In this document: positions 1 to 64,000 of the stretch, piece by piece
How the letters are laid out: each line of letters begins with the position of its first letter
How positions within the stretch are numbered: position 1 is the first letter of the stretch
Source of the DNA: Trissonchulus latispiculum
Lineage: Eukaryota > Nematoda > Enoplea > Enoplida > Ironidae
Length of the DNA stretch: 64,000 nucleotides
Direction of reading: 5' to 3'
Assembly: GCA_030248195.1 (NCBI GenBank)
Contig: JASAND010006876.1
Location: 1-64,000, forward strand
The notes under the pieces: generated by a model
Told to the model about the DNA's origin: nothing
What the model saw: only the letters and a program-made list of their open reading frames with translations
The model's database searches: none
Program-made: the position numbers and the translations under genes

Positions 1-237
1 AAAAAACCACACATACAAAGTGGTCAGAAAAGTCGATTTTTTCAAAGTTCATTTTTTCTGGGCAAGTTTGGTATCATTCGAAAGCTCTTGGCCTGGAGAT
101 TTTAGAAATGCAAATTTTAGCTCTTTAGCTCTCAACTCCTTACCGTTAATTAGTTTTGCTTAATTAACGTTTTCAAAGGCTGCATTTGACCGTTTTAGCT
201 CATATTATGGGGTGCTCTCCGAGCTACCCCATGATAA
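1..237 (-). repeat. Hairpin-headed repeat, copy 1 (runs off the window start)
   Basis: On the minus strand the repeat begins with a stem-loop at 232-207 (ATGGGGTAGCTC / GAGCACCCCAT, one bulged base), followed by AATATGAGCTAAAACGGTC. Copies 2 and 3 have AATATGAGTGAAAATGGTC at the same place. The body continues towards position 1 and contains the phrase TTTGGTATCATTCGAAAGC (69-87 on the plus strand), which recurs in other repeats here. No coding capacity is visible. Assignment to one family rests on the hairpin plus the roughly 25 bases after it. Confidence 0.6.
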
Positions 238-280
238 CAACAAGCTAAGGAATTATAAGCCGATGTTCTAAACAAGTCCA

Positions 281-310
281 ATTTTGTATATATATATATA
301 TATATATATA
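281..310. repeat. (TA)n microsatellite
   Basis: About 15 TA units. The flanking 311-680 is AT-rich, with no ORF or repeat that I recognise. Confidence 0.9.
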
Positions 311-678
311 GCTGATGTTACCTAAGTTCATAACCAGATTAGATTTACAATACGGAATTTATATTATTCGATTAAATTATTCATCGAAATTCGTATATAG
401 AATGTAAAAATATAGATGCCGTTTATTCATCGAAAATGTGCTCGAATATAAATATAGCATATTCATACCGTGTATAATTAATTTTAAATTTTAATTTTAA
501 AGCTATAATGTAGTAAAGTTTAACTGTGCTATAAGACAAAAATCTCTTAATAAATTGCAAATTTCATGTTCCTGCATTGAAATAACTATATAAAATATAA
601 AGCAAACGTTATTACCTGTAAAAAAGCGAAAAATTGTGCAAAAATTGTCCAAAACATCGGAAAAAATTTTCGATTTTT

Positions 679-772
679 GTAGTGTTAAAGAGCTGGTTCC
701 GGTTCCGGTTCCGGTTTTTTAAAGCCAATTCCGGTTCCGGTTCCGGTTTTTTGGAGTTCCGGTCGATCCCTA
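679..772. mobile_element. GGTTCC-hexamer repeat ending in a hAT-like terminus
   Basis: Two blocks of GGTTCCGGTTCCGG are separated by TTTTTTAAAGCCAATT. The right edge reads ATCCCTA, that is TAGGGATCGACCGGAA on the minus strand, a form common at hAT transposon ends. A partner terminus was not found with certainty. The stretch 773-1608 after it holds nothing I can identify. Confidence 0.4.
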
Positions 773-1608
773 CTATATACGGCTGCACACTTTGACTTAC
801 CGTAGTTTAACATCGTCCAACAACCACTCAGGATGGGAATGAGCAGCGTAGAGAATGGATAATATTTCCTAAATACGAATGGATTAAATGCCAACTGAAG
901 TAATGAAAACAAAATTGTACCTATTTTCCCTAAATATACGTTTCCGTCTCATGTTTCCAATTTTATTAAAGTATTCTAAAGTATTCGTCTGACTTTGGGT
1001 GTCCACGTTTGATTTTCATCTCTCTAAGAGTTCAAGGAGGAGTAGCATTCAGGAGAACGCTACTAGAAGTAAGCAAAGCAGGTTGGGGCCCAAACCCGCT
1101 ATTAGGTCGTATGAGGCCCAGTCAATTCGTCAACACAAAGAATCATTTAGCTTGGGATAAACCGTAAACTAGTCTTGACCTGTAAATCTGCTAGGCAAAG
1201 ATAGTGTTTTGTTTGAAACAGCATTTGTATGTTCTCTTGGCCGTCAAAGTCTTCTATTAGTTTCGAAGCGGTTATTAAAACAAACTTAGCAGATTTGAAC
1301 TCAAGGTGGTGAGGAACATGAGGAATAATGTTTCTACATATTCATTTATTAATCAGACATTAGATCAATAGAATAGATACAACTGCCAATGTATATTCAC
1401 TGACAGTTTTGAGCATTAATTATAATACTGTTTCAGTTTTTACGAACAAGGAAAGGATATTAAACCCGGCTTTCTAGAAGATTCTCAAACTTCGTGTAAT
1501 CATTGGAAAGATTTCGCAACTGAAACATAAAAACTTTCCTATTCTACAAAGCAGGTAAGCGCGTAAATCAGACAAATTTATTAATGTAGTTTAAGTGTAT
1601 AAACATTA

Positions 1609-4600
1609 TATCAGTCGATTTCTGAGTAACTCAGACTTGGGTGCGTAGGGGCCGCGATGGGTCAAAAAATGGAATTCATCCAAACTCCGCCAGTTTGAAG
1701 GTACTAGTGGATGTACTAACCTGGCAAAATATTATTGGATTCGGTGCAGCCAGTTTCGAGCAATGACGATTTATATTTCAGGGCCCTGAATGCGTTTTTG
1801 GTACAGCAACGGTGCTGATATTTTGTCCCATTGCACCCAGCTCACTTTGGATAGTTTATACACCGTTCGAAAGCTAATTTTAAGGGCTTTTAAAAATGGT
1901 ATATTGAATGATGCTGCGTGCCTTTAATTTTGACTTCAACGTCAAAACATCGGCAGAAGCCAAGAGACCTCGCATTCACAAAAAACTACATTTGGAATTA
2001 TTACCGACGCTCACTAAAAAAGCTAGACACAGATTTTTATCCATAAATAGAACGGCATATTCGCAATAAATGTGCAAAATTTCAGCGAATTTAATGATCC
2101 CTTGCGTTGTCTGCACAACATTGTAGGACGTCCACCAGCTATAGCTCGGCGGGAAATAAAAACCCAAATTCTCGAATTTTGGCTGTAACTTTTCTATTAA
2201 GCGACAAATCGAAAATCTAACGATACCTACCATGAGGCCTTGGGAAGAGCTTCAAAATGAGCCATAAAACACCTCTCTAGCACTTACGGTTGGTGAGAAA
2301 TTTTCGACCAAACCGATGGGAAAAACCCAATGCGGGGGAAAACCCAGAAGAAAACAATTTTTCTGGAAGCATGCCAGAACATTTTTGACTATACCATTCG
2401 AAAGAGCGGGTCATTTTTAGTACATCTGCATCAAAAAATATCAATATTTTTGCAAAAATTTATGTCAAATTGACTTCTGAAAATTTTGTATGTTTAACAC
2501 GTAAGCATAGGCAAATTTTGGAAATTTTTGAAATTTGGTTGATTTCTGCCGTTTTAACATCCCATCACATAGAAAACTTGTTTTTATTGCATTTAAAGCC
2601 AAACCCGACCTATTTTAGTGAAAAATTGGCGATTTTTGACGAAATTGAAAATTTTGGCTTGAAATGGCAGCATGTCAGATTGTAGAGCGATCGTAAACAA
2701 AGTTTTTCATGCCACAACTATACTTATTCCTCTGCGCCCTCACTAACACAGTGGCAGTCAAAAGTCAGTCAAATCTTCATTTCTTAGCGGTCCCTGGTTT
2801 TAGGCGATATATAACCATACCTGAACGGGAGGTCAAATTTCACTGACCCTTGTGTAAGCAAATTTGGGTACCCCTTGTGAGAGCGATTTTTCTTAAGCGT
2901 ACTTTTGAAAGCGATTTTTAAGCGTTGTTTAACGTTTCTTAACGAAAAACAGCGATTGTTTAGCTAAAACAACGTTTTCGGACGTTTTTTACCGAAAAAT
3001 AGTGATTTTTAATGAAAAATTCCGGCGTAGCCGGAAAATTTAGCGAAAGTTTAGTCGTAAAACCTATTTTTTGGGCAATTTTCTTACCCCTTGTGGCCAA
3101 TTTTCGTACCCCTTGTGAGAGCAATTTCGAGACCCCTTGAGGGCGACTTCGCGGAGGGGGGGGGGAAATTCCCCCCCCCCTTTCCCCCCCCCCCCCCCCC
3201 CTTGTCCACCTGTGTATATAACCCTAATTCCAATATTGTGACCCAGTTGATCCTAATCTTATCAATTCAACATCTAATCAACATCTAATTAACATCTAAT
3301 ACAATTTAGTGCAAACTCCGCAAGGGCTCATTGAATTTGCTGAAATTTTGCACATTCACAGACAAACACACTCAGAATTTGTTTACAAAAACCTAGCCCT
3401 AGCTTTTCCCTTATGGGCTCTGGATTTCTCTAAAGATATTCACATGCAGAATAAACAATATAGCTCGGCGGGAAAAAGTCCGAGATGCGGGGGAAAAACC
3501 CAATGCTAGTGTGAGTCACCCATATGAGCTAGATCTGATTTTAATAGCCTATCTTAAAGAGCGTCCAAAACTACCCTAGAGGATGTATTATTGTAGCTCC
3601 CGTTGCCTCTCAGCAAATTTTTGGGACTTTGAAAATTTTAGAAGTTTTGGTCCCAACTTGGGGGTCAAACAGGGTCAACTTTGGGGGGTGTCACCCTGAA
3701 CTACTGGAAAGACCTAGCCCAGAACGGCTTACAGTTTCACAGAGGACGTGTCTCGAACTTCACGATGCTGTATGCAATTTGGCTTTACTGCCTGTGGTGC
3801 GACCTGGGGGTGATCTAGACACTGAGGGATAAAAACCCATGTGCGGGGGAAAACCCAAATTTCAAAATGAAAATTTTTTCTAACCATTAGCAGCAAAGGA
3901 AAAATTCATGCATTTCTGAGCTCAATAGAGCCTCCTGATTAACTTGGTATAGATTTTACCTAGGTTCAGAATTCTGTGTGTGGTCTAGATGGCCAAAATC
4001 TGACATGGTGCCATTTCAAGCCAAATTTTTCAATTTCGTCAAAAATCGCCAATTTTTCACTAAAATAGGTCGGGTTTGGCTGTAAATGCAATAAAAACAC
4101 ATTTTCTATGTTATGTTAAATGTTAATGGATGTTAAAACTGCAGAAATCAACCAAATTTCAAAAATTTTCAAAATTTGCCTATGCTTACGTGTTAAACAT
4201 ACAAAATTTTCAAAAGTCAATTTGACATAAATTTTTGCAAAAATATTGATATTTTTTGATGCAGATGTACTAAAAATGACCCGCTCTTTCGAATGGTATA
4301 GTCAAAAATGTTCTGGCATGCTTCCAGAAAAATTGTTTTCTTCTGTTTTTTCCCCCGCATTGGGTTTTTCCCATCTTTTTGGTCGAAAATTTCTCACCAA
4401 CCGTAAGTGCCAGAGAGGTGTTTTATGGCTCGTTTTGAAGCTCTTCCCAAGGCCTCATGGTAGGTATCGTTAGATTTTAGATTTGTCGTTTAATAGAAAA
4501 GTTACAGCCAAAATTCGAGAATTTGGGTTTTTATTTTCCGCCGCGCTATAGCTGGTGGACGTCCTACAATGTAGTGCAGACAACGCAAAGGATCATTAAA

Positions 4601-4959
4601 TTCGCTGAAATTTTGCACATTTATTGCGAACATGCCGTTCTATTTTTGGATAAAAATCTGTGTGTAGCTTTTTTAATGAGCGTCGGTAATAATTCCAAAT
4701 GTAGCATTTTGTGAATGCGAGGTCTCTTGGCTTCTGCCGATGTTTTGACGTTGAAGTCAAAATTAAAGGCACGCAGCATCATTCAATATACCATTTTTAA
4801 AAGCCCTTAAAATTAGCTTTCGAACGGTGTATAAACTATCTACCTAAGCAAAATGAGCTGGGTGCAATGGGACAAAATATCAGCACCGTTGCTGTACCAA
4901 AAACGCATATTTTTTGACCCATCGCGGCCAAGTTTGACCTTACCAGAAATCGACTGATA
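1609..4959. mobile_element. 3.35 kb foldback element with arms of about 1 kb
   Basis: The left arm (about 1609-2682) and right arm (about 3998-4959) are inverted copies. Outer tips are TATCAGTCGATTTCTG and CAGAAATCGACTGATA. The left arm carries about 100 extra bases near 1695-1800. Both arms give similar short ORFs (2233-1976 minus, 4523-4714 plus), but this is explained by DNA identity and I see no protein family. The spacer (2683-3997) holds several TACCCCTTGTG motifs, a CCGGCGTAGCCGG mini-palindrome, homopolymer tracts and a third, decayed copy of an arm segment at 3300-3510. No transposase is seen and the target duplication is unclear. Confidence 0.8.
3156..3202. repeat. Poly-G / poly-C tracts
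   Basis: A run of about 10 G is followed by C runs of about 13 and 18, inside the foldback spacer. The G and C tracts can pair. Exact length in the assembly is probably unreliable. Confidence 0.8.
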
Positions 4960-5104
4960 TATATATATATATTGAATAAGTTTATATATATATATATGTA
5001 AATATATTAGAATTCGAATATATTATATAAATTTATAAGTTATATACTTTTAAATAGTTTTGGAGACTTAACTTTCTGAGAATAATTGATGATGATAATA
5101 ATAT

Positions 5105-5352
5105 TCAGTTTCTATACATTACCTTCAGAGTTGGCGAGGTGTCTGTATGATCCACTGTTCTGAACTCTGTATGATATGTGTTCGTGAGCAGAGTACTTGT
5201 ATTGCTGATGCGTGACTGCAGAAACGTCTTTCCCAATCTGACTATTCGCATTCGAAACGGCGGACTACAGCTTAGGTAAATGATAATGTTAACGGACGAA
5301 TTGACCACTACCAAAAAATTGCTAAGATCCACCAAGTAGTACATCAACATTT
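5105..5352 (-). CDS. Peptide-receptor-like GPCR, exon 4 (TM7 and C-terminal tail, stop)
   Basis: The acceptor TTCCAG is followed by AA ATG TTG ATG. With the G left over from exon 3, the join gives Glu and keeps frame. TM7 is visible as LVDLSNFLVVVNSSVNIIIY, where NSSVNIIIY stands in for the canonical NPxxY, as is usual in FMRFamide-type receptors. The tail of about 55 residues is Ser/Thr-rich and ends VMYRN before TGA at 5107-5105. Downstream, 5040-5104 is AT-rich without a canonical AATAAA. Confidence 0.85.
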
Positions 5353-6259
5353 CTGGAATTTAAAAAGCAGAAGATTCTTTTGAATCTGTATCATACGAAG
5401 GTAGTGGGGTTATTTTAGTGGAGGAGGAGGTGGACTTTCTTATTATCCATCTCACACCACTCCAAAAATTTCCCTAAATTTTGCTGTGTAAATTCGCTGA
5501 GATTAAAATTTTTTATATTTTCTGCGTTAGCATAGTTTAAAATTGGATTCTGCAGTCATTTGGATTAAACAGTAGTTTTACCTGATTTCAATTTATTTGA
5601 TCAATAAACCTTCTTATTTTGTCGATTAATACTTTGCAGTGCATGCTGGAAAAACAGCGCAAAACCACCACATTTCAGAAACTGCCTCCCAAAAATTTCT
5701 TGCCCCGGACCCACAACAAGTGCACCCTACAAGGGACAAATCCTTACAATAAGCACTGTTTGGCGATCCCAATAAGATGATGGAATTCCTTTCAAGCGAA
5801 ATGAACGCCGTTGACTTGGGTTGTTCTAAGGTTTTTCTTTATATCAGTGTTTTGAGTTTTTTCTGGGGAAAAAACGCTTTTGGCAGGAGGTACGCGAAAT
5901 GTCTGGAGGAGGGGGAACAATTTTGGGAACCAGCAAATTTTGTGCAAAGAATATTCGGGTCGATAGGTACAGATATATAGGTTCGGTAAATAAGTCGAGG
6001 TTGAAATAACTGGTTTCGTTTAGTACTCATCTAGGAACCGTGTAGCTTGGTCGCGATAGGTGTTTCGAATTTGCATGAACTTGAAGCATTTTGTGGTAGA
6101 TTTTGGGGTACAGATGCTTTTCCTTCCTTCCTGAAAGGGGCAGAAGAAATGTCCTGTCACTTTGCGTTTGCATTGTTACATGAGACTAGCTGTGGCCTGT
6201 TTATATTAAATATTTCATTCCTCAAGTTTTGTTCTGTTTTTGATACTGCAACAATTTAC

Positions 6260-6373
6260 CCAAGTTAGCGAAAGCTTCTAATAAGTTGATGATAAATCCT
6301 AAGCTGTTACACACAATGAATAGCACAACCACCATTATCAGCACGACTGGATCGTCGGTGTCATCGGTTGTAT
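6260..6373 (-). CDS. Peptide-receptor-like GPCR, exon 3 (TM6)
   Basis: A 114-nt exon between acceptor ATTTTAG and donor GG|GTAAAT. It encodes NTTDDTDDPVVLIM, then the hydrophobic helix VVVLFIVCNSLGFIINLLEAF. This matches the TM6 pattern of FMRFamide/myosuppressin-type receptors, which have CNxL where most class A receptors have CWxP. Phase 1 at both ends fits exons 2 and 4 exactly. No methionine-led ORF covers it, so a plain ORF scan would miss this exon. Confidence 0.85.
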
Positions 6374-6540
6374 CTAAAATAAGATTAATGACGGTTAAAG
6401 TTGCATTTTAACAAGAAATATCCCACCCTAGCTTGGTTGACGCATCACACCCATGGGAAAGAGGCTCATCCCCCATTGAAATTATATGCTTGAAATAGAA
6501 GGTCTGTACGGAGACAGACCTATACGGTGAAATGTAAGTA

Positions 6541-6915
6541 CTCGATAAACAGCGTAGAGTTTATCGAGATATGGTGCTGGTGTATAAAGTTCTGCACGGT
6601 CTTATAGATATCGAGGCTTCTGATCTGTTTACTTTACAAAATGTAGTATCAGTTAGAACAACACGTGGCCATTCTTATAAGTTAAGATTACCGAAAATTA
6701 ACCTGACTGGGGTTCAAGCGTTGTTTGCCTACCGGGTAATTCATACTTGGAATAATTTACCTCAAAGAGTAGTTGATGCCGACACCTTATTTTCCTTTAA
6801 AAGAGCATTAAAGGAAACCTTGTTTGATGTTAGGCATAATACGTAATGTTGCACTATTCTTTACTTTGTTCTTTTGCTTGTTAAATTCTTAATAATAATA
6901 ATAATAATAATAATG
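6541..6915 (+). mobile_element. 5'-truncated LINE, reverse-transcriptase C-terminal fragment with (AAT)n tail
   Basis: The reading frame 6571-6846 gives VYKVLHGLIDIEASDLF, TTRGHSYKLRLP and RVIHTWNNLPQRVVDA, then FKRAL. This is the conserved C-terminal block of non-LTR retrotransposon polyproteins (Y-K-hLHG, TRGH, R-hh-WN-LP-VV, FK). The stop codon is followed by about 45 nt and a microsatellite (AAT)8 at 6891-6914, the expected 3' end of a CR1/L2/Rex-like LINE. Everything upstream of the RT tail is missing, as in a 5'-truncated insertion. It lies in GPCR intron 2, opposite to the direction of transcription. Confidence 0.8.
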
Positions 6916-7209
6916 TTTATGTAATCTTCAAAAATCATTGACAACTTAAAACATTAAGATTATATATTCGGAAAGAAGATTTAACACTCTCTGTTTGCGG
7001 AATTTTGCCATAAGTTAGTTTGAATATGGCCCGTTCAATCGTAGCCCTAAAATTTTTTCAGAAAAATTAAATGTTACTGGATATGAAAAAGACTTGCTTA
7101 GTCTGCTGTAAATTCATGTGTACATTTAGTGAATTATTGTTGTGTTTTCTGAAAAGCTATATATATGTATATATAACAGTATAAACGCAAAAAAGACATG
7201 GCTCTGAAG

Positions 7210-7493
7210 GGTATTTTTACAGGGGGCGTGGGGGGCGCCCGACGAAATCGTCCTTCCCCTGGATTTTTGCTCCCCGGGATTTTTTGGGTGCCAAAATTTT
7301 TGCCGAAAATAGGCAATTTTTTAAAATTTTTGCGGCTTAGTCAGAGATTTGTTGGTAAGAATGCCTTTTTAGCCTAAATTCTGGCATTTTTGAGAACGTT
7401 TTGCGTTTGCACGTGCAAAAACGTCAAAAAATACCAATTTTTGGCTCGCCCGGGGAGGGGCCGGTAAGCCGCGCCCTCCCCCGGGGAAATACC
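7210..7493. mobile_element. GC-rich TIR element (MITE-like)
   Basis: The ends are GGTATTTTTACAGGGGGCG and CCCCCGGGGAAATACC, so GGTATTT is inverted and followed by G-rich stretches. The interior has GCACGTGC (a CACGTG palindrome) and AT-rich spacers. It lies in GPCR intron 2 and has no coding capacity. Confidence 0.5.
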
Positions 7494-7742
7494 TTAAAAT
7501 AGCTTGCTCTGTAGTCTGTATTACGCGTGGGCAATGCCTGCACAGCTCCTGCTCATGTGCAGGCTAGGATAAATTTACCCCCGCGCAGTGCGCAGCAGAA
7601 ATTTTACCTCCGCGCACCAAAATTTTACCCCACAGCAAAGCACAGGAAATTTTTATCCCGCGCAGCGAAATTCTTACCCCCATTCAACAAAGCGCATCAA
7701 ATTTTGTCTCGTGTAACAAAAATATATAAAAAACAAAAAATA

Positions 7743-7916
7743 TCTCGGATGGGGGTACCGCTTAGCGTTGTTAACCGTGTGTTCATATGCGAATGAACTA
7801 TAATGAATCTGATTGATTACTACAGCTACCGTACCTGCAACATCCAATCAACTTTGTGTTAGTTCATTGGCATATAAACACACGCTTAACAACGCTAAGA
7901 GGTACCCCCTCCGAGA
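7743..7916. mobile_element. Hairpin MITE (174 bp, arms of about 58 bp)
   Basis: TCTCGGATGGGGGTACCGC at the left is mirrored by GGTACCCCCTCCGAGA at the right, and GCTTAGCGTTGTTAA by TTAACAACGCTAAG. The loop is 7801-7858. Related arms occur at 7970-8025 and 50014-50070. It lies in intron 2 of the GPCR. The stretch just before (7550-7720) has short degenerate direct repeats of a TTTTACCCC-type motif. Confidence 0.75.
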
Positions 7917-7969
7917 TCTCCGAGATTTATGCATGTAATTTTAACATCAGGCAAGCGATTAGCCAATCA

Positions 7970-8025
7970 GATGCGCTTTAGTTCAAGCGCATATAAACAC
8001 ATGCTTAGTACCACCCGAGATTTCT
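7970..8025. repeat. Decayed solo arm of the 7743-7916 MITE family
   Basis: It carries CGCATATAAACACATGCTTAG and CCCGAGATTT, like the right arm of the neighbouring MITE, with no matching left arm. Confidence 0.5.
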
Positions 8026-8041
8026 GCCTTAATGTGCCGAG

Positions 8042-8108
8042 CATCTAGAGAGCTTATTCTATTAGGAAGAGCTGAGTGTTCCACTCTTCCTATTATAAAC
8101 TCTAGATG
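8042..8108. repeat. 67 bp inverted repeat
   Basis: CATCTAGAG at 8042 pairs with CTCTAGATG ending at 8108. Inside, AGGAAGAG pairs with CTCTTCCT around a TGAGTGTTCCA loop. It is in the GPCR intron; function unknown. Confidence 0.6.
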
Positions 8109-8918
8109 AGACTTATTCGGCAAAATTCTAAAATTTTTAGATTTTCCCATAACGACTCCGGGATTGTTTGTAATGCATAGTGTGTTCTCAAAGTTTCAGA
8201 CATTTTCTATTACTTTCGGGAAAGTTATCATCCAAAATACGGGAAAGAATACAACCACCTTAAAATGGAGGATTGGAGGAGCATGGTTGCTATCAGGAAA
8301 AGATGATTTTTATGTTCATTGTCGTTGAATATTCTGTTTCCGCCTCCAACAAAGATCATTTTGTGACAAAAGATTGGTCAAGTGAACCCTCCTTTTCAAA
8401 ATCCTTGATACTGTCGCCCACTTGCAGTTTGCTTAAAATTCTAACTGTGCATGGGCCAAACATTTGAGTGTTTCCACTAAAGATTTTGCTAGCTCCTTGA
8501 GGGCCCAGTATGATCCCACGGCTTTCTAAACTGTTAAAATTACATGTCATTGCTTCGACTTTTGAAAGCTAATTATAACTTGGTTAATAATGAGAGTTAA
8601 ATTTTCAAACGGGATAAAACATAACTACATTCGAAAATTCACTTGCTATTTAAGTAAAACCAGGAAAACATTTTAGTATTTTTGTGAGATTCAGCAGAAA
8701 CCTATAGGAATGCGTTAAAAATTAGCATATTTTCCAACAAAGACGCTTGAAACATGTGTAACCAAAACAGAGCTTTGAAAAAACCGCAGTCGACATATAT
8801 CGTGAAAAATTAAATGTTTGACCCCCATGCTGTGAGCTCGAAGATTGTGCGTGCAGGTTAGAGCCAAGTTCATTGCCCATGTACGCCGTACGGTCTGTGT
8901 AATGTGCTATTTTCTTAC

Positions 8919-9245
8919 TTCGCACTCTTTCGGCCGATGTAGCAACTGATGTTGCACTGCGGACAGAACAACGTTTTTGCTTCCGTCTGCGATGTTGCAT
9001 AGTGGTAAAGATGATTGCCAATGCAATTAGCAACAGCAATAGCAGTGGTGCCACAATCATAATGATGGAATAAAGATAGACATAGTAGATTTGAGCATAC
9101 AATGGATTCTGACGTAGTGTTGTGGCACAAACGGCTCTTCGAATAATGTTGAGAATATCGTCGTAGCACTGAATCACGACCACCTCCATAAATTTTGGAG
9201 CATTATAGACAGTTGCAAACAGTACCACAAGACCAACTGATGCGG
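8919..9245 (-). CDS. Peptide-receptor-like GPCR, exon 2 (TM4, TM5, third intracellular loop)
   Basis: The start at 9245 (acceptor TAACTATTTTAG|CC) is the only one that joins exon 1 in frame; the nearer AG at 9260-9259 would shift frame. The exon gives AASVGLVVLFATVYNAPKFMEV (TM4 and the APKFxE motif of FMRFamide-type receptors). An extracellular loop with one CYDD cysteine follows, then TM5 (YSIIMIVAPLLLLLLIAL) and the basic MQHRRRKQKR at the cytoplasmic face. The donor is CGAA|GTAAGA at 8918. The open frame continues past this donor to 8722, but only the donor joins TM6. Confidence 0.85.
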
Positions 9246-9437
9246 CTAAAATAGTTACCTAACATCGCAATATAGTATATTATGTTCTCTGCACGCTAGG
9301 CTGTAATAACTAAGTAACTAAGAGATTTATTATATCTTTTTTTACTAAGTATATACGTACGTAGTACGTACAGTCCAGCTGTCTTTAGTTTTAAGTTTTG
9401 TTCAATGAGTTTTTTGTGTTAAAAATGTGTAGCTTAC

Positions 9438-9978
9438 CAGTCACGTTTACGCGACAATAGGATCGTTTACATCGTGGAATGCATACGGCAACAAACCCGT
9501 CGATTCCTGCGCCCACTGTAATGTAGACGGAGGTTGTTTGGGCCATGGTTCCAATTGGAAAGATTATGGCAATGGCCCCCAAATAAATTTCCAAGATAAT
9601 TTGATAGCTTGATCGCAGAATTTCAAACGTAAACATGAAAACCGATGTAACAATGACACAGATATCGCTGACAGCCAGACAGACTAGGTAGGCGTTGGCT
9701 GAGTTCAAACGTTTGGACCTGGTGAAACCATAAATCGCCAAAACGTTGCCGATCACTCCAAAACAGGCCAGAGCCGGCAACAGAATACCGATCATGGCAT
9801 AGTTGTAGAGTTTATAAGCGGACGAGGTGATGTTGCCCACATTTAGTCCGCACTCTTGACAGTCAACTAAGCTCAGGAGCGTTGATCCGCCCACATTCTC
9901 AAAGTGATAGACTTGCTGTGTTTGATTGAAGATAACAGTTAGTCCAGTTGTTGCTGCTGGCGCCTCGTCGTCTGTCAT
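9438..9978 (-). CDS. Peptide-receptor-like class A GPCR, exon 1 (start, TM1-TM3)
   Basis: Class A (rhodopsin-like) receptor in the plasma membrane; resemblance is closest to invertebrate FMRFamide/myosuppressin-type receptors, but the ligand cannot be read from sequence. Four exons (9978-9438, 9245-8919, 6373-6260, 5352-5105) give 1230 nt, 409 aa. The start is MTDDEAPAATT. Two N-glycosylation sites (NQT at 18, NIT at 49) lie in the N-terminal domain. TM1 (about 60-84) has GN; TM2 (95-119) has LAVSD; TM3 (131-165) has AQTTSVYITV as in that family. Oddities: the DRY box is D160-G-F, lacking the G-protein-contacting Arg, and I see no Cys at the top of TM3. The donor is ACTG|GTAAGC, phase 1. It may be a diverged or decoy receptor. 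All seven helices are accounted for. Confidence 0.88.
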
Positions 9979-11273
9979 TTAAAGTGACCTCTGGTTGGCA
10001 TGAACACTAAACACTTAAAAAGAAAAGGATTTCTAAAATGAATTTATGTTTTAGCCTCTGATTCGACACTGTTGGACAAAATCAGTATCTGAAGTTCAGG
10101 ATAACACGGCTAAAAAAACTAATTTACGGTGGCATCCGTTTGCGTAGTTTATCACCGGTTGCAATGTTACCCCAGAGAACATAGGATTCACTGTTCATTC
10201 ACGAATGGAATTACCAGCTTTGAATTATGCAGTTTCAAAAATTCCCAATAGTGTAGTTGTGTGAAAATAAGCTGCCAAGCTAACGTGGAACTGAAGGAAA
10301 TAGAAAAAATATTCCTTAATTCCTATGCATTTACTTCTTATGCTTTCGTCGTAATCAACTGTGTGTAGGCAGCGAACTTGTTAAATATATGTCCGATGTT
10401 TCTGATGTGGTACAATGCAGACGTAGAGGTAGAGATTTACAGTATATAATATAGTGAATATAAAGATAACTAATAATATACCAGCCATAACGAAGCGAAA
10501 AAGTATTGTACGTGGTAAAAAATTCAGTCTGATTACCAAAATTTGTGAATTTTGACCAAAAATCTTTCCTTAACACTTGACAACTTCTAGAAGCTTGTAT
10601 TAAATGAGTGCGGGAAGCCTAAAAGTGTGGGGGTAATTAATAGAGATACCAAAACATGTTGCGATTCCAGGACCGAACCGCCGAACCCAGGAATACCATG
10701 TATATACGTGAGACGTGATAAATGTTAAATGAAAGCAAAATCTTATTTTTTGGAAAATTTTTGACTTTCAAATTTTCAGGCCCCGGCCCTGCTGTGGCTT
10801 CCCCGGTGACTGTCAAGTTTTCGTATATATGTCGTTCTTTCGCTATGGCTACCAGAAAGTGTCAAGAAGTATTATGTAGGTAATATTTGCTATAAAAGGA
10901 AATTTCAAGCAGCTGGTGATCCCGGTTAAGAAACTGAGAGAATGTCTGGTTTTCTGCCATAAATGGAAGGAGTGTGGTAGGCTGTATTTGTAAGGTAGCT
11001 GGTTACTTATCCGTAAACAGTTTCTGATATCTCCAGCATGTGTCTGAGATACAGCTGTCAAAAATAAAATTTGGAACGGATCACTTTTTCAAACTTATTC
11101 GTCCGTTAATACTTAGATGGCATTGTCTAGATAGGTTCAGATAGACGATTTAATGCTTCTGCTTCAAAATATACGAAAATATGTGGGTACATGGGTAGGT
11201 AATTATGCTTCATGTACACATATATACTTTCGCTAACCTTAACACTAACAGTGATTACAAAAAATTTGCTTGA

Positions 11274-11280
<7 letters not shown>
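9979..11280. other. Intergenic; 5' flank of the GPCR
   Basis: AT-rich sequence upstream of the GPCR start. It should contain that gene's promoter and 5' UTR, but I see no decisive TATA box, no conserved exon and no recognisable repeat. Confidence 0.4.
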
Positions 11281-11313
<33 letters not shown>

Positions 11314-12822
11314 TAGGGGTCGCGGTAGCGACCCCTATAATATGAGTGAAAATGGTCGAATGACCGTGTAAAACAAGGCTGCGCAGAAGCTGCGCAGATT
11401 ATGTGCGCAAAAAATTGTACGTGTCGAGTTTAGTATGTTCCTGAAGTTTCATCCCCGTACCACTTTCCGTTAAAAAGTTATGCCAAAAATCACTTACGAG
11501 AGTGATGTTTTTTCCGGTTTCTCGCTTTTGATGTCTCTTAAGGTGGTGATTCCCTTTGGTCACATAAAGTTTGCACCATTATTACTCATTCATTACTTGG
11601 AGTTAAGAAGCCATTTTTATATCAAAATGTAGCTTGACATTTTCTCCTTTTAATGCATGCCACGAAACTAATGTTGCTTTTCTAAAATATTTTTAACACA
11701 TTTTAGAAGAAGCATAATTTTCTAGAATTTTTGCAGACTCAAGTAAATTTTTCGCGAGACATCGGTTATATCATTCGATACCTCCATCAAATAGCTGGGG
11801 ACGATTTTTTATTTATTGTGAAGTCGCTCTTCGATATAGAGAAATAAGCTGAAATGTGAGCGTAACCTGGATTTTGCCTCTTTTTCCAAATTTGTCAAGC
11901 GATTACTTTAGCTAGAAAGCAGCAATCGGGGCAACTAAAAAATCGTCCCTGGGTATATTTGTGCAGAACACACTTGTTCAGTAGCAGCCCTCCAGCTTGC
12001 ATGGTGGATGCTCCACAATCTTTGGAAACAAATTGGTCGTGTTTTTGCAAAAACTACATTTTTTATGATAGCAGCCTACAGGATAGCAGTTGGAAGACGA
12101 TCATGTGTCGGATAGTTTGTCCCTGTGAGACCTTCAGATCGCTCCCTTAGTTTGATTTTACGACTTGCGTAGTTCAAGAAATGTTGGATTATTTGATTTC
12201 TGCAAAAATGACAAGTTTTCGAAGCCAAAACATGAAAATCGGCTATATCTCACGGTAGAGAAAAGCTAGAAACTTGCTTTAAAAAGCAAAAATGTGAAGC
12301 TCAATGAGATCTTTCGAATGAATATAGTCATAACTGTATACCAGCTGCCAAACGTTCAGAAATTGGGAAAAACCACTCTGACCGGAAATCTCGAATTTTT
12401 GACTCGGGATTGCGCGGAGGGTGGTAGAACGCTAAAAGAACGTATTTCGGAAAGTTTCGCCAAATTTCATCTTGATTTACGCCGCCAAACAACAATATGT
12501 GCCCAAAAGGAATCACCACCTTAAGGGGGTTTTGTAGCTTGAATAACTACAGATAGAAAAATTTTTGCCTATGAAACCCATATATATTTTTGTAGTACAA
12601 ATCAAAAATAAGAAAACAAGCTTGTTTTTATGCCTCCCAGTGCCGGAAAAAATTTTTGGCTGGGGGCCAAAGTCGGCCAAAACGCTAAAATGGCCAAAAA
12701 GTATGCTTCAAAGGCGCTTTAATAAGTCAGATTGGGCTATATATGGGGTAATACTGACTATATGGTTAAACAGTACACATATCGGGGTCGTTCAAATGCT
12801 ATATGATTTTCCGTCTCCGTCA
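11281..12822 (+). repeat. Hairpin-headed repeat, copy 2 (interrupted by a MITE)
   Basis: It starts beside a (TA)n tract. The head hairpin is at 11313-11338 (ATAGGGGTCGC, loop GGTA, GCGACCCCTAT), followed by AATATGAGTGAAAATGGTC and two CTGCGCAG palindromes near 11383-11400. Next comes a segment with CCCCGTACCACTTTCCG. At the TTAA at 11538 the 983-bp MITE is inserted. The repeat resumes at 12525 (GGGGGTTTTGTAGC) and matches copy 3 to about 12822. No coding capacity. Confidence 0.75.
11538..12524 (+). mobile_element. TTAA-flanked MITE, copy A, with an empty site elsewhere in the window
   Basis: Ends are TTAAGGTGGTGATTCCCTTTGG and CCAAAAGGAATCACCACC TTAA. The terminal inverted repeat is about 16-18 bp and the TTAA is duplicated at both sides. 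The unoccupied site at 26454-26457 proves the boundaries. TTAA duplications are typical of piggyBac-type (and some Kolobok) transposons. About 980 bp, no transposase, so non-autonomous. Confidence 0.9.
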
Positions 12823-13943
12823 TACACACTGTTGGATAGGACATATCTCATGCCAAATTGTGACGCACTCGGACTAGTTTTAGTTTTTTGTAAGCATTGA
12901 GATAGGGTCAAATGAGAAGGTTAGTTAACTTATTTATACACTAATTACCGCCACCAATTGAGTTAATTGCTGCAAACTTGGAAAATTGTTTAAAGGAAGT
13001 TTAAGTTATTTTGTTTTGATAATGATATTTCTTCTAAATAGTCTGGAGAATTTGTGTTATTCTTATTGGACGAAATTTTTATTACTTTGGAGAAACATTG
13101 TTTTGGTTTGTGATATTAAACTACATAAAAAATTTTTCCAGTCACGAGAAACTTCCGTTTGACGTTACGAAATTTCGCGTTAGAGTATTTGGCTGATTTC
13201 ATGGAGGATGCTTGAAATACGAGGCTCTAAAGGGTTATACTATGTACTCTTGGTTATACCAACTAACATCATGATAACTAAAAACAACTAATAGGATAAC
13301 AAGGCCAGGGTGGGAAGAGCAGAAGAACTTTGCGACAATTTGTTTTTAATTTGAAAAAATCTGTTTCACCAAGCTGCCTGCTGCCACTTATTAGCTGCGG
13401 AAGGTGGTAAATGACCAATCGCCAAAATTATAAAGAAAAACAAAGCGGGAATGGGCTGATAAGGAAGACAAAATGCATTTCACTGAGGAAAATTTCTATT
13501 ATAATGTTAGAATGTGTAAAAAAACTCAAAATTTGTTGCCATGGTGCGCAAAATTTCGGCCCGCATTGGCCCGCGCGGGCCACTGCGGGTACTAACTTTC
13601 GGCCCGCCCCGCTCCTTCCCTCGGGTACCCACCGCCCGCCCCAACACTGCTTTATTTTAATGAGTGGATGAGAAAGACCAAGTAAAACTTCTCCATTTTG
13701 CGTTTGCAGATACAGAATATGGACGATTGAAGCATTATATACGAGCTATGCAACTTCATGGCACTCTAAATCAAGCTATTTTTTGTAGATATAGTTTTGA
13801 TTTTAGATAGGGGCGTTAAAATGTCCATAGCATCTGTTTAGGTGTGATCCAATTAGATAGCTTGTGAATTAATCTACGCCTACTTTGAGTTCGCTAGGCT
13901 TATTTGTTGGTGCATGAATACTAGTTGTTGGACACACGATAGT
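12823..13943. other. Intergenic, unassigned; GC-rich block at 13555-13645
   Basis: No gene is recognised. The block has repeated GGCCCGC/GCGGGCC words, unlike the AT-rich surroundings and similar in style to the GGCCCG-rich element at 45391-45748. It could be a decayed piece of that class. Confidence 0.4.
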
Positions 13944-14933
13944 TTAAGGTGGTGATTCCTTTTGGGCACATATTGTTATTTGGTGGCGTAAATCATGATG
14001 AAATTTGATGAAACTTTCCGAAATAAGTTCTTTTAGCGTTCTAACACCCTCCGCGCAATCCCGATTCAAAAATTCGAGATTTCCGGTCAGAGTGGTTTTT
14101 CCCAATTTCTGAACGTTTAGCACCCGCTATACAGTTGCGACTATATGCATTCGAAAGACCTCATTGAGCTTTATATTTTTGCTTTTTAAAGCACCGTTCT
14201 AGCTATTCTCTACCGTGAGTTATAGCCGATTTTCTTGTTTTGGCGTTGAAAACTTGCCATTTTTGCAGAAATCAAATAATCCAACATTTCTTGAACTACG
14301 CAAGTCGTAAAATCAAACTAAGGGCGTCGATCTGAAGGTCTCACAGGGACAAATTATCCGACGCATGATCGTCTTCCAACTGCTATCCTGTAGGCTGCTA
14401 TCATAAAAAATGTAGTTTTTGCAAAAACACGACCAATTTTTTTCCAAAGATTGTGGAGCATTCGCCATGCAATCTGGAGGGCTGCTACTGAACAAATGTG
14501 TTCTGCACAAATATACCCAGGGACGATTTTTTAGTTGCCCCGATTGCTGCTTTCTAACTAAAGTAATCGCTTGACAAATTTGGAAAAAGTAGGCAAAATC
14601 CAGGTTACGCACACATTTCAGCTTATTTCTGTGTAACGAAGAGCGATTTCACAAAAAATAAAAAATCGTCCCCAGCTATTTGATGGAGGTATCGAATGAT
14701 ATAACTGATGTCTCGCGAAAAAATTTACTTGAGTCTGCAAAAATTCTGGAAAATTATACTTCTTCTAAAATGTGCTAAAAATATTTTAGAAAAGCAACAT
14801 TAGTTTCGTGGCATGCATTAAAAAGAGAAAATGTCAAGCTACATTTTGATATAAAAATGGCTTTTTAACTCCAAGTAATGAATGAGTAATAATGGTGCAA
14901 ACTTAATGTGACCAAAGGGAATCACCACCTTAA
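13944..14933 (-). mobile_element. TTAA-flanked MITE, copy B (inverted relative to copy A)
   Basis: Same family as 11538-12524 in opposite orientation. TTAAGGTGGTGATTCCTTTTGG is at the left and CCAAAGGGAATCACCACCTTAA at the right. It carries the same internal landmarks, including the segment with ATACCCAGGGACGATTTTTT near 14512-14531. The two copies could pair as a hairpin of about 1 kb arms with a 1.4 kb loop. Confidence 0.85.
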
Positions 14934-15419
14934 GTCATGAGATGTGCAAGGAAGGCTGAAGTTAGGAGATAGTTAGGAGAAAGAGCATACGACTGTAGAA
15001 GTATATATAATATATATAGCAATTTACAGAGGAATTGTGCGTTTCCCTTAATTTTGTTTACACCTGGCTTTTAGTTGCCCCACCGGTTTCAGCGCGGGAT
15101 TAAGTCTCTCAAGATAGTTAACAGAGACTGTCAATCTTATATTTTAGGATGGCCAAATTTTCAGATGTTGCTTAAGCTTCGTCCAAATAATTTGGTTAAC
15201 AGGAAGTGTTTTAAAAGTTCCCATTCCTCCAAGGTATTTGTTATATAAAAGAAATTTAAAGGCTTTAAGTGCACCAGGACGAAGCTGGTAACAGAAGTTT
15301 GTATTGGATTTGAGAGCTTAATAACAAACTCGATTGACACTTTCAGTGCTGTTAATGCTTGCGTATGATTTTGTTGAGAGGAAAAAAGAAATGACGTCTT
15401 CTATCCCGCGAAAATGGGA

Positions 15420-16150
15420 TTCCTCAGGATATAATGGTATTCGTATTTCGTGTACCTATATGTTGTAGCAGAACTGCACTAGGTATTGGCAAAAGTGCAC
15501 ATTTGCCAGTCATTTTGGACAAACTGCGCGTTCTCCAGCTGAAGGCTGGGCAAACTGTTCTAGAATCTAGAAACCGCGCATGTGCAGTATTGCCAACCTT
15601 CACTGGCAAAATTGCACTTGTGAGCGTCTCTATCAGTTTCGCCATCATAGCGTTCGCAAAACTGGGGAACGTCTAGAACAACGCTGATTCATGAAACCTT
15701 CGCTTTTAATATTGCAGAAAGGTAGGAGTCTTAGTGAAAATTTTCAATACTTTTCATATATTAGGCTACTGTTATTTTAATGTCTAATTTCAATTGGTCT
15801 GTTTCTTCATCTTTTGGCCTTTCCTGATTTATATTCAAACGTATTCAATTAATTTCAAACATTTGATTTATATAATTCAATTTTTATTTGTTAATAGTGG
15901 AAGAAGGAATTTTTCTTGACAAAATCAGTGTTTATATTGGTCTTAAAATTGTTATTAAGATTTGGCTGCTGAAATTTTACTATGCGTTGCAGATTTAACG
16001 ATAAATTCAACAAACCGTTTAAAATTGAATGTGAAATTCGAGCAAACTGTATATACATGCACTTTTTCTAGAACAGTTTGTTCAGCCTTGCACATTCGAA
16101 TTGCTCATGTGCACATTTGCCAGCAGGTGCGGTTTTGCTACGTACGACAG
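15420..16150. repeat. Dispersed repeat with GCACATTTGCCAG words
   Basis: GTGCACATTTGCCAG occurs at about 15497 and 16109, and inverted as CTGGCAAAATTGCAC near 15603. TGTTCTAGA-type words lie between. It looks like a decayed inverted-repeat element. The overlapping short ORFs on both strands are shadows of this repeat. Confidence 0.35.
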
Positions 16151-16173
16151 ATGTAGTGGAAACTGGTACAAAA

Positions 16174-16261
16174 ATGAGTTTGGATTTGGAGGATCTAATA
16201 AGGATTACTGACAAGATTAGAGAAAACTTTAAGGATGCTTTAGATGAGAGAAAACTTACAG
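16174..16261 (+). CDS. Exon-like ORF, unknown
   Basis: The 88-nt segment begins ATGAGTTTGGATTTGGAGG and encodes a charged, helix-like peptide (MSLDLEDLIRITDKIRENFK, then DALDERKLT). It ends at CTTACAG|GTTG, a possible donor in phase 1. A second open segment at 16314-16547 includes KHIKLEEQSFGSPKQTLTLS, but I found no in-frame splice joining them. I do not recognise a family; it may be a remnant of a mobile-element protein. Confidence 0.25.
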
Positions 16262-16966
16262 GTTGTTTTCTCTTAAATTTATTAAATTTGACCGTTATAG
16301 GTAAGCATTATGGATGGCCAAGCACATAAAACTAGAAGAACAATCTTTCGGAAGTCCAAAACAGACCCTAACATTGTCTCTTCCACCAAGAAGTCTCAAT
16401 GACATTCGAGCAATGTATACATTTAGTAATCAGCCGACATTCCTTCAAAATGGCTTTTTCTATATAAGTATTGACCCAGGATGTATTAACGGTAACTTAA
16501 TTATTTCAGCAAAGCTTAGGTTTAGCTTTCAGCTCTTGAAGATTACGTAAACTGTTTTTGTCGGAAAAAGGGAGACGTCTTTTTACCCAGTCAGGTAATT
16601 TAGGTGTATAGACAGAGCAGGAAAACCGCTAAAAAGAATCGGATGGGTAGGCAGAGAAGTTGAAGTTCCCAAGCCCAGTAGAAGAAACCTTGGCCAATAG
16701 CAGAAGGCCCAGAGGAAAAGGAAATCCTTACACGCAATCTGGTTTTCTTTGTTTAACTTTTTCTTTCACAACCCTAGTACTCGTAAACGTTTCTCGCAGG
16801 CCAATTTATGACAGAATTCCCTGATAAGTTCATCTCCCTGTTAGGACAAACTTCGTTAGTGCGAGATTTCGAGTGCTCCATAACTAACCTCAAATTGACC
16901 CTGTCAAATAAGGAAGAAAGAAAAAGAAAGTGTTAGTGCCAAAAAACTGCTTTTAAGGACTTCCTA

Positions 16967-17020
16967 GTAAATCAACGTAGAAAAGGACAAAATGCCATTT
17001 TACGTTGATTTATTACAAAG
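16967..17020. repeat. Small inverted repeat
   Basis: GTAAATCAACGTA is mirrored by TACGTTGATTTATTAC around a loop of about 20 nt. No partner element is identified. Confidence 0.5.
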
Positions 17021-17177
17021 TAGAACCTACCTTATTGTAGTTCACTGGTGTCACCGATTTATCCTTTTGTCCAAGATTGTACTTTGCATGCACACTTACT
17101 CACAGCTAAGCAGTAGATATCATATCCTAGTAAAGCAACAAACGTATAGGTGTTCAAATTTTGCAGACAACTAGAAT

Positions 17178-17585
17178 CTGGGCTTATTCTAGTGGGGGGG
17201 GGGGGGGGGGGGGGGTGGGGGGCCCCCCATAAACACCCTTCCCCCCCAAAAATCGTTCCCCCCAAAAAATCGCCCCCCCCCAAAAAAAGTGGATGCTCCT
17301 TTTGGTACCAACTTTTGCCCTGAAAAAATCGCTCAGAAGGCCAAATTTTCAAAAATTTTCCGGCTTCGCCGGAGATTTTTACTCAATTTTTGCCCTTTTC
17401 AACACTAAATCTGCTTATTTTTGCTATGAAAATCAACTTTTATAGTATATGCCAGAAAAATAGCGCTATTTTTAGCATATTTTTCGAAAAATTTTCGCCC
17501 CCCCCAAATTCCTTGCCCCTCGGACCTTTGGGGGGGCCCCCCAAGAAGCCCCCCCCCCAAGAAAAAATCCCTAGAATAAGCCCAG
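17178..17585 (+). mobile_element. G-rich TIR element with 5-bp TSD, copy A
   Basis: The termini are CTGGGCTTATTCTAG and CTAGAATAAGCCCAG, 15 bp perfect. It is flanked by AGAAT on both sides, a 5-bp duplication. Inside the ends are long G and C runs and a CCGGCTTCGCCGG mini-palindrome at 17359. No protein coding. Confidence 0.8.
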
Positions 17586-17744
17586 AGAATCAACTAGCTA
17601 ATCATTGTCATGACTTTTAGAATGTGGTAGATGTTAAACTTTACTGCAAACGGCGCTATTTCTGACTAAACTTACTGGCTATACGGAAACATTAGCTAAT
17701 AAGAAGCGAAACAGAAGTCAGATTTCAGTTAATGTGCTCAGTTA

Positions 17745-17933
17745 TTAGGCCATTAAGGTCCATTCAATTACTGATAAGGATCTATTTGCTTTGGGGAAGA
17801 CATCCAAAAGCGCTGACAGGGAACTCTGAAAGGAACTGGCATTACTTACGGAAACGGCTGTGACATCCGTTCTGAATATAAGCTTGAACGGAATGTACAT
17901 ACAATGCCAAGGCTGCTTACGTACGTATGTCAA
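17745..17933 (-). CDS. Doubtful ORF with splice-like signals
   Basis: The minus-strand frame reads VSNASSFQSSLSALLDVFPK and ends EWTLMA before a stop. It contains TTTCC|GTAAGTAATG and TTCCTTTCAG|AGTTCC only about 25 nt apart, so it may be two exon edges or chance. Unrecognised. Confidence 0.15.
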   Translation of the reverse strand: MTYVRKQPWHCMYIPFKLIFRTDVTAVSVSNASSFQSSLSALLDVFPKANRSLSVIEWTLMA

Positions 17934-18141
17934 ATTCTATATATGCAGGGTGTTTACAAGTCAGTATTTCATATATTTATAATTTCGGAAGATTAGGACT
18001 TTCTCAAGAAAAAGGGAGACGAAATGCCGAAATGACGAAATGATGGGACGTGCGAAATTTTCATGTAAATTCATAAAAAACGTAATTTAGTTACTTGCTT
18101 TAACTTAATATAAACTAGTTACTGGATGCAACAGGGTCAGC

Positions 18142-18327
18142 TCATGATCCCGCCTGGATCAAAGTTGTGGGAGCAATGGGGCTGGAACTGGTGTTTCCTA
18201 GTTTTCCAAACGTTGAGATCAATTTCTGGTTAATTTCCGTGCCAGCTATAAATCTGAAGAATTTTAAAATAATGTCCAGTGGTGCAGGTTTCGTAGAACG
18301 TTTTGATTTGTAACCAGCCCCAGTCAT
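18142..18327 (-). CDS. Exon-like ORF, unknown, minus strand
   Basis: It encodes MTGAGYKSKRSTKPAPLDII, then LKFFRFIAGTEINQKLISTF and a Ser/Pro/Thr-rich end, 61 aa with a stop at 18142. Composition is protein-like, but I recognise no family and no flanking exons. If real it would be transcribed divergently from RPAP1, about 0.7 kb upstream of the RPAP1 start. Confidence 0.25.
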   Translation of the reverse strand: MTGAGYKSKRSTKPAPLDIILKFFRFIAGTEINQKLISTFGKLGNTSSSPIAPTTLIQAGS

Positions 18328-19053
18328 AGTCAGGGATTGACCAACAAGAGATTAAACAGAATCATTTGCAGGGTTAGTAATGCAGGAATATGCGTGGTTG
18401 TACAAGTGATTTGCGTGCAAAGTGTGTGTGAGTTCAACTCGCTACTGATGTAAACGACCTACTTATATAGGTTGTTGATTATCTATGGTAAAAGCGGGGA
18501 GCATAGTACGAAAGCAGAAAATTTCGAAGAATGTTGAATGCAATCATGGAGAGAGAGTGTCTTCCATTTAGTCTGCCCTTTAACGAAGTACCTATGTAAC
18601 TGATGACTTTGCCAGCAGATGGCACTTGAAAGGGAGATACTTCCCTTAAAAATTTTATTATCTAATCCTTTTTCGAGTTAGTGAACAAGTAGGGTTTATA
18701 GTTTACGTATATATGTCGGCAAAGCATTTGTATACATGTATGCAGAAGTAGTTTTTGCTTCTCGATTGGCCTTATACTTACGACTGCGTAGGATGATAAC
18801 AGTAAAATGGTTGTCATTAGCGTTGGCATGAATCAGAAATACGTATTAGCTACGGGATGATATGTATTGTGTTGTGTCGTTTATTCCTTAACTCTATGCC
18901 AAAGGGCAAGAGTAATGATAAGGTACATGTACACAATATGCAAGCAGACAGTTGGTTTCTTGTCTTCACTTCTGGAGGACAAAGTATGTGACATTTTGTG
19001 AGAAAGTGGGGAAAAGTTGTCATTTGGTGCAGTTGCATATTTTTTATTTAGAA

Positions 19054-19281
19054 ATGCTGAAAAGACCGACTACCAAGGAAAGCGAAGAGGATTTGCTGAG
19101 ATTTCAGGAAGACTTTTTGGCTGCGAAGAAAGGCTCTTCCATGCAGCCGTCAACTGATGCTGCTGCGAAGGTTGTCCGAACTTCCAAATTCAAACAGCGA
19201 CGAAGCCAGCAGCGAGCGGATTCAGATTTGTCTTACCCTCCTGTAGAAGAAATCAGTGTACCAGTATTGGATACCATTGTG
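19054..19281 (+). CDS. RPAP1: RPAP1 exon 1 (start)
   Basis: The start is ATG at 19054, preceded by TTTTTTATTTAGAA, so a 5' UTR intron probably ends at 19051. The frame is open further upstream to 18952, but only MLKRPTTKESEEDLLRFQ aligns with the family's N-terminus. The donor is ATTGTG|GTAATT, phase 0. Confidence 0.85.
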
Positions 19282-22200
19282 GTAATTCGATTGTGTGATG
19301 TGATAATTGAGTGTTAGGATGTTTTCTGGAGGATTTCAGGCCTTCCTTGCAGTCAACCTTTTCCTGAAAGCCCTGAGAATGGGGTTCCACTTCGAAAAGG
19401 CTCCTACTCTGGTTTTAATTTTCTGTTTTAAATTATGGCTGTCCTATTTTTCCAGCCACCTTCTTCTTCCTGTTCCTGGACCAGCTTGAGGGGGGACCCA
19501 ATGTGGTTACGACGGATCAGATCCTCCCCACATCCCGGAGGAAAGTCAGAGCCCGGGGGGACCCTTGGATAGTTGATAGGATGTCCAGACGCGGCCTTGT
19601 CCTCAGGTGCCGCCGTCGGGCAGAGGTATGGTTTGGACAGTGCAGGAGGAGGTGGGCTAGGTACTCTTCCTCACTATCACATTCTATTCTGGGCAGGTTG
19701 GTGAATGGGATAGTCCCATTCGGAGTCGTTGTTTGGCTAGGAGTACGGAATTCCAGCCACCTCACCACAGTGAGTCTTTTTTCAATTAGGGGATGTAGGG
19801 AAAGCTGGCATCAGAGCAGAGGCTGATTTAGGAGGAGATCGGTGAGAGCTCAATTAAAAGTTAAAAAAAGAAAGCTAGAAATCTGGCATAAAAGGAAAAA
19901 TTCGCTCCTATTTATTGTTTGAATCGCATCTAAAATCTTTGTATGTTTTCAGTGACAATATGCTATTTTCTTGACTCTTCTTGATCAAATGAAGAGGATA
20001 AATGATTTGACAACGATTTTATTTTAAAACCAAAAGTCATTTCAAGTTTTGGGAAGCTCTGCTGCCTTTCATATCCACATAGATAGTTTCCCTCCCACCC
20101 GCCATCACGAAAGCTTATATCCGACATAATATTGAATAATTATCCGAGGCGTTCCTTAAATGGTATCCTTTTGTGTTGAGAGGGACAGAAAAATCTTTCG
20201 CAGAGGGGTAAGCCATACTTTTCTGAAATTTGAGCTGAAACTGAACTTTCAAATACAAACTGGTATTTTTTAGTTATTTTCGTGTATAATCAGCGCCGCA
20301 GGCGAAATTGTTTTGGAAATATGTACCCGCATTCTTCCTGGCTACGCGCCTGAATTCACATGAGTGAATTCTCATGAGTTTATGAAACTAACAAAATAAG
20401 CAAAAAACCAGCAACAATTTACTGGCATACCGACTAAACGTAAACATCAATCTTTGGGGTCTTTCCCATTACCCCCCCCCACAGCTGAATCGAAAATCCG
20501 AAGAAGTACAATTTGACGGATTGAGTTGAAATTTGGTAGCTGGTAGGGCTAGGTTTCCGGATCTGCTAATTTCAAAAATGCAAAAATTTTAAGATTTTAA
20601 AATTTTTTAAAATTTGAAAAATTGTATTTGGCAGGGGGGCCAAGGGGATCAAAAAATGTTTTGTCTTCGATTTTGCTGAAAAGTTGCGTATACAGGCTAC
20701 ATGTAGGGATTTTCTGGGGCGCTGAGCACGAATCTGAAATCCTTTTTTCGATTCAACTTTTCGTTAGTTCAGGATAAGTTTACATTTTAAGCTTACAACT
20801 TTAGCTTATATTAAGCCAACAAAAAGCTGAATTTCAGATTCGTTCTCAGCGTCCCAGAAAACCCCTGCGTGCAAGTTTTCAGCAAAATCATGGACAAACA
20901 AATTTTTGATCCCTTGTTCCCCCTTGCCAAGTCAAATTTTAAAATTTAAAGTGTTTGCATTTTTGAAATCAGCTAGTCCAAAACCTACCCCCACCATGTT
21001 TCAACTCAGTCCGTCAAATTGTGCTTCTTCGGATTTCGATTCAGCTGTGGGAGGATAATTGGAAAGACCCAATCTTTGAACATCGATTTATCGAAACTGT
21101 AGAATTGGCCAAAATTTTTCCTCGAAAATGGCCATTTTTTGCCCACAAAATCGTTTTTAGCTTATACCTACCTACCTACCTGCCTACCATTAGAGATAGC
21201 TCAAAGGTTGTTAAAGCAAAAATGTTCATTTTGGTGCAACCTTTCCAGCCCTAACAATCAATTCGGTGTCTCTACTGCCTATTGAAAGGATAAGGCCAAA
21301 AACCAAAATTTCTTACCTTTTCCCCTAACAATATAGGACTGGCCCCTGATTGTTCAAGAGCACGAAAATGAGTTATTCTATAGGTTTTAGCTCATTTCGT
21401 AAACGACTATAGCCGTGAGATTGAAAAATGCCCTAGAGGGCTGGGCTTATTCTAGGGATTTTTTCTTGGAGGGGGGCTCCTTGCCCCCCCCAAAAGTCCG
21501 AGGGGCAAGTAATTTTGGGGGGGGCGAAAATTTTTCGAAAAATATGCTACAAATAAGCGCTATTTTTCTGGCATATACTATAAAAGTTGATTTTTATAGC
21601 AAAAATAAGCAGATTTAGTGTTAAAAAGGGTAGAAATTGAGTAAAAATCTCCGGCGAAGCCGGAACATTTTTGAAAATTTGGCCTTCTGAGCGATTTTTT
21701 CAGGGCAAAATTTTGTACCAAAAGGGGCGCCCACTTTTATGGGGGGGGGGCGATTTTTTGGGGGGGAGAACGATTTTTGGGGGGAGGGTGTTTATGGCCC
21801 CCCCACTAGAATAAGCCCAGGAGGGAACCACCACCTTAAGGCAGTAATTCCTTTCGAGTACATATTGTTAGCATAAGGTCCGAAGAAAATGTGATGAGAC
21901 TTTTCAAAATATCTTGTTTTTAGTTCTATCTTTTGCAGGACTGGTCCCAGAATGTTAAACAGCACCAAAATAATATATTTGGAAAGTTTCATCCACTTTC
22001 ATAAAGAAAGTCCGTAGTGTCAAATTTACGCAAAGCGATACCAGCACCTCAAAGCTGTCAGTTAGTACGTCTACTGCAGTCCACATCTGTTGCAGAAGTC
22101 TTGCCCTTACCCACATCATTCTCGAAACGCTGGGTATTGGGACCGAAAGCTCGCCGCTGACACTGTCATGGTTGCAAATTTTCTGAGACAGTGCGGTTTC

Positions 22201-25200
22201 TACCTGGGTTTATTTTAGGCAAAAATAAGTGGGGGGAGTGGGGGGAGATCGAAAAGTGGGGGGATAGAATGGGGCAAAAATGCTAAAAATGCTGTATAAA
22301 TAGTCTGTTTTCCATATACACTGCTATAAGTATGTTTAAAAGTGATCAAACATCAAGTTTTAGCACCAACAAAGGCGATTTTTGATCGCAAATCCAGTGC
22401 GACCACTCGCCGGATCGAGAAAGTTTTATGAAGCAAATTAGCTACTTGACTCGACTACTAGACTCTGCTAGTAGACGAGTCTAGTGGAGAAATATTTTTA
22501 TGAAACTGCCCCCTGGTGTCGATCTTCGTCGCTCAATTAACGATGCAGCCACTCATCATCCTTAAATCGCCCCCGAGCGAATGGCAGCCATCAGCAGAAC
22601 AAGCTGATCAGTTCCTTAATCAGATGGCTTAGCCTTAAATCGGTATCAACTCGTTAAGACTGGTACAGTGTTAGCTGTGACTACATGTGAGTTCTGAATG
22701 GCTCTGTTCGTGCTCCAGGAGTACGAAGAAGAAAAGAAGAAGAAGTTATCAAACGAAAGCCCTAAGTGAGGTGATCAAGTTTTGTCATAGAACTGCATAC
22801 CCCTAGTGGCTGTCGAGTGCTGTGGTATATATAAATATATATCACAGCATGTGCTATATAAATTAAAACTAGGTGAATGAGGCAAAATAGTGTGGTAAAC
22901 TGACAAACCCAAATTTGTGTTGTTATCCCGCCTAGGAGCACCGGAGTAGTCTCGTCGTTTTGGAACGCCAATTTTTGCGGAGCTCCGGCTCACGCCATTA
23001 ATCTGTTTAAAATGATTTACGTATTTTAACAAAGTACTGGTTAATGTGATAATGGCAACTTACAATAGTCTTATGCGTATCTGAATGAAAATGAACATTG
23101 TTAAAATGCTGTAGTTTCTGGAAAAATGATTGAGTAGTGTCGGCGTAGTTCTGAAAGCAATAATTATCTTACCTCTTGCACGTCACCTGAGGTAGAAGCC
23201 TATATATACTTACATGTTGTGGAACATTTTCGCGGCTGTTCTTTAAATAGAAATATTTAATTAAAGTAATTGAATTTGTTGATAGCCTGTTGTTCCAGTT
23301 CTTATACCGTTGCCCTTGTCCGAATCACGTAGAAACATTCATAGATTTCTTTATAATCCAAAAAGCAGTTTGTGAAGAAAAAAATCAAAGTTATTACCTT
23401 TACTCATCGTCTCTGTAATGTCTTGCAGTATGAGTTTATTCCATGCTTTTACTGTTTAATTTTAAATAAACTCGTATTTTCGCTTATTTTCAGGAAAAAA
23501 ATCCGAGCAGTGGTCCTGCTTTTACATTTCCTTTTATTTCTCCCTGGCAAAATGTGAAAGACAGCTTCCCAAGACCGCAAAAGGTTGCTATATAAACATA
23601 AGTTTACTTAACTGACGGCTTTGCTTATGTACGTTATTAATAATTTGACAAATTATTGGAAACGGTTCAGATTCATACCACGTAAGTGGATTTATGTAGG
23701 CGAGGGTGATGCTCCACGAAAATTAACATTTATTCATAAATACTACACAACACTTCTTGTAAACATTTTGGCTTAGCAACCAATATTTGTCCACATTATG
23801 TACATGTTTTTTTATCCATACGCCCCACTTCAGTTGGATGTGCACCAGTTAGGAGTAGTGCCAGCCCCTATAATTTAGAAGTTTGACTATTGGGGAAGGG
23901 GGATGGGCTGACACCGAATAATTGTCTTTACAATTACCCGAGGCGTTTACCAAGGCTGGAGATTTGTCCATCACCGACTATGTGATGAACGCACCTCGGC
24001 AGCTCCACCCGAAGGCGGCCACCCCTTAACTCTCGGACAATTAGCTGACATGGGAGGGAAGGGGGTTTTGCTATTTTCCGGCGCCGGCTGGTACCAGAAT
24101 CTTACAGTAAAAAGCAAGCATGCTGGTCCGGTGGACCATAGGAAGCGAAGCGAAACAACAGTACAATAACAGTACAGAAAGGTTAATGACGTTCATTTTT
24201 CTTGGATGGAATCTATGAGATTAAGAAGGATAAGGTAATTCTTTCAATGTATCCTGCTGGGCAAACGTCACGCCGCTGTGAGCTCATGGAGGCGGGCTGA
24301 TACCAGTTGATCAGGTACTCTGCCTGTGCCTATAAACGTAAGTGAAATCTGGGAAAACACAGTATAGGGTGAAAGTGGGAAGACTCGGAACATCGATTAT
24401 CCGCAATGGCTTTACAAGTAACGAACCAATTCATATTATACACATACGCTGATATTATTCGTAAGACTGTCCAAAGCTGAAACTAGTCTCATGAACTTAA
24501 CCTCCAGATGGCAACTTGACTCTGAATATTTTCATGCGCACTACTACTATTTGGGAATAAATTAGTAGGTATGTACTCTTGAGCGCTGAAATATTTGTAG
24601 CATCTAGACACTGTAAGTCATAAAATAAATCATAAACTTAGCGTGTCATTATGGCTAGTTGTCGAATGAGCTAGAAAGTGCTTTGTTGTCTGGGAAATCC
24701 AACGCCGATCATTGTATTTTGGGACCACAAATACCACTGAAATCATTTGAAGATCATTTAGGTCGTGGTGAGAGGGCCAAGTTATAGGTGATTCTGGAGG
24801 GAGAGAACATAACAAGTGATCAGTGGAAAGAGGTCGAAGGAAAACCAATGATGTGAGTTTGAATCAAAGTTAAAAGCGTTCCATAAATTCGCAAAAAGCC
24901 GCCTGCTTTCAGCTAAGCATAGGAGCAGATCATGTACATGTTCGTTTGTAGTGAACTGACTTGAAATCAGGTAGTGCGCGGTACCTAGAAATTCCAGCTG
25001 CCATATTTGTTAAATACGTATCTCTGCGATATTGTATTTACTGCTTAGCTTAAGCCATTGTTGTCTTTCAGATTGCTGCTGCTATCCCAGAAAATCCTGA
25101 CAGTACTAGCAGGGTCAGCCTGTTTTCTCAAACCTTCCCCCGGAACGAATCAGCCCAGACAGAAATTGCCATAGAGCATGTTGATTCTGACTTTAGCCTG

Positions 25201-28200
25201 ACTGAAGAAGACGCGGACAGCAGCGGAATCAACCTGGAGACGTTAAAGAAAGAAATTAACGAGGAAAATGTTCAACGTTTGGCACAAATGTCTCAAGAAG
25301 AGATATTGGCTGAACGGGAAAAGTTACTATCAAGGCTAGGTGAATAGAATCATTGATTTGAAGTGCTTAATTGATTTATGTAGACATCCGTTTCGTTTTG
25401 TATCAGTTTTGTAGTTGTTTTAGTGTACAGTAATTCATTTAGAATTTTTATATTTCTGGGACTTCATGATAGTAGCGGAGGTTCAATGGTAGAGAGGTTC
25501 AAGGTTAGATTATTGGCTTTTTCTTGCTGTGACTTATACTTGACTTAATGGCCCAAGCCCAGACGAGGGAGCCATGAATGACCCCACGAAAAACATATAG
25601 ATCAGAATTAGCTGCGGTTAATTTGATGATTTCGATGATTTAAAAAAAATAATTCTAAAGTCTGACACAAAAATGTGTGTACAAAATCTGTAAGGCCTCC
25701 AGTGAACTCAATATACGTCGTAACCCCATATAACCATATATTTTCGGAATCCTTGCAGCGAGACAAACATTTTTATAAAATTTAAAATTTTTTAAAATTT
25801 CAAAAATTTTAAAATATCGGTTTTTCGGGGAATTTTTTCGGACCGTGAAAGCTATTCAGCTCATTCTTTCACAAAAATTTTCCCGCCCGAAGACGCATCG
25901 ATTGATACAAGAACGAAAAAAAAATCGGTTGAGAAATAAGCATTTTATTCCAAAATTTCGTTTTTCCATTTCCTTTGATGTTTGCCGCTTTTTGCAACTT
26001 TGACTGGTTATTACTCGCGACTCGCTCATTCGAAAAATTATTCGATTAGATTTTCAGGACCGCCTAGGCGCCCGCTTTCACCTGATATATGTGGTATTTC
26101 AAAATTTGAAAATAGATTTTTTTGAAAAATACCACTTTTTGACCCAAAATTTCGGCATAGCAATTCTGGCAAAAGTGAGTAAAAATAATCATAGGGGTCG
26201 CGGTAGCGACCCCTATAATATGAGTGAAAATGGTCGAATGACCGTGTAAAACAAGGCTGCGCAGAAGCTGCGCAGATTCCTGCGCAGATTCCTGCGCAGA
26301 TCCTGCGCAGATTATGTGCGCAAAAAATTGTACGTGTCGAGTTTAGTATGTGTGCGAAGTTTCATCCCCGTACCACTTTCCGTTAAAAAGTTATGCCAAA
26401 AATCGCTTACGAGAGTGATGTTTTTTTTTCCGGTTTCTCGCTTTTGATGTCTTTTAAGGGGGTTTTGTAGCTTGAATAACTACAGATAGAAAAATTTTTG
26501 CCTATGAAACCCATATATATTCTTGTAGTACAAATCAAAAATAAGAAAATAAGCTAGTTTTTATGCCTCCCAGGGCCGGAAAAAATTTTTGGCTGGGGGC
26601 CAAAGTCGGCCAAAACGCTAAAATGGCCAAAAAGTATGCTTCAAAGGCGCCTTAATAAGTCAGATTGGGCTATATATGGGGCAATACTGACTATATGGTT
26701 AAACAGTACACATATCGGGGTCGTTCAAATGCTATATGATTTTCCGTCTTCGTGCGTAATTTTTCGGTACTGGCCGGCCAAAGTTGGTGAATTTTGGGTC
26801 GAACTTTGAACTTAATTTTTTCGCTTATTTTGCTACATGGGTGGCTCAAATTTTGCATACAAAGGTTTTTTGGGACGGAGAATCGATTCCCGCTATCAGT
26901 TTTGCTGCCCGGGTAACCCAAGTTGCTGGGCGCTGGTTCCACTTGACCGTCTGAGGGGTCATGTCGGTAACCGCTTCCCGGAGGTCCATAGTAGGCTTTA
27001 CTTTGCCTCTCCAAACTTTGTCTATAGGGGTTTTCTGGTGCGCCCAGCTCATTCCCGGTGTCCGTTTTGCCGTCTGACCCACCCATCTTGCTGTGCTGGT
27101 TCCACTTTGCCATCTGGAGGGTCAGGTCGGTGGGAGGTCATGGGGTCAAAAATGAAAATTTTCAAAAGTGGTCAAATTTGGTATCAAATGGAAACGCTAA
27201 GCGAGCTGAGCAACATTTGTCATAGAACTGCATGCTCAAAGTGGCTGTAGAGTGCTGTCGTGGGGTGGGGTGGGGACTTGGCGATTTTCGGTCAAAAATG
27301 AAATTTTTCAAAACTGGTCAAATTTGGTACCAAATGAAAGCCCTGAGCGAGCTGAGCAACATTTGTCATAGAACTGCATGCTCAAATTGGTTGTGGAGTG
27401 CTGTGGTTGGTTTGCTTGCTACCGTTGAAAGATATCTATACATAAAGAAAGAAAGAAAGAAAGCATTTACTCAGTAAAAGAAGTTAAATGTTTACTTCGA
27501 ATACAAAACAAACGAAACGAAAATAATACGAACAAAACAGGATAAACAACAAAACAATCAACTTAACACAAATTAGGATCGAACAAGAAAATAGTATATA
27601 TCAGCAAAAATAAAGTAACAGAATCATCGAAAACAAACAACAAAACTTCATTTACGTGAGCAGGACGGGGGAGGATAGGAATGATCAGCTGACCCCCCGC
27701 CCCCTTAGAAAATTATCTAAATTTGTCTGTTCTAAAAGTCTACAAAAGGAAGTAAAGCTGCTAGCCGTTACAACCGCATCAGGTAAAGAGTTCCATAGGT
27801 TAACAACCCTCATATGAAATAAATTATTTAGCGACGAATTTCGTACATTTCTGGGTATTTCATACCTTCATGAGCATACATATATAAAATAATAGAAAAC
27901 AAGAACAAAAAGTGCTCCTTCGTCGCATGTAAAATACATATGAGTCTTCGTAGGCAGGTTGTACATAAGCCAAAAACTAGCCTGTGAAATACATATGAGT
28001 TCCGTAGGGAGGTTGTAAATTAAGGAAAACAAGTTGCAACCGCTTAACATATGAGCCTGTCCTACAACGAGGCTCATATTGGCGTCACAGTGCATTCCAC
28101 ATTAAAGCCTCATTAAAGAACCTCAGCTTCATCCACATTACGGAAAAATGAATAGACGTCATGGCCCAGGACTGAAGTGAACTACGACTGCTCAAGCTGA

Positions 28201-31200
28201 AGTGTGCATGCAACCTGTTTCCTGAAACACTATGGCACACCTCTAATGCATTCTCGAAACACTTTCACATTATACATACGCAGAATGCGTTCCCACTTGG
28301 CTGTGAGTCAGAGCGCCTCATGGCGTACCGTATTGAGCATATGCACACTATAATGACTGATCAACATTATATATATATATATATATATGAAGGATAAGTT
28401 GTAATGAAAAGCTTTATGCAGTATGTATTTATATAAAAGTAAATCTGCAAATTATTCATATTATGACATACGCCAATATGAGCCTCGTTGTAGGACAGGC
28501 TCATATGTTAAGCGGTTGCAACTTGTTTTCCTTAATTTACAACCTCCCTACGGAACTCATATGTATTTCACAGGCTAGTTTTTGCTTGTGTACAACCTGC
28601 CTACGAAGACTCATATGTATTTTACATGCGACGAAGGAGCACTTTTTGTTCTTGTATAATCATAAAATTCAAGCTGAGCTGAATCCAACGATATAAAGCT
28701 TTTGTTGCTACGAATTATATTGCGCCAGCAATGAATTTTTAAACAATATCCCTTATTTCAGCTGGTTTTGCTAGTTTACACTGCTTCATTCAAATCACGG
28801 CGGCAACATCAAAGAGAGCCCAAAACCAGCTGAAATAAGGGATATTGTTTAAAAATTCATTGCTGGCGCAATATAACTCGTAGCAACAAAAGCTTTATAT
28901 CCTTGGATTCAGCTCAGCTTGAATTTTATGATTATGTTATTTTTACTCACTTTTGCCAGAATTGCTATGCCGAAATTTTAGGTCAAAAAGTGGTATTTTT
29001 CAAAAAATCTATTTTCAAATTTTGAAATAACACATATATTATGTGAAAGCTGGCGCCTAGGCGGTCCTGAAAATCTAATCGAAAAATTTTTCGGGTGAGC
29101 GAGTCGCGAGTAATAACCAGTCAAAGTTGCAAAAAGCGGCAAACATCAAAGGAAATGGAAAAATGAAATTTTGGAATAAAATGCTTATTTCTCAACCGAT
29201 TTTTTTCGTTCTTGTGTCAATCGATGCGTCTTCGGACGGGAAAATTTTTGTGAAAGAATGAGCTGAATAGCTTGCACGGTCCGAAAAAATTCACCGAAAA
29301 ACCTATATTTTAAAATTTTTAAAATTCTAAAAAAATTTTAAATTTTATAAAAATGTTTGTCTCGCTGCAAGGATTCCGAAAATATATGGTTGTATGGGGT
29401 TACGACGTATATTGAGTTCACTGGAGGCCTTACAGATTTTGTACACACATTTTTGTGTCAGACTTTAGTTTATAATTTTCCAAGTTCAGTCCAGTTTATA
29501 ATTTTCCAAGTTCAGTCCTAATCTGTTTCGTGTACCGGCTTTTTCGAGGTTAAGCATAATATCGTGTTGTTTTGTTTTTATGACTACATTTATAGATCCA
29601 AAGCTAATCGATTTCATACGGCATCGAAACCGGAAGCTTCCTTCGGTGAGGTTTGCTGAGCCAGAAGCTCCGATGAATCAGCCGTCATTAAGTATGGTTT
29701 AAGTTTTATTTTTGCTGATTGAATTAGTTTGTTTGATGAGCTTTCTTATTCTTTGATTAGACAACTGCTTCTAAGAAGTAACACGTATATACATAAGTTA
29801 ATTAGATAAGCAAAGCTGGTGACAACATGATTATGGGTGTCTTTAATGAGAAGAGGAATTGGATGCTGCTTGATAGACGTCTGTAGTGAGTTGCTGACTG
29901 TTTAGAAAAGGAAGAACTACCGTTGACCCCTGATGAGAATTGGGTTCATATGGATGTTTTTGAAGGTGAAAAAATGGCCTGGATGCAGCAGTTGAATACA
30001 GAACTTCCCCAACAAACGCAAGAAGTAATTTGTAAATATCATAGGGGTCGCGGCAGCGACCCCTATAATATCGATACACCAGAATCAAAACATGGACTCT
30101 CCAGTTTTTACACTTTTGAGTTATGGCCGTTTAAAGGTTTTTAGAAGCCAGTGCGGTCGGACGGTTTATTGTATCTAAAAACTTTCTGTAGCACATGCAT
30201 ATAACAAGGACAAAAGCTTGCAACCATGTGGTCCGGAATTTGTAGTGCTTATTCTATAGTCCAGAATTTGGAAGAATGTAAGTGGAGAAGGAGAGTAGAC
30301 ATTTTGCCACTGAATCGTATCAAGGCTTCATTGAATAATTGTCGGAAGCAAAATAGAACTATTTATTTTTAACGTTCTTCTTAAAAGAAAATAGCCAGCA
30401 AACAACGCAGAAGAATCTGCGATAGAGGTGTCTGTAGCATTTTGAAATTTTTCGACTTCTGAGGTAATGGGAGAAGTGGCAATTCTCTGATATTTGCTGT
30501 GCTCGCATTAAAGTTTATAACGTTACAAAATAACTTAAAATCGTCCTTCGTTCCCCCACAAATTCGTTCAGGATGTTCCTGATTGTGTCAGTTGTTTCTT
30601 CTGGAAAGAATGCTCACATTTTCGGAGAGTCAATATTTTGCAATTTGGTCGAAACTTTCATGTGCTTCACCGGCCAGTAGCAAAATATGGCCTATAGGAG
30701 TGTCAATATTCTGGCCCAAATAGCGGGTTTCTTTTCTGGAGATACAAGAGTAGTAGGTGATGCAAATGCCTTATTCTTGGCTCTAGGAGAGTCCAGCTTT
30801 TGCCACAAGGTAGACAGTCAACTTTCAGAACAAATGTATATGAAAACTCAATTTTCGAAAAAGTGTGAGAGTCCATGTTTTGCTTCTGATGTATTATCGA
30901 TATGTGTCAAAAGTCCCTGGAGACACCGTAAAATAAGCTGCGCAGAGGCTGCGCAAAATCCTGCGCAGATCCTGCGCAGATTTCATGCGCAAATTGTAGA
31001 GCACATCGAGTTTAGTATGTCTGTGAAGGTTCAGCCCCGTATCACTTACCGTTAAAAAGTTGCGCCCCGGTCCGGTTATGGCGGCGATGTTTTTTTTTCG
31101 GTTTCTCCTATTTAATGGTCGTATTGTCCTGACTTTCCGCCTCTTTCACGTAATCTGCAGCGGAGGCCGGACCTAAAGGGGTATAGGGTCTGGTAGTACC

Positions 31201-34200
31201 CCATGCGCCATTGAAGAATCGCTACTTTTTTTGCGCCGCAGGTGCGCCACAGCGCCGCAGCGGCGCCGCAAAGTCGGCTCAGAGCGAAAAGTGACCATTT
31301 TTGTGGTCGCTGCGTACCTCGAACGTTAAGAGCTGGAACCGATTTCTTTTTATATTCAGAAACTACATATATTGAACTAACTAAATAGCTAAGTCTCGTT
31401 TCTCTATCACTTCCCATACGACCACAGTGGCCGGTCAAAAATGGTGAAAATTCGAAAAATGAAAAATCGAAATTTCTCGCTGTGTATTCAACTTAGAAAG
31501 CTCAATTCTTTCATACAAAGGTTTTCTGGCACGGCGAATTGATTCCCGTAAGCAGTTTTGCCGTCGGACCCACCCATATTGCTGGGCTGGTTCCACTTTG
31601 CTGTCGGGAGGGTCAAGTCGGTACCGACTTCCAAGAACACCATATAGGACTGTGCTTAGCCTCTCAAAACTTTGTCCATAGGGGTTTTCTGGTGCGCCCA
31701 GCTCATTTCCGGTGTCCGTTTTGCCGTCCGACCCACCCATTTTGCTGGGCTGGTTCCACTTTGCTGTCGGGAGGGTCAAGTCGGTACCGACTTACAAGAA
31801 CACCATATAGGACTGTACATGGCCTTTCAAAACTTTGTCTATAGAGGTTTTCTGGTGCGCCCAGCTCATTCCCGGAGTCCGTTTTGCCGTCCGACCCACC
31901 CATTTTGCTGGACTGGCTCCACTTTGCCGTTTGAAGGGTAAATCGGGTAGGAGGGGGTCAAGTGGTCAAAAATAAAATTTTTCAAAAGTGGTCAAATTTG
32001 GTACCAAATGAAAGCCCTAAGTGAGCTGAACAACTTTTGTCATAGAATTGCATGCTCAAAGTGGCTGTAGAGTGCTGTGGTAGGGTGGGGGTGGGGACTT
32101 AGGTGATTTTGGGTCAAAAATAAAATTTTTCAAAAGTGGTCAAATTTGGTACCAAATGAAAGCCCGCATCGAACTGAGCAACTTTTGTCATAGAAGTGCG
32201 TACCTAAAGTGGCTGTATAGGCCTGTGGTGGGGTGGGGTGGGGACTTAGGCGATTTTGGGTCAAAAATTAAAATTTTCAAAATTGGTCAAATTTGGTACC
32301 AAATGAAAGCCCGCATCGAACTGAGCAACTTTTGTCATAGAAGTGCGTACCTAAAGTGGCTGTAGAGGGCTGTGGTGGGGTGGGGTGGGGACTTAGGCGA
32401 TTTTGGATCAAAAATTAAAATTTTCAAAAGTGGTCAAATTTGGTACCAAATGAAAGCCCGCATCGAACTAAGCAACTTTTGTCATAGAAGTGCGTACCGT
32501 AGTGGCTGTAGAGGCCTGTGGTGGGGTGGGGTGGGGACTTAGGCGATTTTGGATCAAAAATTAAAATTTTCAAAAGTGGTCAAATTTGGTACCAAATGAA
32601 AGCCCGCATCGAACTAAGCAACTTTTGTCATAGAAGTGCGTACCGTAGTGGCTGTAGAGGCCTGTGGTGGGGTGGGGTGGGGACTTAGGCGATTTTGGGT
32701 CAAAAATTAAAATTTTCAAAAGTGGTCAAATTTCGAGTCAAATGAAGGCCCGCATCGAACTGAACAACTTTCGCCATAGAACCACCCACCCAAACTTGCT
32801 GTGTCGGATTTATATACTTGCTTTCTCAACCGGAATTTAAACGACAGACATAGGCCCAACACACATATTATCCCCTTTTGTGCGGAGCATTTTTGTTACT
32901 TGTATATTTGTTTGCAATCATCTAATCTGCGACAGTTTAATGTTGCTTGAATGTTACTCTATACTTTTCTGTGTTATATTATGCCATTTTATGTGTTTAT
33001 TTAGATGACAAGCGCAAGATTTGGTCTAGATGGTCGACTGCTGCCACCTGACCTCCAAATTCCCGTGAGCGCTGGCTTGCATCATCACGGAGATGAACCA
33101 GAGGTAGGTGGGAAAGCATAGCCTTATCTCAGATTACTAACGAACTGTCCTCTGGCTCAGCATTTTACTGTGCTAAAGTATGTCTTGAGCGTTGTAATCA
33201 ATCATTGTAGAAACGTGTGTAAAATTGTTTTGTGAGTTCAGTCTTCTTTTGTTTGTCGAGAGACATCATTTGTGTGGTTGGTTCTGGAAATGGGTCTTTA
33301 GTGGTTTTATGTGTAGCTCGCTTCAGCTAATCTGTGATCCTATTTGGAAAAGAATTAGGCTGAGTTTAACGAGTTTAAGGGGGGGATCCATCATGAAAAA
33401 TTTTTAGGCGACGGATTTCGCTCATTTTCATACATAAATTAGCCACATGTCGTGCATATCAAGTTTAAATTTTGAGTTGTTTCGTTCAGTTCTCCGTAAG
33501 TTACGAGCCATCAAATGTGTGCAATTTGAATATGAGCAAACACAAGGGTGCTGCAGCCAACTGAGGCCAATTTTCGCAATTCAACTACACGTTTTTAGCT
33601 TACTTTATTTTCACCTTTAAAACCTATTAAGAAAAACATTTTCGTACGGTTTCCAGCCGGATGGGATTGATTAGAAGCTTCTACAAAGAATTCTCGGAGA
33701 AACAAGGCCCTTGTTCCTCCTGATGTAATGAAACATTTAACATCGGGTAACTTAAAATAGAAGCATTTCCGCCCCATAGTTCTATGAGAAGAATTCATCC
33801 CTGCAATGAGAGCTTTCGATTGATGTATAATAATGCCATATTTTGAAAAATTAAAAATCGCTGTTTTGAGAAATTCGAGGTTTGAGGGTCCCGTTTGGCA
33901 CGCTGACAAGTACTGGACGTAGCTGACAGCATAATTCATGCTGCAAATAGATCCAAGACATGAATACACAAGTTGGAATACAAAATAGGCAATTTAGGAC
34001 CATACTGTTGTAGGAATTTATCCAAACTTTCAAAAAAACCGAAATTTTAAAAATCTTGCGACAAGTGCCCATTTTTGCGCCAAAAAATCTCGAAACTGGA
34101 AAAAGATGCAATGGAACCATTGGTATCAATGGAACCGCCAATTCAAGTACCACGGAACCCTGGAGTTAGAATTTTTATTTAGGCCTTTGATTTGGAACAA

Positions 34201-37200
34201 TTTGCAATTCTTTCCGAAGACCCAACTTTTCAGCTGCAAAAAATGTTGCATTTTGACGATTTTCCACTGTTTTCGATAAATAAAATTTTTTTAAAAATTT
34301 TAGGGACCTAAATCAAAATTCTACTTCCAGCGTACCGCAGTTTATGATTATAGCTACATTATAGATATAAAATTATGCAGGATTACAACTGTTTGTCGAG
34401 AGATTTTTTTGGCGCAAGAATAAAATCACCACTTTTTCAGTTTCCTATATATGTTTAACACATGCGGACCTCAACTTTGAGGTGAAATTACTCAACAACC
34501 GTAAGAGATACTAGTTTAATTCTAAAACTCGTTAAAATATACCACTCAAAGATCATTATATGTGAAAATGAGCGAAATCGGAGATGGTCGAAAAATTGAC
34601 CAAAAATGGACCCCCCTTAAGTGAGCTCGATCCTTTCATGAAAGTGTTAGAGCAGGAAATAGCCTGAGCGGAGTTTAACACGTTAAAAGATAATTTTAAC
34701 TGTACTCTATCTTTCCTGAAAGGCTCTGGGTAGAGAGACTATGTGCTGCGAGTGTTCCTTGTCAGATGTGAAGATTTTTGTTTGTTTCTTAAAGCGGCCT
34801 GGTTATACCTTTGACGAATTGCTTCCTCTCTGCAGAAGTTCTGTACCCAGTCAGCGAATTTTGGCTCTTACCACTTTGGCTAAAGTTATTGCATTGGTCA
34901 GTTTTCACTTTCAGTCTAGTGGCTTTGTACAGCAGGTTTTCTACAAGTTTGTTTGTAGGATGGTCATCTTTGGTCGAACACGCACCGATTGAGTTTTGTG
35001 TCAGTGACTTTTTTGATGTTTTGCTATATAGGGTGCCTTTTCTTTCATATATTTGTAGTTTAACGTAAAGAAAGAGATTTTGTCCTTTATTAATTGACAT
35101 TGACCTTACTCACGTTACGTAACGTGACGTGTTACATTTAGCTACAACGAACAATTTAAATCGATTATATATTTCATGTTAGCTTCTGTAGGCTAAAATG
35201 GGCCATTACGACACCCTTCTAAAGCCAACCAGTTTATTGCAAGTTGCCATGGAAGCTGATGTAGCCGTAATCATTAGACTGGGTTTGGACGAGTCTTCTG
35301 GCTCCTGTCTGTCTGCTGCTGCCGCTCTCTTGGCCGCGCTGCTTCATCATCCTGTAGATGAAGTATATACTCCTCTTTTATGTTCTGTCGAGAAGTCGGA
35401 ATTTGCTAATAGCTCCACCCGCTTGCTGAATTTTAAATTAGGCTTTTACAAACAGTGTCCATGTTTTTACAATAAATAATACAAAATGGAGAAGTGACTA
35501 AGAAGACAGGGAAAATGACAATAGAGAAGCATATCTGTCACGTCCACCCTAATATATTGTCCAAGGGGGCGTTTTCAAAAGACTCTTCTATGCTAACGAT
35601 TCTAGATAGGGCTTAGGCAGATATTTATGGGAATGCGTTTCAAAATATTCTTCTAACTTGGGGAGTGAATGGTACCACGCTCCTAACAGCGTTAATTTAG
35701 GAGAATTCTTTTGAAATACTAGGCAGCTCCTAAGAAGTTAATACATTTCTCTTAAGTCTACTCTTAGTGACTGACTTTGGAGAATTTTTTGAAACGCCCC
35801 CCCCCCCGATTACCTACATACCTTTTTTATTGCCTTGTATTATTGTAGGCATGCCTTGACAGAGTATTTATTTGGCCAACTGGTTTAGTAGAACCTTGTC
35901 TAGAGCCCGAATTCAGACAAGAGGAAGAAATTGGTGAAGGCATTCCTGAGGACAGCTTACCAGATGACAGACTATGTCAGCAAGATTTGATTAAGGTATT
36001 GTGGTCTCAGTTTTTCCTACGCCAAAGTTTCTGGAGAGGGAGTCTGGGAGGATAGGATAGGACCTTTTGGATGGAGGGGAATTTTTGAAAATGCTTTAAA
36101 ACAGCTATTGTTTGGTGCTAAGCTAACATCTGATCAATTTCTAACTTAAATTTAAGTTTAAAAATCTAAAAAATGCTAAAAAAGACCTAAAAGTCCTCCG
36201 AAGCTGGAAAACTGTTTTGAAAATTTACCATCAAAAACCCTACTTTTTCAGCTGGTTTGGGTTCTGGGTGGAGGTCGACTCCTGGGAGGGCGACACTGGG
36301 ACGGACGACCCAAGTCAGAAAGAACCGATTTAGGGTTGCTCTATAGGAAATGTCAGATGTTGTGAGCAAAAACGATGGACACTGTTAATTTTCTCTGTTC
36401 AGTATTTTTTAGTAATTTTTGCATTATCATTTTGTTTTGTGAATTTACAGGGCCTTATTAGAATGGATATTTTGCCAAGAATTCGCTACATCATCACCTC
36501 AGTTCGCCCGGTTTCCAGTTCTACCATAGTGAATCTTTTGAATTCTCTAATTAGAATTTGCCGACACTCCGTCTGGGCTTGTTGTCAAGTACGTATACGT
36601 AAAGCTTATTATATTGTTGCTTAATTACTTTCCAATAAACAATTTATAAACATGGCTGCAAATAAAGCAGAGCAATAACGACTGCAGGATCTTCCTTACT
36701 GCTGACCATATGTTAAGTTGCATTTTTCTTGATAGTGGAAGCTTTTTTCCTTTAATTCTGAGTATGTATCAAGAGTCGACTTAGTCCGTATGGTAGATCC
36801 CGTTGTCGTTTTAGGTATATCAGTGTTCTGATTTGACTGGATCTATTATTGAACTGTTTGTTCCTTTGGTTTGGTCCGGTTGCCAAGGTTGGTAAATGAA
36901 ACCAGTTAAATAAATTTCTGGATATTATGACAGAAGCACTGAGAATTTTTGATTGCAATTGTTTCTTTGGTTATTGACGACTAAACATTTTAAATGTTTG
37001 TCCCTGATTTCATTCTTCCACAAATGAATATTTGTAGATGCTGCAAGCTATCCGCGGTTGCAATCGCCTTGCTGTCTTGCTCTTAAATTGCTCAGAATAC
37101 TGTCATCTGCTCATAAAGAAATTGCTGCTGATATGGTAATTTTTCAACCTGTGTTTACATAATTGATTATCGTGATTTGGAAATGTAATTAGATATTGAT

Positions 37201-40200
37201 ACCTGGCGTAACTGTCTGTTGGATCGTTTTTTTAAATTTAAATTATTATATATAATTTTTAGATTCAGAACAGTGCTCTGTGCTCAGCGGTTATTCGTTA
37301 CCTAATATCAGAGCCAAGGTTAGCAACTTAAGATTTTACAATTGTACATTTACCATTTTACAGTAATGAATGGTACTGAACTTTCGGTTCGTCATAGATC
37401 AATAATTCACTGTTTCAGAAACCTGTGTACGTATTTTAAGACTAGTAAAATTTAAAATATTAATTAGTAATCGATTTTCTTGAAATATGTAGTGATCTGA
37501 GTGGAATTCCGCTGCCTCAGGCCTGCCAACTGATTCTTGAATCTTATCGACTCTTCATCGTTTGGGTTTCCTATGATATGGAAGTTGATCATGTCTGGTA
37601 TAGTTATGCAGACTGTGTAGATTTTTGGATATTTCTTATTTATGCTCAGTATCCTAGCGTGTACTGAATGTTTTTAAATGAACGGTTTTTACAACATTAC
37701 ATGGGTACAGTACAGTTTGTCACACTCTTAGTTATTATGCACATCTGCTAATCAGTGCCATATGAACTTTTGCACATTTTAATTGTTTCAGGGAACTGTA
37801 TTCCGTGATGATAAAGCAGTTACAGTCTGTTTCCAGTCTTTGTCGTAGATTGGACGAAGACACCATTCCCGGTGTCAGGCCATTTGTAGTTGATCGTGCT
37901 GCCGTTCTGACTGCCTTGTTACTAACCGTTATTCTTCGAACAAAGTACGTGGGTTATCAGTTGTTTCTCGTATATATTTTGATGATGCTAAATACGAACT
38001 TGTTGAGTAGTGGAAGTACTAAAACTATGTAGACTGTATGTTATCGTTATTTTGCTTCGTGATGTAATGTTTAGAGGGAATTGCAGCGATTTTGGCCGAC
38101 GTCTTTTGCATGGATTTATCCAGACAGTTTTGGTTATCCTACCTCAACTTTTGCATTGTTATAAAACTGATGAAACAAATCAAAGACAAGTATGTACATC
38201 ACGTGTAGAATTTTTATTTTGATATATGATTCTGAATTAACGTTAACTACAGTATTACTGTAAGTCAGACAGACAGATTGTTTAGAACTGATTCAGAGGT
38301 ATTAATGATTGCATTTTCTGAGTGGTGTCAAATGTGTCACTTTGCTTTGCGTCCGGCTAAAGGTTTGTTCCTAAATATAGCATTCGCGTCACGGGGCGCA
38401 CGCAGTGCCAGACGTAAAACCTTATACCAGTGTGTATTTTTAAACGATTACTGGTAGTGGGAAATTTTCTAATTTAGTTTTCTAAAAGCCTTTCCAAGAA
38501 AGGCTAGGGTAGAGTAGAGTACAATTAAAATTAACTATTTTAACTCGTTTTAATTCCACTCAAGCTTGAATTTCCTTCACTTAATTCCTTCATAAAAAGG
38601 ATCGACTTAATTTCAAGTCTGCTCTACCCTTTCTTGAAAAGGTCCTTAGTTAGTCTTTTCGTTGTACACGCTTAGATGTGATATTTTTATTTGGTGTTTT
38701 CCAGGATGCTTTGCTCAACTTAATTTCTGTGATGATGGACACGGTGTCAACCTTCGTGTCTTGCGGCTATAGCATAGTACGCAATCATTCTATTTGTTTA
38801 TTTTTGATTGTTACAATTTACTGCTTGTGATGGGTTAGACCGTATTTTAAACATTTAGTTGTCTGTTATGGATGCATAGTTTGTAGTTGCTTGAAATATT
38901 CAAAATTCCAGTGTTCACTTCATAATTAATATAATATTTTTTAAGCCGGTGTCTTGTTTACAGAGTTTCAATCGTTTAGGTTATTGATGATTTGGTTCGC
39001 GCTGTTGTTGCAAATATTTCCACTGTGCTAAGCTGGATCAAACTCTTGATATCCACGTAAGATTAAATGCCCATTTCTGTACCTTTTGCTTTAATCGAAG
39101 TGACAGTCCTGTTTTATTTGATGACATGGGCGCACCCACGGGAGGGATTTCAAGGTATCCGACCCCCTCTCTTTTTTGTTTGATTTATCCTCCCGTAATT
39201 TTTGGGGAGAACGTGAAAACTACAGCTATTTTCAAATTATCAATGCATAGAACTAAAACATGGGAAAATTTTGGCGTCAGCTCTATCTATTTCTATCTGT
39301 CTCCGTCTATCTCCTTTTTTTAAAATTTTGCCTCGCCTGTGTTTTTTACTTCAAGTTTTAAGCTGTTGCGATTGCGGCACTTAGTGCCTGTGGCGCTTTT
39401 AATCTGAATTTTTACATTTTTCCTTGCTGCAGAGCATTTGTGTCTAAATTATATTTTAAATTTATTTGCGCCTACGGTTCGGTTGGGACATTAGTAATCC
39501 TTACTTACGTACATATCAAGTATTTGATCAAGTACCAAAGTAAGTGTTCCTATTTCAAACTCTTTTTAAAGGTTTCCGTTACAGATTACTCATAATTTCA
39601 AAATATTTTAAATCAAGTTTCAAAATCTTTCTTTTTTTAAAGTTTCTATTATAGATTTTTATGACGTAAAACTCCTCAAATTTTTATTCAAAAATTTTTC
39701 AATGGTTTCCATAGTTTATTTTTTCAGTGTGAAAAAACTTCTCAACTTATTAAAATTTTCTTAAAGGTTTTTCCATTATGGATTTTTTATATCGAAGAAT
39801 TTCTCCACCTTTTATTCAAATCTTTTTACACTACAGGTTTCTATTTCGGATTTTTTATAATTTTAAAAAAATTTCAACTGCATTTTTCCCAGGCTCGACC
39901 CCGCCCTTTCCAAAATCCTGGGTGTGCCCCTGTTTGATGATATTATTTGCAAAATTTTAAGTGCAAATTTTTGTTTTTCTTTATATTTCCCTTGACGTAT
40001 TGTTAGAAAATGGAAATATTTTTCAGCGGCGTATTTAACATTTCTGTAGTTGTTTTCAGATTCAGCAGTATTTTAAATCCTGTCCATTTACAACTGTCAC
40101 GAGATCCGATTTCATTGCCCAGTTTTCATTCAACAGCTAGAAATGCTGAATGTCTGAATCCTCTGCTTTCTGAGGGCAGCACCGCAGCGGCTATTACAGC

Positions 40201-43200
40201 CCTGCTAAAGCTATCACTGTCTGTCCCGGATATCGAAACTTATGAAGTATGTGTCGTAGTCCAGTATAATTTAATTGAAAACTGAATCTGTCCAGTATTG
40301 AACTAAATTGCATTATGTACTACTCCGCGACACAGAATATATTTTTCATTATTATTCTGTTATTAATCATTACCAAAGTGCTTTAAACAAAATGAAATTC
40401 GCACTTTTGATTTTAAGATCGTATAGGATTATGGGATGACGATCGTTAGTTAAGTTTTACGTTAGCTAGTAGTAAATAAGAACATGGCGTTTTATTATCT
40501 TGTGCTAAGCTTATTTTCAGCTAGTATCACTGTTAAACTGTGACGATATGAGACAGTACTGCCAACTCATACTTCGACATGGATCTCACATGCATTTGAA
40601 TAATGATACTAAAGCTTATTTTGATCGCCAAGAAATCGCAGTTCTGTGTTGGATTTCTCTTTGCCTATCTGAAACGGTAATACACGACCTGTTACGGCAT
40701 GTATTGATAATTAAGATTCAGATGAAATAAATTAGGAATGTGGAGGAATAAGAATACGCTTTTCCTGAGTACTTAAACAGGTGGAGTTTCCTTAAGAACC
40801 ATATCGTATGCGAAGATAAAGAAAGTACAGGTAAAACATGTTTACGTCGTTTAGCCACGCACGTGCCAAGGATTGTACCTAGTAAAGTCCTTTCTGTCCA
40901 TCTATCTATTTTGCTGGTAGGTGGAAGTATCCATATTGGGTACCTCCACCTCCAAGCTTTGCGCACGTCTCCGCAAGACTGAGCACACAGGAAAGCGCGG
41001 AACATGTAGTACAGAGAACGGGGTCCTTTCTTTTGATATCCTTCCGTTTTTCATTTTATCTTTTTGCGTAGCTGTTTTCTGTTTAGGATATATTGTATTA
41101 TAATGTTGGATTGTATTCCTTGAGCATGATTCGATCTGTTGACGAAGCCATGGCTATTCGACTTATACATAAAATATTGTAAGCTACTTTGTCTAATCAA
41201 TGCCGACTACTGTACTGTTGTATAATTTTATTTGTCCTTTTTTGGCAAAATGTGGTCATCTGATTTAAAGAAGTCGCTGATTTACTCTTATCATGTTGCT
41301 GTGCTCTTATCATCATTAGGATATGTCATATATCTGTTCGCTGATGTGCTTTGATTTTAGCAGTAAAAAAGCATTGTGTTTACTGAATCCCGGATTGAAT
41401 GAAAGTGAAATCGCACAATTCAGATCTGCTTATTTGGAGAGCTCAGATTTGGTGAAAGAAAATATCACTGAATCTAGGTACACCTAAATGTGGCATTTCG
41501 GTCATTATTATTTCTTTATGTCGTGCACCACTATATTATAAGTAATTTCATCTTCGTCTTTTACGAAAGCAAACTTTTATGTAGAGCTGCAGGTATAAAG
41601 TAAATTTAACTAAACTAGTAAACTAAACTAGGTAAATTTGTTGTGTTATGTGTATAATGAGGATTCGACTCGAACTTGCAATGAATGAACGAGTGTCCGA
41701 CTGTTGTCGCTCGCTCTTTCATTCTTAGTGTGCAGGTTTCTTTATTTTGCATTTTTATGTATGTGATCTTTGTGTGATAACTGAAGTTTGATTTAGGAAA
41801 ATTGGATTTCTTTTGGGTTCCGTTTGCGATGTGGTAGAAGCACCCGATAGTCTGTGCAGCTCCGTCTGGACTGATGAATGTTGTGGCCCGCTTTGGATTT
41901 TCCAACCATCTCATTCCATTTTTGCTACAGTGGAAGCTTTGTAAGATTTCTGTATTTTGTTTAAGGAGGTTTCAAAAATACCGTCTTGGGTAGGAACTTC
42001 AGTAGCAGTAGATACAATATTTTTGATTTCTCGCAGTTGGCTTATTACACAAGAATAAAAATGCTCCGATGGAGCATGAAAAATGCAATATGGGTGACAC
42101 TGGGTTTTAAGCAGACAGAGGACTAGGTTTTAAAACGTTAATATGGGAGGGGCAGGTTGTAAATGTAAAATAAATAAAAATGTAAATTTACAGTAAGTCT
42201 ACAGACAGCGTGCTATGGTTGCTGCATAACAGTACAGCAAGATAGCAGCACCGCACAGCGCTGCTACTATGCTCATCGTGTTCAGCGACCCCGATAACCC
42301 TTATATGCGTCCCACTATATGGCCCAAAACAGTATATTTAGGCCTATTTTTGACTATTTTCTGTGGAGTTGGGACTTAGAAATTTTTCCAAAATGGCCAT
42401 TTGGCCGGACCAACTTTGGGCCGGCCGCCTGAACGATCCTGGCCAGATATCGAAAATCGCCTCGGTTATGACACGCTACCCATCCCAAAGTTTCTTATGC
42501 AACAAGCCGCGTCTCTCTAGCTTGTTCCCTAGGCCCTGTAGCCGTGACACAAAATTGGCCTTTTTTGGCCATCTTAGCGGTCAGGCCACCTTTGGCCGGC
42601 CGCACAGGTGGCCGGCCGGGCCGGGCAGCGGAAAATTGTCCAAAAGGTACGTTAACACAAATACTACTCTCAGAAAAACCAAACTTCACCGGCTGAAAAT
42701 GCCCAGATCGTTCAGTTTTTGAGTTCGACTAAAACGGCTTCCCCAAGCGTGACTTACACGGAAAAAAAACAAACGGACCTAACTTGTCCGGAAGCGAAAA
42801 TTTTCAAAGTTGAAAATTTTGACCAAAACTTTTTTGATACTTGTTGTACTCGTCGTGCTGATTCCAACGATACCAAATTTGTCTAGTTTGGTTCAGTATT
42901 TAGCTGGCACGGTGCTCGAACGGGTCTGTAAGGGCCGCGCTGAGCCTTTTACACCCATATTATAGGGGGAGCGCTATCGCGCCCCCTATAATTTACTTAT
43001 ATTCAATTTATTTTTTGGTTATTTATTTTATGTTGTTTACGTATTGTTATGAAGTTTAGTTGTAACTCGAAAAACCAAAAAGATTTCGATGCTTTAGAAT
43101 CAACCTATATTTAGCTTAATAGTACGATATGTTATGTCTGAAATTAACTATTTGCGGAAAGAGTATTAGCCATACAACACAATGGTGATATATCTGTACA

Positions 43201-45931
43201 TTTATTGCATTATCATTTTAGAACTGTAACTGGTAAATATGTGAGCAAGATATCGACGGGAGAACAAGAGCGCATTTTGCATTTGCTGAAGTTTGTTCAT
43301 CTACTGGCGAAGACATCATGCCCTGTCCGTTTTTTGGGGGAATCTATTAATAAAGCATCGGTTTATGTTCGGTTGACGGAAATACTTATTTTGGGTGAGA
43401 ATTCGTCGCGTTCCTGGTAACTGTCGTTAGGTCCGAAGGCCCGTTTTTGACAGGTGCTAAAATGCAGTGTTAAGGAAAAGAGAAGCATTGTAGAATACTC
43501 CTGTTATTCTGAGATCTACTTGAATTCCAATTTAGAGATCAGCACCTGTTCAGTGAAATGGGGAAACAAATCTGAGCTTGAATTCAGCATGACTGGAAAA
43601 ATTAGTATTAGAAAATCTTAAAATTTTGTACATAAATTGAGAAGAAACATACATGCATACAGTTTTGCGGTGTCTGCGTATTGTTTTAGTATTGTAAGCG
43701 ATAATTGTGCTTTCATTCATTATTCTGCCTTGATAAATTTCTTTTGTAATCATTTCTTCTAGACAGTTATTTCCTCACTGATCTGCAGATTGTTGGGATT
43801 CTGACGGATTTGCTTGATTATTTGTACTCCAGTGAAAGTCCGCTTGATTTTGATACACAAGCAGTGCCTGGTCTCAAGTCTTTTGCTCTGTAGTAAGTCC
43901 ACAAGAATCACTTAAGTATTTTAATCAATTAATTTAATTTAGTTTATATTGTGATGGGCATGAATCAACTGTCTCAAACAGATCGTAACGGAAATCAGTT
44001 TCCCAAATTCCTTTGTAATTATCGTAAGTACAAATTTTCAGAGCGAATTTTAAAAAATGAGCCTTAATGCGGCACCGTCAAATGCGCCAGCTTGTCAGCA
44101 ATCCCTTGTTTCAAATCAGTGTGTTTCCAGAATTAGTAGATATTTTTGTACTTTTAGTAAATAATTTGAACCCATTCGCTTGTTGCCAAAAGACTGCCAT
44201 GGTTGTGTAATGTCTGCATTTCTTGGAATTTTATGTTTTGTTTTCAGTTATCATAATTTGCTGGACCAATATGAAGCATTGTCCTATGGAAACCGACTGT
44301 TTGCACAATATTTGTTGCTTCCTTTGTGTCGTTCGCAGAACATTATTTATCTGTTGGACTTTTGGAGTATCGAGCGAGAGCTGCTGCGATCCATTACTTT
44401 ATCTGACAATGAGGTTGTATGCAGAACCTTTTGTTAAAAACAATAATTAGGCCAAAGCCATCTTTAAAGTGTATAGACGGGCGAGCTTTCATAGATACCG
44501 TCTTTATCAATGTGATTCCTGACACCAAGAGACAAGAGTAACATAACAACTAAGGGTGTGACAACCGTCACACTCTTAGTTACTACGCTTGGGACAGGAT
44601 TTGCACTATAATGGCTGCCCCCTATAAATTAGACCTTAGTGACCCTCCTAAATGAGTACCCACTACCCAGTACACATTAGTGTATGCTCATTCGTTTGTA
44701 TGTTTATGTGCTGAAACTCAAAACGTTCTGTCAGTAGACTGCCACTTTCGAGCTTCAACACATAAATATACAAGCGAGTGAGCGTACACAAATGTGTACT
44801 GGGTACTCATTGGGGGGTCCACTATGGACTAATTTATAAGGGGGCAGCCATTATCGTGCAGATCATGTCCCAAGCGTAGTAACTAAGAGTGTGACAACTC
44901 TTGCTGACACCACAGTACATAATGAGACTTACATTTGCTTATGACGTAACCTGATACTGTCATAATATGTCAAACTGACTGTTTTGATTAATGTATTAAT
45001 GTAAGTGTGAACAAATTAAAAAGCTAGCATGAGGTTTGATGTTTGCTTCGTTTATTCTGTTACTGTAGCTTGTTTGTGTTTTAGAGTGTTTTCTCCGTGG
45101 CAGACTTTTGTGCAAGTTCTGCCTTGGCATCCAACGACTTGTTAAATCTTTGTGCCACTCATTTGGTTGAAGGCTCTGTCACAGCTTCTCAGCAGCCTTT
45201 GCTTTATCTGGTTGCTGTTCATCTGTTAAAAGCTGCATTTTCTGCGTCGAAGGAAAGTGGCATGATTCATAGGAACTTGAAAGACCAGATCAAGCAAAAG
45301 GGTGGTCACCGAAAAGTACGCATGCCCTGTGTACCTTTGCTCGAGAGTATAATTTCTTGTGTAATTTTGCTTAATTTTGTAGTATTTAACTAGGGTTGTT
45401 CCGATAAGAAATTGACCGGGCCGGGCCCGGGCCTAAATTATCAGCCGGGCCCGGTCCTTGCCTTCTTGGCGCAGATTTAAATTCCCTGGCCCGGTGATAG
45501 GCCCGGACTCCGAAGTCTGGGCCCGCTACTAGGCCCGGCTCAAAGCGCGGGCCTCTGAAAGCCCCAGAATCGCAAACAGAGCCCGACAGGCACGATGAGT
45601 CCGGCAGACCCGGTGAGCCCTGCAGGCCCGGTCTGGCCGGCCACAAAACCGGGCCGGGTAGCGGGCCGGGCTGTGGTAAACCTGCCGGGCGTAAACCGGG
45701 TCGGCCCGGCCCGGCTGCGTCCCAAGGCCTGTATTTAACAACCCTAGATTTAATGTGCTGTGGTGTGTTGAAACACTTATATTTTGCTCTTTATTTTAGC
45801 CTAGTTTTGTATTGTTGTATGAAGGTACTTTTTCTGTGAATATTTGAATGAATTTTATTTTGTTCAATTTTTTCTTCTCGTAATTTAATTTTTTACAGGA
45901 ACTAATGGAGGATTTGTTTGGCCATTCTTGA
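19054..45931 (+). CDS. RPAP1: RNA polymerase II-associated protein 1, whole gene (27 coding exons)
   Basis: RPAP1 links RNA polymerase II to its assembly and nuclear-import machinery and supports Mediator-Pol II contacts. This copy spans about 27 kb. Exons sum to 3546 nt (1181 aa plus stop) against about 1390 aa in human; every one of 26 GT-AG introns keeps frame. In order: N-terminal ESEEDLLRFQEDFL (human ESEVDLLHFQ), RPAP1_N-like region about 134-178 (NEENVQRLAQMSQEEIL), RPAP1_C-like region about 208-300 (WVHMDVFEGEKMAWM, ARFGLDG, GLHHHGDE), then a long all-helical HEAT-like body. The helix LLDQYEALSYGNRLFAQYLL near the C-terminus matches human NFLDHFEAVSFGDHLF. Introns 1, 2 and 4 are swollen by mobile elements; the 3' two-thirds is compact. 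Exon borders are read by eye and supported by homology remembered from the human protein. Confidence 0.93.
19517..19850 (-). mobile_element. LINE fragment: C-terminal zinc-knuckle-like end of a retrotransposon ORF2
   Basis: The minus strand encodes EKRLTVVRWLEFRTPSQ, then CDSEEEYLAHLLLHCPNHTS and ARRRHLRTRPR. C-(x)n-E-x-HLLLHCP-x3-ARRR is the usual end of RNase H / zf-RVT type LINE proteins. The rest of the element is absent. It lies in RPAP1 intron 1, opposite in strand and richer in GC than its surroundings. Confidence 0.55.
20456..21072. mobile_element. Foldback element (617 bp)
   Basis: The left arm contains CCCACAGCTGAATCGAAAATCC and GAAGAAG; the right arm GATTTCGATTCAGCTGTGGG. The outer tips GGGTCTTTCC and GGAAAGACCC match. 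Arms are about 240-290 bp around a short loop near 20760-20830. It is inside RPAP1 intron 1. Confidence 0.75.
21441..21820 (-). mobile_element. G-rich TIR element with 5-bp TSD, copy B (inverted)
   Basis: Same 15-bp termini as 17178-17585, internal order reversed (CCGGCGAAGCCGG at 21650). Flanked by GAGGG on both sides. Just downstream CACCACCTTAAGGCAGTAATTCC carries two TTAA-MITE-like ends back to back. Confidence 0.8.
21821..22744. repeat. Abutting TTAA-MITE ends, then unassigned intron sequence
   Basis: 21821-21890 reads GGAACCACCACC TTAA GGCAGTAATTCC, like the two termini of the 983-bp MITE family joined at one TTAA. Its continuation (TACATATTGTTAGCATAAGG) is like the MITE subterminal sequence. 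21900-22744 holds no feature I can identify. Confidence 0.4.
22745..22850 (+). repeat. Solo fragment of the 147-bp repeat
   Basis: GAAAGCCCTAAGTGAGGTGATC and TTGTCATAGAACTGCATAC match the unit of the arrays at 27127 and 31952. It then runs into a (TA)n-rich hairpin TGTGGTATATATA / TATATATCACA. Confidence 0.6.
22851..25071. other. RPAP1 intron 1, remainder
   Basis: No exon is seen. 23880-24100 is a more GC-balanced stretch with GAATAATTGTC and ACCCGAGGCGTT words; a similar word pair occurs at about 20130-20150, so it is probably an unclassified dispersed repeat. Confidence 0.4.
25072..25339 (+). CDS. RPAP1: RPAP1 exon 2
   Basis: TTTCAG|ATTGCTGC to GCTAG|GTGAAT, entering in phase 0 and leaving in phase 1. 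It encodes the acidic linker (DSDFSLTEEDADSS) and the RPAP1_N-like helix EINEENVQRLAQMSQEEILA. Confidence 0.92.
26191..27420 (+). repeat. Hairpin-headed repeat, copy 3
   Basis: Head hairpin at 26191-26216, then AATATGAGTGAAAATGGTC. Five CTGCGCAG palindromes lie in 26256-26310, more than in copy 2. Next come the CCCCGTACCACTTTCCG segment, an unoccupied TTAA at 26454, and GGGGGTTTTGTAGC. Two units of about 165 bp (26850-27125) and two units of about 147 bp (27127-27412) follow, then an (AAAG)n tract at 27448-27470. The ORFs on both strands across the tandem units are shadows. Confidence 0.75.
27899..28654. mobile_element. Inverted-repeat element, 756 bp, arms about 190 bp
   Basis: The left arm starts CAAGAACAAAAAGTGCTCC; the right arm ends GGAGCACTTTTTGTTCTTG. 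Each arm has two or three ACTCATATGT-type words. The centre (28089-28465) includes a (TA)n tract at 28369-28388. It abuts the next element with one base between. Confidence 0.8.
28656..28935. mobile_element. Hairpin MITE, 280 bp, arms 114 bp
   Basis: ATAATCATAAAATTCAAGC at the left is mirrored by GCTTGAATTTTATGATTAT at the right, nearly perfect over 114 bp, with a 52-nt loop (28770-28821). Few mismatches suggest a young insertion or ongoing arm correction. Confidence 0.85.
29467..29518. repeat. 26-bp direct repeat, two copies
   Basis: AGTTTATAATTTTCCAAGTT plus CAGTCC occurs twice in tandem at the right border of the foldback element. Confidence 0.9.
29596..29691 (+). CDS. RPAP1: RPAP1 exon 3
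   Basis: TTATAG|ATCC to TTAA|GTATGG, phase 1 at both ends. It encodes (D)PKLIDFIRHRNRKLPSVRF; human has LDPSLVAFLRSHSH at this place. Confidence 0.9.
29906..30024 (+). CDS. RPAP1: RPAP1 exon 4
   Basis: TGTTTAG|AAAAGG to CAAGAA|GTAATT, leaving in phase 0. It encodes LTPDENWVHMDVFEGEKMAW and ELPQQTQE, the start of the RPAP1_C-like region. The hairpin of the next repeat starts only 16 nt past the donor. Confidence 0.92.
31500..31940 (+). repeat. Tandem array, 163-bp unit, about 2.7 copies
   Basis: TTTTCTGG recurs at 31522, 31685 and 31848, a 163-bp period, each followed by CGCCCAGCTCATT-like words and GTTTTGCCGTC. The related two-copy array is at 26850-27125. Confidence 0.85.
31952..32800 (+). 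repeat. Tandem array, 146-148-bp unit, six copies
   Basis: GTCAAATTT recurs at 31991, 32139, 32286, 32433, 32579 and 32725: spacings 148, 147, 147, 146, 146. Units carry TTTGGTACCAAATGAAAGCCC, TTTTGTCATAGAAGTGCG and GTGGGGTGGGGTGGGG. The last unit is diverged. Confidence 0.92.
33005..33103 (+). CDS. RPAP1: RPAP1 exon 5
   Basis: TTATTTAG|ATGACA to CAGAG|GTAGGT, phase 0. It encodes MTSARFGLDGRLLPPDLQIP and GLHHHGDEPE; the LHHHG motif is a hallmark of the family. Confidence 0.95.
33375..34620. mobile_element. TTAA-flanked element with G7/C6 ends, 1246 bp
   Basis: The left end is TTAAGGGGGGGATCCAT, the right end ATGGACCCCCCTTAA. The termini are imperfect inverted repeats with TTAA at both edges, as in piggyBac-like MITEs. 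The interior has phrases such as CGAAATCGGAG and no convincing gene; the ORFs at 33969-33595 and 34153-33851 are unrecognised. It lies in RPAP1 intron 5. Confidence 0.6.
34795..34896 (+). CDS. RPAP1: RPAP1 exon 6
   Basis: TTAAAG|CGGCCT to GCATTG|GTCAG, phase 0. RPGYTFDELLPLCRSSVPSQ and RILALTTLAKVIAL; human [20 protein letters not shown] aligns. Confidence 0.94.
35192..35362 (+). CDS. RPAP1: RPAP1 exon 7
   Basis: TCTGTAG|GCTAAA to GATGAA|GTATAT, phase 0. Helical repeat region with VAVIIRLGLDESSGSCLSAA; the family has LFLLRFSLDD at this place. Confidence 0.9.
35565..35803. mobile_element. MITE with GGGGGCGTTTTCAAAA ends
   Basis: GGGGGCGTTTTCAAAAGA at the left is mirrored by TTTTTTGAAACGCCCC at the right. 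About 240 bp, in RPAP1 intron 7. No TSD resolved because of the C run. Confidence 0.6.
35849..35995 (+). CDS. RPAP1: RPAP1 exon 8
   Basis: ATTGTAG|GCATGC to ATTAAG|GTATTG, phase 0. Acidic segment (EFRQEEEIGEGIPEDSLPDD) ending in QQDLIK, matching the human acidic insert before RHDVIKG. Confidence 0.92.
36451..36588 (+). CDS. RPAP1: RPAP1 exon 9
   Basis: TTTACAG|GGCCTT to GTCAA|GTACGT, phase 0. GLIRMDILPRIRYIITSVRP aligns with human GLLATSLLPRLRYVLEVTYP. Confidence 0.95.
36815..36887 (+). CDS. RPAP1: RPAP1 exon 10
   Basis: CGTTTTAG|GTATAT to CCAAG|GTTGGT, leaving in phase 1. VYQCSDLTGSIIELFVPLVW matches human [20 protein letters not shown]. Confidence 0.85.
37038..37135 (+). CDS. RPAP1: RPAP1 exon 11
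   Basis: TTTGTAG|ATGCTG to ATATG|GTAATT. The frame is set by phase 1 from exon 10 (not by the local ATG): AASYPRLQSPCCLALKLLRI and LSSAHKEIAADM. Confidence 0.88.
37263..37318 (+). CDS. RPAP1: RPAP1 exon 12
   Basis: TTTTTAG|ATTCAG to CCAAG|GTTAGC, leaving in phase 2. IQNSALCSAVIRYLISEP; human has LRSRLCRIIAEAP. Confidence 0.8.
37493..37597 (+). CDS. RPAP1: RPAP1 exon 13
   Basis: ATGTAG|TGATCT to TCTG|GTATAG, phase 2 at both ends. LPQACQLILESYRLFIVWVS aligns with human EAEMLSTEALRLWAVAASYG. Confidence 0.85.
37792..37944 (+). CDS. RPAP1: RPAP1 exon 14
   Basis: TTTCAG|GGAACT to ACAAA|GTACGT, phase 2 at both ends. (W)ELYSVMIKQLQSVSS; human RELYPVLMRALQVV. It ends in the helix AAVLTALLLTVILRTK. 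The intron before it has a stray TIR (37718-37741) like that of the 44567 MITE. Confidence 0.9.
38075..38189 (+). CDS. RPAP1: RPAP1 exon 15
   Basis: GTTTAG|AGGGAA to GACAA|GTATGT, leaving in phase 0. FGRRLLHGFIQTVLVILPQL, a HEAT-like helix. Confidence 0.82.
38489..38642. mobile_element. Hairpin MITE, about 154 bp
   Basis: CCTTTCCAAGAAAGGCTAGGG at the left pairs with CCCTTTCTTGAAAAGG at the right (RPAP1 intron 15). Confidence 0.65.
38705..38776 (+). CDS. RPAP1: RPAP1 exon 16
   Basis: TTTCCAG|GATGCT to GCATA|GTACGC, phase 0. DALLNLISVMMDTVSTFVSC. Confidence 0.75.
38980..39056 (+). CDS. RPAP1: RPAP1 exon 17
   Basis: CGTTTAG|GTTATT to TCCAC|GTAAGA, leaving in phase 2. VIDDLVRAVVANISTVLSWI. Confidence 0.72.
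39125..39932. mobile_element. Non-autonomous hAT-like element, 808 bp, 8-bp TSD
   Basis: Ends CATGGGCGCACCCACGGG and CCTGGGTGTGCCCCTG are imperfect TIRs of the common hAT form CAGGGGCGCACCCAG. TTTGATGA is duplicated perfectly at 39117-39124 and 39933-39940. The interior is T-rich with repeated TTTCTATT/GGTTTCCATT words and no transposase. It fills most of RPAP1 intron 17. Confidence 0.9.
40060..40246 (+). CDS. RPAP1: RPAP1 exon 18
   Basis: TTTTCAG|ATTCAG to TATGAA|GTATGT. The phase-2 entry makes Thr. FSSILNPVHLQLSRDPISLP and STAAAITALLKLSLS; human has FPFLTALLSLLNTLAQ near this place. Confidence 0.85.
40521..40676 (+). CDS. RPAP1: RPAP1 exon 19
   Basis: ATTTTCAG|CTAGTA to GAAACG|GTAATA, phase 0. 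LVSLLNCDDMRQYCQLILRH and EIAVLCWISLCLSET. Confidence 0.88.
41087..41178 (+). CDS. RPAP1: RPAP1 exon 20
   Basis: CTGTTTAG|GATATA to ATATT|GTAAGC, leaving in phase 2. DILYYNVGLYSLSMIRSVDE resembles human ALYHGMALALLSRLLPGSE. It is required for frame: without it, exon 21 would open with a stop. Confidence 0.82.
41361..41477 (+). CDS. RPAP1: RPAP1 exon 21
   Basis: GATTTTAG|CAGTAA to TCTAG|GTACAC, phase 2 at both ends, so the visible CAGTAA is read C|AGT|AAA. SKKALCLLNPGLNESEIAQF. Confidence 0.82.
41797..41940 (+). CDS. RPAP1: RPAP1 exon 22
   Basis: GATTTAG|GAAAAT to GCTTT|GTAAGA, phase 2 at both ends. VCDVVEAPDSLCSSVWTDEC and CCGPLWIFQPSH; human LLPTDWPFLPLIRLY aligns with the latter. Confidence 0.85.
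42390..42650. repeat. GGCCGGCC-rich repeat
   Basis: Blocks of GGCCGGCCG and TTTGGCCGG occur in both orientations inside RPAP1 intron 22; a similar GGCCGGCCAAAGTTGG occurs at 26770. It is probably the body of the minus-strand hairpin-headed repeat whose head lies at 42989. Confidence 0.5.
42940..42995 (-). repeat. Hairpin-headed repeat, copy 5 (head)
   Basis: Minus-strand stem ATAGGGGGCGCG / CGCTCCCCCTAT at 42989-42962 (one mismatch), followed by AATATGGGTGTAAAAGG. It differs from copies 2-4 within the stem but keeps pairing. The body runs to lower coordinates in RPAP1 intron 22. Confidence 0.65.
43222..43394 (+). CDS. RPAP1: RPAP1 exon 23
   Basis: ATTTTAG|AACTGT to TTTTGG|GTGAGA, entering in phase 2 and leaving in phase 1. 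EQERILHLLKFVHLLAKTSC. Confidence 0.88.
43763..43892 (+). CDS. RPAP1: RPAP1 exon 24
   Basis: CTTCTAG|ACAGTT to CTGTA|GTAAGT. DSYFLTDLQIVGILTDLLDY and PGLKSFALY; human LPGLTSFPDLY aligns. Confidence 0.9.
44248..44413 (+). CDS. RPAP1: RPAP1 exon 25
   Basis: GTTTTCAG|TTATCA to AATGAG|GTTGTA. NLLDQYEALSYGNRLFAQYL is the best-conserved C-terminal block (human NFLDHFEAVSFGDHLFGALV). The donor GTTGTA is weaker than others. Confidence 0.95.
44567..44895. mobile_element. Hairpin MITE, 329 bp, perfect 30-bp TIR
   Basis: GTCACACTCTTAGTTACTAC GCTTGGGACA at the left is exactly mirrored at 44866-44895; the arms extend, with gaps, towards a central loop near 44722-44756. It is in RPAP1 intron 25. A diverged single terminus lies at 37718-37741 in intron 13. 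Confidence 0.9.
45085..45315 (+). CDS. RPAP1: RPAP1 exon 26
   Basis: GTTTTAG|AGTGTT to CGAAAA|GTACGC, phase 0. PLLYLVAVHLLKAAFSASKE aligns with human PVLYAVAVAHVNSFIFSQD. Confidence 0.93.
45391..45748. mobile_element. hAT-like MITE packed with GGGCCCGG words, 358 bp
   Basis: Perfect 11-bp termini CTAGGGTTGTT and AACAACCCTAG. Flanks share ATTTAA (left TATTTAAC, right GATTTAAT, a degraded 8-bp TSD). The body is extremely GC-rich with CCGGGCCGGGCCCGG repeats. It lies in the last RPAP1 intron. The three overlapping minus-strand ORFs are compositional artefacts. Confidence 0.75.
45899..45931 (+). CDS. RPAP1: RPAP1 exon 27 (last)
   Basis: TTTTTTACAG|GAACTA. It encodes ELMEDLFGHS and TGA. It is only 33 nt, so easily missed. 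The split after a lysine-rich stretch and the in-frame stop fit a terminal exon. Confidence 0.8.
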   Translation, partial: ELMEDLFGHS

Positions 45932-46194
45932 ATTTCAAAAAAGTATGGATAACGTCTTTCATTTTCACCGATATGAATCGCATAGTAATTATGGATCGAT
46001 GAAGCGTTGAATCGTATATCTACTACAGCTTCTGCAGATTGTCTGAGATTGTATACTAGGCTCTTAAAGCCTTGGAACAGTTAATCTGACATGATTCTAC
46101 GGGGTTATTGGTTTTCCAAGCCATCGCATTGACAGGGATTTTGAGTTCTTGTTGTACTCATGTTCATATGACAGCGATGTTTGTAATGTGTTTT

Positions 46195-46200
46195 AATAAA
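46195..46200 (+). promoter_or_regulatory. RPAP1: Poly(A) signal AATAAA of RPAP1
   Basis: Canonical hexamer 264 nt after the stop codon, giving a 3' UTR of about 0.28 kb. Confidence 0.6.
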
Positions 46201-46631
46201 TCTAATAGCTATATACTTGGCACTTCGGGGGCGGAGGTTACTAAAACCATGTTCAGGATCTGATGACTAAACAGTGTGGGGTATTCCACATTGGAGGAGT
46301 GAATTTGGGCTGCGCAATAGCGCAGCAATGTGGTGCAGAAGTGCTTTACTTTACTATCGGATAATATTATTAAGTCTATTTTTTAAATTTTGTTGAATTA
46401 ATTGGAATTAAAATTTTCAGTTTGAAAATTGAAATTTCTTTTAATTGAAACTAATCTAAATTTTCCACGTTAACTTAAACTTTGTAGGGTTTCCTTGCAA
46501 ATTTTTCGTAAGAAAAGATTTCACCATTGACCTGTGGTTGAACTCTCAGACTAAAATTTCCAAAATTTCAATTATATATATTTTTAGTTTTCTATTTTTT
46601 ACTTACAAATAAGATATAAGGAACCTAATAA

Positions 46632-47855
46632 TATAGCAAGGTTAACAAAAAAAATCACCCCGAAAATTCGCAAAAAAATCACCCACCTACAGGATTAGTA
46701 ACAAGCCGCAGCTGGAAAATTTTTTGCATGGTAATAGCCAGTGGTCCCAACCTTAACATATGTAAGTTTGACCGCCGAGGTCCAACTCCTTCGACTAGGG
46801 TACCCAAAATAGTCGACCCACCCCAAAACCGACCTTCGGACAACTCCGGACCAAAATTGAAAATTTTGCTATTACTCACTATGGACTTTGCTTAGCTAAC
46901 CCATATTATGCATGTAACATGTCCACACTCTGCACTATCTAGCCATATATTGGATACCTTGCCATGACCTCTGGGCTGGCGTTCGCAAAAAAATCACCCA
47001 CAACTTTTTGTAAAAAGGTGCGGGATGGCTGCTACAGCAAAACTAACACCAAATTCGAGCTCTACTACCCCGAAAACCTATATAGCACATGTTTTTAGTT
47101 ACCTCAGACCCGTCTGACCCACTGACTGGCTGTTAGGCATGACCCCGACCCTCCGGACCCCTGGGGAGGTCTGGATCACATATGTGGGCTAAAGCTACAT
47201 AAAAACAGATGTCAAATTTGAATTCTACGCCCCGAAAAACCTATATAGGCGAGTTTTTAGGCTTCCTGGACCTTGAAATAAAATTTTTGACCAGTCACGT
47301 GACCCTGACCAAGGTCACGTGACCCTGGGCCAAGTCACGTGACCAGTCCAGATGCGAAATTACTACGCCAAATTGTTTGCGCTGTGCTTACTAGAGGAAT
47401 AGAACACCAAACAAGTGGATTCCTAGCTTCCTGGAGTCAATAAACAGTGTCAAGAAAATTGGTCATGGTAGCCACTTTGGACCCGGGGGCCGAGCACCGA
47501 AATTCGAAGTTAAGCCTACCCAAAAGAAACTTCGGGGTCCAAATTTTTTTACATAATAACTCTATGGACTATGCTCTATTCATACATGAAAAGAAAATTT
47601 TCATAGCTGTATCCTGAGATTAGATCCATGGGTGATTTTTTTTGCGAACCCGTGATTTTTTTGTTAATTCGTTAACAAAAAAATCACAAAAATTTTTATT
47701 ACTCTCGCTACACAAGAGCTATCCGCATGAAATTTGCACCATATATAGAGGGGATCATTACCAGTTGATACATACCAAAATTATTTCGATCGGACTTTAT
47801 TTGCGAAAATGGCAGCAAAAATTCGATTTTTGATTTTTTTATTAACCTTGCTATA
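46632..47855. mobile_element. Tc1/mariner-like MITE, 1224 bp, with subterminal AAAAAAATCAC repeats
   Basis: The termini TATAGCAAGGTTAACAAAAA and AATAACCTTGCTATA-type end are inverted over about 25 bp and flanked by TA. CGCAAAAAAATCACCCA recurs at about 46669 and 46985, inverted at 47629 and 47655. The centre carries three GTCACGTGAC palindromes. No transposase. 3' of RPAP1. Confidence 0.75.
47294..47343. promoter_or_regulatory. Three GTCACGTGAC palindromes at exact 20-bp spacing
   Basis: Copies begin at 47294, 47314 and 47334. CACGTG is the classic E-box for bHLH-leucine-zipper factors (USF, MITF/TFE types). Whether it is bound is unknown. Confidence 0.7.
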
Positions 47856-48089
47856 AGAAGTTTGCACTGGTTTAATTGAACTTAACTTCTATGTTAGCCT
47901 TTATGGAATGCATTGAGTGCTGCATATGATTTCTAGGAAATAAACAAAAAATAAATTTTCAATTCAGTACCTACGTTTTCCTGCTTAACGGTTTGGGCTC
48001 GGAGATAAAAGTTTCCATGCTTTTATTTATGTATATTTTTACTTCGATATAAAATCATGAAATATTAGAAACCTAAGAAAGATTAGAGT

Positions 48090-48091
<2 letters not shown>

Positions 48092-48128
<37 letters not shown>

Positions 48129-48180
48129 CATATATATGTATATGTATATATATGTTTATTTATTCAAAATTTTTCTTATA
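48092..48180. repeat. (TA)n-rich microsatellite
   Basis: TATATA runs with interspersed TACA/TGTA units, just left of the GATCC-ended element. Confidence 0.85.
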
Positions 48181-48192
48181 TAATATATGAAA

Positions 48193-49985
48193 TAGTGATG
48201 TTGATCGGATCGGATCGGCAGCTAAAATTTCAACCGATCCGATCCAACAAAATTATTTGTCGATCCGATCCGATCCTGGTCCTGGATCGGTCGATCCGAT
48301 CCGAAATGATTTCTTCAAAAAGCTAAGTGGAACTAGATTTAAAGTAGGTTTTTGCCGTGTAAAACACATACTATAGTTTCACTAAATTTCTTTATCATTC
48401 CGAAATTCGTAATTCGAAAGCGTAATTCTACAAATTTATATAGATTAAGCAAAAGAAGTAAAATTACACAAAATATTGCGCCAGATGATGATCGCGGCCT
48501 GCCTACCAAAATACAAAGTTATCATTGCCAATTTAAGATAATACAAATTAAACATTTCAGTTAAAGCTACAAGTTTGAGAATTATTATTTGATTAAAATT
48601 AAAATTAAAATTAAAATAACAATTTGGATTAAAATATTATTAACTTGATCTACCAGACACCGAAATTGAAGTTGTAATTTTTTGGATCGCCGATCAAACT
48701 GACATTTTTCTCGGAAACTGAATCTGAAGCTTGGACTGTCCCGCGCAAACGGACTAAAAACTTTAAAAACATTACGGAAAGTAAATTTTGAATGATCACA
48801 GAGTTTGACTTCGGGTTTTGGAATAAAGCCACAAAGAGATCAACCATAAAACTTCACTCCAAAATTCTGACAACAGTAAGCAACATTAATCACAAAGAGC
48901 GGGTCACAAATCCATCCGATCTGCGATCCGGAGGTCGGTTTGGATCGGATCGCTTGATTGCGATCCGGCTAGATTCCAACCATCCCCTAAATTGCAACTG
49001 CACCTGACTCGCATTTATCACCAAACATAACATCAGTTGCTGTATTATTTGGTGTGCAAACTTTTCGTTTTCCTATTTTTCTTCCACAATGTTTGCTGCT
49101 CTAAGTTTTTAGTTAGGAGAATGCAAGCAGCATAGTTTCGCACTGATAAACAGTATATAACTTGTTTAATTCTTGCGTACAGCACATTATGCGATGGGCC
49201 TGCAATTGCGTGCGAAGGCAAGATCTGGGTCCAATCTCGTAAACATTTTGCAAGTTTGCAGGAGCAACTAAAGTACTTTCCACTTGAGTCGAAACCTCAA
49301 GTTGTCAGTGTTTTATAAAACCGTTCCTTCGACTTGCAGAAATTAGCTGAGCCAGTTGCCAGACTTGAAAACTGTAAACGCAAGTCCGTCCAAGTGCAGG
49401 TTGACAAGTAACTGAGTTTTAAAAGTTAACAAAAATGTTTAAAATACCTATGAACTTAAAAAATGAAACAGAGATTGATTGAAATTCAGGCTATAGGATT
49501 ACATATATATGTAGATTTAGCTGTCGTTCAAGCTTCGGTTTCAGTCCACAATGCGCCAACAAAATAAAATTCTAATTTGTGTTCCAGAGAAACATCCAAT
49601 ATTCCAAAAAGTCGCAGTTTCAGTTTCGGAGAACTTAATTCTCAGCTTTAAACTGATAAGGTGATTTCATATTTGTTGTTACGTTAGAAAATGGTCAGTC
49701 CGTAGTATTCATTTGGCTCTCTGTCTTCTGAGAGTTTACTGCAACAATTGTTCATAATTCCTTATGCACTTGTTTGTTGGAATAATAGAATGAAGCTAGC
49801 TCTGTCAAATTGGTGTGTAAGATGCGTATGACAATGCAAATACGACTTTAAAATAAGTTTCAACTAAGTTTGTGAAAGAAGCGAATCTGGATCGTCGGAT
49901 CGCATCGGATCGGATCGACAAATAATTTTACTGGATCGGACCGGTTAAATTTTTGATTGTCGATCCGATCCAATCCACATCACTA
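48193..49985. mobile_element. Element with GATCC-rich inverted ends, 1.79 kb
   Basis: Left TAGTGATGTTGATCGGATCG and right CCAATCCACATCACTA form imperfect TIRs of hAT-like style, each followed by several GATCC/GGATC units within about 100 bp. A further GATCCGG cluster lies at 48920-48975. The interior is AT-rich with no recognised gene. TSD not resolved. Confidence 0.65.
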
Positions 49986-50013
49986 GCTGTAGTAACCAAT
50001 CGGATTCATTTTC

Positions 50014-50070
50014 GTTCATTCGCATATTAAGCACGCGGTTAACAACGCTAAGCGGTAACCCCTCCGAGAT
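50014..50070. repeat. Solo arm of the 7743-7916 MITE family
   Basis: GGTTAACAACGCTAAGCGGT and CCTCCGAGATC match the MITE arms 42 kb away. No second arm. Confidence 0.65.
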
Positions 50071-53000
50071 CTCTTTTTCCGAACAAGACATTACGCTTTT
50101 TCATTGAAATACTAGGACGATCAGTATGAGGCAAATCATGCCAAGGTTATTCGCATAAGATTTAATAGGAGCAAAACCAGTTGAATTTAAATCGATCCTT
50201 CTCATGAGAGTTTAGAGCTAGAGGCACGCAAAAGTCATGCTTGACACGTTGATACACAAATTGCTTAATTTTAACTTACTCTACTCTGGAAAGTACTAAG
50301 ATTGTGCAACCATAAATTGTCAATTTTGAAAAAACTAGGAAACTAAAATTCTCATTTGCAAAATTCTGACGAATGAAATTCTGATTAATGGAATTCTGGC
50401 TTATGAAATTCTGACTGAGGAAAGTAGGTGCCTTCGTGTACCTAATAAATTTTCGAAATCCCCCTTTCTGCCAAATCACTGAATTGCGAAAAGAAGTGAT
50501 ATAGACAAGTGTTACCTGATATGACCTCTTGTATTTGTGGTAATTAACCGGAGATTAAAAGATTAGAGATGGGGGGTTATTGTCCTGCCTAAAGTAGGCA
50601 ACACTTAAGACAAGAATCTCTACCACTAATTAGTTAATACCTCAGATACTTAAGGATGGCAGCTGGAGTTGTCTTTCTTGCCTGTCATCACTAGAATTTA
50701 AAATGAAACGGTTCATCTGACATACTGAAAAGGTGTGAAATAGCTTCAGCTTGTTTTCTCCATTCAGTCGTTAAATTTAGAATATGTTGATAACTTAAAT
50801 TAAGGCTTTACTTATACAGCTAATATCCTAAAATCCTTTTTGTTGTTGTAATTAGAATTCATAGGTAGATAAGTAAAGAGAACAGTACTTCATGTCGTTT
50901 AGTCACATTTTACTTCTAGTAAAGTGATACTCCTCATTTCCGAGTGACCCTCCTTACCGGAAATGAAAGTGTAAACGTTTGCAAACTTTTGACCTCGGCA
51001 AATCTTCTTTGTAACTCAAGTAAAGTTTAGCTTTTCCGATAGCACGCTGTGCTAAATAAAGTTTGGTAACGCCCACTGTCATTTTATTGCATCACTTATA
51101 ATGATGCTAAACAGTTGGTTACAATTTGAATATATTAGTGGAAGCAATATAGTATATATATATAACCCTTAATTAGCAGTTTAAACATCACAATGCAACG
51201 AATTTATCCTATACGAATGTATACATAAAAGAAAATTAGACCGTTTACTTATTTCTAAGTTCGGCTTCAAATGATTGTGATAACTTTAACCAAAGTTTGC
51301 ATATATTTTTTATTACACCGCTGGATTTGAATTATATTTGTTGTAATATGGCAGAGTTCTCTCAGAATTAGTGCAGCGTTTCGTTACGTTTTGCTTCATG
51401 AATTTGCGAGCAAAGTTATAAAGCATCAGATATAAAAAGTTGTAGGTATATAGCAGATCTATCTTGCGTGAACACCAGCAACGAGGGGGTCTTGTAGCTT
51501 AACAGAAACTTTAAAATTTGTGCAGGTACAGGAAAGTTATATCTGTATAATGGTCGATCAAACTGAAAAATTTTAATTTGTTCTGTCTGTATACGAATAA
51601 TTATTTTCCACTCCAACAAATCTTAACAAAATAAAACAAAATCTGGAAACAAAGTTATATAATAGCTTAATAAATCCAAGCCAAGCCAGCAGAGCAACTC
51701 CTGACTAAAAATCACTGGTTTAAAAAGACAAAGAAAGCAATTCTAGCGCCTTGTCAGCGCCTGAATGATAAAGCCTGTCATCTCGGACTGCAGACTTTCT
51801 GATTTTTATTCGTTTCACAGATACACCTAGGAAACTTAATTTAATTTTTAATTTAAATTTAATTTAATGTTATTATGACTGGATAGGCATATATACATAA
51901 GTAGATTCGTATCTAGGTTAACTAGAAGTTGTGGGTTCGATTCACACCGAAGGCTCTATTTTTTGGATCTCATTTGCTATTTTTTGCATCATACAAACTT
52001 GGTAACAATAATGGTCTAAGGCCACACTTCCTTCTAGGACAAGAAAGAACAAGCTAAGACACAAAATCCTCCAAGCCCATCACGAAGGACTGCGAAAAAT
52101 GGTGGCCAACGCTTGGCCAAAATAAGTAAGGGTCAAGCGAAATTGGGGTAAAATAGCTTTGGACATTGAACTTTCAAGAAGTTTTAGTGTTTTCCAATTT
52201 TATTGGTTAAATTTTTAAATGTTAAAGGAAGATTTACCCCAGCGATTTATTAGCAATTTTAAAGGATGTTATTTTTTCCATTGTAAACGTTAATTTGTGC
52301 TTGAAGTAAAGTCTGAGCTTTGTTTTTGTTAAGCGAAGGACTACTCGAATTTTAGAGAGAAACCGTCCACCCACAGCCCAAAATTCGACATTGTATTAAC
52401 CTAACATGGTTTTTAGCATGTGTGGTGAAGACAATACGAAACCAATACAGTTTCTGTAGTGTTACAGTTGTTGCTTGTTTACAACGATTTACTAATATTG
52501 CTACTATGGAACGAATTTATGGAAAAGGTTAGGACACAAATTGTCTAAATAAAATCTAGAATTTGAGTCGTGATTTTCTTTCATCCCTATCAAAGGAATA
52601 ACACAGGGGCGCTGCTCGTGAGCTACTCAGCTGAGATTGAGCATGTCCAGCTAAATTTGGAAACATTCAACACCTCTTAAGCTTATGAATCGTCCAAATT
52701 TGACAATAATATCATGTGCAGCCTCTCATTTTTGAAATTTTTTCTACATATTGTAAACAAAGCTGTGTGGTGGCTTAAACAGTAAAAATATTACAATTTT
52801 TCATTGTTGTCCATTTTAGCCAAGTGCAACAAAAAGTCACTCAAATTTTCATATCCCACTATATACAGGAAAATGCGCTATCATGCCAAATTTCTTTCTC
52901 AGAACAAATGCTGTCCACGTTACAATGCCTTATTTTGAAGAAAAAAGACCCCCGCCTTTTTTAAAATTCAATACATTTTTATTTAAGAAACTTTTTCTTA

Positions 53001-53670
53001 CAAAATGGAATAATATTGAAGCCATATTATATGCTATTTAGCAGCCTTGCTTTGAATTCTATTGGTTCCTTCAATTGAAGCTTAACTTGCAAGCTCCGCC
53101 TTTCTTAGCTAATTTATTCTGCTAAGCCCCAGCTACAGTAGTGTTGGCAGTTTTCGAGGTCCTGAAAAGACGTTGATCGTTTGTGCACTCTTCCAGCCTT
53201 CTTCGATAGGTTTGTGGGAAGGAAAAGTTTCACTTAACTTTTTCACTGTCGTGCTGGATAATCCAAAGACTAATCCGGTAAGTTAATCTTCAGTAGCTTC
53301 AAACGGCGGCATCCTTTTGAAGTGTCATCTAACTTTCTTCTCAGCACCTGAATGTGAGAAGAGCAAATAGATAGGCTGACATAAAGTCTTTCAGAATTTT
53401 AGTTTCAGTGTTCGTGGTTGTGCTTAAAGTTAAAAGGTGTCTAATAAGTATAAATTTTTGAGATATAAATTTTCATACCAATCGTATTATTATATGCTGA
53501 AATGTTGATAACTTGCTTGTTGTAAGTTAAGAAAAATATGAGGGTTTGTAAGCAGAATTGGCCTATCTATTCCTATCCAAACCCGTTAGCACTTAGCAGT
53601 CCACAAATGGACAAGCACCTCCGCGCAGACAATTTTTGCCCACATTCCATATTGGAAAACAAAATTGAAG
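50071..53670. other. Intergenic, nothing identified apart from a tRNA-like B box
   Basis: AT-rich. At 51930-51950 GTGGGTTCGATTCACACC resembles a tRNA T-arm (B box with a 4/5 paired stem) followed by CGAAGGC, but no matching acceptor or anticodon arm exists upstream, so at most a SINE or tRNA relic. Confidence 0.35.
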
Positions 53671-53674
53671 TGAT

Positions 53675-53760
53675 ATCTTTAATTTTATTTAGCATATTTC
53701 CTTATAGGTGATTCATTATCTTTAATTTTATTTAGGATATTTCCTTGTAGGTGATTCATT
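53675..53760. repeat. 43-bp tandem duplication
   Basis: ATCTTTAATTTTATTTAG... ending GGTGATTCATT occurs twice, 53675-53717 and 53718-53760, with two differences. Confidence 0.9.
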
Positions 53761-55704
53761 TTTTTATTCATAAATTTGCTGCTTCTCGACATACCCCGCG
53801 AATTCCCGCGGACCCGCACCCGCGGCCCGTGAGCAACTATTGTTTGAACTTTGAAGAAAATGTGAGAAATTTTTGTGTATTTTTCCTCTGTGTTTTCAAC
53901 CACGTTTTCACTCACCAGTTTACCACCAGTTGATGAGGGAAAGGTGGAGAATTTATCATGGTCCTATCCGAGATGAGATTTTGGCATCTCCCAGTTCTGG
54001 ATGGATTGGAGGGGCAGATAGTTCATCTTTTCTCTGTGAACTATGAGACTAGAAGTCGTCGATTATCTTGAGAATGTGTTAATTATTTAGAAGAATTCTG
54101 TCATGTAAAGGGGGGCAGGTGGTTTATGTAATATCTCACCCCTTTTGCGCATCAATATTCTGTAGTCTAACTAAAGAACCCATCTTCTGCATAGATGGAA
54201 AGCACAAAGTCACAATCTTTTAAAGTCTGACTATTTGGGATTATCTTAGGGTCGGCTTTTCTATATCTCCCACCTGTTATTGTCCAAAAGTGTACATCTT
54301 TCATTGCTACTTGCTAAATGTAACTTTCCTCCTTTCATACTCATTTAGGGTCATACTTATCCATCTTTTCCAGGGGGCTTTTAGGGTCATTGCCTTTCCA
54401 GAGGCCAAACTATCTCTGGATCCATTTTGCCTCTCTCTTCAGTCCGCAGACCAACTGGGATTTATTACAGTCGACCAGAAATTTTTGGAGCCACTCTTCT
54501 TGATTCAGTTTACTGAAAAACCTGCCTGATCGCTAAGGAACCAGAAACAGCAATATACCTTAGTAAGGTATCTTTTGTTACGACAGCTTACTAAATAGAG
54601 TGATCCTATCCTTACAAAATCTCTGGACAATTTCTGGACCAGTGTGGGAATAAGCAAGCTTTAAGACGTCGCACATTTCTATTCGTGCGTGATGCATAGG
54701 AATCGTAAGACATTTGTGAATGATTGGTCCCTTTGGGACGCTGGGCGTAGATTTTTGTAGCCTAGAAACTGTACGTACAGACAACCAATAAAAGCAAAGC
54801 CATACAAGATGCGCTTACCTATAGCATTGCTTAGGTGATAATTAAACAGGGGGTGAACCTTAACAAAATTCAATTATCATTTTAATCAGAGCTCTTCTTT
54901 GGGTGTAGCGGGAACGACTCAAATCTTATGCGTCTTTAATAATGGCTTAATACTAATTGTAGCTAAAGAAGAGTCCTATCTCCATGTTATATCCACAGGT
55001 ATGGTTTCCTCTAAGAAGATCCTACCTACCTTTAAGGCACAGAGAATTAGACCCAGACTGAATTAGCTTTTCTACTAAGGTACATCATCTTATTCATTCC
55101 CTTCATATTTTGAGGCTTCACTTCAATATACACAGAAATCATCATCAACTTTCCATCTCCATTACGTTCAAATTTGTGTCTTACAAAACGTACTAAATAA
55201 GAGATAGGATCGTCTGTCTAGAGGAAGATACTGATTTCCAAAGATTTATTTAACAGTCCTATAATCTAATTTTACTTATGCATTTTTATTTGTTAATTCC
55301 GGTTAAAACTTAATTAAGTGTTCTTAAGTGTTCATTGTCTTTCGTCATACCTAGCATAGTTGGTAAGATTTCGTAGAGTTCAAGAAAATTGCAGACTTAG
55401 CTTTCTTACACTTCAGTACGGATCAAGTCATGAACATGTAACATTATGAGTCATGCATAACCATGAGTCGCTTTGTCCGTCAAAGTACATCAGCATTCAC
55501 AACCTATTCTTTCTGATTAATTTTCACCTGGAGAAATCAAAAAGTTCAGTTTTGTTCCAAGCTGTTCATAATTGTAAGCGACACTGTACAGTCTGTACAA
55601 AGCAATAGGTAGTAGACTAAGGTAGCCAAGAAATGTTTCCATAAATCAAAGTTATACCTAAGAAAATTTTCCGCATGTTGTAGCTGTGTAGGTATTATTT
55701 CAGG
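53761..55704. other. Intergenic, nothing firm
   Basis: A GC-rich patch CCCGCGGACCCGCACCCGCGG lies at 53807. An ORF at 54374-54529 follows an acceptor-like TCTTTTCCAG but has no support. Confidence 0.3.
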
Positions 55705-55850
55705 TGATTATGGATACCATACTTGCTGGAGCTGGAGAGAGACTCGGAGCAGAAGTGGCAGACAATGCTCTGGAAGTCTACCAGTTGGATGGGCGAACGT
55801 TCTCTGTCCGAACCAGGTCACCCATTGCTGCCGGAACTGTACTAGGAATG
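55705..55850 (+). CDS. Probable internal or first coding exon of an unknown gene
   Basis: A strong acceptor TTATTTCAG precedes GTGATTATGGATACC, and the segment ends at GGAATG|GTAACT, a good donor. The frame VIMDTILAGAGERLGAEVAD, NALEVYQLDGRTFSV, RTRSPIAAGTVLGM is open throughout and has coding-like composition, richer in GC than the flanks. RTRSPIAAGTVLG faintly recalls the start of PR/SET domains (a residue stretch ending PI-x-x-G-T-x-x-G), but this is a guess. I found no partner exon within the window; it may continue past 64000. Confidence 0.5.
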
Positions 55851-56920
55851 GTAACTACTGTTCTGTACTAAAGGAACAAAAAGTAAACACATCCAACAAA
55901 TTTGCTGCTTGCACAGTCAAATTTAAACATTCTAGTTTTATTTAGCCAGATAAATTGGTAAACGACACAACCTCAAAATTAATTGATTAATGCACCCTGG
56001 TATTAATTTCTATTCAGGCTCTAGGGTCAGGTCAAAACCCTGACTACCTCAATAATTCTTAGTTGTGGTATTTATTTATTTATTTATCTTTATGCTTCGA
56101 AGGAATATAGAGCTCACAGTTTAAGCTTACGACAATGCTCTACTCTAGGTGTAGGAAGAGTAGGAAGGAACAGAGTATTTAGAGATGAGTTGAGTACCAT
56201 TTTTGTTGTTGTTAGAAGACATCTGATTCAGAGTCAGTCAACAAACGAAGAGTAATGTTTACACTAAATCTCTACTACCCGTGTCCTCGTTCGTTTCCCC
56301 TCCTATTTAGTCATAAGGTGTGTTGTAGTTGTTCCCCTCTTTTGTTAGCTGCATATGGATGGTCAGAACTGACCTAGCTTAAAATAAACAGAGAACAGCT
56401 TAACAACAGTTGCATCCATTTGTTGGCAGAAGATTTATCTGTATTGTCATCCCATAGAATGAAGCATGTATATTGCATAAACTTAATTTTGCACCTTCCT
56501 GAGAGTACCAACGTTGCAAAAATTGGATAGCATTTTAAATCTTGGTTTATATTTACAACTAAATCTTGCTTGATATCTATCAGCGTGTCACACAAAATAA
56601 ATATAAAACAACTAAGGTAGACTCCATGCTTATGGTAGATAAACTTTGGCATCTCAGTCGATAAAGCTAGCAGACGTCCAGCTTTTTTGTTCATTTTTTA
56701 TCAAAATCTACAAGATAGACGCATTTGATCCGTCGAATTACCATGTGAATGGGTGAGTGTAACTTAATGTTAAAGGTACCAAGGTGGGACATTGATGCTA
56801 CTTTGAAGAATTTAATTATTGTATGATTAATGTCTCAATCGGCCAAAATGATCAAGAATATAACATTTTATAGCGTCAGTGCAAAAATGCTAATTTCCCA
56901 AAAAGAGTAATAAAAAACTT

Positions 56921-57106
56921 TTATTCTGACTGTCCAGACGGGTCAGTTTTTGTGCGAAATGCTGAGCGTGTCTCGCTACGGTCGACTAACTTTCTCAGTT
57001 TTTCAACGTCTATCTGTAGCCTTTTCAAGTCACAGATGGTATTAAACGTCTTCAGTTTCGGTTTGTAAAGACCACGTTTTTCTGTGGTTGCTTCTTTTGT
57101 ACGTTG
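56921..57106 (-). CDS. Possible 3'-terminal exon of an unknown gene, minus strand
   Basis: A frame of about 62 codons: EATTEKRGLYKPKLKTFNTI, then CDLKRLQIDVEKLRKLVDRS and a Ser/Thr-rich end DPSGQSE, stop TAA at 56923-56921. It is lysine/leucine-rich with heptad-like spacing, so possibly a coiled coil. AATAAA overlaps the stop codon (56925-56920), which would give a very short 3' UTR. The 5' edge is uncertain (an acceptor may lie at about 57108-57112). Not covered by a methionine-led ORF. Family unknown. Confidence 0.3.
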   Translation of the reverse strand, partial: QRTKEATTEKRGLYKPKLKTFNTICDLKRLQIDVEKLRKLVDRSETRSAFRTKTDPSGQSE

Positions 57107-57493
57107 CCTTCCTTACCGAAGAGGTACCTTAAAAAATTATGAATTATTGTGTCTCATTTGACTTTTTCATCAAAATCGCTCTTCTGTCTAAAATGGGACA
57201 CATTTATCATTATGGGTAAACCAAGGGCAATTGAGACTATGTAGGAGCAGCTCTGAGAAAATGTGGGATGGCGCAATTTAAGCAGGTGAAGAAGTGCCTA
57301 GGGGATGGCAACGTATGGTCTTAAGTAGTTTTCTACCAAGCACACACGTCACCTATATAAACTAAATAAATAACCTATGAATTTATTGAGGATTGCAAAA
57401 GCTATCATTTTTCTTCTCCAGGAGCATCTCCTCCAATTCTTAGCAGAGTTCGAATTTATACCACAAATTAACACTTTTGCTTCCAGTTGGGGT

Positions 57494-57514
57494 TATATAT
57501 ATATATATATATAT
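57494..57514. repeat. (TA)n microsatellite
   Basis: About 10 TA units. The surrounding 57107-57940 has no other feature. Confidence 0.85.
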
Positions 57515-57940
57515 AGCTGTTTAGGCCTCATCTCGGCCTTATAGGTTTGACTGGTTGGTATACTGTTTAGGACAATTTAATTGTTTGAACATTTAAACAT
57601 GTTATCTTGCTATTTTGCTTATTTCTTTTAAAATTTATTTTATTAAGATCACAAAATTGCATGCAAAATTACAACACAAGGAATGGCCACTGGGGAGTTT
57701 AAATCATTTTCTCATCAAATTCTCTAGTGTCGGCGTGTCATTTAGGTCACTTTTCTTCTTCCAGGAATTGAAAAATCTAACTTTAATTAAGTATAAAATA
57801 CTCTATCTAGTTAAGTTAAGTCAAATCGCTAAGAGTTATTTTCGTTTTGATTTCCAAGCGAAATTGTTATAACTTAAAATTTCATAGCTGGTTAGAGGTG
57901 AGGGTGAGAAATTTATCTACTTACGTTTAAGTGCTACAAC

Positions 57941-60342
57941 TGTCAGTGGACTTGTCCTTCATTCTAGTTTGCGTCCAAATAGGAATGAAAGTAGCCAGGT
58001 TTCTGCATTCGTGCTTATAATTGCGCAGAAATACAACAGACACAAATTCACGCAGCTCTGCCTATTGTCCATTGTCTATTTCCTACTTTTTGGCGCAGCT
58101 AAAACTTTCTTTCACCTGTGAAACATGTCCGCGAGCGATTGTGTTTTAAGCAGACTCTGCCTATTTCCTATTTCCTACTTTCTGCACTCAGTTCGTATTG
58201 CAGTTCAGAATTAGTTGTCACATGACGCAATAAAACCCAATCGACTAATGCTGCAGCTCCACCGTAGCTATATATATTTCTCAAATTTTCAACAATTTGT
58301 GAGAATGTTATGCTGTCCGTGCTTTCAATTTTGGAAACTTAGAAAATTTAATTGAAAATAGATGAAACAATATATAAAACGAATAATTATAAAGATTTAT
58401 GTAAATGTTGTTCTTAAATTATTCGGTAAACTCTCTGAACAAGAGTTTTGAGGAAATTGAAATAAATTGAATTGATGGAAGATGGATGAACCATTATATA
58501 CATGTATTTATTTATCACAAAGCTAAAGTGATTCATGTAGTTTCTACTGAATCTTTCTAAGGATGTACAGTAATAAAAGTTCGGTTAAATTCTGTTTAGT
58601 TAGACTATTGCATAAACTTTGTTTCCTGATTTATCGGACACCGTTCCAGTCCTTAAAGTTATACATCTGTTCCTGGCCCTGGCCCTATTGCAGAACGAAG
58701 ACCCAAATTCCTTACCTTGTTCCCAAAATTAAACACTGTTCCTTTTCTTGATCCTATTCCTGATTATAGACACCACGCACATACCATTTCTCTTCTTCTG
58801 GGATACAGGTCAACTAATCCCATAACGTAAACAATACAGGTTTCTATTGTAAAACGGCAAAAACAATTGCAGGTTTTTTAAATAATTAACCATCTTCACT
58901 CTTAGAAATGTTCCAGTAGAAACTACAGGAATCACTTTTGTAGATGACAAATATAAAAGCTTTTGTAGAAAATACAGGTAAGTCTTGTAATTTCTACAGG
59001 ACGTTGTTGGTAACTTTTACCAGATTGCCTTTGGTGGAATGGATTACAAGTTAGAACAGTCTTCAATACAAAGGAAACCTTTAGTTTTTACTGGTTTACT
59101 CCACAGGAAAGTACTCGGTACGCTGATAACGCAAACTGAGTATATAAGGGTGGTAGTGATCATAATTTTCAAAGACTGAATTTTTTCAAATTTTCAGTCT
59201 TTCATCACCCCGTGGGTGAATTTTTTGTAACGGCCGCTCCCTGCCGAAAATATTTTGGGAGCGGCCGCCCCCCGCACCTGCCCCCCCCCCCTTTTGAAAT
59301 AACAGGTCGCTCCAGTAAAATTTACAGGGTTTTGTCTTGTAAAAACTACAGGTTTGGTATCTGATTTACGATTGTCAAAAAAGTCGAACAAACTACAGGT
59401 TTCTTTAGCATTTTTTACTGGAAAATCCTATAATAAAAACTACAGGTTTCCTTAGTATTTTGTACAGGAAACTCCTGTGATTTTTACTATTCGAGAGTCC
59501 GGTAAAGAATACAAAAGTTACTTTTGTGGAAAATACAGGAAGCTCCGCTAGTGACTGACTGCACAGGAGCACTTCTGTAGAAAACTATACAAGAATTCCT
59601 GTAATTTCTACAGGAGTCTTTTTAAGAGTGTTCCTTATAAATCGTACTAAATCAGGAAACAAAGTTTATGAAATAGTCTAACTAAGCAGAATTTAATCGA
59701 GCTTTATTACTGTACATCCTTAGAAAGATTCAGTATAAACTACATCAATCACTTTAGCTTTGTGATAAATACATGTATATGGTTCATCCATCTTCCATTC
59801 AATTTTTATATTCAACTAAATTTATTTCAATTTCCTCAAAACTCTTGTTCAGAGAGTTTACCGAATAATTTAAGAACAACATTTACATAAATCTTTATAA
59901 TTATTCGTTTTATATATTGTTTCATCTATTTTCAATTAAATTTTCTAAGTTTCCAAAATTGAAAGCACGGACAGCATAACATTCTCACAAATTGTTGAAA
60001 ATTTGAGAAATATATATAGCTACGGTGGAGCTGCAGCATTAGTCGATTGGGTTTTATTGCGTCATGTGACAACTAATTCTGAACTGCAATACGAACTGAG
60101 TGCAGAAAGTAGGAAATAGGAAATAGGCAGAGTCTGCTTAAAACACAATCGCTCGTGGACATGTTTCACAGGTGAAAGTTTTAGCTGCGCCAAAAAGTAG
60201 GAAATAGACAATGGACAATAGGCAGAGCTGCGTGAATTTGTGTCTGTTGTATTTCTGCGCAATTATAAGCACGAATGCAGAAATCTGGCTACTTTCATTC
60301 CTATTTGGACGCAAACTAGAATGAAGGACAAGTCCACTGACA
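57941..60342. mobile_element. 2.4 kb foldback element, arms about 695 bp, 6-bp TSD
   Basis: Arms 57941-58636 and 59648-60342 are close inverted copies (tips TGTCAGTGGACTTGTCC and GGACAAGTCCACTGACA). TACAAC is duplicated at 57935-57940 and 60343-60348. Short ORFs in the arms have no recognisable family. The loop contains another element (58897-59632). Confidence 0.9.
58897..59632. mobile_element. TIR element with many TACAGG words, nested in the foldback loop
   Basis: The left end CACTCTTAGAAAT pairs with TTTTTAAGAGTG at the right. Inside, TACAGG / CCTGTA words occur roughly fifteen times, often as TTTCTACAGG or AAACTACAGG. A C13 run and GCGGCCGC lie at 59235-59295. Confidence 0.6.
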
Positions 60343-60348
60343 TACAAC

Positions 60349-61980
60349 GTATCCGTATGTACTTCTTAATATACATCGATTGTTAAGCTTCGAAATTGAG
60401 CAAGTGACTAGAGAATCCTAAGCCAAACGGTGAAACTAAAGCTACCACTAGGTATATATTTGGTTCAGGATTGCATTTGCATTATCTCTTTGCGATACTT
60501 ATCCTCTTCGGTTGATCCATGGAGAGTTTAGAGAAACCAGTCATTGTGCCAGTAAAAGCCAACAGGGGGTTCAGACTTGATTAATTCAATAGTTTTCTCA
60601 TAAAGAGGTAAGGTGGAAGAGAAATTCACCTTTCGCCTAGATTATAGCAATTATTATTTTTATTGGAAAGGCATGCTCGGATGGCCTTGTAAGATGATGA
60701 TTTTCTTGTAATCAAATTTTCGAGGACGACAAATGAGCAAATTTTATTTATCTCCGGAGTGCCTCCAGCAAGAAGCTTTAGCTTAATTGAATCATAAGCT
60801 ACTTGATAGCTATATCTCACCTCTAATTATATTAACACTCTCTATATGAACTGTGTGTAGCAGCCTGTCTCCTCAGCCACACCTCTAGACATGGACTTAA
60901 CTCCTATTACCTTAGCTAATCTGAAAACTTAATACTTAGAATGGTTTCATTTTCTGAAAAATGTAGCTTCTAGGAGTTAGTTTCAGAAACAGACAATTAC
61001 TATAACATCTAAACAAATATGGAAATAGATTGCACATTAGGTATGATTAGTAGTACCACTTAGTTAGTAGGAGCCGCTTTACAGATATCGATACGTATTT
61101 GGCATATTTTTAGGAAATTTAGATTTTTGATATTGCGCTACTGTGTGGCACAAGCAGCTTCGTTAGCTTGAGCTTGGAGTGTTTACTATGAGGCCTAGAT
61201 TGTGAATAGTTAACTTAGCACTTTACTTTAGTTATAGCTGTAAATTGTGCCCATGCGCCATGCTTTATCGACGTGATTTGAAAACAGGTATAGGTACCTA
61301 TTTAAATGTTTTCCAAAACATTTCTGTTTTTCTGCCTGAACTTTGTAGGTTACATGCGTGCTTGCAGTTGTTGATCCCTCAGAGCATTTTATTATTATAG
61401 CGTATCCTCTGGGATCTGCGGACTAAAAACTGAAAAAATAAAATAAAAAATTATGCATGTCGTAATCAGGATCATGAATATCCTTTTGGTAGAATGAGTG
61501 GAGAGGGGGCAGTGCAGGTGAGTTTTAGTCATCACTTAGGGAGATCTGTCCGTCCACTCATGATTTACATTAGTCTTCTATCTCTCTCGCTCTCTCTCTC
61601 CTACCTGGATAGAAGATATACGTATATCAATTTCTTATCAAGAGTAAAATAGATAGTCAACACAGTCCTAATTGCATGTGCTCCTGAGATGATTTCTGAA
61701 GAGGAATTCTTAAGAGGTTTGACTGATACAGTGTTTCACTCTTCCCCCTCCCTCTTCCATCGTCTACGTAAGAAATTCGATACTCCACGAAGCCCCCTCC
61801 TTTTCCTATGGACCGCTAATGGAATCACCCTCTGCTCAGTTTTAGCCTTTTTCAGCGTTAAGGATTACGGTAGGATGAACTCATGACGACTGGAGCTGGA
61901 GCATAGCCGAAAACACAACTATGGCTTGAAATACTAGAATACAACATATCATAAAATGTATACAATCCGTCTAGCAAAAT
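60349..61980. other. Intergenic, nothing firm
   Basis: AT-rich. A (CT)n-rich patch lies at 61578-61602. The ORF 61689-61886 has no family resemblance. Confidence 0.4.
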
Positions 61981-62080
61981 TAAGATAGCTTATACAACTC
62001 ACTCTCTCTTTTCCTATGTTAATTGCGTGCGTATATATAGCTGAGTGCACGCTACAGAGAGCTTTGTTGCTCTTCTGTAT

Positions 62081-62121
62081 CGTGCACCGTGCGTATAAGT
62101 TACTTATACGCACGGTGCACG
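62081..62121. repeat. Perfect 41-bp palindrome (20 bp, 1 nt, 20 bp)
   Basis: Left arm CGTGCACCGTGCGTATAAGT, centre T, right arm its exact reverse complement. It is 50% GC in a locus that is otherwise AT-rich. Confidence 0.95.
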
Positions 62122-62242
62122 CTGGGAGGCCTGAACCTAAACTAATTTGCTGCGCCATGCAGAGAAATGCATAGCGCAGCAGTGTGTACAGCTGAGCTCC
62201 AACCTAGACAGCTCAGCTGCACACCAAAAAAAGGCCTCCCAG
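62122..62242. repeat. Three-stem structured inverted repeat
   Basis: The outer stem CTGGGAGGCCT / AGGCCTCCCAG (11 bp) encloses hairpin 1 (TGCTGCGC, 62148-62155, with GCGCAGCA, 62174-62181) and hairpin 2 (GTGTACAGCTGAGCT, 62184-62198, with AGCTCAGCTGCACAC, 62210-62224; 14 of 15 pair). Confidence 0.85.
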
Positions 62243-62364
62243 CCGCGGCAATTTACTGCCAGGTAATCTTTAAAATTGCTTGAATTTATGCTCTCAGCTG
62301 CAGCGTCAGAGAATCAAGTTTCATTAGTTTAGTGGCAAGCTTCTTTTGTAGCTTGTTTCGTTGT

Positions 62365-62560
62365 ATAAGTACTTTACAACACGACATTGCTTGCATTCAG
62401 AGATTAATGCAGCGTCGCACGGGAAGCCCTCGTGCGTGGCACTCGTGCGCTTCGCGCACTCGTGCCACACACTCGGAGCTTCCCGCACGGCGTGCGTATA
62501 TATCTCTGAATGCACGCAGAGCCGTGCTATAAAGTATACTTATTTGTAAGAGACACGACA
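62365..62560. mobile_element. Large hairpin MITE-like repeat
   Basis: TGCATTCAGAGAT (62392) is mirrored by ATCTCTGAATGCA (62514). The core GTGGCAC TC GTGCGC TTC GCGCAC TC GTGCCAC (62436-62468) is symmetric. Weaker pairing extends outward to about 62365 and 62560. The end sequence GCGTGCGTATATAT is shared with 62020-62050. Confidence 0.8.
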
Positions 62561-64000
62561 ACATAATAAAAGCTGACATTTCATGAATATTGCTAAGCCA
62601 CGTAACTATATATTTATTTCAACACTGTAGAAAATCGAATAACCACAACGTTTACAATAAACAGTGCAAAATTAGGAAAATTTCTGCTGTGTGTTAGCAT
62701 TCATAAATTCCAATTTTTAAGCTCATTCCTCCCACAAGCTTGAATTTTAGTTTTTGTTCGGTCAGATTGTAATAGAGAATTTTTACAAACACATAACAAA
62801 TCAATCATACCTAACCTTTCGTATAACATAATAATTAAAGACTGTTAGAATAGATATTTCTTTCCGACTTTGTTTTCTGAAATTTGTCTTCTTTTTGCTT
62901 CGTTATAAGCATTATCTCAAAGTAGGTATGATAGGTAAATATAGTGGAGTCTTTTGATGGGATTTTGTCAGCGATAATTATCCTTGGGAACCAATCGACC
63001 AAAATTCCATTTCTAAGTTTCCTCTCTGCCATCTTATGAGCCCCATTTACGTGATCCTTAGTCCAGCTTCAGGTAGTCACTTCCAGACATCTTAAAGGGG
63101 GAACCTGACAGAACAGATTTGAGGCAACAAATTCAAAACAGATAGCTATAAAGCCAACTGACCGCATCCAAACATTGCACTGGAATAAATGAGGTTTGTG
63201 CACACTTAATGTGTACAATATTGAAGCATCTAGTCAATTTTAACTAATTTTTATTTATACTAATTGAGAAGTATAAACTAATTCTTAATCAACAATTTTT
63301 GTGATACAGGCACCCGGTATTGGAAGGCACAGCTAAGGTGAAGTCCGTTAAGTGGAGGTTCGTGACTTCATTCCACTTTAGGTTAAAGAGAACGACGTCC
63401 GTCTTATTGTATGAAGGCTCCCCTTAGATGGACGATTGAGATAGAGAGAGCCAATTTTGGTGTGTCTTTTAGACAGCCGGGGACTTCTTAAGTGGTTCTA
63501 CCTTTCCCTTCTCTTGGTCCCTCACCGGAAGCCTCTCAGGACAATTAGAGCTTGATTATTCCCCAATGGATCCCCATTTACCTAAGCTAGACTTAAAGCG
63601 CAGATCCAGCTAAATGCACACCTCTTCCCCCGCCCTTCGTCCTCTCTCACTTTCCCTCTCTCATTCTCTATGGACAGATCTTACTGTAGACGACTTAGCA
63701 TCAGGAATGATATAAGCATGGAAAAAGCTAAATAAGCATATTTTATAAGGGTTACAAATCCATTCTAACCATTCTTTTGGTATGGGTTGGTATACTAAAT
63801 TATAGAATGGGTTTAGAACTAAACCTAACTAAGTAAGTACTATGTAGATTTAAGGCAATACTGTACATGCCAGTTCTATTTGTTAGTTAGCTTCTACAAT
63901 ATATACCTATGTACGCAAACTTATAGACATTCAGTCGGCCAGATAGTCTAACGGTTTAGTTTCTTTTTGTTTCCAAAATGCAAATGCATGTAGCAGAATT
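62561..64000. other. Intergenic, nothing identified
   Basis: No exon, repeat or RNA gene that I can support. The A-box-like TAGTCTAACGG near 63946 has no B box before the window ends. Confidence 0.4.

Follow-up and report, generated by a model that had tools for sequence, protein, structure and literature searches.

Hairpin-headed elements in the window

The window analysed here is the first 64 kb of contig C4690, which belongs to an assembly of 734 Mb in 21732 contigs. In the window, the hairpin TAGGGGTCGC-NNNN-GCGACCCCTA has three exact matches, at positions 11314, 26192 and 30042, as compared with a mean of 0.00 in 100 shuffles. The copies and related features are as follows, with 5' and 3' used in the orientation that is favoured below.

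193..234, minus strand: putative 5' end of another related element, running off the window edge
11311..~12820, plus strand: copy 2, 5' part only, right part absent
11542-12524: TTAA-flanked insert splitting copy 2
22747..22826, plus strand: lone fragment of a 146-bp unit
26189..28654, plus strand: copy 3, complete family A element (ends from fetched copies and an in-window empty site)
26191..26216, plus strand: copy 3 terminal hairpin, 11-bp arms and 4-nt loop, read as the 5' end
26257..26313, plus strand: copy 3 CTGCGCAG 12-bp repeats
26886..27131, plus strand: copy 3 163-bp unit region, 2 units (coordinates from self-BLAST)
27143..27410, plus strand: copy 3 146-bp units, 2
~27445-27864: insert inside the copy 3 tail
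27899..28085, plus strand: copy 3 tail, left arm of a long inverted repeat, with an inverted second right terminus (partner arm 28470-28655)
28636..28654, plus strand: copy 3 right terminus ...GGAGCACTTTTTGTTCTTG, read as the 3' end
30039..32902, plus strand: copy 4, complete family B element 
30041..30066, plus strand: copy 4 terminal hairpin
~30072-30901: insert with inverted ends inside copy 4
31555..31927, plus strand: copy 4 163-bp tandem units
31964..32781, plus strand: copy 4 146-bp tandem units
32855..32902, plus strand: copy 4 right end, inverted repeat CACACATATTAT and CTTG terminus
42050..42991, minus strand: complete family D element with hairpins near both ends, in which no arrays were seen

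Copies 3 and 4 both carry the hairpin, the CTGCGCAG repeats, the 163-bp units and the 146-bp units, with 2+2 units in the former against 3+6 in the latter, just as the original prediction, made from the window alone, had described them. It had let the two copies end at 27420 and 32800, while their real ends lie at 28654 and 32902, after a tail; an element ending at its last tandem unit was dropped, as homology continues through the tail to a sharp right end. Copy 2 had been credited with the first half of the structure, and it does hold the 5' part only, but it is also split by the TTAA-flanked insert. The two minus-strand relatives, at 42050-42991 and with a 5' end at 234, had not been mentioned. 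Copy 4 is without the AATATGAG-like motif because the insert at ~30072-30901 occupies that place, and sequence divergence was thus dropped as the reason for its loss. An Rfam scan of the window returned nothing that reached the gathering score.

Order, ends and insertion sites of the copies

A 30-letter hairpin pattern, allowing up to 2 mismatches, matched the 734-Mb assembly 6141 times (3032 + 3109), against 0 + 0 for the reversed control. With positions 26191-26320 as the query, 67 candidate places were found in the assembly, and all 40 that were scored were matches (40/40). For comparison of copies, 20 loci were fetched, two of which (L023 and L025) hold no intact hairpin.

The order of parts was assessed in 21 full-length copies of families A and B, 19 from the fetched loci and 2 from the window. 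Both arrays are present in 19 of them, always in the order CTGCGCAG repeats, 163-bp units, 146-bp units; of the remaining copies one has the 146-bp array alone and one has neither array, so that the order is compatible in 21/21. Array size varies across these copies, from 2 to 5 units of 163 bp followed by 2 to 9 of 146 bp. It was plausible to ask whether the hairpin and the arrays are independent neighbours, since related arrays, and one lone unit, also occur without the hairpin. Yet the same order in 21/21 full-length copies with unrelated flanks, 19 of them with both arrays, leaves this explanation hardly any probability, and as far as the sampled copies of families A and B go, chance neighbourhood is refuted. 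The hairpin and both tandem arrays, in their modular order, are parts of one mobile element, as had been predicted, and the independence that had been named as a refuting outcome was not found.

On the left, the flanks of most fetched loci are unrelated to each other and all stop at ...WAT|CATAGGGG, the hairpin forming the sharp terminus of the element. On the right, homology extends past the tandem units as far as ...GGAGCAYTTTTTGTTMYTTGT or a slightly different form of it, after which the flanks are again unrelated. The tails of family A contain a second, inverted right terminus inside long inverted repeats, which was not seen in five B copies or in the window's D element. The right terminus is CTAG in family C and CTTG in families A, B, D and E; the first 5' letters are TC in A, B and E, and TT in C and D.

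Flanks were compared in 22 complete copies, 19 from 16 loci and 3 from the window, leaving out copy 2 of the window, whose right end is absent, and L013, L021, L023 and L025, which have no complete pair of ends. The left flank ends with T in 22/22 copies, with an A preceding this T in 20/22, and the right end reads TTGT in 21/22; in the flank table, the end-finding rule placed the right end of the first L024 element 3 nt early. The stretch over which the two flanks agree measures 1 nt in 3 copies, 2 nt in 9, 4 nt in 4, and 5 and 6 nt in one copy each; no copy shows agreement over 3, 7 or 8 nt. The longer agreements consist of AT repeats, and no constant target duplication was found across the 22 copies. 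If the shared T is counted as element sequence at one end and as target sequence at the other, the ends become A|TC...CTTG|T.

Three empty sites were available. The host of copy 3 is one arm of a long inverted-repeat element, and the joined flanks of copy 3 align with the other arm of this host over 119 columns with 3 mismatches and no gap. At L022, the element lies inside a family C repeat unit, and the other units read uninterrupted GGTA|TCAAATG, the joint neither gaining nor losing letters. At L011, a sister element (family E) sits within the tail of a family A element, and here the filled site has 4 additional TA letters in 6/7 comparisons (with the window, L009, L014, L019, L020 and L023); in the comparison with L012 the stretch differs in another manner. 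A duplication could account for these 4 letters, as could a change in a microsatellite. One extra G from the element end is included in each of the joined queries for L022 and L011. Insertion splits A-T, and the absence of target duplication, which the original prediction had put forward as a check, was confirmed at two of the three sites.

The assembly also contains joints in which a right end directly meets a hairpin end, GGAGCATTTTTGTTACTTG|TCATAGGGGTCGC: there are 26 within 3 mismatches, 13 of them exact, against 0 for the control, and CTTG|TC itself is intact in 25 of the 26. The available text on Helraiser describes circles in which CTAG is joined directly to TC (PMC4778049). Such joints could alternatively arise by insertion exactly at the edge of another copy.

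Some of these observations would also suit a cut-and-paste or foldback DNA transposon that has inverted ends and happens to show no duplication: the long inverted repeats in the family A tails, the 4 extra TA letters at one empty site and the 2-nt flank agreement in 9/22 copies. Nevertheless, the other two empty sites are free of duplication, the two extreme ends differ in sequence and end-to-end CTTG|TC joints exist, which makes this explanation very improbable.

Elements of the IS200/IS605 type are single-strand transposons with hairpin ends and a fixed left target. By analogy, drawn in part from the available text of PMC3627910, an element like these might account for the hairpin ends, the lack of duplication and the constant T with a near-constant A at the left flank, but the CTAG|T end and a genome rich in RepHel speak against it, and we regard it as even less probable.

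Paired repeats, RepHel genes and orientation of the elements

Folding and inverted repeats were compared between representatives of the families, one each for the repeats in six families (A, B, C, D, E and L026). The 5' hairpin is stronger than expected in 7/7 representatives, with z from -3.9 to -7.5 (300 mononucleotide shuffles each). A hairpin at the right end lies 11 nt from the terminus in D, 12 nt in C and 13 nt in L026, so that these three have hairpins at both ends; A, B and E have one at one end only, the CTTG-end hairpin being not significant in them (z 0.2, 0.4 and -0.5). At L021, a variant of the C end keeps the loop and the repeat, while the stem AGGTAGTGCGC/GCGCACTACCT replaces AGGGGGAGCGC/GCGCTCCCCCT, that is, a compensated stem variant.

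Inside the termini, both ends share an inverted repeat of 8 bp in A, 12 in B, 12 in L026, 10 in D, 13 in E and 13 in C. Measured from the hairpin end, these repeats begin at 26-30 nt, and measured from the opposite end, at 31-39 nt. Pairs taken between families reach 5-9 bp, and the match within a family beats them in 5/6 families. Family A is the exception, its own 8 bp being no better than A against B (8), L026 (9) or E (9).

RepHel genes are abundant in the genome. PF14214 (Helitron_like_N) has at least 147 matches in the assembly among 150 scored of 157 candidates, many of them within frames of more than 1500 codons. Six frames were sampled, with Helitron_like_N in 6/6, DUF6570 in 5/6 and at least a weak PIF1 match in 3/6. 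Among the 147 matches listed for the genome there is no Helitron_like_N on contig C4690, the window included, in agreement with the earlier statement that Rep/helicase is missing here. A longer, RepHel-encoding relative had been suggested as a further check: the genome has such genes, but in the few flanks read none is tied to these element ends, and the RepHel flanks in C20309 and C18613 show no ends matching these families.

In C5428, which has a family C array, and in C3438, which has related units, RepHel frames follow the arrays in the same direction, seemingly cut at the N end. C5428 was considered as an autonomous family C element and dropped, as the array meets the RepHel frame at a shared CCTCC; this frame is without ~66 residues of the L058 open frame. 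Compared directly, the 146-bp unit and the repeats preceding the C18613 RepHel frame show no significant match (score 20, shuffled mean 19). They are linked only by a chain through the C3438 units, in which the first step scores 63 (shuffled maximum 27) and the second 63 against 32.

Which end is which matters for the classification. The big hairpin probably marks the 5' end, and this orientation is favoured because the right end of C and D resembles the 3' end of Helitron1 and because of the direction of the RepHel frames in C5428 and C3438. Drawn backwards, the elements could be relatives of Helitron2/Helentron, with the big hairpin as the 3' end and the CTTG end as the 5' end; according to the available text of PMC3627910, a hairpin at the Helitron2 3' end is immediately preceded by an inverted repeat, ~20-30 bp from the end, and the hairpin end of the present elements, when reversed, is similar. 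In the same source, though, the 5' repeat of Helitron2 lies within the 5' hairpin, at 0-2 bp from the end, whereas here it would be 31-39 nt in. Moreover, the terminus CTAG|T or CTTG|T, 11-13 nt from a hairpin, sits at the opposite end, and the arrays precede the truncated RepHel frames of C5428 and C3438 in the same direction. We thus find the backwards drawing unlikely. It had been our earlier reading, with the hairpin as a Helentron 3' end; the family C terminus CTAG|T and the empty site at L022 led us to drop it as such.

With the big hairpin at the 5' end, we take these elements to be non-autonomous rolling-circle transposons that form a related group within the Helitron superfamily and depend on RepHel encoded elsewhere in the genome for their movement, with a probability of about 75%. 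The grounds are the sharp ends, the thousands of hairpin ends, the one order, A-T insertion with no duplication at two of three empty sites, the joints and the inverted repeats, and also the family C terminus CTAG|T with its hairpin, the compensated stem at L021 and the presence of RepHel genes in the genome. On the other side stand the lack of a RepHel linked to the ends, CTTG in place of CTRR and the CTTG ends of A, B and E with no significant hairpin; further points are the 8-bp repeat of family A, which is not family-specific, and the third empty site with its 4 extra TA letters.

Movement could then proceed as follows. Rep would nick at A|TC beside the hairpin, and one strand would be peeled off and then re-copied. 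This strand would be cut at CTTG|T (CTAG|T in family C), a site that in some families may be flagged by the hairpin 11-13 nt upstream, and the ends would be joined (CTTG-TC) into a circle, which would insert at another A-T. In the single strand, pairing between the inverted repeats could draw the ends together just inside the 5' hairpin, or in competition with it. The 146/163-bp arrays would be cargo, with a unit number that varies between copies.

More tentatively, and with considerable doubt, these families might represent another terminal design among Helitron-like elements, with canonical A|TC...CTNG|T ends, a 5'-terminal hairpin and a pair of inverted repeats of ~12 bp lying directly inward of the terminal structures at both ends. 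In such a design, cross-end pairing and the 5' hairpin might serve as a switch setting the start and end of strand transfer, and the lineage might link Helitron1 and Helitron2. The end signals given for Helitron1 differ from those given for Helitron2. Related families in one genome that have Helitron1-like cut sites, a 5' hairpin and matching inverted repeats allow these parts to be compared against each other, and the thousands of hairpin ends with the 26 joints provide data on the rolling-circle spread of satellite-like arrays.

Comparison with known systems

The original prediction had considered a Helentron-type element of the DINE-1/HINE kind. What holds of it is the rolling-circle type, the lack of autonomy, the hairpin at the terminus, the subterminal inverted repeats and the satellite-like block. 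DINE-1/HINE and Cg_HINE, as the available texts of PMC4067079 and PMC7492417 present them, share subTIRs, a palindrome, central tandem units of 140-180 bp, sometimes in two arrays, and the lack of target duplication. Their target, however, is TT and their subTIR lies 2-4 nt from the 5' end, while here the target is A-T, the inverted repeats are internal (26-30 and 31-39 nt in) and the end opposite the big hairpin is the one that has a Helitron1-like hairpin with CTAG|T or CTTG|T. We do not class the elements as standard DINE-1/HINE, given the different target, the different position of the first inverted repeat and the probable 5' location of the big hairpin. Family C resembles Proto-Helentron-Pi in 5' TT, 3' CTAG and A-T insertion, a comparison by description of ends, for which the accessible part of PMC4067079 mentions no 5' hairpin or subTIRs.

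Likeness to Helitron2 lies in hairpins at both ends in some families and in inverted repeats, 8-15 bp in the consulted portion of PMC3627910, and also in the target, given as TNAT|T for the Helitron2 elements FoHeli1/2 in the available text of PMC5148889. The difference is that the Helitron2 5' repeat, 0-2 bp from the end, is part of the 5' hairpin (PMC3627910, same portion), whereas here it starts 26-30 nt in, inward of the hairpin.

With Helitron1 the elements share the A-T target, 5' TC, a hairpin ~11 nt from the 3' end (C and D), CTAG (C) and head-to-tail joints. The position of 5' TC beside host A and of the 3' end beside host T is matched, with A|T in 20/22 copies. For the 3' CTRR of Helitron1 we find CTAG in C and CTTG in A, B, D and E, and for its hairpin 10-12 nt from the 3' end we find 11 nt in D, 12 in C and 13 in L026, and no significant hairpin in A, B and E. 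In Helraiser, a 19-bp palindrome lies 11 nt from the end, and CTTG ends were observed with hairpin- or end-deleted Helraiser and in maize (PMC4778049, available text). Helitron1 is described with a 3' hairpin only in the available text of PMC3627910, unlike the present elements, in which the 5' hairpin is strong and the two ends carry matching inverted repeats of 8-13 bp.

In the parts of the Helitron literature searched, we found no description of a strong hairpin at the very 5' end with a subterminal repeat inside it, which may still be published. Closest among the systems compared are the lepidopteran Hel-2 Helitrons (BmHel-2 and OnHel-2), which, in the available text of PMC4344730, are non-coding and have 5'-TC, 3'-CTAG, A/T flanks, a 3' stem-loop, a 5' inverted repeat and subterminal inverted repeats, all of which recur here. 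What sets Hel-2 apart is its consensus of ~250-340 bp and the CTGT microsatellite that follows the 5' repeat. The 146/163-bp arrays are found here and are not mentioned for Hel-2 in that text, which also does not say if the 5' inverted repeat of Hel-2 is placed outward of the subterminal repeat, as it is here. As Hel-2 already joins canonical ends, a 5' inverted repeat and subterminal repeats, the novelty of the elements described here lies in their arrangement.

Tandem units and Rep/helicase frames

The satellite-like tandem units of these elements directly abut a Helitron Rep/helicase (RepHel) frame, seemingly cut at its N end, on contig C5428 of the same assembly (loci L046 and L061), and on contig C3438 (L060 and L050) related units likewise run straight into a RepHel frame whose N end is seemingly cut. 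The C5428 joint sits at a CCTCC common to both sides. It is possible that both joints represent captured RepHel pieces, or else joints made in assembly. At locus L064, a pair of ~500-bp direct repeats (positions 1-1000) lies immediately ahead of an intact RepHel frame, and these repeats have a 43-nt core in common with the C3438 units. This frame belongs to a class of about 40 near-identical matches among the 147 PF14214 matches listed for the assembly. By arithmetic, the frame at L062 3-161 is the end of the C20309 RepHel gene, and its tail gives a weak ubiquitin hydrolase match (PF00443, E 2.4e-4), under the curated cut-off.

L021 1214-4543 is a composite, in which the 5' part of family A is followed by two C-like 5' hairpins, both of the stem variant, and then by family C units.

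Inverted repeats and open frames of the window

Three long inverted repeats, possibly foldback or long-TIR elements, were found, the second of which hosts copy 3.

Long inverted repeats (arm identity 95-96% across the three pairs)
1790-2681 / 3997-4908, repeat 1
25655-26193 / 28933-29468, repeat 2
57941-58633 / 59648-60342, repeat 3

Two open frames show a resemblance by eye:
8722-9978 (-), peptide-receptor GPCR-like
6538-6846 (+), non-LTR reverse transcriptase-like, end portion

Inserts within the hairpin-headed copies, and a second copy of one insert

Copies 2, 3 and 4 each carry an insert.

30072-30901, inside copy 4, within its 5' inverted repeat; 28-bp inverted arms 30074-30101 / 30867-30894 (93%)
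27445-27864, in the copy 3 tail; AAAG repeat at its start, CATA on either side
11542-12524, interrupting copy 2; ~985-bp element with inverted ends GGTGGTGATTCC and TTAA each side
13944-14933, second copy of the ~985-bp element, in opposite orientation, likewise with these inverted ends and TTAA each side

TTAA stands on both sides of the copy 2 insert, and the uninterrupted relative of copy 2 has a single TTAA; the inserted element looks to be of non-autonomous piggyBac type.
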